Of a DNA stretch of 64,000 bases, positions 1 through 64,000 are shown piece after piece. How positions within the stretch are numbered: the first letter of the stretch is position 1; each line of letters begins with the position of its first letter. The position numbers and the translations under genes were made by a program. The notes under the pieces are model-generated. The model was not told the DNA's origin and did no database searches. It saw only the letters and a list, made by a program, of their open reading frames with translations. Source of the stretch: Argopecten irradians (lineage: Eukaryota; Mollusca; Bivalvia; Pectinida; Pectinidae); NCBI RefSeq assembly GCF_041381155.1, contig NC_091147.1:12029030-12093029 (forward strand), in the 5' to 3' direction.

Positions 1-1652
1 ACTGTATACATGAAACCCCTGAAGGGGTCAACATTTGTATCTTGCACGATGTCAATAAAATGCGATGAGTGTCCCATTCACATTAAGTGTTCAAGGATAT
101 ATTCAAAACACCAATTTGGCAATTTGTCTTAAAACTGCACATGGTTATTGCAGATAGTATGGACTTTTTTAGAGGTATAAAAGGTTTCTAAATTTCCATT
201 AACATTAAAAATGGTACAATTCCAAAGAAAATTGGTATACTGGTACATTAGCTTGTAGAGACAACAAATATCTTGATTATGATTTTGAAGAGGTCACAAA
301 ATGTCAAAATAGCGACGGTTGCATCTAAATGAGTCAAAATGTAAAAGAAGATCATCAAATTAAGTGAAAATTGAAATACAGAAATTTGTGAGGGCATTTA
401 ATTCCATATTTGGATGAAATCTGAATAAATAAGTCAATGAGTTGGGTTCACCAGTTTTTTACTTCAGCTATGTGTCAGCTTAGCGGAATAATTTCTAACA
501 GATGTTAGTTATACTAATCTAAATTGAATTTGTATTAGAGAAAGTATCTGTCAACACAAAGCTCTGCAAATGACAAAAGTGCATTTAGTGTTGTTATCAC
601 CATAATGCAATTTGCACCGACTCTTGTAACGGCCTTCACATTGTAAGTTACCTGGAAATGAGCCAACCTTCTTTCATACGGACGTAAACGCGGTCTCTCA
701 TACCTTTGTGACGTAAGATACAAACAAATAACAAAACAAGACACGCGATTCGTAATAGCACGAGGGACATGTTTGAAAATGTGTATAATGTTATTCAATG
801 CCCAAGATATATTTTGAAGTTATATAAAGGTCGATAACAGGTATCGGATGGGGATAAACGGTCTAATACTTTAGTAAAACTGAATATTTCAATGTGTAAA
901 TATATACCAGCCTTGTTTAACCTATCATACAATTGTACTTGGATTGTTAGGATACTACATGTTGATTGTTATTCATTCCAACAAGAATATAAAATGTTAT
1001 TATGTCTTATTTAAATCGTAATAATGACTGCAGCTTACTTGATCGAATTAAGATTTTGGAGAATATTTTGATAGAGTAAAATATCAAAAGATAACATATC
1101 GTGCAACCGGATACGCCTAGAATTATTATATGTTAGGACTGCAGTGTGTTATAGAGTCCACGACATTTCATTTTTGGTGGAAAAGTGTTACAAAACTTAT
1201 CTACAGTATCATGGCTATTAATATATGTTTAAGGAATGCCACTGAATATAAATCATATAATGTTAGTAGATGTCTTTACTGCATTATATTAACAGCATAT
1301 CACCAAAGCGACATCAAGTTACTACAGATATCAGTGAAGCTCAAGATTTTAAAATAATATTTAAGTGAGTTAAACTTCCTCTTTGGGACGTATATTTGCC
1401 TGTATTTATATGATTAAGCAATGTTCGCCGACAGTGCGGTATATCATTCATTGGAAATTTTCAGTGGTCTATAAATAGATGATTGTGTCAGTTGAAAATC
1501 CGGGTGGACCTGTACAGGTATCGGGTAGTACGACTAACACACTGCCTGCTGGTCTTTACTAAAATGTTATCTTCATTGATATAGGAGTATTAGTTCAGTA
1601 CAGGATGTAAAGCACAGATTGTTATGTTGTAATACGACTGTTTCCCATCAAC
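1..1652. other. gene-free upstream region of T1
   Basis: AT-rich sequence with only short, low-complexity open frames and no recognisable domain, RNA gene or mobile element. The last few hundred bases presumably hold the T1 promoter and 5' UTR, but no convincing TATA box or transcription start could be fixed by eye. Confidence 0.4.
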
Positions 1653-3847
1653 ATGGATAGAAAAGAGCAATGCTTAAAACGTGCCTTCCATATCACTGTA
1701 GCTGTCAATATTGCACTACTACTTGCGTTAGTAGCCCTCTTTATTGTTCGTCAGACACACCGAAACCAAGACACCACGGACAACATTGTCCCGACAATAG
1801 GGACAGCGCCTTTGTCAGATTATCGTGGACCGATTTGTCTTCCATGTGATGAACGGGAAACCATTGATGCACGTACGTTTTACGAGTTCCATCTGACGGT
1901 AGACGAGGACAACCGTCTGTGTTGTCTACATCCGGACAACGACACCGCTATCCACGACACAGTCCTAGAAGTATGAAGATTTTATAGAATGACAGGAAAT
2001 GTCACCTTCGTGTGTGTTATATGTATTTGTTCTATTTTATTATTATTTCATTCTAATGGTTTTCTGTGTATATTCACTGTACGAGTAATTACAGCCATGC
2101 CGTTTTTATTTTTGTAGCTACTGAACTTGCAGCGTCGGCAGCTCTTGAATACAGATGGAGGACACGGTAAGTTCATATTTTTTACCTGTTCAAAACGAAA
2201 ATATAAGTCCTAGTCGCTCAGGTATGTTAAAATGATGACGGAAGTTAAGATATTTCCTAACAATTGTGAATAGAATAGAGTTTTTTTATCATGTATGCTA
2301 ATAATCATTTACTAGTAATAAAATTATATAAAATTTACAAAATAAACGGACTAGCTAAAAGATATAACCTGGTTAGCGTATCATGATGATACAGGAAAGG
2401 GATACGATTTTAGTAGAATATTTCCTTATTTAGAATAAATGAGAGAGTATTAAAGAAACTTTTAAGTTGTTATCAAATTTATTTCTACATAGAAGGGAGG
2501 GGTGTGTGGGCCCTTTTGCGCCCATGGCCGATTCTAGAAGCATTATTGTTTTTGTTTATCGATACAGTGTACCAGCGGGTTAGGACATCATGATACATTT
2601 ATGATATATGATTAAGGACAGATCGAAGTCCCTTGAGAGTTACATTATATGGGGGGTTTGTATACAGGATGGTCTTTGTTTTGTTTTGTTTTGTCCAGTT
2701 TTGCTGGAGCCAAATAATACTTTTTAATATTTGTTCATGAACTATAATGTATTTTTATGTTTGAATTATTTTATATATTGGAAAGTATAACTTAGCGTCA
2801 AAAAGGTCACAGTTTGTAAAATGTCAATAATCTGGTGCCATAATATACCAGAAATAAATATTAGATATCATATCAGATTGCATTGATCAATATATCTGTA
2901 TGTTATAAATTATTTTGTCCTTATAATACAAAAAGACGTTAAAATAAGCACACGCAAATATGCTTTGAAGTTTTTGCGTCTTGAATTCAGAAGACAGATT
3001 TAATTGAATTGATAAAGCTGTTTCTCATTTTTTCTTGTTGGAACCAGAGGCTTTGCATTGGTGGCGAGAGCGAAATCATGCTGCCCATCTATACGCCAAA
3101 TTCACTAGTAAAGGTATTAAAATTAATCATAATTAATACTAGATTAATACACACAGATATGTTATGTATCATTTTTGAAAATATCAATGTTAGCTTCATG
3201 TAGCTAATATGAATTAAGGATGCTGTCTAATATAACGGTATATTCATATATTAATATGACTTTGCCCCCCCCCCCAAAAAAAAAAAAAAACAAAAAAAAA
3301 ATGCTATCAGCAATGAAATAAAGTTTTTTGGGAAAAAAATCTTATTAGTTTGATAAATTGAAGTAAATATGACCTTATATGTATATAATCCATGTTCTAT
3401 TTAACTTAAGGGATTTCCTGGACGGAGAAGGCCCATTCAACTGCATTCTTACGAAATCTTACATTGTCCGACGATGGACGTCATCTGCAGATGGACTCCG
3501 CCTCCACCGGAGCCGGGATGTACTTGATATATTCCTTCTATACATTTAACTTCCGCGCCGTGGCCGGTGACAAACCAACAGGGTCACACAATCTATACAA
3601 ATACAGATCATCTATCCTGGGTGGCAACGGAGAGCTTTTGTGGACAGCCAAGGTTGGTGGGAAGCACCAACAAACACACCAGACGAGCTTCCTCTGTGGT
3701 GTTACATACATGAACCCGAAGGACAAAATAGAAGTCGAGGCTGTCACAGATGTAGGCGGGAAACAATCACCGTATCATGTTGATCACAAGCCGTTTTCTC
3801 ATTTCTTCGGCATGTTCAAAATCATTGAATATAACACTACCCACTGA
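1653..3847 (+). CDS. T1: TNF-like type II membrane ligand, four exons
   Basis: Proposed exons are 1653-1970, 2118-2166, 3048-3113 and 3411-3847, with GT/AG borders and phases 0, 1, 1, giving a 289-aa protein. Seen: a short basic N-terminus, a hydrophobic signal anchor at about residues 11-32, and a stalk with CLPC (62-65) and LCC (89-91). Exon 3 carries HWWRERNHAAHLYAK, which fits strand A of the TNF homology domain. Exon 4 carries FLRNLTLS, then GAGMYLIYSFYTFNF, and ends FFGMFKI, the pattern of the remaining TNF jelly-roll strands. Known of the family: such ligands are trimeric type II proteins that bind TNF receptors from the cell surface or after shedding. Which receptor or pathway is used cannot be inferred. 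The frame is intact throughout. ATG at 1653 is chosen because it is the first in frame and has A at -3. Closest relative in the window is T5. Confidence 0.86.
2545..2915. repeat. dispersed repeat in T1 intron 2 (copy at 43565-43925)
   Basis: About 370 bp in the intron between exons 2 and 3 of T1 resembles a stretch in intron 1 of T3. Shared blocks include GTCCAGTTTTGCTGGA, a TATAACTTAG-GTCAAAAA block, TCTGGTGCCA and ATTGCATTGA-CAATATAT. The two copies lie in different introns of paralogous genes, so an inserted repeat is more likely than shared intron ancestry. No coding capacity or terminal repeats were seen. Confidence 0.6.
3265..3300. repeat. poly-C/poly-A low-complexity tract
   Basis: A run of C followed by long A runs lies in intron 3 of T1. 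Its length is likely unreliable in the assembly. Confidence 0.8.
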
Positions 3848-5963
3848 CAAAAACACCATGTGTGTATGTTTGTTTATTATTATCATTTTTTTTTTATTAT
3901 TTCTTATCGATTTTGCATACCATATAAAAAGCTGAGTGCCGAATGTTGTTGACTTTTCCCAGAGGGATTTACTATTATAATCGTTTGCATCTTATTCACA
4001 TTTCCCTAAAACAGCAGCACATTTTAATCTTCATAAATGTACAATATCTGTATTATTCTAGTTAACAACGCTATTTAAATTTGTATTTTCAAACGGTTCT
4101 TGACCGGTTCTAATGTACACGTAACAAGTGTCAGCGCTACGCAACTACACAATGTACAGCTACATGTGCGCATGTCTGGCTACTTTGTTTCGTTCTGCAT
4201 ACATTGTGCCTGTATTTACCTTTCATTTACTTCTATCGAATATGTCTTGAATTCTAGATGCAAATCAGATGATAAATAGTATGTTTTACAAAGGTGGCAT
4301 ATTGGTCATACAAATGAACAAGCCTCATATATTAATGTTATACATCTACATCACTCTGACTAAAGGACACGACTGAAGCTAAGTTTTTAGATATATTATA
4401 TATAAATAACAACAGAGAATGATAATGTCCAGTTAATGTCATTTTTTATTAAATGACGAGTAATAACATGGCAGACATGGTAACAACAATGTCAACCATG
4501 CTGCATAAACATTTATACAACTTAAGTAATATATCAATTTAACCAAAAAGGTGTTTTACTGTGACCCCCCAAAACATGTAATGGGCAATTATGACAATCA
4601 TGTACATATTTGTACCTATTTCAGCTTATATGTGTTTGCTATCAACTTCAACTGTATTAATATCCCTTGACGGTTTTTACCAAACATCTGTAATCATATT
4701 GTGTAGATACATCTAATGCTGTGTGATACTGACGACAAAAGTAACTACTAACGTAACCTCAACTTAACCTATCATCGATTCCAAATGTTATAAGCGATCA
4801 ATATGGTGATTAATTAAACCTGTTGTAAATAAAACAAATACTTTATAACATTGACAATATAGTCTGATTGCTTTATTTATATCTTTAATTTAAATATTTA
4901 ATCGTTTGTTCCCCATTATATTTACTGCCTAAAGTTATTTTTTTAAAATGGCAAACATGAATCCAACGAATTATGTCCATGATAGGATCGAATAAATCAT
5001 CCATTCCAAGTGAGTATCTGTTGTAAGTTATGACCAATTAAACAGCATTACGTCACCATCATGATGCCTTATACCTTCCAATTCAAGTGTTTCAATCGTG
5101 AATCCAAACCAGGACTCCGCTCACGTACCGCGAGGTTCGTTTCATTCAACAATCCGTTATAACGCTTGTATTTTCATATAATAGAATAAATACTGTTTGT
5201 GTGGTTTTCTAGTTTTTATTTAATCAGAAAAAAAGTGAAAGTTTTCTCTAGGACAATAGCACATGCATGATCACACTAGAAATAAAACCAGAAGGAAACA
5301 TTTGATGAAAGATATAAAATAGACGTTCGTTGTTCTGTTAGTAAATTAGTGATAAAATAGGTATAACATTAGGTTTGGTGTAAGGGCAATATAGGAATAA
5401 ATAAAAATACACCCGTTTTATATTGGAATGATATAGGGACGTTACTGCTTATATAGTACATGCTTTTCTGGAATTACAAATATTATAGTAACTAACTAAT
5501 GATAACATTACTATATCGCAACAGTAGTGTATCATTTAAATGAAATCACTCCGTTTGAAAGGTAGATTGAAAAACTCGAAACTCATGTGGAAAAAAAAAT
5601 AAGTATCGTTCGTACAACTTTAGCATTATCTGCTTCATCAGAACGGTACTTTGAACGATACCGAGACAACATGAACACAATTATATATAAGCAGTTTCAT
5701 TAACTTAGTATACATATATATTTCTAATTGACAAGGGTGAGGATTAGTGTTGTGTAATGTTAGATCTTTATATAAAAAAATATCTTTTGTAAATTAAAAT
5801 CCCTGTAAGTGTGATATTTACGTTATGCGATGTATGATGCAGCTGTTATTTAACGATTTTTGTTTATACCACACATGGTATAAACTCTGTATGCATTCTG
5901 AATGGCTGCCACGGTGAACTTTGACCGAACTACTTATTTCGTAGTGCAACGTCGTCATTTGTC

Positions 5964-6070
5964 GACGTCATCAATAATCGAGTGACGTCACGCTACAATG
6001 TATAATGTGATCGCCGTCTGACGTCAAAACTGCTGTTGGAAAGCGTACAGTATGCGTCGACGTGACGTTT
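5964..6070. promoter_or_regulatory. cluster of CRE/ATF-like sites
   Basis: Four GACGT-core sites occur in about 107 bp: GACGTCA at 5964-5970, TGACGTCA at 5983-5990 and 6019-6026, and TGACGTTT at 6063-6070. TGACGTCA is the established full CRE consensus. No gene starts nearby, so a regulatory role is inference. Confidence 0.35.
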
Positions 6071-6319
6071 TTATGTGAAGTATGATAATATGTGTAACTC
6101 ATTTTGACGGAAAAGGATCTTAATACTGTTGAGTTTGGTAGATTAAACTAGACCTGAAACGGACCTGAACCTGATTACAATGGCTTGATGATTATTTGGC
6201 GGAAAGTAAACGGCACGGCTCTGCCGTGCGCATGTTTTTTGTAGTCCGACAAAGAGTGTTATATTTTAAGTAACCTTGAAAAAATAACTTTAATAATACA
6301 ATAAATGAGAAATATTTCA

Positions 6320-6660
6320 TCATCAAGTTTTGAATATTAATTAGTGCCTTTCTCCTGATGAAAATATCACTACATCTTATTTGCATATCTTGACAAACAC
6401 ACGTTACCTTATCCTCGTCGTATTTCTATCGACTAAAAAACGGATATAATTGTGATAAAAACAGGTCACACACGACTTGTGATAATTGGATATAGAATTT
6501 ATTCCACACTCATAAGTCATTTTTTAAAGTTACAAAAGACACTCTCTAAAGCTCGTGTCTTTTGTAACTTTTAAAACAAAACTTACTCACGTGGAATCAA
6601 TTCCACATCCAACAACTACTCGTTGTGTAATCTCTATTTAATCACCTCTCATTTGTAAAT
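6320..6660. mobile_element. foldback (palindromic MITE-like) element
   Basis: The core at 6487-6610 is a near-perfect inverted repeat. The left arm contains TTTAAAGTTACAAAAGACAC and the right arm contains GTGTCTTTTGTAACTTTTAA, with outer segments GGATATAGAATTTATTCCAC and GTGGAATCAATTCCACATCC. A partial copy in inverted orientation lies at 29080-29290 and also matches the outer left part (6320-6410), so the element probably extends beyond the hairpin core. It is non-coding. Confidence 0.6.
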
Positions 6661-7630
6661 GTTAATTCGTATAGTGTCACCATTGCACAGTTATATTTAT
6701 ATTGAAGGTTTTCGACACAGCATACGTTCAATAGATATCATATTAGTATTGGCTACCTTTTGGTATCTGATGACGGTCAAATGTTAGAAGAAATATCAAA
6801 CAAACATTTAAAACTGATAATGGCAAAGTATCTACATTTCACAATACTTTGCTGTCTTCGTCGGATCGGAATTAATCTCCACTTTATGGATAATATCGTC
6901 AAAATAAAGTAATATCTTCGTATAACATGAACTATATGTGGATCATTGAAGAAATGTTGTACTTTGAGAAGCACAAAAATGATGAGCTTGGCTAGAAGAG
7001 GAGATGAATACACAGTAATTTGAATATCATACCTGAATATATGTCCATGTACATGGATCATAATTTGTTTTGGTTTGTAATATTGACCATTTGGGCGTGC
7101 GGATATGATGTCTCACAATAAACAAACCATTTAAGAAAACCTTACCAATGGATATGGAAATGATTGTACATAGGAAGCATAAAATGGTGTCTTCCAAAGA
7201 ATAACATGAGTATCATTTTATCATACTATTTAATAACATCGTCTCGACAAATAATAGAAAAAAAACATTGACGTATTATGATGTCAGTGCGTTCTATAAG
7301 AGTCATTTTTTCTTAATTACGTTATACAGCTGCAATAAGACTCCCGGGACGTCGTCCGCGCATTCCGTCCAGCGTCAAAGAGATGTTAATTTCCAAACAT
7401 GACCTATATCGTTTTGATATAATCCCTCAGCATTGGTGACAGAAGAATCCCGAGAGAGTACAAACAGCTCAACCTTAAAGGTTATATTTACTTACATACA
7501 AAGAAAGACCTCGTATAAAGTTAAATAAATTTTATTATAATATTGAATATATAATACACATGTAAAACACGTCGCATACATGGGAGGCCGTCCTTACATG
7601 ACCATAGCTGTTAATAGGACGTTAATTAAT

Positions 7631-7655
7631 CAAACAAACAAACAAACAAACAAAC
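7631..7655. repeat. (CAAA)n microsatellite
   Basis: Six tandem CAAA units lie downstream of the X1 stop codon. Confidence 0.9.
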
Positions 7656-7830
7656 AATAACAAGTATACAAAATATAAGTAATTACAGAGAGTACGCAAC
7701 CATAATACATGAGTTCCTGCTGAGAGCTCAACGATCAATACCCCTCAGCTCCACAAATTACGTTTTACACCGTAAGTGTTCTAACGTGTACGTACATAAA
7801 GTATGCTGCTATCAACACTGTGTACGCTTT

Positions 7831-10729
7831 TTAAGTAATTTGTCTCCTCGCAAAATTCAGTAAAGCTGTTGTAAGGAATGAAACAAAGACCGAACCGATG
7901 ATACCTTTCGCCGATGTATAATGAGTATATACCCACTGTATTATTCCTTGCTCTTTGAATGACCATTCGATCTCGCCATTATCTTTTCTTATCACTACTA
8001 ATGTATTTTTACAATTACCGGATATAAGACATATGGTGATATTAACAAAATACATTGTAAGTTTACAGTTCTGCATGGTGCCACTTAGCTCTTTAATTGC
8101 CAAACCTTGAGCTGTCCGCAACATCGCCCTTTCTTCGACACTAAGTCTTTGCGCATTTTTCTTTAACACAAAGTTGATTGAACTATCATCGATTATGTTA
8201 CATCTGTAACAGAGATCACAATCTCCCGTAGGTGGTTTTGTCTGAAAAACAATTTAAAACGTGTTTATAACTATTCACTTTTAATATTTAGGATCCATAG
8301 AAGCGTTTAAAAACAAATTATACATCAATTCTTGTCAAATATCAAACTGTATCGATTATTATGAAGCCATGGTGGATTCGCTGGAATATGGATGTATCTT
8401 ATCATAATTTGTACTATAAAAAAACGTATCTTTGTCAGTAGTATTGTTTTAATGGATCGATAATATTTTTTTGTTTAATCGAATATATAATGTAACGAGG
8501 GAGGAAAACATGTAGTCGCCCGATCGATACATTATCGATATATTTTGCTGGAAATACTGTACATTTTATATGTTCGACCACATGTGAGAAGAGTCTTAGA
8601 CTCAATGTGCAATCGAATGAAAATTAAGTCAATTATTATAATTAATATATAACAATGCAACTGATTTGACTAATCCAAAGCATTTGTTATGGGGGATACA
8701 CAAGATGTGATAACACATTTAGAGTGCAGTCAGAGCTTAATCATTAGCATCAATTCAGTCAATGTTACCGTTTATATAGGGATTGGATTGCGCTTTTATG
8801 TTAACCATGCTTGTATGGTGCAATTCCTCTAAGAATATATTCTATGGGGCGCGTTAGCGCCCCTTATTGAATATATTCTTAGAGGAATTGACCATACAAG
8901 CATGGTTAACATAAAAGCGAAATCCAGTCCCTATATTTACACGCGTAAGACTTTTTTTATTTATATTTTATACTATAAAATCGTCATTTGCATTTGACGT
9001 AATTATTCAATAAAAGTCGGTCAAAAGTGGGAGGAGCTTACTCAATTGAAGAGCGAAAGATGACTCTTCACGTTAGGTAGAATTATTCATCCGCGACGAC
9101 AATAAAGTTCAATATTTCATTGTAAAATAAACATGACAAACAAAGTAAATTTCAGAGAAAATTTTATTTCATAAGATTAGAACTTTAAATATATATTAAA
9201 TTTTGCTAAAAGTTAATATATAGCGTAATAACATAAATAATTTGTCTCGGCCAGATGTGTGAACCCGGTGACCGTTTTTGTGCAGCGAGGCGAAGCTGAC
9301 GCACGCTTACACACTGGAGTTTGCCGAAATTGTAAAACACCGATGTTAAAGTAGTCCTAGCTCAACTTTTTTGAGATTGTCGTCTGACTTGACGATATTT
9401 CATTCTTGGGAGCCATGTGATTAAATAATCTACGCTTAGATCCATCGCCATCTACAGATGGAACATTTTCACTTGTGTTCGATGGGTTACAATGAATTTG
9501 TGGTGACGCGTAACTGTCAATACGTGGATTACTAGCGGTGCATGTTTTATAATACACATGATTAAATTCTCAAAGAACAAAGACAAGAGGATATGTTTAT
9601 AACTGACCTCTGTCAGGGGGTCTCACGCCCGTCCACCCCCAAAAACGCGATCGTAGGATGAACACAGACACAGAGGTAATGTTTACATTTGACAGTACTG
9701 CACGTCGCCCCGGTCGGCATATTTTTTCCCGTTTCTTTATATAATTGTTAATTTGAAAAATGTTGGTATCATATATAAATATAAAACTTATATGTATTGT
9801 TTACATTTTCCCAAAATTCTATGAAAAACAGCAATACACGTAATGTTGTGTCAAAACGTAAACAAAGCCATGTGTTTCTTTAAAAAAAAGTAGCCCCTTT
9901 ACGTTGCATAGAACATTTTCATACGCAAGTTCAAAGTTCAATGTTACCATGCAGTTATGGTAAACAAAATCGACTAGTACTTGCGTATAGTGAACAAGCC
10001 TAGCAAGTGTAAATATAGTTAATTATCTGTTGGTCTGGTCCCTTGATTGAAGTTAATTATATACTAAGTCACCGTCCATATAATCAGGTATATAAAGTCG
10101 TATCACTTTGCATGCACCACACTGATGCAACAAATATATAAACGATATTATAATAATAAAACCTGTTTGGATACAAAATAAAACAAAACACTACTATTTA
10201 TATAGAAAATACATATCTTTGTTCGTTCCTGAATTAGCTGCGCTGTGCAATTACCGTGGCCGGGTATTGATTGCAAATAAAAGAATATATTTATCTACAT
10301 GGCAGCCATTGGTTAGGTATGCCATCTAAAAACACTGATTGCACATTATCTCCTCCTAAGAATTGTATTTTGGCACAACATAGACGGTGCTATAGACTCC
10401 TTGTATATATGTCATTTGAAGCAGTTATAAACCTTTTTTGCCAATATCTTAAATTATGTCGACGATTAAATTATGATATATAATGTTATCTTATATGAAT
10501 CTACCGAATATTAGATCATGGATTATAGTTTTATCATGCATAGGGTTAACTACAACATGTGCTAACGGCAAAGACCCGAGTTAGATTGCTTGACTTTCAA
10601 TTGTCTATAGCTGTATACATTCAGTTTTAAAATGTAAACTTGACTCAAACTTGATTTAATAGAAAACTTCGTCTATAAAATGTAATATATTACCTCTACA
10701 GGATCACTGTATGAAACAGAATTCCCCAT
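7831..10729 (-). CDS. X1: small N-myristoylation-type protein of unknown family
   Basis: Minus-strand gene with two coding exons: 10729-10694 within exon 10744-10694, and 8241-7831. Both have clean AG acceptors, and the first has a GTAATA donor. A probable 5' UTR exon ends at 11284. The protein is 148 aa. It starts MGNSVSYSDPVE, which fits the established N-myristoylation pattern (Gly2, Ser6), followed by a C-x2-C-x2-C cluster (GDCDLCYRC). A region predicted by eye as helix plus beta strands follows (IKELS..., KLTMYFVN, TLVVIRKDNGEIEW), then a hydrophobic C-terminal segment ending in a basic tail. It lies head-to-head with Y1, about 800 bp from the Y1 start by coding ATG. The start is chosen because the paralogue X2 shares MGNSV in the same exon position. 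I do not recognise the family. Membrane association is inferred from the lipidation signal and the hydrophobic tail. Confidence 0.62.
8773..8937. mobile_element. foldback element in X1 intron
   Basis: An almost perfect hairpin of about 165 bp has arms of about 80 bp. The left arm contains TTTTATGTTAACCATGCTTG and the right arm contains CAAGCATGGTTAACATAAAA. The centre is GGGGCGC-GTTA-GCGCCCC. No coding sequence. It is inserted in the long X1 intron. Confidence 0.8.
9251..9317. repeat. short imperfect inverted repeat with GCGAAGC core
   Basis: CCAGATGTGTGAACC at one end pairs imperfectly with GCTTACACACTGG at the other. The interior is GC-rich and contains GCGAAGC. It stands out from the AT-rich intron around it and resembles the cores of the other foldbacks here. 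Confidence 0.45.
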
Positions 10730-11283
10730 AATTAATATGGATGTCTGTAAGAAAAGGAAAAGCACACTTATATAAGGTTTGTCTGAGTGGCGTAGAATAA
10801 TTTATTTGTATATATAAATATATCATACGTCATCTATATTTCGCTATATATCGGCTTATAATACCAATTGTAAAATCATACAACTCCATATTTTATCACT
10901 AAAGCATTTAATGCATATTTACCTGATATTACCTTGTAAAGTCAGGGAATACACTTCCAACTGACCCAAGAACAGAACATGTACCAAATGTGATAATGTA
11001 CATTTATCTGATGAAAGAGTTGTTTTCTATTTTCAGTTTTACACGGCATTGGATGACAATGGAACGTAAAAACTTGTGACAAAATTGATACGGTCAGGAT
11101 TGGTATAGGCATTCAAATGTATAACAGTAATGAAAGTAACCGAAATTAGTTGATGGACTGTTTCAAATTATATTCATATAAATATTACTACTGACTAGGA
11201 TAAAAATACAGACAGACCTATTGTACAAAAGAACTTGCTAGGTATAGTGTGTATAAGGTATTATTAACAATAGCACTACCTAC

Positions 11284-11532
11284 CTTTGCAATGTTGTTCT
11301 TTGCCAGGGTAGATTTGTAATAAGGAGGTTACACGTATTTTATATGAACTTACAAGACAATGACATCACGTGGACATGGGCGTTCCTGTTATTCACCATG
11401 GTTTCTTGGCATCCGATCAATGACGACATTTTGTTTATAAACTTGGAACCATAGAGGGTGCTCTTCATATCAGCGACGAATTCGTAATAGATTTAGAGAG
11501 AAATCATTGGATAGATTTGAGGATTAACAATA
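11284..11532. promoter_or_regulatory. shared divergent promoter region of X1 and Y1
   Basis: About 250 bp separates the donor edge of the X1 5' UTR exon from the Y1 start codon. It resembles the same interval of the second pair (25286-25564). Shared blocks include TGACATCAC, GATCAATGACGACATT, AGAGGGTG and a CGACGAATTC block. Conservation of non-coding blocks between duplicated head-to-head genes suggests a bidirectional promoter; this is inference. Confidence 0.5.
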
Positions 11533-12726
11533 ATGAATCTCAGTGATGACCATGGACTAATTGTAAAGGTTAGTAAATGTATACCCCTTATTCTTCGAAC
11601 AGAAATATATCGCCGATTCATCAAAAACATAGTATTATACTATGTTTTCATCGAATAGTTTTCAACCATTGAGAACTTTTCAAAAGCTTATTTTTTTGTA
11701 ATACCTGTTTTCAATTTGATATTGCTATCATAAACCACTTTCATAAAAATACAAAATGCTGAAAATTACGATAATTAAATGTCATTGCCATGCATGGTTT
11801 TTCATAGTTTGGTACATTTTAACTATCGATGATCGAATGTGTCCAACCTAGGGTTAGTTGAATACCCTTCATTCCTCAAAATATTGATCTGGTACCCTGC
11901 TTGTTCAAGTTACATGGGGTTTTACTGGATCTATATAATCTGCACTTTACACTTAATCCAGTATCAGTGTTGAAATATAAATGACCATCTACAGACAGAA
12001 ATAGTTGTGTTTCTGAAGATATCAACGTTGTTGAACAAATGAAATTTACATATCACCAATAACTTATTATTCCATAACTATATTTTATCAAATGTGTAAG
12101 GCTTGTGTGCTTTGGAATTGTTGGCTATGTTATCGTTTTATTTTTTACAGGATGACGTCATCCAGATAAAGAATTTCAATAAGAGAGCAATAGGCCGCAT
12201 CATAATCAAACAATGTGGAAATGAAGGTTGTATAGACAACGACGAGAAAACGAGTATGCGCAGACTACTACAGGAAGTGATCGATTACCTACCAAAACAG
12301 AGTAATCGAGTATGGGAAAATGCTACAGTAACCATTTACGACATCAACGGCAATACACTAAAAATAACAAGTGGAAAGGGGGGAAATCAGTTCTTTGTTA
12401 ACCACAATGATAAAGGTGCAACAACCGTATATCCAAAACGATTAGAATGGCGGAGCATTCTCTACAAGTCCTTTGAAAGTTTTCAACGATTCTTGCTCTT
12501 CACCCAGAATAAATTTAACAACACTCCATCTTCATCTGAATCAACCGTAAATAAATACACATCAGGATGGATGAAAATTCCCGTCAAGATCATAGAAATT
12601 GGTTGCCAATTGTTATACTCAGTCAGGAATAAATGTAAATCGTCTACATCTGAAGATGATAACAAAACTGACACCGAAGACAGTCCAAGTCTTTATTATG
12701 ATGATGAACTTATTCTTATGCACTAA
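11533..12726 (+). CDS. Y1: uncharacterised protein, partner of X1
   Basis: Two exons, 11533-11568 (MNLSDDHGLIVK) and 12151-12726, join in phase 0 with a GTTAGT donor and TTTTTTACAG acceptor, giving 203 aa. The paralogue Y2 has the same exon structure. The conserved core includes LGRI/IGRIIIK-C, CGNEGCID, a helix around RRLLQEVIDYLP, then NATVTIYDINGNTLKITSG and QFFVNHNDKG. This helix-plus-strands order resembles X1, suggesting distant common ancestry. Y1 is longer than Y2 because its C-terminus holds an internal repeat: LLFTQNKFNNTPSSSES is echoed by LLYSVRNKCKSSTSEDD. The tail is acidic (DDNKTDTEDS). No signal peptide or lipidation motif is seen. The family is not recognised. The 3' part of exon 2 is the start of a 1034-bp tandem duplication. 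Confidence 0.66.
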
Positions 12727-14487
12727 GCGGCATATTTGCTTGAATATAGATCAACTACATGTTTGATTATTCTATTGAATATGAAATATTGTCCATGTGT
12801 TCATTGTGATATTTGTGGTTAACCGGCCGAAACTCTGTAATATTAACATTATGTGACATTAAATATTGCATTCGGTACATACATGATCTGTTGCTTTTTT
12901 ATTATTTAGTCTAGAGAACAACTCATGCTCATGTTAAGTACATCGGTGATGCTCCGTAAATCTAGTAAATTACGCGGTAGTTTGGGTAATTTGAGCTAAA
13001 TGAAAGATTTAATGATATATTTACATATGCCCCTATATAGTCAACGGGAGGGGAGTTGCGTTCAAATTAGCGTAAACGCAATGACGTATGAATACAAACG
13101 CAGTGCAGGTTCGGACTACTTCAAGTTCACGCTTCGATAAGATTTTGCGTCATAAGTTGACGGATTTTAAAATAACAATAAAGAGTTTTTATTAGATCCA
13201 ATTAAATATGTATTTGACATCAAAACAAAACATGTGTTCAAGCATTGTAACGGTTATAAACTACAAAATGAATCGCTGGTCGGGGCTACAACAGGGGGGC
13301 TTTCCTCAGGATGTTCGGGGAATCCCATATGCATAGTTACGTCAGATGCACATGTGTGTACGGTCACTCCTCTCACCTAAATATACAGAACATCTGATTG
13401 TCTGTGAATAATTCTGGGAGCGTCTAAGCGAACAATAGGTTAACGGATCATGCAACAACCGTATATCCAAAACGATTAGAATGGCGGAGCATTCTCTACA
13501 AGTCCTTTGAAAGTTTTCAACGATTCTTGCTCTTCACCCAGAATAAATTTAACAACACTCCATCTTCATCTGAATCAACCGTAAATAAATACACATCAGG
13601 ATGGATGAAAATTCCCGTCAAGATCATAGAAACTGGTTGCCAATTGTTATACTCAGTCAGGAATAAATGTAAATCGTCTACATCTGAAGATGATAACAAA
13701 ACTGACCACCGAAGACAGTCCAAGTCCTTATTATGATGATGAACTTATTCTTTTGTACTAAGCGGCATATTTGCTTGAATATAGATCAACTACATGTTTG
13801 ATTATTCTATTGAATATGAAATATTGTCCATGTGTTCATTGTGATATTTGTGGTTAACCGGCCGAAACTCTGTAATATTAACATTATGTGACATTAAATA
13901 TTGCATTCGGTACATACATGATCTGTTGCTTTTTTTATTATTTAGTCTAGAGAACAACTCATGCTCATGTTTAGTACATCGGTGATGCTCCGTAAATCTA
14001 GTAAATTACGCGGTAGTTTGGGTAATTTGAGCTAAATGAAAGATTTAATGATATATTTACATATGCCCCTATATAGTCAACGGGAGGGGAGTTGCGTTCA
14101 AATTAGCGTAAACGCAATGACGTATGAATACAAACGCAGTGCAGGTTCGGACTACTTCAAGTTCACGCTTCGATAAGATTTTGCGTCATAAGTTGACGGA
14201 TTTTAAAATAACAATAAAGAGTTTTTATTAGATCCAATTAAATATGTATTTGACATCAAAACAAAACATGTGTTCAAGCATTGTAACGGTTATAAACTAC
14301 AAAATGAATCGCTGGTCGGGGCTACAACAGGGGGGCTTTCCTCAGGAATGTTCGGGGAATCCCATATGCATAGTTACGTCAGATGCACATGTGTGTACGG
14401 TCACTCATCTCACCTAAATATACAGAACATCTGATTGTCTGTGAATAATTCTGGGAGCGTCTAAGCGAACAATAGGTTAACGGATCA
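12417..14487. repeat. 1034-bp tandem duplication covering the Y1 3' end
   Basis: Unit 1 is 12417-13450 and unit 2 is 13451-14487. They match almost base for base, with roughly six to ten differences noticed, including an extra C in a coding run, an extra A near 14346 and a few substitutions. Each unit begins TGCAACAACCGTATATCC inside Y1 exon 2 and runs through the 3' flank to a GGTTAACGGATCA end. High identity implies a recent event, or an assembly duplicate. Confidence 0.93.
13453..13747 (+). pseudogene. truncated 3' copy of Y1 exon 2
   Basis: The tandem duplication created a second copy of the last ~100 codons of Y1 without promoter, exon 1 or splice acceptor. Relative to Y1 it carries an extra C in the AAAACTGACC run (about 13706), shifting the reading frame of the acidic tail. 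It probably is not translated as a separate protein, although its transcript could be read through from Y1. Confidence 0.8.
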
Positions 14488-15208
14488 TATACAGGTTTCC
14501 AGAAAAAAAAACAACATTACAGGTAGCCTATCCGAAACAGTATCATCAGCTAAATGGCCCCGTCTTTGCATTCAAAATAGACCTACACACACGCAAACAC
14601 TTGTCTATCCTCCGTACAATAAAATAAAAGTCATGACATATGAAGAATTTAGTGTATATCGCGTTCTTAGACCGATACATATACATGACAAACATTCAAC
14701 AGCTCAACGGTCATACCATCAATAGGCTTTATCACAGTCACTTTCCTCGGTTGAAAATCAAATATGGCGGCTCGCTCCACTTCGGACCGCATCACTACCC
14801 TGACAACGATACATACCGGTAGACTTTCCGCCTTGGTTATCTAAATTTTTATTCGAAATGGACATTATTCATATATATTATCAAATTGAGAAAAAAATAT
14901 ATGTTGAAAATCATTGAAAAGTGTCATTGTTGTATTTCAACCCAAACTGCATATGTCTGTACCCCATTGCGTTCATACCACCTTTAACGCAATCAAAACA
15001 CTGTTCAATCTCTATATAAATCAGTGTTGTATCATTAGAAGATCACAGTTTCCTTACATATATCACTTCACACTGGAAAGTGTCTGAGGTCCCTGTGTGT
15101 GTTTTGAAGGTTACGGATGGCCCTGAGGGTGTGGCGTTAGAATAGTATCTGCTCCCCCTATGGCATGAAAGGCGACCACTTCCTAACTGAAAAAATGAAA
15201 TTGATATA
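14488..15208. other. gene-free stretch
   Basis: AT-rich DNA between the tandem duplication and the MITE. A GC-richer block near 15100-15180 (GGCATGAAAGGCGACCACTT) looks like a dispersed repeat fragment of unknown family. No supported gene. Confidence 0.4.
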
Positions 15209-16227
15209 CAGTGGGAACCTCCTGAAACCGATCATGGTCGGTGCATATAATTTTCGGCCGGTTTAGAGAGGGTTCGGTTTGGAGAAGTGAACCGAATACC
15301 GATCATCACGATCCGGATTTTAATCGATCGGAAGTCGTTTTTTTTACATTAGTGCACCGCATCTATGCCTAGTGTTCGTTTAAACCGACCGATATTGATT
15401 GTTAATGTGAATGTTATCACAAAAAGAGAGAATCATACGTTTAAAAGGAATGGATTACAGCAAAACTTGACTTTGTTACCGCTTAAAATAAACGTAGTTT
15501 AGTTAGTTAGTTGCGTGAATGTTCTTGAGGATGTTCTCGGTCTGCAACCTACATACGACCTATCGCTTCCGGTTAGGTCAAGAATCAAATTATAATATGG
15601 TCTAATTACAACAACACGATGATCAGTCGATGCTGGTCATTATATGACATAGTTCATTTTCTCTAAAACAATACATGGCTTCGGCTTCTTCATACAGATA
15701 ATTTACGTTATCCGACAACTACATATGTAAAATAAAAAAAAAATCGTGTGATTTGAATACGAAACTTTTCTCTTTATTACTAGTCCTCTGCTTCTTTTCC
15801 TACAGTAAACAAACTCGCGTGCACATGGTAGACCTTCGTTAGATATCTAAACAATAGGCATGATTTAAATAATTACACACCACCATATCGGGAATAATTA
15901 CCGTGTACCTATAGCCTTCACAGCTGTATACATGCCCAAGGACATGGTATGCAACAACTATGGTACAGGTACATGTACGTGTGTATTTCACGGTCGGTTG
16001 ATCAGACCTCAATGCAATCTATCGGTGTCGCTCAGGTAAGGCCGGTTTTCAGCAGTGTATTTTAGTTACCTTTGGACTATTCCGATCTCAAAATCGGTCC
16101 GGTATTCGGAATTGGGAGGGATCGGTTTTGGGAAGTTTTATATACTATTAATAAAGAGGGAATTCATTCCGTACATGACATCCATGTTCGGTTTCTAGAG
16201 GTGATCGGTTTTGGGAAGTTCGCACTG
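15209..16227. mobile_element. Tc1/mariner-type MITE, about 1 kb
   Basis: Terminal inverted repeats CAGTGGGAACCTCCTGAAAC and (right, reversed) CAGTGCGAACTTCCCAAAAC lie inside TA dinucleotides at 15207-15208 and 16228-16229. TA target sites and CAGT ends are the established signature of the Tc1/mariner superfamily. Subterminal copies of a TCGGTTTTGGGAAGTT-like motif occur at 16110-16135 and 16202-16220. No transposase reading frame is present, so it is non-autonomous. Confidence 0.75.
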
Positions 16228-16594
16228 TACTATGTTAATTTCAACTTCATTTTCCAACTACAATGGTAATAGATTGTTATATTTTTTTATAAATTAAATA
16301 ATGAACTACTAAAACCAAGTACGCTTTTTTATGCACAATGACTGTTTACATATTTGCCAGCAAAGAATAAACATGCACATTTAGTTTGATGTTTTCGAAA
16401 GCACTGGACTAAGATGATTTACTCTCAAAACATAAATAGTATTTTTTAATATTTGATTTGATAAAAGAAAACTTTAAATTGGAAATGAGTCCATGTATGA
16501 TTTAAATATTTCAGGACAAGTTGCTGTTTGTTCAATATACTAAGTTTTAAATAGTCATAGATTTAATGAGTTTGCGATCATTTATTTTTGTTTC

Positions 16595-16752
16595 CGTGTT
16601 ATCACTTTGAAGTACAGTATTAATTACCTACAATTGCTATTAACACCGTTTTACGACACAATGGACATACACATAACGTATGTTATATGTAGCATGAGAG
16701 GTGAAATTGTTGCGGCCCGGACCGATGGTTTTAACACATGATACATCTGCGC
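16595..16752. repeat. dispersed or segmental repeat, copy 1
   Basis: Shares AAGTACAGTATTAATTACC, TTAACACC, TACGACA, GCATGAGAGGTGAAA-like and GGTTTTAACACATG blocks with 28888-29060. Both copies lie a few kb downstream of a Y gene, so they may mark the edge of the duplicated X-Y unit. Confidence 0.6.
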
Positions 16753-19700
16753 GATGATCTATCCGACCAGCTACCTGGACGCCGATGACTTAGACAGTCC
16801 AGTTCCTTTACATTATACACACTACAGAACGTGATGATAACTTTTATTGACCACAATTATTCTCTTAATTTTTAGATAATTTCCTTGGATGTAAAAACCG
16901 AGGCTTACTTTTCAAGTGCGCGCGGCTATTTTTAAAACTGACATATTTTCAAGATAAATTTGACTGTAAGATGCCGCAAGGCTTATTTTAAAAAAAAACT
17001 TGCCGATTTAGGCTTATTATCGAGGCCCTTTTAGGCTATCCAATACAGTTTCCAAACTTCTGTATTAATCTACAAAATACCGGGATTCATGTTCATGGAG
17101 GACAACCATTCTAAAAAACATAGTTACATGCAATTTACATAATAATAGATATATAAGATGTGCCAATATATAAACCGTTTATAATATTTTTTTGAGATGT
17201 ACAAATCGAAATAACTTAACAATACAATTGGTTATTCGCCATAGTGTTTACATAAAAAAAAAACTAATCTAAATATTCGTAAGGTTATGTGTCCATTACT
17301 GCTATGTATGGTGTTTGGGGTAATCTCTTAATATACATTTGTATGCGGTATTAAGGTAGGTCAGATTATATTCAACACATATTTTATTAGAAAACGCTGT
17401 GCTTACGTGGAAATTCAAAATATACTACCATTATCGAAACGTGACCTTGAACCCTATATAAATGTAAAGGCAGGCTCATGGTTTGTTGTGATTTCCTAGT
17501 AAAGATACCCTGCATTCACTGAACTAATGAATAAATTACTATGCACTCAATACTGCAACAACGAAAACTGCCACCCTAAACCTCGCTATGTTTTATGTTT
17601 GGCATTTTCTCATTTCGTTTTTTTAAATGTTCCTTCTCTTGCCATTCAAACGTTTTTTGTTTTTCAACTATGCATTTTTTTTTCAAGGCCCTATATCAGC
17701 CAATGAATAGCAAACCAGTATAAAACACTTTGATTGACAGAATTAAGTCATTTGCAAATACGTTTATATAAAAGAATACGCAAAATATTGGTTTGACTTG
17801 TGTTTGTCGGTAATTTGGTCCAGAGCAGCCTTGTCCTTTCGATACTACTTGTTTCGTGGAAGTCATAAAACACAATGAAAATATAGTTTGTAAGGTTTTA
17901 GTTAAAACTATTGATATTTTACTCCCTCAGGTTCTATATCAGCAAAAGCGTTATAAATATATGAAACAATTTGTTGTCCGTTTGAAAGAGTTGTATTATA
18001 CATAGGACATTTCCATTTCTGTCATTTACCTTCTTTAAATTGTTCATCTGATATCAAACTTGGTATATTGACTAGGACTATACTATTGAGAATCAACTAA
18101 GGAATGCAAAAGAAGGAAAAAAATGTGTTTTTAACAAAAACGCATGATTTCTTAATTACGGGACCCAGGGTGATATTTAGTTATGTCCTCAGAAGAGAGT
18201 ACTCTTTGTGACCAGAATGTATTGACAATTTGCTGATCCATTCAGTTCATACATGACCATATATGAAATCCAGAATGTATCACATTGCAGAATGATGTAC
18301 CATTAAGAATATGAGGACATCCGCATGTTTTGGGGTGTTTTTAGAAACTTTAGAAGATGATAAATGCAACATAAGCCTTCAGATGGAGTAACAATAGACT
18401 TAACATGGTTGTTTTTTCAAAAAGTATAGATCTTCTCCATTTTTAATATTTTACCCCCGAGAGAAAAACGAATATTTAAGCATTAATTCTTTCAATATAT
18501 GCTAAATTATAATACCATTATTCTTCATATTCTTTTTGAGGTTAATGAACACATAAGACAAAACAGAAGCGAATCGAGCAGTTTACATATGAATTAAATA
18601 TTTATATGTGTGTATTATCTTTCTAGAGAATGTTAAAGTCATCGTCGAAACATAAGTGATGATGTTTGAATACCCTGTCGGCTCTCTTTCATTAAATGAT
18701 AGGTTTTGAGTGATCCAGAGAGGATTGAGTTTTAATATTTTAAGAACATACTTACAGATATAATGTAAGATTTAATAAAGTCCAAGTCCAATCATAGATA
18801 TCTTCTTTTATGATATTTGAAACTAGAATCATATATGTAGCAACAGCCCCCTCCTGTAATTTTGTCCTAAGCCTTTGCTAGCAGATGGATTTAAATCAAG
18901 GGTAAAGTTGGCCAACGTTCGGGAGAAGACTCAATTAACGGAGTACACTATTTAGCAGTTATTAACTAGAAATAATTAAAACCCCCTAAAAAAAAAAAAA
19001 AGGATAACCATGACGTTTTTTTTAAAAACCCAACATTAGCAATAAGGATTCTAATATTTTCTAAGAAAATAAATTTGAATAATGGAGTGAACAAGTCAAA
19101 TATGTTTTGAGGGAAAATTCCTGTGTTATTTAAGTCGAGGACAATAAAGAAAATGGAAACGAAAATAACCCTGTTTGAGATTTGGAATGGTTTAGGGGAC
19201 TTTGCTGCTTCTGTCGAATTTAAGCACAAACATTAATCTTGTTAAAACTAATTAATCAAAACTTAACTCAACTACATTGCAAGCAGTACTATATTATATA
19301 AATGTAAATTGAAAATCACTTCGTTTCGATGCGAGAGATATTTTAGGAAAAACCTCGAAACTCGTCTGGAATATATATCGATCGGACAATTATCCAACAT
19401 TTTTGCATTATCTACGTCATCCGAACGGTAATGAGCAGGGTACACCAACCCAAGAAAACACAAGAAAACAATTTTCTGTGGAAATCAAACAAAATTACAA
19501 ACAATATTTATAAATTATTACCTTGCGGGCGTGATGACTAGTTGAATAGGTAATAATGTAAGGTGTTCATCCGCGGATAATTCGCCCCTTTTAATGGCAA
19601 ACAGGTGTGTGTACAATTTAACTTGAGTATAAAAGTGTTTGAAAAATTAAGCTCCCGTATAAAGTAGCAAATACATCAAATATGTATTACCAAAAATATG

Positions 19701-20321
19701 ACGAAAGCACTCACAATAGCAGTATCATAACTAGATCCCAACGTCCTCCGTGCAAATCGGTCATGGGTCCTAAGAACAGAATTAAAACGGATACCCTCAA
19801 CCGCGTCCATGGCGCTCTCGTGGGGAAAGTTAGATATTAAACAACATCCGTCATGGCGGCTGGCCCACGAACAGGAGTTTTGCCGGGGGTGTACATATGG
19901 GACACGTACTATCAGAGACTTATTAACACAACTCAACTGACCCAAACAGCAAACCGGCGAAATCGTGCCCGACGACATCGTCCTTCCCGCCAAAAATGCG
20001 CAAGTTAAACAAAAGTCCCCGCATACGTTCTGACTTACACACCGTCTGTGCTCCCACCCTACTCAGTGCCCAAGACAATGAATTTTAATGAATAATATGA
20101 TCTTTACAATAGCAAAGTACATTGAAGTGTATATAGAATACATTCATATTACAGATAATGTCACAAAGAGATACAGAACACCAACCATTAGCTATATGCC
20201 ACTAGGAGATACAGCTAGAGCGCATCACCTCGAATCAACCACCGCCCAATTCTATTTTTATCCCGTGTCCCACATCCGTTCGCCAGGCTTATGCACAAGA
20301 CGCCACGACCATAATACGCCT

Positions 20322-20352
<31 letters not shown>

Positions 20353-20362
20353 CCCCCCCCCC
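20322..20362. repeat. poly-C tract
   Basis: Forty-one bases are all C except one T at 20350. Such a tract may adopt unusual structure and is prone to length error. Confidence 0.95.
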
Positions 20363-21877
20363 GCGGATATTCGAGCAGAGAGCTCTTAATGATTAATAAA
20401 TACTACGTAATTGCAAAGTACAAAATATTACCGTCAGACTCTAAGTCCCATCAACCGGTGATTATGACAACATCATTTGATTTGACGTGGCTGTTGTGAC
20501 GTTATAATAATCGGAAAGTGGGACTAATTGACGATAAGTTGTACTTTACCCACGTCGTTTTAGGATCTCGAAACCTCCGGGTTGTCCTAAAGTGTACGTA
20601 TCAGCTCTATGCGACAGCTGTTGTCAGCGACTCGTAGGCAAGGGATGTGTGTCCCCCTTTGGTGTTGATTGGCTTTCCAGCCATGCAAGTCGTCCATCTA
20701 AGCTCTGTAGCCCTTTTCATTCCCCCATTCCCATGGTCCTATATTCGATGTCGCACACCATTCTGATTGGTCGAATCTATGACATCTACGCAATGAGCGC
20801 GGAACATCTTCCGGCAACGCATTTATATCCTGTAGTCTCGACAGTAACACCAAGTTTTACCATAAAAAATAAGGATAAAAAACAGAAGCATGCTCGACAT
20901 GTATACGGCATCATACTACAATTTACAAATACTTCCAATATTTGTTAAACCAAAGAAAAATGAAAATTACATATCTGAACTGCAGTCGAGTTAGAAAGTG
21001 TCCAAATAATACCTGCTTTGTCGAAATATTTTCACAAACCTACCATCCGGAAAATGACAAAACAATCACTACTCAAGCCTTATAACACAATGTGTCTTAC
21101 CACACAAGAAACATTGCAAAAAGGTTTAAAACTAAATTTATCCCAATAGCCCAGATATCATACTGAACATATGAAAACCAACGTCTCTTCTCAGCTTTTC
21201 ATTTTGCAATTACCTGTCCTATTTTCAGCATAATGTGACCGCGTTGAAATGAAACTCGCTTGACTGATTGATCTGGCAAATGGTTTTGCATCTTAATGCT
21301 ACTATTCAATCAAAGATTACCGCCGCAATCGCTACATTGAAAACACTTTCTTATTTGTTACTCATCATAATTTCCAAAATCCCATCACCATAGAACCTCA
21401 AATATTTTGTCAGATGACCGATTTTTTTGCCCCTCCACACATATCAAGAACAACTCAACAACTAAATGAAATTGAAATGGCCACCCCAAAAAGGGCGACA
21501 TTTAAATTTATTTAAATATATCACCATATGGATTAAAACAAGAAATAACGATTATCAATGCAAAATACAAATCAATACAACTAAAGAGTAACATTTTATC
21601 ACAATTAAGTTAGCCTAAGTGGTTATCCATTCGGTTTCTTGTTCATATTGTACTGTATATATTAATGAAATATTTTTTTGTAAATGAATCCCCATCAAAT
21701 TATTGGCAATAAATTGTAATATTTAAAAGTGGAAAAAAAACCGAATTATTTATAACGATATAAATGCTTCAAAAGAAAAAAATCGTTTATCCAAAAGGCT
21801 GCTGCCAATGCAGTACATGTGTATTGTATTACATATATGTTTCATTACAGTTTTCACCAATTTATGTTTGTGTTGTA

Positions 21878-23739
21878 TTACATGTCCAGCATCCCAAAAA
21901 CTCCCTTGATTCCCTTCGCCAATCCTAATAAAAGTGAAAGAACGTTGACTATCTTACCGATGTTGGTAATGAGCCATTTACCAAATGTATACAACTTCTG
22001 TATCTTGCCTTCCTGGGCGAATGTCCACTCGGTCCTGCCATTATCTCCTCTTCTCAATACTATTCTATTCCTACAGTCGCCGGATCGCAGAAATATGACC
22101 GTTTTATCCAAATACATTGCAAGCTCGCAGTTCCGCATGGTATTACCTATCTCGCCAATGGATGATCCCTGGGCTGCCCGCAACATCCCCCTTCTCTGCG
22201 TCGCTCAAACTGTGGGCATGTTTTACTAACACAAAGTAGATTGAACGATCATCGATTATGCTACATCTGTAACAATGTTTGCATCCTGTTGGTAATGGTG
22301 TTATCTGAAACAATGCAATCTAAACTTGTATGTATGTAACGATTCAGAGTGTAAAAAGTCGCTCAAGAAATTTGAAATTGCGATGGATTAGATTGGTTTA
22401 TTATTATTATTTTATTAGGAGGGGGAGACTCAATTTTCGTGTTGGATTAAACCATCATATATTGATATTAAAGTCGTCAAAAAGACCTTACATTATACAC
22501 AATAATTTCTGAAATGCTGACTACGTGTAGTTAATAATCCATCGTCCTTATAACCGGATCCTTTAAGCCATGTGTTTTTGCATGTACAGTACTAACGCAA
22601 CATATTCATGCGCGATAGATAATTGCATTTGAGTTTGGATACTCCCTGATAAACACTGATGCGTATGTGAAAGCAACTCAATTTTGTTCCTTAATACGTC
22701 CCGAGTGATGGAAAATCATGTAATAACTGACTTACTGCATGTTTCTGAACATCGAACAAAACGACGGGTTGATTTGAAAACATTCTCACATTTCCACTCT
22801 CCGTTTGATTTACCTATAATGTTCGGTACTATGGATTCTTTGCTTAATATCAATATGCCAGTTTGTGGGTCATTAGTTATCGTAAGACGCACAATAGTGT
22901 TTGTCATGTGTGGAGATAAAACGTTTGACTTTTTCAGAGGATATGAAACAATTGGATTATTATAAATGTCTGTTCAAGGATTGGTAAATGAAAAACAGAA
23001 ATTGTCTGAAACCTCAAATGTGTAAGTACATTGTTTTTAAAAAATCAATCCCATCTGTATTTTCGATTGATGGAATGCATACATCAATATCAATAAGGCA
23101 GTTATTGCATGACGTCTCGTCACTCGGGATTTATTACATGTACCCCTTGCTTCGCTCGGGAGTAATAAATCCCTTATCACTTGAAAGCCATGTAATGACC
23201 TTTACTTGTATCGGAATTCCGTGGCTCATGTGTGGCGACTTCCCATGAATAAAACAGACAAAACAAAAGATCCACCAAAGTCTTAACCTCGGAAGACAAA
23301 GACTTATTCAAAATACATCGATTGTGTAATCAACTCATCCATTGAAATATATTTTGGCACAGTTAAGACAGCGTCATTATAGTCTATAGGTTTCTGGAAT
23401 GTTATGTGAAAAAACTATTAGCCTATTCTGCCAATATTCGCAATTACTTCGACGATTCGATTGCAAATTGGACGACGTGGTTTATTTTAATACATAATCT
23501 ACATAAACATAATTCAAACAAAGGGCATAACATCGGACAATTGATGTATATCTGCGTCATAAAAACGGGTCGGTGTAGCTTGCATATAGGTTAACTTCAA
23601 TTATCGTGATAATATTTAAATCAGCCGGAGTTTCAAAAAGTCTAGTTTGTAAAGGTTACAAAAGTAAAAGTTATATTGAATATATTTATATAGTTTTATT
23701 ACCTCTACCGGATCACTGTATGAAAACAGAATTTCCCAT
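21878..23739 (-). CDS. X2: paralogue of X1, apparently frame-broken
   Basis: Minus-strand exons match X1: exon 23754-23703 containing ATG at 23739 (MGNSV), and exon 22314-21878. Conserved features are the myristoylation-type start, CKHCYRC (C-x2-C-x2-C), CELAMYLDK, GDNGRTEWTF and a long hydrophobic or amphipathic C-terminus (LYTFGKWLITNIG..., VLSLLLGLAKG). Compared with X1 there are two apparent one-base gains, both in homopolymers: the A run at 23723-23726, just after MGNSV, and the C run at 22187-22191 (G on the coding strand). Splice sites are intact and sequence between the breaks is conserved in protein terms. Either the gene is a young pseudogene or both gains are sequencing errors. A probable 5' UTR exon ends at 25286. 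It lies head-to-head with Y2, mirroring X1-Y1. Confidence 0.55.
22315..23702. other. X2 intron
   Basis: AT-rich intron of about 1.4 kb between the two coding exons. It contains a foldback at 23120-23186 and otherwise no supported gene. Confidence 0.5.
23120..23186. repeat. small foldback with GCTTCGC core
   Basis: GTCACTCGGGATTTATTAC on the left pairs with GTAATAAATCCCTTATCACTT on the right (imperfectly). The centre holds GCTTCGC, the complement of GCGAAGC found in other foldbacks of the window. Confidence 0.6.
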
Positions 23740-24011
23740 TTTAGCTCTGGATGTCTGTAAAAAGTAAACGAAACGATTTGATATGTTAGTAAAATTCAAT
23801 AATACGTGTGTACATAGATTTTTGTATAAAATGAAGTTTGCAAACTTCTGTATTCTGCTATAAAATCCAACACCTATAGACACTGAATAATTTAATGCCA
23901 TTCTGTCTAATTGGTACTATAATGTGTATAAAGTTATTAAACAGTACTGATGAATCTCTTAACTTTAATATTATTGTTGTCTACATTGTACCTCATACTA
24001 AAATGTATTTA

Positions 24012-25073
24012 CAGTTGTGTGACCGCACAACGTTACACGATATGCGGTTGTGCGCACGATGTGCGGACGATGTGCGCACGATGTATGCACGATGTGCGGT
24101 CTGGGCGGTGTGCGCACGATGTGCGGTCTGGGCGGTATGAACGTTAACGGTGTCTGGGATATAGTTATCGTGGTTGATATAAATTTAGGAATTCAATTTT
24201 ATTGTGTAAACATGCGAAACGATGATGGGGTTTTAATGTTACTGTATTGAAGACACGGTAGATCTAAATGTGATATATAAAGGATATCCATTAAATAATA
24301 AATATGTATTTTGTTTTGTTTTGTTTACTTGACAATTTACGTACGTGATGCTGCTAAACAATCTACTGTACCGGCTAATTAGGCCTTAACAATGTTGATT
24401 TACTACGTATTTAATAAACATCTTCAAACTTTTTTTAATTGTTACCTTGAATAATATTTCAGTTTTAAAATTTGATTGTATATAAATAACTAAAATAAAT
24501 CATATAATTTTTTTTAAAGCAGGGCAGCTTTAATAATCAAAACTATGTACATATGCATGTAGCTACATTTATTCTAGCTAGATTATGGGTTTCACCAGAA
24601 ATTTATATAGTATTTATCTAAATATCTTTTTTAAAGTACGTTCATCCAGGTAACCACATCCTTTTCTATACTAAATCTGTTTGACTAGAATTTATACCTG
24701 AGCCAGGATATTAGTTAAATTGAAGGTAAAACAATCCATGATCAGAGGGCAGATTTAGGGTCAGAGCGGCGAAATACATATACAATAGCTAACTATATAG
24801 ATGTATATATAATGTAGGTAGGTTTGGGGTTTTAAACAGAAATTAACTTTTAGATTTAAATATAATTAAAATGACAGTACAAGTAAATTAGACTCATCAA
24901 CATGGTCAGTTTATGGAATGATTTCGCAAATTTGATTGACCGATCGTCCCGATTGCACATGTACAACTGTGCGGTACGGACCGCACAGCTGTGCGGTATG
25001 CGATCCGAATCGCAGCAGATGTGCGGACGATTTGTGCACGCAGTTTTTGGTACATTGTGCGGTCACACAACTG
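24012..25073. mobile_element. Tc1/mariner-type MITE, 1062 bp
   Basis: Perfect inverted ends, CAGTTGTGTGACCGCACAA on the left and TTGTGCGGTCACACAACTG on the right, are flanked by TA at 24010-24011 and 25074-25075. Subterminal GTGCGG-rich repeats occur at both ends, while the middle is AT-rich. No transposase is encoded. It sits in the 5' intron of X2, upstream of the X2 coding exons and 0.5 kb from Y2. Confidence 0.8.
24047..24135. repeat. GC-rich subterminal tandem repeat
   Basis: Repeated GCACGATGTGCGG units, with a 27-bp double unit containing GGTCTGGGCGGT, lie inside the left end of the MITE. Open frames predicted here in several registers are repeat artefacts. Confidence 0.8.
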
Positions 25074-25285
25074 TAGTTATACATATATGTCGTATTGGTT
25101 AATTACAATGATTAAACTTATCAAGGGTAGAAAAGCCAAGTTCAGATTATTAACACATGCGTGCATATCGCATCATCAAAATTATGATATAATATTCTAT
25201 TAATTTCGTATTAGAAAATACATGTTGAACATAAACTGTTTTCACTAGTAGTTTTCAAAGTAGTATCATATATAGCGCTACATAC

Positions 25286-25564
25286 CTTTGCGATGTTCTT
25301 CTTCTGCTAAAGTAAATAAGAAAATATCACACTCATAAATGTGACATCACCTGCATATGTGTATAGAAAACGGAAATTCCTGACATTGCATGGACATATC
25401 TATAGACTTTGGACTTTGGACATTGCTTCCATTGTGGATTTCCAACAATCATGATTCTTGGTGTCTTGCTATTTGATCAATGACGACATTGTGTAAATAA
25501 ATTTAGAGTCAAAGAGGGTGTTACGCAGATCATCGACGAATTCTTAATAATTTGTGGAGTAAAA
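25286..25564. promoter_or_regulatory. shared divergent promoter region of X2 and Y2
   Basis: Counterpart of 11284-11532. It keeps TGACATCAC, GATCAATGACGACATT, AGAGGGTG and CGACGAATTC. It also holds GGAAATTCC at 25372-25380, which fits the NF-kB consensus (GGRNNYYCC); pair 1 lacks an equivalent, so that site is weak evidence. Confidence 0.45.
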
Positions 25565-26501
25565 ATGATGGAACCCAGTTATGACCAAGATGTAACTGTA
25601 AAGGTTAGTAAATGTGTGAATAATAATGTTCGAATCTAGATTGTTATTAAAAATATTCTTTGGTAATTATCAATATATTCTATACTTTGCATCAGATCCA
25701 TCACAAGTGTTGAAATCTATATGACCATTTCGGTGAACAAATTTTAAATTAGCTGCGTTTCTGAATATACCGATGTTGTTTTATAATCAATAACTTTTGA
25801 GACGGGCTGAAACTAACACGGGAATCAGATGTGATAAAAACAAACGGTACTATTGACAGAGGAAGAGAAGCATATTTTGTTGACTCAGCAAAATAAATGA
25901 CAGAAGCCGTCTAACAGCCTGCTAGTATATTTGTTAGAAAACGACCACTATTACACTGGGCGATTGATTTGGTAAAATTGGCATATATTGTGTAGAACTA
26001 CACGTTACATATATCTATTTCATCAAATATGTATAGCTTTAATTTTCTGTCTTTTAAATTATCGCCTACGGAAACATTTTAAACTTTTGACAGAATGACG
26101 TCGTCCATATAACGGAATTCACTAAGAGAGAACTGGGACGAATTATAATCAATGAATGTGGAAATGAAGGTTGTATAGACAGCGATGAGAAAAAGAGCAA
26201 GCGCCGACTACTACAAGAAATGATTGATTACCTACCACAACAAAATCATCGAGTGTGGAAAAATGCTACAGTAACCATTTACGACATCAAAGGCAATACA
26301 CTTGAAATAACAAGCGGAAGCGGTGTATATCAATTCTTTGTTAACCACAATGAGAAAGGGGAATCGACTGTATACCCAAAACAATTAGGATGGATGAGCT
26401 TTATCTACGCGTTCTTCAAAACAGTTAAACAACCGTTTTCGAAGAAAGCAATTGGATACACTCCGTCTTCATCTGTAGAAGATAACGAAAGTAACAACTG
26501 A
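25565..26501 (+). CDS. Y2: paralogue of Y1
   Basis: Two exons, 25565-25603 (MMEPSYDQDVTVK) and 26094-26501, join in phase 0 and give 148 aa. The frame is intact. Shared with Y1: GRIII, ECGNEGCIDSDEK, RRLLQEMIDYLP, NATVTIYDIKGNTLEITSG and FFVNHNEKG, then YPKQLGWMSFIYAFF. It ends soon after TPSSSVED and lacks the C-terminal repeat of Y1, so this short form may be ancestral. Either of two adjacent ATGs (25565, 25568) could start it. Head-to-head with X2. Function unknown; no transmembrane segment or signal peptide, although a short hydrophobic stretch follows the conserved core. Confidence 0.66.
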
Positions 26502-28887
26502 ATAAGAACAAGGTCTTATTTTGATTTTGGCCGTATTCCTTAGCGGTTTGCGCTAAATGTACTTGAAGATACATTAACTTCATTTTGTATTTGATATGAA
26601 ACAGTGCTTATGTGATCATAGTAAATTAGTGATTACGATAAAAGATGAGCTATTGAGTATATGTTGCCTCAGTTCGATGCAAATAGTAATAATGTTATGT
26701 AAATAGTACTGACAAAATTATGTTTTTTTTCAAATGCGTTGCTTTATCCACTGTGACTTTATCATTGATATAATTCGTATGTGTTTGGTAAAAAATGTAA
26801 ATTAAAATAATCCATGATTTTAAGATTGACAAAACAAACAGACAGGAACTCTGTAATACTAGCATTACGTGGCATTAGATACTGCATTCGGTACTTTCCT
26901 GATCTGTAGGTTTTATCATTTAGTCTAGACAACATGCACATGTATAGTACATTCGTAAAGCTATTTAACCAACAGACAATATTACTAGACTTCAAAGATT
27001 TTCTTCCCAGGTACAATGTAAGTACCAATTGATGTCATCATCATGTTAGCTCGGGAAAATGCTTATTAGTTGCAATTTTTTCATCAAAACGTAAACACCA
27101 CGGTATACCATAGAACGTAGAAAAGTGTATTTTTCTGTCGAAAAGGAAAAGTATGAAAGGCCTTTTTTTAGTGTTAGCGTTATTTCGGACTGAAGAAGGC
27201 CCTATAGTGGCTGAATATATATTCCATAGAAATGATTTTGATTTTTTCTTTGAATTTATTTTGGCCTTTTATTTCGGATTATTAACACACTAGCTTTATA
27301 CCGTTTTTTTACCTCATTATAACTTTTTATAATATTGTAATAATAATGAAACTGTGCTTTCTATAATTTAAAGTGGATCTAAGACTTTGATTTATATCAA
27401 TGTGCTAAAACACATTTTATATTATAACAATTCAAGATTGCAGTGGTTTAGTTTAGAATGAATCAGCACATTCTTATAATGAACACGTTTTTTTAAAGCA
27501 CATCTCTCGATAACTATAGCTCATATTGTCCTGGGAGACATACAATTAACAACAATAATTTGTTTCAATTTCAACAAATTTTATTTTAAAAAAATATTTG
27601 AAAAAGGATTGAACAATAGGCATAGCCTATATGAGTTCTCTCCCTAAGTAACAACTAGTACATAGCAAAATAAGTAAGATATACTGTGTTGTGTATGATA
27701 TATAATAGTATAAACATATTATAATTATCAGTTATAAAATTTGAATGTGGAAGTTTGCAGTTTTTTTCTCAATGATGTTTGATTGCAAAAAAATCATGTG
27801 TATAAAATATATTTTCCAGGTTTCAAAAGGGTATTGGTACTGAATCCAGTAGGAAAGCTTCCCTTCCACCCATGACGTACAAAATAATGTCAATATAGGC
27901 TTACTGGCCATTGGCCATTGGTCATCCATCCATGAGTTTTGGGGCCAGTCATGAATACTGTATTCTGTATTTAAAGTAAAATTGTTATGTGGAGTAAACC
28001 GGTTTTGCTGTTTTTTTTATGAAGTCACTCTGAAAGTTTGTTTTTTCTACAACTATAAATTTATACTTGTAGGTTAAGCTACATTTAACTGTTACGTAAT
28101 TATAGTGTTAGAAATATAGGACATACGATGATGATTGAATAAATCCATCTCCACAAAGTTCATACTTATGTTTATAACTAATAAAGATATTAGTTATCGC
28201 CGTAACAACACTGTATAGCTATTAGTATACTTAATACATAGTGCATACAAGAAAATCAAGTAGAGTAAAATAACTAACGCTCTGAAGTGTTGAAAGCAGT
28301 GTCACGACTGCTGGATGGATACCACGTGGTAATAAGCAGATATCCGGCCGAAACGTGTAGACAATTTGTTCCCCTAAACAATAAAAAAACTGCAATGGGT
28401 GTTGAGTATTATTTTATTCTTTGATAATGTGTGCAAATATAACATATTAAAAAATATCAAACCAATCAATATGGAGGAATGGCAACCAGTGATCAGAGGC
28501 ACAGTGATATGGTTATTTACTATTGTTTAGTACATTTCGTGTATTATTAAGTTACAGTGGAATATTATCAATAAATGATTATCATGTTCGCCTTTAATTA
28601 TAAAAATGGTCTTACTAATGTATACAGGGTTTGTCAATGTAATAATACTGTATAATTAATCCACACCTAAGTGACATCTCTGCCTGACTCTCTCTCTCTA
28701 TCTCTCCCAATGTGTTGATGATGACGTCCAATAGTTGGATGTTCTGAGTGTTAATGATAATAGCGGTATGTGATTTGAACATAAACTGTAATCCTCTGTC
28801 TGGGCCTGTGTGTGCATATGCAGAGTTCAAATAAAGCAATAATAGTCATATATTTATTGGGTTGGTAATCACTTTTCATTTGCCCTG

Positions 28888-29060
28888 TAACCACTTTAAA
28901 GTACAGTATTAATTACCAACAACTGTTATTAACACCTTTCTACGACAATGCACATACACATACGCGTGTGCATGTAATGTAATAAGGATTTAACTATTGT
29001 AACATGAGAGGTGAAAATGTTCCGACCGGACCGACGGTTTTAACACATGGGACGTCTGAA
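28888..29060. repeat. dispersed or segmental repeat, copy 2
   Basis: Diverged copy of 16595-16752; see that entry for the shared blocks. Confidence 0.6.
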
Positions 29061-29079
29061 CACTAGGCGGATGAGCTTT

Positions 29080-29290
29080 AGCGAGTCTCTTTTGTAACTT
29101 TTAAATAATAACTTTGGAATGAGATATTAATTCCATATCTTACAACTCCGAGTTGTATGACCTCTTTCTACCACAATTAAATCATCAACCAGAAAGCCAA
29201 AACAAGATAACGTTATCTGCCGACATATGCAAATAAAGTGTAAGGATATCAATTTAAGAAAATAGGCACTCATTGATATTCAAAAATTCT
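29080..29290. mobile_element. partial foldback element, inverted relative to the 6.3-6.7 kb copy
   Basis: TCTTTTGTAACTTTTAAA, then TTGGAATGAGATATTAATTCC, then a stretch matching the reverse complement of 6327-6410 (TTTGCATAT...). Only one arm plus outer sequence is present. Confidence 0.5.
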
Positions 29291-29916
29291 AAACTGCTTT
29301 AATAATGTATCAATAACAAATTATTTTGATTATGAATAACCATTCCACGCATTCCTACTTATTGAACGTCTTTTTGAATCGAGATTTCTATAGGTACTTT
29401 AACAATAACCTACATGTTGTCGAACTACATTTTCCACAATATATCAAGTATATCCACTTCCCGCCAATTAATCATCAAACCATTGTAACCAAGTTAGAGT
29501 CCAGCCTACGTGCATTAATTCTACCGAAACCATCCCCAGGGTCCTGGTACGGCAAGATACACCACTAGATTAAAGACAATTATGAATTTTACGATTTACT
29601 ATTAATGTAGTTCTGAAAAATACATATACCTACGTGTACATGTGTATAAAACATGAACGATAAAAAGGTTAATTATAGCGCTATGTCATTTTAAACCTCA
29701 AAGAACAAAGAGTATTTGAATGCACTGGTTGTGCAATTGTCCCTTTTTTTTGCTCTTTGACGTAGACATGATCTTATCATGAAATATTATATCCAGTCGT
29801 AGCTGCGTAGTGGCCCGGTCGAGTTTTGGATCCTTAAACCGACTTATATATAATTTCATTTATTACAAAACCTCTATCCATAAATATAAGCGCTCTATTA
29901 AATTGATTTATATTAC

Positions 29917-29956
29917 CTCTTTTTCAAATATGGCATTCCATTTTTACTCTTGATGT
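29917..29956 (-). pseudogene. relic of an X-type first coding exon (X3)
   Basis: Minus-strand TTGCAG acceptor, then ACATCAAGAGTAAAAATGGA, and an AAGAG donor edge followed by GTAATA. This matches the X1 and X2 exon with both splice signals, but about 11 bp shorter, and MGNS has become MECH with an early stop. No second coding exon of X type was found downstream, so this is a decayed gene fragment. Confidence 0.5.
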
Positions 29957-30219
29957 CTGCAAAAAATGAGTTAACACAATGATTTCATATTTTCGTTTTA
30001 GAGACATAGTATATTACAATTGTATTCATATTTCGCATAAAAAACTGTATACTGCTGCAAACATTCAGCAGAGGCAGACGTGTCGCGCTGTTCTTGAAAT
30101 AAAGACGTCTCATTATTATTTCCGACGTCACTTTATTTTCACTGACCGACACAGCCAATTAAATCGCTATAGATGTATATTCCACTAGTAATGCATTTGA
30201 ATATATAGAGATTGCACAA

Positions 30220-32480
30220 CGAGTGGTTACGAGCCCTATCTCCTGCCTTCACAATGTATGATGTTTTTTTGTCTTTTATCTCGGCCAGTATCCATGATTT
30301 GCTGGAGTATAATCGGACTGCATCTCCAGGATTTATGTCTCCTCTTTCCTTAGTACCTCTGTAATAATAGTGTTTTCTGCTTCTGTCTATAGTCCATCAG
30401 TTTTGATGAAACGGACGGTGACGGAGAGTGGTTTTGCTTGGGTTGTCTCAAGCTGTCTGTGATGGGTAGTAATGTTTTCCCTCGGCGTCCATCAAACGCT
30501 GGATAGGTGACACAAGAGTGTTCCTCAAGTCTAACAGCGCTGTGCAGATATCATCCCCTGTCGCTGCACACTTTTTTATTAAATTCCTGACTGTTTGTGC
30601 CGTTGGCTTGCTGGTGTTCAGGAGATGACGTAATGTGGTCAATGTTGTATGACTTTGTAAATGCTGTGAATTCAGCACTTGGAAACAGTAGCCCGTTGTC
30701 GCTTATCGATGTGTATATAACCCCATATCTAGCAATGTTCTCTTTAATGTGTTTGATCACGGATCTTGTAGTTGTGTACCTTTGCAATGCGGCTACATCA
30801 ATGAAGTTTGAGTAGTAATCAACTAGCACTAAGTAGTTGTTCCCATCTATTTCGCACAAGTCAGCAACAACCTTACTCCATTGCAGTGATGGTATTGGCT
30901 GTATTATCATTGGTTCACGGAGTGGTTTGTTTCTATATTTCAGACACGCACTACAACGACTTACTACGTTGTCAATCTGTTTGTTCATAGAAGGCCAAAA
31001 TCCAAGTTCTCTCGCCCTCTGTTTATACTTTACCATCCCCATGTGAGACTTCTGAATTACCTTGAGGGTTTCTTAGTGATTGTTTGTTGAAAGTTCATCT
31101 CTGCAATTCCAGTATGGGAGTGCCTTTGGTAGTAAGACATCATGCCTATTTTCTGGCCAAACCTGTTGAATCATCTGCTTTACATCTTGTAATTCTTTAT
31201 CTGTTTTCGTCGCTTCCTGAATGTTCTTGTGATTCAAGTGTGACAATATGTCTATGGTATCATAGCATCATCATCTCGTCATCCATCGTTTTTTTCCCTA
31301 TTTCCTCCAAAGGTAACCTGCTCAGACAATCGGCAAGTCCAATATTTTCCCCTTCGGTTAATACCAGGTTAACCTCGGATGGCTGTAACTTCAACATCAT
31401 CCTTTGGATTCGCATTGGAGCAATATGAATTGGTTTGCGCATAATACTCTCGAGTGGTTTGTGATCCGTTTCAATGGTGACGTCCGATTTCCCGTATAAC
31501 AAGTAATGAAACCGTTCACATTCAAATACGACTGCGAGCATTTCTTTCTAAATTTGTGCCTATCGTTGTTCTGTCGGCGATAATGCTCTCGAAGCGTATG
31601 CCACAACACCCTTCTTTCGAATTATTGCTGCACCCAACCCCTCATGGATGCGTCGACCGTCAGTTACAGATGTTGCTTGTCGTCATAGTATTTCAACACC
31701 TTTATTGACGTCAACGCGGCTTTGACGTCGTCGAATGCCTGTTGTGTTTCTGCCGTCCAATTCCATTCTTTTTATTGACGCAGCTCACGGAGTGGTGCGT
31801 TAAAGTTAATCAGATTAGGAATGAACTTTGATAATATGCTAGCATACCCAGTATTGTTATGCGTGGTTTTCAGGATCCCTCATGTTGACAATAGCCTCAA
31901 CTCTCTCATCTGTGGGTTTGATGCCTTCCGCAGTGAGTTTATGATCTGCATGGTTCACTTCCGGTTTCGCATTGGTACATTAGGATTTGTTTAGTTTCAA
32001 GTTTGTTGCTCGAGCTTTGCCAGAACAGTCTCTAACCGTTCATTATGTTGTGTCAGAGTTTGTCCATGCACTAAAAGATCATCCACAACAATTTCTGTAC
32101 CTTCTAGACTACCAAAGTGATGGAATCAAATCTCTCAGAGAACACTTCACTAGTACACTTTGTTCCATTTTGGCATGCTCAGCTGATCGGTACGTCAAAT
32201 GGTTGACATTTATATGTAGTAACTCTCACGCAAGTCTCATTTTCATAATAATCCCCTCAAGTTGGTATCTAGCGTAGAGAAGCTCATCTGTATCCCAATG
32301 CGAAGCCTGTGTACATGATGTCATCAATACAGTATTCATTGCTTGGCTCAAATCATTGACGGATCAATGCAAAACAATCGTACGCGGGGCTTTTTCTTAC
32401 CTGACCACAAAACCAAACTGTTCACCCATTCAGAGGGGTTTTAATTTTTCAACTGAGGTATTATAGTCGAGTCCTAACCA
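30220..32480 (-). mobile_element. fossil of a Ty3/Gypsy-type LTR retroelement (partial pol)
   Basis: A decayed, partial element on the minus strand. From 5' to 3' of the element, the recognisable parts are reverse transcriptase (about 32.4-31.8 kb), RNase H (about 31.6-31.3 kb) and integrase with a zinc-binding region and catalytic core (about 31.05-30.5 kb). The order RT-RNase H-integrase is that of the Ty3/Gypsy group. No flanking long terminal repeats were recognised. It is broken by at least several frame disruptions and looks old. Decayed sequence of the same type may extend to about 33.4 kb. It lies between the X3 and Y3 relics. Confidence 0.8.
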
Positions 32481-34201
32481 GGGATACAAAACCAAATCTT
32501 CATCAACAACAGTACTATCTTCATAGCGTTTCAAAACAACATGAGAAATTTATTAGTTTGCTAGTTATGTATTCGTGTTATAAGGCCCCAGTTGAATCTT
32601 GACTACCTAACAATTTAATTTCCAGGTGTGTCGATTAAAATGGAATGTCATATATTTTTCTTTGTGCCTTTGTAATAACCATGGACGAGGTTGATTTGCC
32701 CATATGCTCTCATGGTTTTTTTTTTTTTTTTTTATTTTTTTTTTTTTTCCGCCCGCTCACACTATCCGACTCCGATTATAATAACGTTTACTTGGCTTGA
32801 TGTCTTTTGTAAACACGTACATTTCCGCTGTACTGTAGATAATACATTGCATTGAGGCGAGCCACTCTATCGAAGTTCACTAAATGTACAGATTTGCCAG
32901 ATTCCTTTACTTTACAGTTTATCAACGAACCCAGACCAGCATGCATCAACATGTTCATTTACTTACGTTGCATTCTCTGAGGCCAGTCACTCACAGTACA
33001 CTGGTCAAACATTATAATGAAGTTCGTCGTCGATTAACCATATCAAGTATCTCGAGCGTTTATTAGTATAGTAGGAGATAGTCACCTTTCTGTGGTGCGT
33101 ACCCCCGACCTTTGGACCCACTCTATTTGTCGACTCACACGTCTCAACCATCACTTCACATACAAATCCACGTCGAGATAATTAATAGTAGAGCCACGCG
33201 AGTACATTCCTTTTTTCCGAACTATGCGCTTTGCACACTTGGAGGATCTTCCAAAATGCGACCTTTTATCAACATCTACATACGTGTTAGCAGACTTGCC
33301 CAAAACTATGTCCCATCTTGTCATTTAAATTGTATGTCGTTCTTGACAAATTAACTCTTTAATAGTCTATATTGTACCCTGTAACTTCACGCAGCTCGTG
33401 CGTAAACTCTGATGAAACGTTTGATTTTAAACTACTTCCCACTCTCTACCAACAATCCTTTATTGCTCCTCCTTGACTGGGGAGTTACACAAACATGTCC
33501 TTTAAATATATACTTCACGAAAAAACTCCGACAAATTATTTTATCATCCGAGAAAAATAAACAAAACAAAAAAATTTTTCCGATGCATCCGTCAAAACAG
33601 GTTTCGTTTTGAATAAACAGAATAACTGTCCAACTTTACTTTGCTATAAATAGTAGCTGAAGCCTGAAAAAATATCCGGAACCTATCAACGTTTACTATT
33701 GCCATATACGCATGTTGGTGATTTAAACGCAAGAACGGGAAATAGACAGGATTGATATAGAAAATGATCGATTACACGATAGTGTACGCAATATGAAGAG
33801 TATCTTAAGTTACAATGTTTGAACCAGAAAAAAACAAGCGTAAAAGTAGGGATAATGAGGTTATTACAACTCGGTAAAAGGTTGCAAATATCAGTATTAC
33901 TCATAGTTAACGGTAGACAACCAAGATGACGATCACGACTCGTATACGTTTACAACACAAATGGAAAAGTTTGATTGATTATTTTGCTGACTTAAGGTTC
34001 ATAATGTTGAGAGATATAACCAAATTTGATTCTGGTCATACGTCCCCGTCTCATTTACCATTACTAATAGTAAAGAGGATAATAGTTAACAGAGAGAGAT
34101 ATTTCAAGCAAGGTAAAAAGTACACCAGTAAAGTGGTAGATGAAAATATAACTTTAATCCTGAATAAAATGCATAAGTCTATGGCAGAATAAAAGAAAAA
34201 A
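32481..34201. other. region between the retroelement fossil and the Y3 relic
   Basis: Short open frames only. A GC-richer stretch at 32.8-33.4 kb may be further decayed retroelement sequence. An 88-codon plus-strand open frame (33926-34192) ends just before the Y3 relic; it is lysine- and isoleucine-rich, matches neither X nor Y, and is not called. Confidence 0.35.
32716..32748. repeat. poly-T tract
   Basis: A nearly pure T run with one A inside. It borders the fossil region. Confidence 0.9.
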
Positions 34202-34240
34202 ATGGATGTTGATTTTGATAGTCAAGATGTAAGTTAATAG
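34202..34240 (+). pseudogene. relic of a Y-type first exon (Y3)
   Basis: ATGGATGTTGATTTTGATAG and CAAGATGTAAG, followed by TTAATAGATGTGTAAATAA, resemble Y2 exon 1 and its donor side (GACCAAGATGTAACTGTAAAG, then GTTAGTAAATGTGTGAATAA). The end of the exon is shortened. No Y exon 2 was found downstream. Together with the X3 relic on the other strand it suggests a third head-to-head pair that decayed. Confidence 0.4.
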
Positions 34241-34959
34241 ATGTGTAAATAATATAAGTCAAAATACTCAATGAGTGTACTCTGCCATTTTGTGTATGTG
34301 AAGAGACAACTCTGTTTCCGAACACTGTCAATTGATAAACGTCACGTTAAAACTACAAATAACAAACCATGGATAACCCAGCAATGCCAAAACCTATTTA
34401 GGGTAATATAAAACCATTAAAACAGTTTAATATAGACAAGTCTGAACAATATAACCTCGGATATTAGCTACCTCCAAACGTGATTATTAAAAATTATGAA
34501 GGAAATATGTTTGATTTCTTGAAAAAGATCAACCCCTCGGCAATTATATAAGTTCATTAAAAAAAGACACCGAACAGAGTTACATCTACCCAAAAGTTAT
34601 TGATGACTTTTATTCACAGCTTAAACATAATAATGAAAATCAACTAAGGAGACACAGATATGCCAGATGTTCAATTAAATATCCAGTGAACGAAAGACCT
34701 TAATAATTATATCACTCATATGAGATAGACGCATAAGCATCATAGCAAGAAAGAAATAACTAATAGAAATTTGAATTGTAATAAAAGTTTAATTAAAGAA
34801 ATTTTTTAAAGCGTGGAAAAGAATTATGATTGCTATATACGAAAAAATATAAATGGCTATGTTTTAGATCCGTGTTTTTCACAGTAAACTGGTCTCCATC
34901 TTGCATATTCCTATTTTCCAAAAAGTGTTGAGTGAATGAAACAAATAATTATCGAAGTA

Positions 34960-36143
34960 AAAATTCGCTATTCAGCTGTTTTTGTAAACTGATTCAATGA
35001 GTTAAAAAATCATATAACAACCACATGGTAGAAATTGTTGATAGTTTTAGATACTTGGGCATGCTGTTTAAGGATTAACTTGAATATAATTTTTATGTTA
35101 AGGAGATATAACACAAAAATCTGAGTGTACTCTAAATAAACCGCGAAGCGGTTTATGATGAGAGTACATTCAGATTTCTGTGTTATATCTCCATAACATA
35201 AAAATTCTATTCAAATTAATCCTTATAATTCAATTTACTAAAGATAATCTCTTCAATATTAAAAAATCATTTTGGGACTCTTTTGTCTATGAAATCATTA
35301 CGCCGTTATCTTAGCCAATCAGAAGCAACGTTACAAACGGCGACGCCATTTTTTCCTTTATGGGCTGATAGAGGAAATTTTTAAAACCAATGAAAATGCT
35401 CGTAACAAGCAAAATTGAATTATTATATAACGGAATTATAACGGAAAATTATATTAAACGCATAAATATATAGCAGAACAGGGAAGAAAAACTTTATTTT
35501 CGTTATTTTCATCTATAAGAAATCATTGTCTGAATACAGAACCTTTTTGCTCTGTATTTGATTCGTATGTTAACAGTATACTATGTTATGCGTCAATAAT
35601 ATGAGGGTTCCAGAAAGCTCCGGATGTAGAAAGTGTCCATTTAAATTTTTATAAACAAATATTAAAGGTAAGGAAATCTACCTCTCATTATCTGATATAC
35701 TGTGAGTAACGACGGTTACCTCTAATTGTATGTGGAAAATTAAAAGTTTGTAGATATTGACTTAAATTAAAGCAAAGGATAATTTGATATTGAATACATG
35801 CTATGATGAATGTGTGAGTCGAGATGATGTGTGAATAAGAAATATAAAAAACGAGTGAGCAGTCCTGCGACTTAATTACATGTTTGAATATTCGTTATCT
35901 TTTCATGTTGCGTTTAAGATATTAGAACAGAGACTCAATGATTCTTCGAAACAAAACGTATTATCAAATGTATACCAACACATTATAGATAGTCATTGTA
36001 TACAATTTTATTTATGCAAACCGATCGAAAATAAATACAATCACATGTTAACTAAGTTTAGGATATTTGCTCATAAATTAAATATAGAAACAGGGAGGCA
36101 TCATTTAGGGAAATATTTGTATCTAGCTTTTAAGAAACGATGA
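34960..36143 (+). mobile_element. 3' remnant of a LINE (non-LTR retrotransposon)
   Basis: Translated fragments include VEIVDSFRYLGMLFK, the conserved C-terminal part of a non-LTR reverse transcriptase, then APDVESVHLNFYKQIL and KSTSHYLIY, and finally an 87-codon open frame at 35880-36143 ending KLNIETGRHHLGKYLYLAFKKR-like. These blocks are typical of the region downstream of the polymerase in invertebrate LINEs. The coding frame is interrupted repeatedly and by an inserted foldback (35070-35225). The 5' part is missing or too decayed to see; DNA from 34.5 kb may belong to it. Confidence 0.65.
35070..35225. mobile_element. foldback element inserted in the LINE remnant
   Basis: A hairpin of about 155 bp. 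The left arm has TTTTTATGTTAAGGAGATAT and AACACAAAAATCTGA; the right arm has TCAGATTTCTGTGTTATATC and TCCATAACATAAAAA. The centre is AAACC-GCGAAGC-GGTTT. It interrupts LINE coding blocks, so it arrived after the LINE. Confidence 0.75.
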
Positions 36144-38805
36144 TCGAAAATATACGTCAAGTTGATATTACGTTTACATTTTAATGTATAATAGCGAATT
36201 TTATATTTGATGTCATTCTCCACTGTCTGATCTATATTGTAAATACATCAACAAATGTAATTAAATTAAATGTAATGTTTACATGTTTTGTACCTACAAG
36301 TCTAAGGGCTTTTGGTAAAAAAAGATTGACATTCAGATTTAAAACACAGGACAAATGCACTGTACAATTCTTGTTTTAATGCAATATATATGTTCAGAAT
36401 AGAGCATACATGCAGAAATCACTTTACAAATACTAATCGCACGGTCAGAGATTTTAAATAAAATTGTAGACCACAACTTGGCTTCATGGTCTAACCGTAT
36501 ATACATATTATTAACATAATTATGTACATGTATGTTTACAGACTTGGAAGAACTTCACTATAACACGTTATCATAGCAATTGTAGTTTCGTGCGACAGAC
36601 ATGCATGCAGAGTGCCAAACTGTGATTGCCTTTCACTCCTTTTGTGTCGTAGTCTATACTCTTACTGTTTCAATAATAATATGTGGCTTTATATCATGCG
36701 CACGTTATCCTATTTCCAAATATGGAAGCTATGATAATGAGATGTTGCGTCCAAATAAGTTTGCATAAAATATACCAATGTAGTCAGGTAACGACTTAAA
36801 CATTTAAACTTATCTTCTAAAACATATATTTATGGCCGCGCCTATTATAAATCATTACTGATGTAGAGTGGCATAACTATGGATCAAACTTTTAAATAGC
36901 ACCCAATGTCACTAACAATAGAATGCATGAGTATTAGGGGACACTGCATATCTTGGTTAAATGCCCTAAAGAGATCAAACTTTTAAAGTTATATGTGCCG
37001 TAACTGGGCGAACATTTTGACATGCTATTTTTTTTTCTTCAGTAGTCAATTGAATTCAGGTTTAATGAATTAAGCTGTGAAAACCTTTCAAAATGACTAA
37101 CACATTTGCTGCCTTATAAACACAGAAATTATGCACTGTGCATTTTTACATGCATATTTAGATGAAAACTTATCAGCAGAAATCACTTTACAATTACAAA
37201 TGACACTGTAAAGAAATTGAAATGCACATTTTGGCTTCATGATCTGGCCGTATATCCTCATTTAATTGCACTGTATGTATATTGATGTTTGGCAGTACTG
37301 CCAACATTCATGTTAAGATTTTAGTTGACTTTCTAAAATTGAAATCTATGTGAATAACATATGAAAAGCTCTTCAGTGAGTATACATATTACGGCATCTA
37401 TAACTCTTTTTTGTAATTAAGCCAATTGGTATTTAAGTTTGGTTGTGGTAAGTAGGTATTCACATCTTCATCAGCTTTGAATCATGGGGCGGATTTCAAG
37501 CCAGTAACATCGAAATCACAGCGGCAGAACTGGGAAAGAAGATCAAAATGTGTTTTAAGATGGCAGCCATGCCGACCAACTTGGATTACGATCGAAACGA
37601 AAACAAAAAACACCTGGTAGTCGGCACCATTTCTAAAGCGCACGGTGGATCATGGAAATTAAAATGATTAAAATGTTAAAAGTTTACTCATTGCGGACGC
37701 CGGAAGACGACGGACAAAGCATATTCGAGTCAGATATAGTAAAATCCTATTCGAAGCGATAAAATATATTATATTGCATCTGAGTACATCTAAACTGGAC
37801 ATAATTTTAATTATACATTGCATATGTATTTTCTTAAATTGAAAACAAATTTGATGCTTCAAAAAATGGTGATATTTTGACGTCTCGTACTTAACAAAAT
37901 GATTGCTCTTATGCAAATTATTCATTGATGTAGTTTATAATATTTCAAGATATATCTAAGTATATTAACCTGATTATGATTTACTTGTCCAATCAAGCAG
38001 TAATGTGAATACTTTGAATTTTTGTATAATAAAAGACATATAGATCTGTTTTTTATGGTATTCAGTCTTTTTGTTTTTATAAGTTATTCGTGCTAGTTGT
38101 TATTCCTGAGAAAAATATTGGAGCGATTAATGTTAAGTGTGAATGAAATCTAATCCATTGTAGGGCATGAATACATAACACTTATTACCGGATATTCTAA
38201 ACATTATCCAATCTGTAAGAAATAAGCAGAACATTGGCTTCAATTCAGGTATCTGATGTTGGTAAAAATTAAGTGCTAGAGAATTTTGCCAATTTTTTAA
38301 AAATGATTAAACTAATTAAGTAATGCAAACAACAATGAAAACAAAATAGAAACATCATAAACATTTATGGTAATTACCAAATTACACTCGTTTTTTTTTA
38401 GGGTTTTCCTTGAAAATAAATACATTATGCATAGGTTAAAAAACAGAGAGACCTTATTAATTGTTTTGATAAAATATCATGGCTTTTTTCCGTTTAAAAA
38501 AACATAAAGATATCATAGAAAACGATAATAAAGGAAAAAGACTGTATTGATCTAAATTGAATCATTGATTTCTAGATTGCAAAACGTCATTTATTTAAAT
38601 GTATAGTTTTCCCATTTCTCGCCGAAAAAATGAAAAACACCGGAACAGTAACATTTTTGCTTTTGGATAACTAAATAAGACATCATTATTTCGACCTCAA
38701 TTTTTAGGGGGGAAAAATAACATTGGGAAATACCCAATACGATTAGCAGAAGCGAAACATTTGTGTTTCTAGGTTTTTAAAGTCTAGATATCGACAACAA
38801 TAAAC
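36144..38805. other. gene-free interval upstream of T2
   Basis: AT-rich. A diverged repeat pair occurs at 36410-36540 and 37165-37290 (GCAGAAATCACTTTACAA ... GGCTTCATG-TCT-CCGTATAT). A GC-richer block at 37460-37680 looks like a dispersed repeat. No supported gene. Confidence 0.45.
36410..37290. repeat. diverged direct repeat pair
   Basis: GCAGAAATCACTTTACAA begins both copies (about 36410 and 37165). Each then has TTGGCTTCATG and CCGTATAT about 60-90 bp on. The copies are about 750 bp apart. Family unknown. Confidence 0.5.
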
Positions 38806-41800
38806 ATGGATGGTGGTACTGAAGTCAGTTATTCCCGCTATACAATTTACCATAAAACCAGGAAGATTTTGAAGTTCAGTGCTATAGGAAACATCCTACT
38901 GATATTAACAACACTGTGTTTAATATTTCGCCTCGAAATCTGGGTTACCTACTAACGGTGGACGTCAGCTCACAGCCTGGTATCGGGGATACCGTAGTGT
39001 GTACACCGTGTAGTGTTAACGGCCGGGAGGCTGTCACTACTCTATATGATACCTTCATCACTACCTACCGTGGTGGTGGTGCATTGTGTTGTACTGAACA
39101 ATGCCACGGACATACAGGACAATTGTGTTAGAGGTAGGTACAGGTAAACTCACCAATAATTTTATTTAATGGCTTAAGCTGATTTATCTCACACGTAATC
39201 TTATAGCAGCTTTAAAAATAGAATTAGACCATAATATATGTGTCATTTATTTCTAAAAATGCCATCCGATATCATGACTAGTTATTTTTTTTTATACAGT
39301 TTTAGAATCAGTTATCCATATTATTAAGTAATTTTACTTCTAAATAAGCATCTATAAAACATCACTAATATTTATACTATGTTAATAATATATTCTCTTT
39401 CATAATTGAAGGAAATTATATCTAAAAAATCAATCTGAATATCATATTTTAGATAAGTGTTACTTAAAGCAAATAAAGAATTGAAAAGGTGGTGCTGTTG
39501 ATGCATAATAAAGGTAGTTTTAAGATACACGTCAAACAAAGATTCCATAAAATACAGGTTATAGATATGAATAAATAAGAATTCTTATTCGGAAATATAG
39601 ATTTTGCAAAATCAAAATAAATTTTTAATTCTTAATTCCATGATACCGAACCGCATTTATTAAAAAGTTATTTATGTGATTTTATACTCATAGAAAAGTA
39701 TTAAATATATTTTATATTTTTGTGTGATCGTTCTAATATTTGTTATTTGCAAAAAACTAATACATGTATTTAAGAAAGTCCCAAAAAAAGGTTAATCATT
39801 AAAAAAAATAATCAATGTCACATATTTATCTCACAGATAACGAAATACATTGCCACGGTATAGCATGTGGAAGCATATAAGCATTGATTTCACTAGTTTT
39901 TTATTGCATTGGCATATGATTAAATTGTTGTTGTTTCAATACTAAATCTGACTATCTCATTCATAATTATAGCACACTGAATAACAAAACTATACGGTTT
40001 CTTAAACGTGTCGTAATTGTGACGTCACAATATATAGCGTAACGTTACGTATTGATTTGGGAAAAAAATCACTGAAACATTAATCGTGCATTAAAACGTG
40101 TTTTATCCGATCAAATAATGTAATAACTTATTATATATAACAATGTCTAGCTGTTTTAATTCTATTGTGAATTAAAAAAAATAGTGACAACAATTCTTGA
40201 TTAAAATGCAAACTGTGAATCCACATCACAAAAATTCACAAAAAAAAATGGTGACATTAGTGATTTTTTTTATTATTTTTTCAGACATCTTGATATATAA
40301 AATGCGTTTCATGTACATATGAATTAATTTCTTAAGGGGGTATTTTTTTCTTAAGCAATAGGCAATGTCGGTACCTCTATTGTGACGTAACAATACCGTC
40401 GACTATTCGAACCATTTTTGTTTCCACACAGGAATGAAAAAAAAGTCGATCAAACAGAAGGTCATATTTAGTAGTATGGAAACAAAAATATAAAAGTCAA
40501 TAATGTCAGCCATTTAATATGTAATCTTTGTTGTTTCGGTCAGAACCATATAAGCCGACGAAATAGGTTCGCCGTGGTGGAAACGAGTGAATCTATATGT
40601 TTAATTATTCCTTGTTATACGGTACATCCTGTTTTAATGACTACATTTGCATTATTATACGCATCAATTTTAGTCTATCATTCTATATATGATATAATTT
40701 TGATTATTGAAGTAAATTATGCTTTTTTGATTACTATTGAAGTTGACTTGCCCATTCGGAGAAACAATCAATGTTTCTATGAAGAAAGTAAGTAACAGTA
40801 TCAAAACAACAAAGCTTAACTTATGAATTCGATATTGATTTTGGCATTATATCTTATTAATTAGTATGATGTTATCAAGATAGAAATGTTCAATAACTGT
40901 AAATCTAAACGTACGATGCTAAATTTCTCATCTAATCCATCATAAATCGACATTTGATTTAGCAGTGTGTAAGCCTACATATCAAACATTTGATCTCAAA
41001 GAAGTAATTGAAGAAATGATGCGGTGCATTGTATTACAACACTAATAATAGATTAGTTTATATTAATCCTGTTTTAATTGTTTTTCGAAACTACATAAAT
41101 TCAGAAAACTACCTAGTATATAGTCCAATAGAACATGTTTTATCATTTGTTCCAACCTATTGTGTTTCCCTCTTTTCGCAGCAGCTTCAGATTACAAACT
41201 TAAATGGTGGAGCGAACGCAATTATGCTGCCCATCTTTATGCTGAGTGTTTCACCCATAACAACCACATACGTATGTATTTATCATTAGTCACTTACCAC
41301 GTTTTTGTATATCGAAAACATATCCCACACGAAAAGTATCCTGAAATTTATCCTGAGTATTACATTCATTTTATCACATATGTTTCATGGATTTTTTTCG
41401 GTACGTTTTATCATTGGAATGGCAATATGAAAATTTGAAATATTGAAATCGATATTTCTACCATTAGGTTTATTCAGAAAGTAGAAACTAATTATGTTGG
41501 AAATGAGGAACCCTTCCTCACAAAAATGATAATAATAATTAATTCGGAAGACAAATTTCCTTCAATGATCGAATCGTCATCTGCCCCATACAGTAGACGT
41601 TAATGTAGATACAAGGATAGAACAATACTTTTGCGCACCCAAAATTATTGGTATATAAGTGACAAAATTAAAAACGGTATGGCTCGGGGAGCTAGCATTA
41701 TTTCACGCCTAAACTATGTGTTTTTTACTGTTTAATCATATTGTTTATGATAATTTCCAGCTGTACTGAACTGGACTACACGGCGACACAGGACATCATT

Positions 41801-42197
41801 TATACGTAATCTGACCCTATCTCCTGGTGACAGTCGGAAACTCACTGTCCCTGACTCCGAGGGAGCCGGCACCTATTTTGTCTACTCTTTGGTCACATTC
41901 GACTTCTATAAGGAAGCTGTAATCAAAAGAAAACAAACGATAATACACACCGTCATGAAATATGGGAGTGTGGTAGGGAACTGTCTGGACGATAGAGGGA
42001 ATAAGTTATTGTCAGCGAGTCTCGGAGATGTTCACATGTCCACACGGCAGACTTCTTACCTCGGCGGCATTGTATATTTAAAAGCGTCTGACACTCTGTG
42101 TGTCCAGGCATATTCTTTTGATAGATTAGGAAAAGTTACCCATATCGATGACACTTTACCTCATAACAATTTCTTTGGCATGTTTAAATTAAAGTAA
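38806..42197 (+). CDS. T2: TNF-like type II ligand, exon 1 frame-broken
   Basis: Proposed exons: 38806-39133, 40743-40787, 41182-41271 and 41761-42197. Here exon 1 ends in phase 1 and exon 2 starts with two bases, unlike T1 and T5. Exon 1 starts MDGGTEVSYSRYTIYHKTRK, then a signal anchor (LKFSAIGNILLILTTLCLIF) and a stalk with CTPC and LCC. Exon 3 has KWWSERNYAAHLYAE (strand A). Exon 4 has FIRNLTLSPGD, GAGTYFVYSLVTFDF and ends NNFFGMFKLK, a full TNF core. Exon 1 shows two apparent frame changes, one at an AAA run (38936-38938) and one near 39099. Exons 3 and 4 are clean, so either a recent pseudogene or sequence error is possible. Start ATG has good context (AAACATGG). Confidence 0.68.
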
Positions 42198-42936
42198 TTA
42201 GTATATGGCATGTGTGTCACAGATATTTAACATTTATTTTAATTCACACATATGCATAACTTGTACTTGAAATATTAATATATATATATTGTATTTATTA
42301 GACGTGATATTTTGTATATTTTGTAAATGTGACCCAAAGCTGTGTACTGAACAAAGTAAAGAATAGTACATGTATGACTTTCAAAATCGGTGTAATTTAT
42401 GTTTAGGTTCAGATCAACAATCATGCTATAGTAATATCATAATAATTTAATTTGAGATATTAATTGAAATCAAATTCTTTTTGCAATAGGGTATCAATTT
42501 TTTAACAGTAAACAAAACAAGAAACATATGAATCATAATGTAATTCATAACATCATATTTATTTCGCTTCACTCTGAAAAGGTGCATGTACGTACGTGTA
42601 TGTATTTTAAGAATTTAAAAATTACATATGAATTAAAGATAATGATTTACTGCATATCTGCTCATGTGTATTTTACTCCATTTTGAATAAGTGTACATTT
42701 TACACAATTCACGCCACGAAGGACATGTATGTGACCTAGATATCCTTTGTGTCACTGGGAATACCTTCCACGAATTGAACAATTCTGGTTTTCCCTCGTG
42801 TTCTATTTTTAGGTTTGTGATGAACCGGGCAATACCAGTCAATGCTAGTCAATACAATAACTTTGCGACATTCGTAAGAAATGTGTAATACGTCTAATTT
42901 TATTGTACACTAAGGTTTGACAATAGGGAATATACA

Positions 42937-45900
42937 ATGATGGAGGATGTGACCAAGAGTAAGTGCTATATCCGCCTGAAATGGGCACTGAAGTTATCGA
43001 TGGGATTGAATGTTGTATCTCTGTTAGCACTGCTGTGTTTGTACGCAATACGACTTGCCCTTGTCTCTGATTCACCAGAAACTAGTTATTTACATATAGG
43101 AGTGAACCAGGACACAAAATACCAGACGACAAGATCTGCCTGCCATGTCCGTATTTTGGCGATTCTATTCAGGACAATGACAACGTTTTATATGACTCTT
43201 TGTTTTACACAAATGGAAGCAGACTGTGTTGTGTTGATGACTACCATGGGATTCAGGAAACATTTATAAGGGTGAGTTGGTAACACAAATATAGGCATGC
43301 TTTGTAACTAGAGAAACAGTTCATACGTATCCCGGGTACATAACCATAATACATTGAATCGAGAACGTTCTTTTTTCATTGGCATTCTATCTTTAGATTC
43401 CCACGGTGTATCATACCGTGATGCAATTCTTACATATACTATATGTATATTTATAACGTACATCCGTGCATTCTACGCATGAATAGGTGTTCTTCTCTTA
43501 AAATATTTTATATGTAAATAAGGAGTGTCAATTTGGGCACTCTGGCGACCATGACTGATAAGCATGTTTTTGTTTACAGATACCCGGGGCTTAGGATTTT
43601 ATGATATGACATATGATTCAGGTCAGGTCGGAGTCCCATGAAAGTTTGGGGGTTAAATAGGAGGATCATTTTTTCTGTCCAGTTTTGCTGGAACCAAATG
43701 ATATTTTGAATGATTTTTCATGAATTATAATCCATTGATATGTTGAAAATGAAATAAATTGAAAAATATAACTTAGTGTCAAAAATTAGGTCACAGTGAC
43801 CTAATTTTGTGAAATGTGAACTGTACAAGAATAAAGGTCATCTGGTGCCAAAAATATATAAGAAAAATATCATTTCATTATATTGCATTGAGCAATATAT
43901 TTGCATATTATATACTTAATTTGACAAAGAACATTATGGATGAGATGGGATTGGGAAGGGGAGCAGAGGGGAGGGGGTTAGGGGATTGACACTCCTCCTG
44001 TAATGGCCACTCAAACCAATAGGGCAATCTGACTTACTGTTATAAATGTAAGAATACAAAATTTCAAGTATGAAGGGTTAATGTTCAGCTTTGGTTCTTT
44101 TAGATTTAGTCAAAATCTGAGATTTAATACTATAAACGTGTATGACAAAAACCCTTGAAATCAACAATATATCGGAAAACCTGGTATTTTAATAACGTTT
44201 TGTGTCATATCTGACTAAATATTATAACTTTTCCTTATTACGCGTACGTATGTGAGTGAAATTATTTCAGTTTTTATTTGTTTGTTACAGATGTTGGATG
44301 AAACATTTAACAACTCATCTTCACATGAAGGTATGTTTTAGTTTAAACATATTATATAGCCAACACAAACGACAAAAAGATCAGACAAAAAATGTAATTA
44401 CAACGTGTAAAAACACTTTCTTATACACAATAACACAAACACAAGAAACAATGACCCTTGACAGTATGTATAGCCATTAAATAAACAATATATTTTCATT
44501 CAGTTTAAATCTTCCTTGAAGCAAATTAATTTTGTTGTCTTTCCTTTTGAATTTATGTGCATATATACTTTAAACAGAGGGGGAAACTACAGTTTAAAGT
44601 AGTTTCTTTTTATTTATCAAACTATTTCCATACAGGGTTAAACTAGTCGTTGTTTTTTTTATACAGAGAAGAGTCCGATGATGCAGTGGTGGAGGAACCG
44701 AGATTTCTCAGCTCATTTATACAGTAACTCTATCAATCTAATAAGTAAGTTTATCCGTGTATTTATTTACATATTTAATATATTAATACATTGATATATA
44801 TGGTTAGTATCTCTTATAATACAACGGCTTACCGTGTGCAGCTCTGAAATAAACCCTGTTATGTAAAATACTATCCATTTATTATGTAAATCATTCAAAC
44901 GCTTGTTTATAGATTGAATTCCAAACAAAACTATATTTACTTGGTTTCGCTTGAAATGAGACGCTACTTTGTTGAGCAAGAAAGGTTTCCTTCACTAAAA
45001 AAAACCTGAATACGAGTGGAAACAGATAATTACCTCAATAAACAGTTCCAGGTATCCTGTTTTTAAAATCCAGTGGTTCAAATAACTAAACCAGACATAG
45101 GAATATTTTTTTTTCAGAATACTTACCTTCGCCATTATCAACGGAAAATACGTTAGCGCAATGCGGTGGTTATGGTATCGTAAGTGTGACGTCGTTCCGA
45201 TAAAGGTACCGGAATGACGTTACACTTTCCGGAGGGTTAAAGTTCGGGGTTTAAAGTTAGAAGAAACAACGTTTCCACAGTTGTGGAACATATTCATAAG
45301 AATCATTTTGACGGAATACAACACAAATTTATACGTCAGTAGTTGTTGATAGATAGTTATTATTATATTGTCATCTATATTGATATTTATAAAGTATTTC
45401 CCAGATATGGATACTAAAGAACGTATTGTAAGAATATGATTTCTCATTAGTATAGTTTAATATACTGACTACATAGTAAGTATTGGATTGCGTGATGTAT
45501 CTATCCTATACATCTACGCAAACAAATGGTATGAATTGTATTGTCATATGAACTTAATATTCAATCTACCATTCAAAATAGTAGGTACAAAAATGTATGA
45601 AGTGCCAATGGTCAATAGCTTATATACATTATCTACAATTATCTCAAAATTGGTTGATAATTTTACCCCAAAATTACACCCCCTCCAGATATAATTTTTT
45701 TCTTGCACAAAGTTTTAAAACCAAGAATATATGTGCATCTGCTTGTAATTTAGGACTAAATGATTTTTTATCAAAAAAGTCATTTTTCAGTTGTTGTTTT
45801 TATCAAAAAAAATATCATTATGTTTTTTGTTTTTTTTTTAAATCAGGTTAATTGTCTATGATATCTTAATAATGAAGAATAATTTTAAAGACAGTTAAAG

Positions 45901-46949
45901 ATGAATTTGAACTGTCTTAAGTGACTCCCTGTCTTATATGAATTTTTTGTAACGGTCCCTTGGAAGTTACATAAGACAGACTCGACTATATAGTATATGG
46001 ATATAGTGTGGCACATATATATATATAACTAGCTGTGATGTTTACCTACAAGATACTGACACACAATGACGTAGTGAACTAACTGGGCTACGACGTGTGT
46101 ACAATTTCGGAGATGTCAATTTTAATGTTTTCTAGGTAGATGCCAACCGGCATATTAAACAATTCACAAACAAACGTTTGAAATCAAAATTTAAACTAAA
46201 ACTGTTAAGTTCATAGAACGTAAACAAAAATATTGAGTTGGTTTGCTTTTTTTAACATGAACTATTCTTATGAAGCTGTTGTCATATGTGATGCAACAAA
46301 ATTTACAAGGAAAACAGTATCAACAAACACACTTACAATGAAATATTATCTTCTTCATTTTTTTAGAACCCATTGTTTTCTTTTTTTTCTCATTGTATGA
46401 TTATCACAGACAAACTTTGACATACCAGTTATATATTGTTGGGACTAGGTGCAAGACCTAAAGGATTTTTTATCGATGTTTTCCTTTATTCTTTATTATC
46501 CCATTATTATTGATGCCTTACAGATGGTTCAATATCGTGGAATCCAAGCGATCCTTATGGCACTGCCTTCATCAGGAATATAACACTGCTCCCAGGCAAA
46601 ACAAAAATCAAAGTGGACAACCATATGGGAAAGGGAGTGTATTTTATTTATTCTTTTTATAACGTTGAGATTTAGTAAATCAACGAGACGTTTGCCAATG
46701 GGCGTTCATAGTATAGTCAAATCTAATAGTGAACTGCTTAATGACGATATATCCAAACTGGCACTAAGGCGTTTCCATGGAAACACGCATGGCATATCTG
46801 ACTCGTTTACCAGTTTCCTGTGTCTTACAAACTATCTCAATGTCGAGGACAAAGTTGAGACGCATCTGAGGATATCAGCTGAGGCTGACATGAATGAGTA
46901 TAATCACGGACCAATATACTCAAATTATTTCGGAATGTTCAAATTGTAA
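42937..46949 (+). CDS. T3: TNF-like type II ligand with two apparent frame breaks
   Basis: Proposed exons: 42937-43271, 44291-44330, 44667-44744 and 46524-46949, phases 0, 1, 1. Only about 740 bp separate it from T2. Exon 1: MMEDVTKSKCYIRLKWALK, signal anchor (LSMGLNVVSLLALLCLYAIR), then in a shifted frame KICLPCP and RLCCVDD, the same stalk motif as in T1 and T5. Exon 3 has QWWRNRDFSAHLYSN. Exon 4 has FIRNITLLPGK, GVYFIYSF and ends NYFGMFKL. The two apparent breaks lie at an A4 run (43116-43119) and a T5 run (46654-46658). Both sides of each align to T1. AATAAA at 46973-46978 is a plausible polyadenylation signal 24 bp after the stop. Introns are larger than in T5, and intron 1 holds a dispersed repeat. 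Confidence 0.7.
43565..43925. repeat. dispersed repeat in T3 intron 1 (copy at 2545-2915)
   Basis: Shares GTCCAGTTTTGCTGGA, TATAACTTAG-GTCAAAAA, TCTGGTGCCA and the closing ATTGCATTGA-CAATATAT block with T1 intron 2. The inner stretch AGGTCACAGTGACCT is a perfect palindrome present only in this copy. Confidence 0.6.
45181..45228. repeat. short hairpin with GACGT arms in T3 intron 3
   Basis: AAGTGTGACGTCGTTCCG and CGGAATGACGTTACACTT are inverted copies separated by about 10 bp. Confidence 0.6.
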
Positions 46950-47224
46950 TATATGTTATAAATAATAGCTGCAATAAAATCTGAAGGTTGTGAAATGCGA
47001 CTTGTATTATTTACTTAAAGAGAAAATATTTGTGTATATAAATGTATAATTATGTGTGTGATAACAGGAACATTTAGATTCATCAACAGATATTGATGTT
47101 ACATCAATGTTATATAATCTAATATTTCGGAGACACTATTGAAAGACATACTATTAATAATACAAATGTTACTGTCCTTTTTATTGTGTCATTATCCAAA
47201 CAGGTATATCTTAACATAAACATA

Positions 47225-47850
47225 CAGTGTGTCCCACAGGTTACACTTTCAAAATATTATAATTTTTGACATACATGAGCAACAAGAAAAGATATTTTGG
47301 TATATGAAAAATGCAGTTAAACGTTTTATTGTATGCATAATATGAAATAATAATTTGATTCTTTTGGAAACCAATTGACGTCAAAGTGACGTCATCACTT
47401 TTAAGATATTGGCACGTAAAGATGACATTATAATGGCACTATAAACAATTTTATATTTAAACTGTGGTTTTTACACATATGTCCCAGTTCTCAACAAATC
47501 AAATCTTTTTTGGGTGAGTATTACCAGAAGTACAGAAAGTAATCACCAACACCAGGAAATATTGCCCAATGCATTAGTTTGGCATGAAAAATAAGAACAA
47601 ATCTTCAATGCTACTGTTCAAAGGTTGCTCAAATATCAAGCGTAACGTTGTTTAACCGCATTTTTTAAATATGTTTCTTTTGTGAAAGTTGTTGCTAAAT
47701 TTAACTAGATTTGTTTGTTAAGCTGTTTGTTAATCAAATTACGAAATGTGTGATTGCAGGCTTTATGGAGATGAAATCCTGTTTCCTTACGTGTTGTTTT
47801 AAAGAAAATATTGAACTTTGAAAGTGTAACATAATTTATGGGACACCCTG
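47225..47850. mobile_element. mariner-type MITE, 626 bp
   Basis: The left end CAGTGTGTCCCACAGGTTAC-ACTTTC and the reversed right end CAGGGTGTCCCATAAATTAT-GTTACACTTTC form terminal inverted repeats of about 30 bp. TA precedes the left end; the right flank reads TT. CAGGGTGTCCCA-type ends are typical of mariner-like elements. No transposase frame. Confidence 0.7.
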
Positions 47851-47976
47851 TTCAACACCATACACTGGTAACACCTAGACATATAAGCTATATATATCGA
47901 TTATTTTATTATCACATAACTGACCCGTCCAGCCATGTCATAAATATCGTAAGACGCATGTGTAATAACACTATTA

Positions 47977-48021
47977 TGACGTCACAGGTAATTTTGACGT
48001 CATAGTCTATATATGACGTCA
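47977..48021. promoter_or_regulatory. three evenly spaced perfect CRE palindromes
   Basis: TGACGTCA occurs at 47977-47984, 47995-48002 and 48014-48021, spaced 18 and 19 bp. Three perfect eight-base sites in 45 bp of AT-rich DNA are unlikely by chance. No gene start is recognised next to them. Confidence 0.45.
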
Positions 48022-49005
48022 CATGATTGTCTCAGTAGACAGAAGCGTCACATATGAGCAGGATTTCTGCTTTCAGCTATATACATGTGTATATAGAGGG
48101 GAAATTAAAAGTGTCACAAATACATGTATTTCTACAAAAGTCATGTGATCAAAATAATCTTACACTCTGTAGTATGCAGTTTACGGTACTGGTGTGAGTG
48201 GATTTAACCAAGACAAGCTTACAATTTATTAAACGCCCAATATGTTTCCGAAACAAAATAAATGTATTGATAGAGATAGAGATCAATTAGAACACCAGAA
48301 CATATCGCGTATTATTACAAAATTAAACAAATGCACGATTCCCTAGGTAAATGTATATCAATAATGAAGGTTCATGTCACTATTTCGTCGTGTGCTGTAG
48401 ACAACTGCTATGCGTAAATCATGGCACTTTTCGAGTCGGTATATTATCCTACGAGTGGGAAAGCGTGAAGTATTCAAACATTCAAACACCATCACAAACA
48501 CAGATACAATACAGTTATTAATAGAATAACAATATAATTACAATCTAATTACAATATAATTACAAGAGTGCAGCGATCGCGCAGTAAGGACATTTAGAAT
48601 TTGTTATCAGACAAGAAAAAAAAGTAGCTCACGTCAAAGTTTAAAATCGCGGCCATTCGCAACACCGATATAATATGATATTCAAGTGCAATGTCTGTTT
48701 TGCATTGGAAATTGGAATAAAAGGGCGTATTCTGGTAGAAAAGGCAATATAGCACATCAGAGATGTGTTCCTCGTACGTCAGCAATAGTTACCTATCTAT
48801 ACATAAGTTTATGTCATAAACATAATAAACATTTTACAACAAATCAAAAAGACATCCAATAACTATGTGTTTGATAAACACTTAATTAGATAACACACTG
48901 GATATATATATATATTAGAGTGATAGAAATAAACTTGAGTTATGATCTTTGCATCAATGATAACGATTTTCACTTTATTTCACTCAAACTGCACAAGGTT
49001 ATACC

Positions 49006-49308
49006 ATGGCTGCTAAAAGCAATATTGGGGTTACATGTAAGATAGTTCACCTGCGCAGGACAGTGTCAGTGACGCCGTCTGTATATGGGAACTATAATCA
49101 GGTAAGGTTCTGTCAAGGATGGATAATTCAACTCATATGTGGATTGTCACTCCAATCTTCCACTCCACTCTGTATATCTCAAGCCGAGCGAAATATTTTG
49201 ACTGGTCAAAACGAGACATGTACCTTGGGATATTCCGGTCAGCCTGGCGGAGCCCTGTGTGATTCCTCCTCTCTCATATTTAACGAAAAAGTGCGAATAT
49301 TCAGTTAA
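49006..49308 (+). other. isolated open frame, possible lone exon
   Basis: A 100-codon frame starting MAAKSNIGVTCK in a GC-richer stretch, with a possible GTAAGG donor after GNYNQ (49101). It has several cysteines and a short hydrophobic run, loosely like a TNF exon 1, but the CxPC...LCC motif is absent. No downstream exons were matched. It may be non-coding. Confidence 0.2.
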
Positions 49309-49388
49309 TTTTTAACACTGTCATCACAGTAATGTCTCAATGCGTAAACATTAATGACGTTGCCAAAAGTTGTCGCTACATTTATTCA

Positions 49389-49620
49389 TGACGTCACGAC
49401 ATTGTCTAGCGCGTGTGAGCTGTCTTTTGTCTAACACGATAAAAGACAGAATTTTCTCCAACCATTCACTGATTTGTCACCGTTTATAGCCATGGGAGAT
49501 TTCTCTGTCAACCCCTAAGGTATAACAGATTGCGTGCGCTAACCTTTTGAACCTGAAGACAATTACGTGACGTCATGACTTCATGCGGTGTGACCGTGGC
49601 GTGCACTGTCGATGACGTCA
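49389..49620. promoter_or_regulatory. further CRE palindromes
   Basis: TGACGTCA at 49389-49396, 49568-49575 and 49613-49620. They lie between T3 and T4, about 2 kb upstream of the T4 start. Confidence 0.3.
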
Positions 49621-49746
49621 TTGATATTGATGTGCAGACAATGAAACAATGTTCATGTCGTGGTGAAAATATTGGTTTAGGCTATTATCTCTTCTTTTTC
49701 TTTTGTATGTGGGAGAGAAAGAATCATTCCCTATCTACATGTATTA

Positions 49747-49862
49747 GGGTGTGACAACAAAGTAACAACCTTCGGAGAAAATCCTGAATGTCCAACCCAC
49801 GGCAAGCGTCGGGTTGGACGTTCATGGATTACCCCTCGGGTTGTGATTTTGTTGTCACACCC
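49747..49862. mobile_element. foldback element
   Basis: Outer arms GGGTGTGACAACAAAGT and reversed TTTGTTGTCACACCC, inner arms GTCCAACCC and GGGTTGGAC, around a CACGGCAAGCGTC loop. About 115 bp, non-coding. Confidence 0.65.
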
Positions 49863-51434
49863 ACTAGGCAGGGAAAGGTTCTATTATGTTTTTTCAATAG
49901 CAACAGCGGTACAATCCTGCTAAATAAAAAAAATCCTACATTGTTTTCGTAAGAGTCAAAATACTACCTAATCGACCACAATTCCGTCTGTATTCTGTAC
50001 AGTACTTTTCATTTTATATTAATGATATATATTTATTCAAATATAAACCAGAGATGATATTGACATAACACGAAAACAATGACTGAAACGACAACATAAA
50101 CACAAGTGCATTGTAACGATAACGATATGAATCACGAACCGTGTTGATAACCCTTAAGTTAGTCAATAAAACACAAGTTATCACACAATGTAAACACAGA
50201 TAATGCCACATATTTATTTGAATAAGTAAACGACATGCGATTCTATTGTTTAAGAAAATATTTTCAAATCAGCCAACACTTATTTTTTATATATTTGGAT
50301 ATGTTGTCAGAAAAAAATACAAGAATCGTCGAGAAACATTATGGACAGTAAATTTAACCAAATAGTCAAATGTAGATTTTCGAATTGATATCGGTTATTA
50401 ATTTCTAGTTCAAGACATTTTTGTCGATTCGCATTTGACACGATGATCATCCAGGTATCACGCCACACACGACACATGACTGGCCACTCCCGCTATCCTC
50501 CGATATATATATCCTGCACCATTGGTTACAGTGATCAATTATGTACAGTGATGTAAGATATAACTGGGATTGTACTATATACTTCGCCCTGAATATGGAT
50601 TACAAAACTGAATACATTAGGTAAGTTAATTTATGCAGATGCTATATCAATCATTCGTTTTGTTTGATATTAAGATAAAAGAGAATATCAATGATAATTA
50701 AAATATTAATTTAATGATATGAATTTCAGTTTAATTTGGACAGTTAAAATAATGTGTTTAGTCTTGTATTTCAGAGTATGTATTATAGAGTAAATAGTCT
50801 CAGTTATATATGTTTAGTATTTTACAAGGCTACATATATACAATGTATACATTAATTCAATGTTTATTTCATAAAGAAGCCCTTAATTTAAGCGTAATAT
50901 ACAAACCTGCTAACAACTGTACAGTTTTTTGGGTTTTTGTTCTGGGAGTGGGGATAAATATCGCTCAGAATGACAAGTAAGATAATTTGTAGAGACTTCT
51001 ATTGTTGAAAGGTGACAAACATTCTCCTTATGACAGTAAATAACTACATGTGTATACAATATCAAAATCGTTATACACAAGAAAACGTTTAGCGTGCAGG
51101 TCAGGTGAGGAAACGGGCACTATGCCAGACAGACGTAAACCAAACATGCTATATTTAGTGCAAGGTAGCAATGTTGTAATCTTAGCTAGGTCCGTACTAT
51201 TTTTAGACTTCTCGGTATTTTCCGCTCAGTGTCGTTGTGGAGATTTCCATTTAAACTAAACTATGACACCCGGTATTCCAGCTAAACGACCTTCACATTA
51301 CATTGAATGAGACTTGTGTTCATAGATTACATTACGCATGTTACCAAGCGTTATACCAGCGTAGAGTTCATTAAATCTGTACGCTCACGAGTTGTACGCG
51401 TATATGATGAGTATGGATCGTTGTATTTTCTACG

Positions 51435-53987
51435 ATGCGAAACCTGATGAACAATCCGAAGAGAGTTTCGGTTGAACTGTCACCGGATGGTTCAGTTCCT
51501 CGTCGTTATAAATGCCAAACTCGATATAAAATTGGATGTTTAATACTGGTGTTGACATTGATTTTTTGAAATATGTTTTCTTATCAATACACTTTTAGCG
51601 AAACGTACGGTAACGAACAGTGACACCGAGTCGTGTTCGAAATCAGACAGGGCTATATGGATACCAATTTTTTATAAAGACAATGGTGGTCTCGTGGATG
51701 CAGACAAGTCGCGATATTACTGCAGTGTTTTGGACCATAAACTTCCTCATCTGATAAGACTTGGTAAGTATTGCGTTATATTCTGTTGCATTCTGTGTAT
51801 AATTCAATGCTTATCAACAGAATACACAGTTTGTATGTAGAAAATAGTTAATTGGTGAAATTTAGCACTAAAGAAAAAAAGAAACACATATAAATTATTA
51901 TTATTTGTAAAGATATTAATAAGTATAATTAGGATATGGCATCTCATACGTGTTCTTTATTTATATCGTATAAATTCCATATACATTAAATGATTCTAAA
52001 ATCTTTCACATTTCAAAATTTGTATTCAATATTTTGCAGTAGTATTTAAAAATCATTTGCGGTTAATAATTTGTATCGACATTAATAATACATTTGTTAT
52101 TAATGTTCATTGTGTCACATTTATATTCTGAAAAAAAAAATTGTTTTTTATAGCCTCGATTTGCTTTTTATCCTATTTTACTTCACATCCATATTGTGTA
52201 ACTTGAATTACTGGAGATATCTATAACACCGAATCATGATTATATGAATATTGTCATGTGAATGTGAAGTATTACTGAACAACAATGAATTCAAAATGGA
52301 GAACAAATTATTTTTGCAATCGAAACGAATATTTTAAAATATAAATGTAACATATAGAAAACAAATGAAAATCTTAATATAAATACAAACTATTGAATAA
52401 ATATTATTGTTTGAGAATTTAAATGGGCATTATTGGATACAGATTCTATAAAATTGAATATAAATACACATCATACACAATTAAAATTTAGGTTTACTGG
52501 ATATAAACGAAAACTAAACAGTATAAATGAAAATGCATTGCATATAGATATTCAGTTATTGAATAATGCACCGTTTGTGTGTCATATAAAGAACATTAGA
52601 ACTGTCATTTGTACTAGATAAATGCCTTATTTATTACTCAAACCAAATCAGACATAAGACGATATTACAGTACATTATGTATTAACATGAGAATTATTAA
52701 ATATCAAATATGATACTATACTTTGAAATGTCTATCGGTACCAGACAATATTTGAAATGTATTTTGATATTATTGACAGTTGGTGATAGCCAATAAATCT
52801 ACGGGTCCCCACACCTAAATCTCAACATCAGTCGTGGACAGCGTCTACACGACCATCAACACAGATTCATACACTACAAAGGCCTGACAGGTGGGTACAT
52901 CAGCATGTCTCTGTTACAGACTTCTAGACCACTTTGCAAAATTAGTCGTGTACTACTATACTTCACGAGTCTATATACATATGTAGAAATGAGAATCATA
53001 ATGGTTTCATTAAAGATTTTCTTCCGCCGACAGAGGAATTGGAACCTGTCATTCGCCATAATGTCATTTGGACAATAATTGATGTTTTTGTGTATATTAT
53101 GTATATGTCTTATAACACAAAAACTACATATATGATAATTCATATTGCTATTGTTGTCTGTGCAATCAGTACCTCATTCCATATAAGGACACATCGTAGT
53201 TTTCAGGATTTAATGATGAATTAATTTCTAATTTTCTATAAATACGAATTACAATTTGTCGGCTGTGTAGCATCTTTAGAAAAAAGTTTCCATACAGTTT
53301 TTGTTCTAATCTATTTATTGTGTCAGGAGTGCAAAATATATGAGATATGAAATAAATGTGATAATATTAAAATTGTAATCTAAGTTGCGGTGTAAATGAC
53401 TAACTATAAATGGACGGTAATACTGGAAAACATCACAACTATATATCACTTTCGTTTCTACACAGTCAGCATAATGCAGTATTTGATTTACATATAGTTA
53501 ATGTTTAAACAATTTTAAGTATGAAATATAAATATTTTGTCACACTTTTGATATCATTGGGATGTCTCTTTACAGATCCAAGCTCCTTTACAAGCCAATT
53601 TCAGCTCCAGTTACATGATAAGAACGAGGTGAGGATTCTGGAGAATGGCGGCGTTGAGATCCAGCAGGATGGAGTGTACAATGTGTATAGTATAGTAACT
53701 TTCGTCCATACAAACAATGAGTCTATGTTTCCCAAGGACGAACATTTTATATACCGAAAAACGTGCAAAATGATCAAAAGATATTGCTGTCGGATACTGA
53801 GAGACAGATACAAAAATTGAATTATTTTAAGACTTTGGATTTATCTGGAAACTTTGAACTACGACAAGGGGATATACTCTTCCCTGAAATCAGGAACTTA
53901 TCGTCTGTATATAGATTCACAGCGGCGAACTTTTGGGGAGTTTATCAAGTAAGGCCAACGGAATATTCGATTAAGTATGAAAATTAG
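51435..53987 (+). CDS. T4: divergent TNF-like ligand, incomplete model
   Basis: Exon 1 (51435-51763) starts MRNLMNNPKRVSVELSPDG, then a signal anchor around KIGCLILVLTLIF and a stalk without CxPC or LCC, ending phase 1 before GTAAGT. The last exon (53576-53987) has QFQLQLHDKNEVRILENGG, then GVYNVYSIVTF, and in a shifted frame KILLSD, LSGNFELRQGDILFPEI, LSSVYRF and NFWGVYQV. These fit TNF strands, including the G-x-Y-x-V-Y-S motif and aromatic C-terminus. Apparent breaks lie at a T6 run (51562-51567) and an A5 run (53757-53761). Middle exons are unresolved: 52780-52890, ending before GTGGGT, is a candidate strand-A exon, but its frame does not fit neatly. It is the most divergent member and may bind a different receptor (inference). 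Confidence 0.55.
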
Positions 53988-54658
53988 ACTAAGTTGATAT
54001 TTTTCTGTGATATCGTTTTAGCGCTTAAATGTCGTTTTCCGTAGACATGTGTTTAGTACTTTTTGTAGTTTAGTGCATCATGTCAATACCAGCTAATCTG
54101 TAAAATATAACAACGGATTTATTGTTTTGATTAATATGATTTGAAAAAATCCTGAAATATGTATGCAATTGTACACACTGCGAGCTGCTTGGTCAATTAG
54201 ATTACATAAATTCCAAATGCTATAACTCATGTAAGCAAGATACAATGCAAAATATATTTAGTATAACGCCGGGTAATGAAAGTCGAGAAAACCCCAGCTT
54301 ACATTCAGTATGTTTTATAATATCATATCTTTTATGTATTTCATAGAAATTTGTTTATATTATCATATTGTATTGCTGAAGCTTTATTGTTTTTATTTTC
54401 ATAAACAAGTACATTTGATGGATTTTACCATGCTTCTCATTACCGTTCGTCATTTCTGCAATAATTCAATAAGTTATATTAGTTTTTAGCACAATGTAGC
54501 TCCATCGTAGCCTATAGCATGACTCCTTGTGAACAAGATATCTCAAGTTATATATCATTAACAGCAATGAAATTTGGCAGATACATTGTAGTTATAGATA
54601 AGGACGGAGCTGGTAAAATCGGTTTTGGGGGAATTAAAAATATATCTCATTTCTTCTA

Positions 54659-54692
54659 CAATACAACACAATACAATACAATACAATACATT
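54659..54692. repeat. (ACAAT)n microsatellite
   Basis: Imperfect tandem ACAAT/ACAAC units. Confidence 0.85.
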
Positions 54693-55278
54693 TTATTAAA
54701 AGTCGCATATTTCTTACAAACAACATTAGCTCTTGTGAGCTATTATCGAGACAAACAAAAGTATGTATGCTTTGTTAACAACACAAAGATTATATTAAAA
54801 TGTGGAAAATCAAAAGAATAGGTTTGTATATATATCACTGAAATTAAAGGGTAAAAAAAAGACGAGTTAAACATGAACACTCGAATTTGTACAAACACTG
54901 TGTTACTAAAGGTAGGGATTAAAACACTATCAGATAAGTGTAATGTACATATATGCTAATATATATAGCAAAAGGTAAAAAATTGACAGATTATACACTA
55001 ATATAGTGTGAGTTAAAAGGAAGCATTTTCATTTGAGATCGTAAAAAGCTATATTAAGACCATATCATAAAAAGACAAAGTGTCATAAACATAGACTGGT
55101 GATAGATAAACGAAAAAGCGTAAACATGACAAAGCTTTTGCAGATACATATAGTGTGTGCACAAGCTGCATAATACAGAATAATACAGAACACAGGATAA
55201 AAGAAATATGTAAGTATACACAGGAGAATTACAAGACAGCAAAGCATGACACGAGTGGTTATTCTGCAAAAAGACCTT

Positions 55279-55288
55279 NNNNNNNNNN
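55279..55288. other. assembly gap (10 N)
   Basis: Ten N bases mark a scaffold join of unknown true length. Order and orientation of the parts on either side depend on scaffolding. Confidence 0.99.
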
Positions 55289-55965
55289 CCTTCAATACTT
55301 GTAATAGATACCTCTAATATTTATTGAAGTGTTTAAAACAACAATATAAATATAGCTAACATTTTGAGAGCGGTACAGTAAACGTTTACAGTAGTGGGCC
55401 TACCTGTGTTTGTACATGTTCCTCGAAACGACGTCCGATACATTTGAAAATCTCTAAAATCCGGAAAGAATGACATGGAACTATGTAAACATCCGTGTAT
55501 TCAAGAAATTTCAAACGTGAACTGATTAAGTAGAACTCAAGTGATCACAAAATTGAAGAAACTCTCTGTTTGTCACACCTCCTTGACACAGGCGGTTTGA
55601 ATCGGACGCCGCGTCACAACTACGTTAAATATCCTGCCACGTTATGAATTGTGTAAGCGTGTGAAATCATACGAAGCAAAATATTAAAACCAAACTGCTT
55701 TGCACCATGGTGTTTTTAACAACAGATGAATAAAATGATTTATAGTTCCATACCGGGAAAACCTCAGATATATGCTTCATCAGACGGAACTCATTTTATT
55801 GGTATGTTCATTGATAAATTGGCGGGAATTTCCGCCACTTCAAGTGGCTGTTCGAAATGCCTGTCGGAACCAAACGATATAATTCAATTTTAGTCTTATA
55901 AATGCCATAAACACTATTAAGGGTAAATTTTGAGCTATGAAAAATAATAGTTAAGACTGTAAATA

Positions 55966-56127
55966 TAAGGATTAAAGTCACTTTCTGGTGGTTCTATCGA
56001 AGGATAAAGTTGAGTAGGGTATCGATATTTGTTTCATGGACCGCGAAGAAGCGGTCCATTCCAAATATCGATACCCTACTCAACTTTATCCTTCGATATA
56101 ACCACCAGAAAGAGACTTTAATCCTTA
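55966..56127. mobile_element. foldback element with GCGAAGAAGC core
   Basis: Arms AAAGTTGAGTAGGGTATCGA and TCGATACCCTACTCAACTTT, extended by CTTTCTGGTGGTT and AACCACCAGAAAG. The loop is GGACC-GCGAAGAAGC-GGTCC. The flank at 56140-56290 resembles 39935-40080 in T2 intron 1 (ATACTAAATC-GACT, TGACGTCACAATA, GCGTATTGATT), so the full repeat is larger than the hairpin. Confidence 0.8.
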
Positions 56128-56859
56128 AATGTTTATTTGTTTTCATACTAAATCCGACTTTCTGATTGACAGATTCTTTTTCGAAAACCTCCGAGACTGG
56201 CGCGAAAACACGACGTGATTATGACGTCACAATAGTGACGCCGACGTTGCGTATTGATTCAGAAAAAAAATCCATTTGAAAATAAACGGAATCGTACGTT
56301 TAAAGCCACACTATACGTAACTATCGACAAAAATTCAAGTTAAATTCGACTCCGATGTTGTTGGTATTTGTAGATGTAGTTGAAATTAAGATATATTAAA
56401 GAATATTTATAATGTTTTTTTAATAACTTTGGTACAGCAGTTGTTGAAAGTCGATACATGTAAACATGCCTTCATTTTAAACTGGTCGCCATAGAAGTTA
56501 CGATTATTGCCGAACGGAAGTCGGAAAGTTCATGACCCGTTTTCGGAAGAGTTCGCACGGACGTTACGTAGTTACGGTAGTCACATGACGTTCTCGGCAA
56601 CGACGTTACCATGTCGGCTAACTTCGGCTTGTTTGACTAAGTGGGACCCACCTAGCGATGTTTAATATTTATTTTATTTTTATCAAAATATTCCAAATCA
56701 TAATCGCTCATCTTGACTTCGATTTAGTCCTATCTCTGCATGACTTACAACAGGATTTTTTTTTCAACATTCTTCTAAATCATGAAAAAAATAAGAAAGA
56801 TACGGATATTGGGCCTTTAAACGTATTTCATATTATCAAGTAGTCTGAAAAATCAATTA

Positions 56860-57018
56860 TAAGAATTGATTTAACTATTTTTGACTTCATCGGGTTATGA
56901 AATAAATTTTGTTTGCAAATTTTTGTGAGAATCCGCTACTCGGATTCACACAGTTTGCAAACAAAATGTCTTTTATACCCCGATGGAGTTAAAAAAATGG
57001 TTACATCAGTTCTTAAAT
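56860..57018. mobile_element. foldback element
   Basis: Left arm AAGAATTGATTTAACTATTT and TTTTGTTTGCAAA; right arm TTTGCAAACAAAA and AAATGGTTACATCAGTTCTT. The loop is ATCCGCTACTCGGAT. About 160 bp, imperfect outer arms. Confidence 0.7.
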
Positions 57019-58203
57019 AAAGATTAAAACAATAAATTGTGACATACCATTTCAGCCTATCACTGCTCTTTAAATGTAGTGTTTGAACTCACAACAATGT
57101 ACACACAAGTGACCAGTTGACCCCCAATATGTAGGAGATGAAAAGAAGACTTGGTAATAAAATCAACATAAACATTCCATATCAGTTTAGACACGTATAT
57201 AATCGTCAGTCATCTTCAACATAAAAGCAACTTCATATAGCAGAACAGCAACTCTCAAATCACACTTTATTTTATTGTTACAAATGATTAATTGCATTGA
57301 TTTAAAATGTTAAATTTGTTTTTAACAATGAAATTACGACCAAATAGAACAAGCAATATGTATATGTATCTTTCCTGTCAGACGACGGTGAGTCAAACCA
57401 AGTACAAGTTCACGTGATTTACCTCCCTTGGTAGTCATTATATTAGAACGTCAGGATGTCTAGCAGTAATTTAAATGGAGATACAGTCGTATTTTTGTCA
57501 TACGTTCTGTTACTGTTTTCCCAGTTTGACGCCTTTCGAATCATTTGTTTTATTTATTAATTGATGTGTGTAATTTGTTTTACCAGTATCAGGAACAAAA
57601 TACATTGTTGTAACATATGAAATGACCAGATGTTATATCATCATTTCTAATATTTTTCATTACATTGTAGTATGACTAATTCCAGAAATAACAAACCCAC
57701 AACAGATAGTAATAGTTACACACTTTTAACCCATTGTATTCACTCAGAATAGAAGCGTATGATACCATTTTAACATTAACATTGCAACCGAAAGATAATG
57801 TCTGGAAATATTATACCAGATCTCTTCATGTTACAATCTTTATCCGCACAACATCGGATTCAACATTCTTGTGTAATAAACAAACAGACGTAGTATAATT
57901 TCGATCCATTTTTATATGCCAACTTTCTGTAAATAGAGATAGTGTTTTACCCTCATATACCCTCTTTGTCAAAGATGGAAATATCTACAGGCAATGCTTA
58001 AATACCTCGACAGGTAATTGTCATGACGTCGACAAAATGACATAATACATTATTTTCATAACATTATCATTCCCAGAATTATATAATGACCTCGTTTCCC
58101 GGTATTTGTTTGCAGCCGTATACTTAAAATGCTTGCCCCAAACGTTACTGAGCAGAACAGTTATACACAGAGAGAAATAATTTCCTGGTTGATAACATGA
58201 ATC

Positions 58204-59867
58204 ATGTCCAAAGCGGTACAGAGTCATTTAACTCGCGTCTTTCATGTTAGTGTTTTAACAAATTTCGTGTTACTAGCTGCATTAGTTGTACTATATATAG
58301 TTCGGCAGACAGTCAGCAATCGGTCGCCACCGGACGCAACAGCGGCGCCGGAAATTGGCGCCCAAACAGAAATTGCGGGGCAAATATGTCTGCCGTGTGA
58401 CTTCCGGGGAAAGGAGACAGTTGCTACGCTGTATGAGTTTGTACTGAAGACTGAAGACAATGATACCCTTTGTTGTTTACAGTCTGACGACCGTCTCCAG
58501 GAAGTTATCCTACAGGTGAGTGGATCAGGAGTATATGAAACATTACCCTAACAACTCAAGACATGTATCGAGGATAATTGTATACATTGCTGATACATTT
58601 AATAAAGAGATTGTCGACATTTAAAATGTTTCTGAAAATAGTCATCAGATTTAAAATAATTTATGACTTTCTTATAGTCTACATGTAAATTCAATTTTGT
58701 TGATATGTTCATCATTAAGCCTTAATACAGTATAGCGGCTTATGTCTAACCTAGATCCCAGTCAATTTCGGCATAAAAGTATGGTATTTTACTTCTTGTA
58801 CAAATTCAATATTTTCTTTATAATTTAAATTTTATGTAATTTACACTAAACGTTTTGTTTAGTTTACGCTCTATGTGTTTGCACTTGTATAGCTAGAAGA
58901 TCAAAACAGATACGGACGGCGTCCTAATCAAGACGAGCGTAAGTTTCCATTTTATTCACATGTCTTGATCTTTTGTAATTCTATATTATGAATTACAAAC
59001 TAAACTTCCTTATAGCTAAATTGAATTACACATCTTACCTTATATTTCCTGCATCACAGCATGCATTTCAACGTCTGAAAAAAATATTTGACATGGACAG
59101 CTACTAAGATTGATCTACTATAGTTATAATTTCATTGGAGATCCTTATTATTTTTTTTTAAATTTATTTCTAAATATTGCTTTGATATTTTAACCAGGGC
59201 CGTTCATGATGGATTTAAAATCATCAAAACGCTGTCTTTAATTCCAGGGCCACTCCACTGGTGGACGGGGAGAAATTTCGCCGCACATCTTTACGCTAAT
59301 GATATCCACCCTGGTCAAAGTAAGTAGATCTCTCTCTAGGTCTCACTTCAGTTTTATCCCTGACTATGTTATAGCATGTTGATAAGAAATAAATAACAAA
59401 CATTTGTTATAATGATTACTGTTATTTCCATAGATGTATCGTGGAGCCTGCGGGGCAATAGTACCTCGTTCCTACGGAACCTGACATTGAGTACTGACGG
59501 GAGGAAGCTCTATGTTCCTGCCATGGCAGGTGCAGGAATGTACTTCGTCTATGCTCTGTATACATTTGACTTCAGGACCGCCGCCACCACCGTTCCAGCC
59601 CCAACAGGTGTCCACAACATCTACAAGGATCGTCCCAGTATCATCAACAGTGAGAGGAAGAGGCTCTGGACCGCCAAGTTCGGAGGAGATACCACAGAGA
59701 GACGTCAGACAAGCTTCCTCTGTGGAATTATCCACATGAACATATATGATACCATAGAAACCGAGGCCATCTCATTCGTACCTGGACAAGATTGTACAAC
59801 TAAATATATCGACAGATCGCCGTATGCTAACTATTTTGGAATGTTTAAACTATTAGATTTGTCATGA
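58204..59867 (+). CDS. T5: TNF-like type II membrane ligand, four exons
   Basis: Exons 58204-58515, 58893-58938, 59248-59319 and 59434-59867, with consensus GTGAGT or GTAAGT donors and AG acceptors, phases 0, 1, 1, giving 287 aa with no frame break. The signal anchor is at about residues 13-33, with stalk CLPC at 62-65 and LCC at 89-91, the same positions as T1. Exon 3 encodes LHWWTGRNFAAHLYAND (strand A). Exon 4 has FLRNLTLSTDGRKL, GAGMYFVYALYTFDF, RRQTSFLCGI and ends NYFGMFKLLDLS. This is the most compact gene of the array and the best template for the others. An upstream ATG at 58197 in another frame overlaps the start, so leaky scanning or a short overlapping upstream frame may limit translation. 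T5 pairs best with T1 in sequence although they sit at opposite ends of the array. Confidence 0.9.
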
Positions 59868-61691
59868 TTCTCAAAATTGTTGTTATTTTTTGTTTCCATT
59901 GTATTGAAAAATCTGAATTCAATACAAATAGTATATACCGAATTTATTTTTTTTGTCTAAAACAGCTATATTTTAGAACTGGATCTTTTATTTTTTTTTA
60001 AATCATTTAACTAATTTTAGTTCACATTCTAAAATTACATCAAATAAGATGAAAATGAGAGAAAGCGATAATGAATGCAGGTTTTTACTTTTACAAGACC
60101 TCTGCATTTTTCATTAAAGCAACATACAAAGAAAATAAGAACTCAATCATATTGGATATTTCATGCACTCACATATATATAGCACCGAGTTATTGCAAAT
60201 ATTGAGACTGCAGAAGTCGCCAACGTAATACAATTTATACTTTAAAACACAAATGTAAATAAATGTATATGGTTTTCGTTGATATCTTCACATGAATTTT
60301 TCACATCTCTCAAGTTCAGAAATTAAAAATCAACATGCATGAAGATTTTAACGTCCACAGTTCATTATTATCAATTCGACATCACAAAGTACGGTGAGAG
60401 TGTTCCTCAGTCGACGGTACATTACAACTGCCACTTTCAAATTTTGTTTTTAAACTCTTATAACGTAAACTGTGAGCGATAATGATTGTTCTATTTAAAA
60501 CATCACTTGCAAATCTGAGAAAAGAACAAATAAAGGCAAAAATAACATTCAATCATAGAAATGAATACCACTGAAAATTAAAATAGGTCAGGCGTACGTT
60601 CTAAGGATTTCTGATCTCACATATCATTCGTGATTTAGAACTGACAAAAGAAATTCATGTTCAGATACAGAATCTACTTACAATACTATGGAATATGTAC
60701 ATTTTTTGATTATGTGTAATTCGATAAATACATACTTGCATACGGTAGTTATACAAACTATACAACTTAAAATATATTTCAATATTTATTTTTTTATTGT
60801 TTACACCAATTTACAAAATATACATAATATTATAATTAGCCTAACTAACGATCAGAACTTATTATTGATTGGTTGAAATATTCAGAAATTGATATATCAA
60901 TTAATTAAAAACCAAAAACAGTGAATGATTTATATACTAAACAGACAATTCAATAAGTTTAAACTGAGTTCATCAAAACATAATTTTGTTGCGGGTAGTA
61001 TTAAAATGTTTTGATATCTTGTATGTATAATTATTTCTGGCATGAAGCAATGCATTGGTGCGTTATTGTTACGCATTGCACATTTAATGTATCGCTTATT
61101 CTAACATAAGTCAAATGGATCTAGCATTGTTATAAATAAAACCACGTAATGATTACACTACATGTCATTGTTGCCTACATCGTATACACAGACATTACGT
61201 TTTAGCATGAAGTGTTCTATTTCTTATTCGCCGTAAAGATATTTTTAGAACATATTCTAATGTAATGCTTTATCTAAAATGAGATAAAAAGTCCCAAAGA
61301 TTAGCAGACCAAGTGAATATATTATCACGATGATCTAAGGTCAAGGTCAAAACTTTCGAGTACTTAGGAATATATTGTTTACATTGATTAGTGTGAACCC
61401 ATGTCACTAACGTATAGATCTATAAGCGCACAGTCTTAATATAACGAGCTTTCGAAATATGATTATGAGTTCCATTTCTATGCTATATATACCCGTACAT
61501 ACCCGTATATACCTATGAGACTTAACAGAGCCTACCATGTCAGATTTGATTGCATGCGAGTCCGAATCCCTAGGATCCTGCCACAAGAGAAGTTCCGACT
61601 TTTATTCTGACCTTTTCAACTTCCTCATGCCTAATTGTACATTCAAACTTGTCTAGGATATAAAACTACTTGGTGACGCAGAAATATAAAT
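59868..61691. other. gene-free interval downstream of T5
   Basis: AT-rich DNA with no supported gene. AGGTCAAGGTCA near 61330 and a small GCAATGC/GCATTGC inverted repeat near 61045-61080 are the only recognisable motifs. Confidence 0.45.
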
Positions 61692-62008
61692 ACACAGAGA
61701 GAAACAAATTCATGGGTGATAACATGAATCATGTCCAAAGTGGTACAGAGTCATTGACTCGCGTCTTTCAAATTAGTGTTTTAACAAAGTTCGTGTTACT
61801 AGCTGCATTAGTTGTACAATTTCGTTAGACAGTCAGCAATCAATAATAAACAAACAGACGTAGTATATTTTCGATAATCTTTTTATATGCCAACTTTCTG
61901 TAAATAGAGACATTGTTATTACCATTATATACCCTCTTTGTCAAAGAAATATCTACAGACAATGCGTAAGTAACCCGACAGGTCATTGTCATGACGTCGA
62001 CAAAATAA
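61692..62008 (+). pseudogene. rearranged partial copy of the T5 5' region
   Basis: 61692-61843 matches T5 exon 1 and its leader (58165-58322), including AACATGAATCATGTCCAAAG and the signal-anchor codons. 61845-62008 matches the T5 upstream region (57873-58043), including AACAAACAGACGTAGTAT and GCCAACTTTCTGTAAATAGA. The order is swapped relative to T5. The exon copy has a lost base after AGAGTCATT and stops early (MSKVVQSH). No other T5 exons follow. Confidence 0.85.
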
Positions 62009-62290
62009 CGGTAAAACTTGGTTTTACCAGTATTGGTATCGCAATTCCGGAACTAGCTTTTTACCCCCCCCGGCTGGTGTCGTGAAGAATAAACTGAATA
62101 ACCACACATTTGTGGTATATGTAGTTGTAATTTGCACCCAGATACAATATAAACTAGTTTAGAATCATTCTGTAAACTTATTCAGCAGCATCAATATCAT
62201 TTTAAGTAGATTGCGAAGAAAAAAAGAAAATATAGTGAACTGCATTTCATTAGTAACTTAATAATATTCCCGAGGCGATCAACAGGTACA

Positions 62291-62380
62291 AGTGGTGTCG
62301 TGGTAAGTCCTGAGCTTTCTAAGCTAACGGCCCGGGTTCAACCCTTATCGTCGGCAGGTTAATTTTTTTTTTTTTTTTTA
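62291..62380 (+). repeat. tRNA-like sequence, probable SINE head
   Basis: GTGGTGTCGTGGTAAGTCC resembles a tRNA A box region. GGGTTCAACCC, about 40 bp on, matches the B-box (GGTTCRANNCC) within CCCGGGTTCAACCC. The acceptor stem does not close well, and a T-rich run follows at about 62364-62379. This fits a tRNA-derived SINE better than a working tRNA gene. Confidence 0.5.
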
Positions 62381-62676
62381 TTTCATATTTTTTATTTGTA
62401 GTTAATTCACCATGCTTGAAAATATTCTTTATTTTGTCTTTATATTTATTTTTGTTTTATTTTATTTTTATTTTCCAAAAGTTTATTCCAAACATAGACA
62501 TGTATAGCATATACACTAAATTACGAACATCCCACTATTACGGCCACTTATTTTCAGTTCCGATTTTTTTTTCTCTTCAGAAATACAATCACACCGCTAT
62601 TCCGTTTTACGACCAATTTTAATAGTCCCAACGACCACTAAATTAACACTAATTGACCATTTGATTATGACCACAG

Positions 62677-62747
62677 GCACATGTGACTTCACACCTCGCT
62701 GTGCCTCACCTTCCCGCACGCAGCAACCCGTGAACAACTGCCCGCAG
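62677..62747 (+). other. GC-rich, cysteine-containing exon-like segment
   Basis: A 71-bp open stretch between CCACAG and a GTACAT donor-like sequence encodes TCDFTPRCASPSRTQQPV, then NNCPQ. It is much richer in GC than its surroundings. No neighbouring exon was identified; it could be one exon of a gene extending beyond the window, or chance. Confidence 0.25.
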
Positions 62748-64000
62748 GTACATCAGTCAGTCTTTTGTTTCCGTCGACCTAATTATCAGATTATCTACCT
62801 GTACTAGGAGAGTGTTAATCGCCATCATTTGCATACTTGTGACTGGCAGTTGACGTGATCGAAACCACAAGTAATGCAACATTCTTTCGATAGCTCTGGT
62901 GGCGAGATCGAACGATTTAGGCAGTTCTTTCTCATACGTGTAACGCCAATGGAATTAAAATTCTTTAATGTATTAGATATATTGATCTTATTTCAGATAT
63001 TTATGAAGTACCGTACGTCAATCATCTCATTTCAATAGATGTGTCATCTATTTTGTTGCGGTAAACAATCGGTGTTTTGCATTAGTTAAAAAGTACGCTT
63101 GACTATTGCACAGTAGTCTTTCAAACACTTTACCGATTGTGATCGTAAGTTATTATTTGACCAATCATTGCACATGGCGGGGTAATTAAAATCGATTTAC
63201 GTAAATATTAATAATAATTTACACAGATCAATACCAATTTTAAAACACATAGATTCTCATTTACCTCAGGTGATACTATGTGATAATTAAACCAGAGACA
63301 TAGATAATTTAATAACTATCTAAATCTCTGATTAAACTAACGATATGTATTTGAATTATAATTAAAACATAATAGAAAGTAATGTCTAGAAAAAGTATTT
63401 TCATTTAGATTGTCAACAATTACTTCAGTGAAATTCAGTTTAAGATTTAAGTAAGCACACACACCATTAACTTAATTTAATGAAAAAAATATGTCTATGC
63501 TCTAGAAATAAATGGTATAGTCATTATATGTCCCTAATTTATCAATCTTTAAAAAATATTTGTAAATTATTGGTTTTGATTAGATACGCATGCATTAAAA
63601 TATGATATGATTAAGATTCTAATGGCCGACAAAACTAATTGATCAAATATAGTAATTTGCAAATTTATCTTAACCAAAATATATCAAACTGGTTTTTTCC
63701 CGACACGTACATGTACATACTCAGCATGCTATGTTATGTTTCTTATGTTTTTTATATAAATGTAATGTATATGTCATGTCAAGTTTATGTTGATGTCCCA
63801 TGTATTTGTAAATGTGTTAAATGCAAAAAATTGAACAAAAAAATAAAATATATATATATATATAATATACATTCATATATACATGTATATTGCATTTTTC
63901 ATAAAATTTCAATTTTGAAACAAAAATACAGTACATATATTATGTACCGGTCAGCTAGGATACAGAGTTTCTGTTCTTGATCGTCATGATCATAGAAGAA
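62748..64000. other. gene-free right edge
   Basis: AT-rich, with a (TA)n tract at 63847-63864 and short open frames without recognisable features. Confidence 0.45.

Follow-up and report, generated by a model that had tools for sequence, protein, structure and literature searches.

The head-to-head pairing of the X and Y genes in the Argopecten irradians genome is genuine and more widespread than first noted. The window, which is the whole 64-kb stretch of contig C14 analyzed here, contains two divergent X-Y pairs, P1 (X1-Y1) and P2 (X2-Y2), and five further pairs are located in two clusters on another contig, C15, of the same genome. Profile comparisons suggest that X and Y are paralogues that have diverged from each other. 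The preferred reading, with a probability of about 0.5, is that X and Y are homologous lipid-anchored subunits, which would be coexpressed from a common promoter and form a mixed membrane complex.

In both pairs of the window, X lies to the left on the minus strand and Y to the right on the plus strand, as described in the first-pass annotation. The open reading frames (ORFs) are X1 at 7831-8253 (-) and Y1 at 12100-12726 (+) in P1, and X2 at 21878-22204 (-), with an overlapping frame to about 22304 (-), and Y2 at 26091-26501 (+) in P2. The ATG-to-ATG distance is 804 bp in P1 (X1, 10729; Y1, 11533) and 1826 bp in P2 (X2, 23739; Y2, 25565). Splice signals predict one exon plan for both pairs, in line with the exon structure claimed earlier, with X consisting of a noncoding exon, a short MG exon, and a main exon, and Y consisting of an exon with 12 to 13 codons and a main exon. 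The noncoding 5' exon of X1 (11284..11330, -) was delimited at its 3' end by the donor GCAAAG/GTAGGT, which is conserved with P2, and its 5' end is a guess. The first coding exon of X1 (10694..10744, -), with the acceptor CTTACAG and the donor GAG/GTAATA, carries the myristoylation-like MGNSVSYSDPVE. The main exon (7831..8241, -), which is the last coding exon and includes the stop codon, begins at the acceptor TTTTTCAG/ACA and, judging from the ORF, a low-confidence model, and hydropathy, contains the conserved domain and a C-terminal hydrophobic segment. The Y1 first exon (11460..11568, +; 5' end guessed) has a coding part at 11533-11568, MNLSDDHGLIVK, and the donor AAAG/GTTAGT, and the Y1 main exon (12151..12726, +) contains the conserved domain, a C-terminal extension without a CaaX box, and the stop codon. 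A tandem duplication of ~1.04 kb (12417-13450 and 13451-14488) produced a truncated second copy of the Y1 3' portion (13428..13736, +).

The corresponding X2 exons in P2 are the noncoding 5' exon (25286..25330, -; 5' end guessed), with the donor GCAAAG/GTATGT, the first coding exon (23703..23754, -), and the main exon (21878..22304, -). Comparison with X1 reveals two frameshifts in X2 as assembled, one in the first coding exon after MGNSV and one that spreads the main exon over two frames; the X2 ORF reported earlier is thus present but is not intact. The Y2 first exon (25520..25603, +; 5' end guessed) has its coding part at 25565-25603, MMEPSYDQDVTVK, and the Y2 main exon (26094..26501, +) contains the conserved domain and the stop codon, without a CaaX box.

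Genome-wide, all seven Y loci face an X gene head to head when the truncated Y1 copy is set aside, and no Y without X was found among them. The ATG-to-ATG distances in P3, P4, and P6 range from 878 to 1600 bp. In the exons read, P1, P3, P4, and P6 are free of frameshifts, with the splice frame of X6 taken from an inferred acceptor, and P5 has frameshifts in both genes. The pairing is kept across C14 and C15, between which synonymous divergence is at or close to saturation. The five additional head-to-head pairs, together with ω intervals below 1 for Y1-Y2 and Y6-Y7, exclude chance as the source of the P1 and P2 layout. The earlier claim that the partners are retained together therefore extends beyond the window with respect to Y. 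Retention has exceptions, however: frameshifts affect X2 and both genes of P5, and no Y partner was found for three X copies or for the one Z locus checked upstream. In addition, Y6 and Y7 share 93% identity, whereas X6 and X7 share only 31%, which indicates that P6 and P7 were not simply duplicated as whole units.

The X/Y family has no match in the libraries searched. None of the 13 proteins scanned matched Pfam above the cutoff, four proteins each gave no match above the cutoff in NCBIfam and PADLOC, the best E value for four proteins in PHROGs was 0.033, and a PDB sequence search with X and Y yielded no usable match. The profile-homology search proposed in the first-pass annotation thus assigned no family in these libraries, consistent with its statement that neither family was recognizable. 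Fold models of Y2 and X1 were of low confidence (mean pLDDT of 57 and 50), and the best fold-search hits with the Y2 model (E value of 0.11 in PDB and 0.039 in BFVD) were not used. A viral or prokaryotic origin was set aside, with tblastn finding no relative in viral contigs (Y and X) or genome contigs (Y and X1). Nothing on X or Y genes was found in the abstract openings and the parts of PMC8905726 that were covered.

Evidence that X and Y resemble each other comes from profile comparisons with hhalign. X against Y gave an E value of 2e-4 and a probability of 46 to 47%, and the addition of three distant Z members to X gave an E value of 2.8e-6 and a probability of 88%. The scores were 30.1 without Z and 41.6 with Z, against maxima of 24.4 and 21.1, respectively, in 200 column-shuffled controls each. 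Z alone matched Y weakly (E value of 0.0063; probability of 6%), and the X profile gave E values of only 0.09 to 0.92 against single Y sequences. The likeness of the Y2 and X1 models is not independent evidence, because both models came from one mixed X and Y alignment. In the tree, Y1 and Y2 were grouped with support of 100/99 and X1 and X2 with 81/75, and X branches were longer.

N-myristoylation motifs require a Met-Gly start and a small residue at position 6. A myristoylation-like MGxxxS first exon was present in all four X groups in which an intact exon was found, with the starts MGNSVS, MGSSNS, MGNLLS, and MGLCGS. The copies with a Met-Gly start and a small residue at position 6 are X1, X3, X4, X5, X6, and two of the three X8 copies; within the scanned stretches, no MG exon was found for X7 or the remaining X8 copy. 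At the other end of the partner protein, Y copies in both C15 clusters terminate in basic residues followed by a box (CVMS, CVIN, or CVVS) that fits the CaaX rule of a C-terminal Cys, two aliphatic residues, and a variable residue; neither Y1 nor Y2 of the window has such a box. Purifying selection acts on Y, with ω values of 0.34 (0.16 to 0.69) for Y1-Y2 and 0.16 (0.04 to 0.48) for Y6-Y7. The X values of 0.59 (0.29 to 1.19) for X1-X2 and 0.41 (0.10 to 1.87) for X3-X4 have intervals that include 1. Eight amino acid-changing differences separate X3 from X4, versus none between Y3 and Y4. The mutual resemblance of X and Y and the lipid-anchor motifs on both were absent from the first-pass annotation.

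In the preferred reading, the divergent pair of paralogues would descend from a single ancestral gene encoding a small cytosolic protein, in whose domain two helices precede a run of strands. X and Y may then be coexpressed from one common promoter. X would be tethered by an N-myristoyl group, together with the hydrophobic C-terminal segment that X1 and X2 carry, and Y by a prenyl group or, in the window copies, an aromatic C-terminal extension instead. The two may assemble into a mixed complex at the cytosolic face of the membrane, with Y as the constant and X as the variable subunit. Borne out at the sequence level are the divergent layout, the X-Y resemblance, the presence of the pair at three places, the MG start in four X groups, the CaaX box of C15 Y copies, and the purifying selection on Y. 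Judging only from the faster change of X and the varying copy number, the pair would most likely be a membrane-proximal signaling or defense component. A more specific version, an undescribed animal innate-defense module in which the conserved, prenylated Y would hold X, a fast-changing, myristoylated subunit able to insert into membranes, until X is released onto them, is a long shot.

The pairing may instead be a mere footprint of one old inverted duplication, with two membrane-tethered paralogues acting separately and short-range duplications copying both. The X copies and the Z locus for which no Y was found, the differing histories of X7-Y7 and X6-Y6, and the apparent loss of X2 beside an intact Y2 are consistent with this explanation, which is possible but is given clearly less weight because no X-less Y was found among the seven loci and the pairing persists between C14 and C15 despite the state of their synonymous sites. 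An antagonistic pair, in which X harms or permeabilizes membranes through a membrane-inserting hydrophobic tail and Y restrains it until release on challenge, is unlikely. The C-terminal 19-mers of X1 and X2 have mean hydropathies of 1.76 and 1.75, Y was never found without X, and X branches are longer than those of Y, all of which would fit such a pair. However, the maxima of X6, X7, and X8 reach only 1.0 to 1.2 (the comparison covered X copies other than X3), those of X6 and X8 fall inside the domain, and a strict poison-antidote pair would tolerate neither the intact Y beside a broken X in P2 nor the three X copies for which no Y was found.

In the window, P1 and P2 are located between genes for TNF ligands, a setting that had earlier served as a hint of a role in cell death or immunity. 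A pair of TNF-pathway adaptors might be kept within this cluster so that the genes are regulated jointly. This is very improbable. Although TNF ligands (PF00229) share the 64-kb stretch with X and Y, none of the 19 TNF genome matches listed falls on X or Y, and none is on C15, home of five of the seven pairs. In addition, no X or Y match lies beside the other TNF groups of C14, at 11.92-11.94 and 12.10-12.11 Mb. The hint is therefore weak, a TNF-linked function was ruled out as the main reading, and the TNF neighborhood of P1 and P2 is probably incidental.

In arrangement, the X-Y pairs resemble the type IV collagen pairs COL4A1/A2, A3/A4, and A5/A6, which are head-to-head paralogues with a shared promoter on several chromosomes. 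X and Y are likewise divergent paralogue pairs at several places, with close starts and partners that are homologous by profile comparison, but X and Y look cytosolic, unlike collagen chains, which belong to the extracellular matrix. Heterotrimeric G proteins combine a myristoylated Gα with a prenylated Gγ, and X and Y are likewise predicted to carry an N-terminal myristoyl and a C-terminal prenyl group on separate subunits. However, Pfam finds no GTPase or Gγ domain in X or Y, and X and Y resemble each other, unlike the two G protein subunits, which are not homologous. Anchor motifs at opposite ends of divergent partners would offer a clean system for asking whether subunit balance is preserved by shared promoters. 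The pair is also a concrete candidate for a membrane complex in an animal that has many TNF genes.

The predicted divergent promoter regions of P1 (11290..11532) and P2 (25292..25564) share the block GATCAATGACGACATT, identical over 16 bases in their alignment, which agrees with the earlier claim of a common upstream region. In P1, the block is followed by an AT-rich TATA-like site. No block shared with P1 and P2 was seen in the C15 pairs P3, P6, and P7. A scan for short immune motifs in the intergenic regions of five of the seven pairs (P1, P2, P3, P4, and P6) found one GGAAATTCC site in P2 and a weaker related site in P1. TTCNNNGAA, counted over both strands, occurred four times in P3, four times in P4, and six times in P6, versus 0.9 to 1.1 expected from 100 rough two-base-block shuffles per region, and not in P1 or P2; because the expectation comes from rough shuffles, no claim of an immune promoter is drawn. 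A block of ~205 bp common to the intergenic regions of P3 and P6 was discounted as a repeat, since it lies within an element with GATGCTCCACC-like ends, as judged by eye, and part of it matches the window at 53064-53185.

Two divergent X-Y pairs, P1 (X1-Y1) and P2 (X2-Y2), were found in the window, as the first-pass annotation had soundly observed. Their exon models are predicted from splice signals and comparison between copies. In P1, the X1 main exon lies at 7831-8241 (-), with the ATG of its first coding exon at 10729 (-), and Y1 has a first coding stretch at 11533-11568 (+) and a main exon at 12151-12726 (+). The corresponding features of P2 are the X2 main exon at 21878-22304 (-), the X2 ATG at 23739 (-), and the Y2 first coding stretch and main exon at 25565-25603 and 26094-26501 (+). 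A noncoding exon was predicted upstream in X, with the donor GCAAAG/GT kept at 11289 (P1) and 25291 (P2). P1 aligns with P2 from this donor to the Y start codon, and the block GATCAATGACGACATT is identical in both, with an AT-rich TATA-like site farther on. A tandem duplication at 12417-14488, with a unit of ~1.04 kb (94-100% identity), includes the 3' part of Y1; a truncated Y1 copy lies at 13428-13736.

Searches of the same genome (845.8 Mb in 1508 contigs; the contig carrying the window, C14, is 39.2 Mb) with X1 and Y1 yielded 12 X-type and 9 Y-type matches, or 10 X loci and 7 Y loci after split frames were merged and the truncated Y1 copy and a weak X match on C149 (stops; E 0.017) were excluded. 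An X gene lies head-to-head on the opposite strand at all seven Y loci, which comprise P1 and P2 on C14, P3, P4, and P5 at C15:15.26-15.32 Mb, and P6 and P7 at C15:6.90-6.91 Mb. The remaining X loci are three X8 copies, two on C502 and one at C15:24.72 Mb, which are 97% alike across their main matches. Neither Y queries taken from two clusters (E limits of 1 and 10) nor a Y profile scanned across ~10 kb per copy detected a Y beside them. A stop interrupts one X8 copy, and a second is divided between two reading frames; on visual reading, an ORF at the X8 locus inspected (L035) resembles a retroelement RNase H.

Because the three pair clusters share ancestry, they are not independent draws; the X-Y pair appears to have been carried as a unit. 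At P6/P7, Y6 and Y7 are close (93% identity; dS 0.15), whereas X6 and X7 are far apart (31% identity; saturated), and the locus similarity ends closely upstream of the Y first exon, so Y there was duplicated or converted without its X. This argues against strict co-inheritance; the earlier proposal had both partners kept together through duplication. A five-way alignment of P1, P2, P3, P6, and P7 revealed no block like GATCAATGACGACATT standing out, and blastn comparison of P1 with the loci of P3 and P6 gave, outside the Y main exon, only one 38-base extragenic match. A short MITE-like element (by eye) with GATGCTCCACC-like ends sits between the start codons of P3 (L032, about 4703-5060) and of P6 (L034, about 3468-3780).

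In a 15-row tree, Y formed a single clade (100/100), Y1 and Y2 grouped at 100/99, and X1 and X2 at 81/75; the X8 branch is long, and six of the 12 inner forks are weak. Summed end branches were 1.76 for X1/X2 versus 0.53 for Y1/Y2. Omega was 0.34 for the Y1-Y2 domain (bootstrap, 0.16-0.69; 96 codons), 0.16 for Y6-Y7 (0.04-0.48; 105 codons), 0.41 for X3-X4 (0.10-1.87; 128 codons; 8 amino-acid-changing differences), and 0.59 for X1-X2 (0.29-1.19; 68 codons); Y3-Y4 differ by 2 synonymous and 0 amino acid changes, too few to bound omega. X2 carries two frameshifts relative to X1 and is perhaps dead, and X and Y of P5 are each split over two frames. This damage and that in the X8 copies may reflect base-level assembly error; intact X and Y copies are present.

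The X first coding exon encodes MGNSVSYSDPVE in P1, MGSSNSR.. in P3/P4/P5, MGNLLSSP.. in P6, and MGLCGSKE.. in two of the three X8 copies, all of which fit the usual myristoylation motif rule. X2 starts with MGNSV followed by a frameshift; no first exon was found for X7 in the 3 kb searched, and no MG first exon for the third X8 copy (L036). The Y C-termini of P3 and P4 (KKRSTGGCVMS), P6 (KKGSRGFCVVS), and P7 (KKGNRGFCVIN) consist of basic residues and a CaaX box, and of the two frames of the broken P5 Y, one likewise ends in CVMS. Y1 and Y2 have longer tails in place of CaaX. The C-terminal 19-mers of X1 and X2 are hydrophobic (means of 1.76 and 1.75), and values for X6, X7, and X8 are 1.0-1.2, those of X6 and X8 coming from inside the domain; X3, whose row was read out of frame, is excluded from this comparison. 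A C-terminal repeat run around NPWNAQQHQMPIQ in X7 (L015 1117-1881, -) is absent from the other X ORFs compared. The best reading, at a probability of roughly 0.5, is that X and Y would form a mixed membrane-tethered complex. The arrangement resembles that of collagen IV gene pairs and the anchor motifs recall those of the G-protein heterotrimer, as likenesses and not kinship.

Neither family had been recognized at first pass, in agreement with the library searches: Pfam gave no match above cutoff (13 proteins), NCBIfam and PADLOC none (four proteins), PHROGs a best E of only 0.033 (four proteins), and PDB by sequence best E values of 1.4 (X1) and 0.99 (Y1), with none for the X profile. The Y profile matched a cohesin (PDB; E 0.0091) over part of the domain only, which was judged to be chance. 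A fold search with the Y2 model found nothing at E 0.001, tblastn against viral and prokaryote collections found no relatives, and no description of the family was found in these protein libraries or the literature searched.

An immune role for X-Y would be a guess. TNF matches lie near 3.4 and 41.8 kb of the window, a neighborhood previously taken as a hint to a role. In a clam, TNF genes are reported to have expanded in tandem on a single chromosome (PMC8905726), so the TNF setting is ordinary. The X1/Y1 genome searches placed no X or Y beside the other TNF matches on C14, at 11.92-11.94 and 12.10-12.11 Mb, which makes the hint a weak one. By eye, window ORFs near 46.6 and 59.4 kb look similar, and one at 30551-31072 (-) resembles a retroelement integrase fragment. 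Distant members (Z) lie at C9:43951841, C9:42600342, C15:28638651, and C15:28630164; open frames in three of them span 125-184 aa, and two of these three end in hydrophobic helices as judged by eye.
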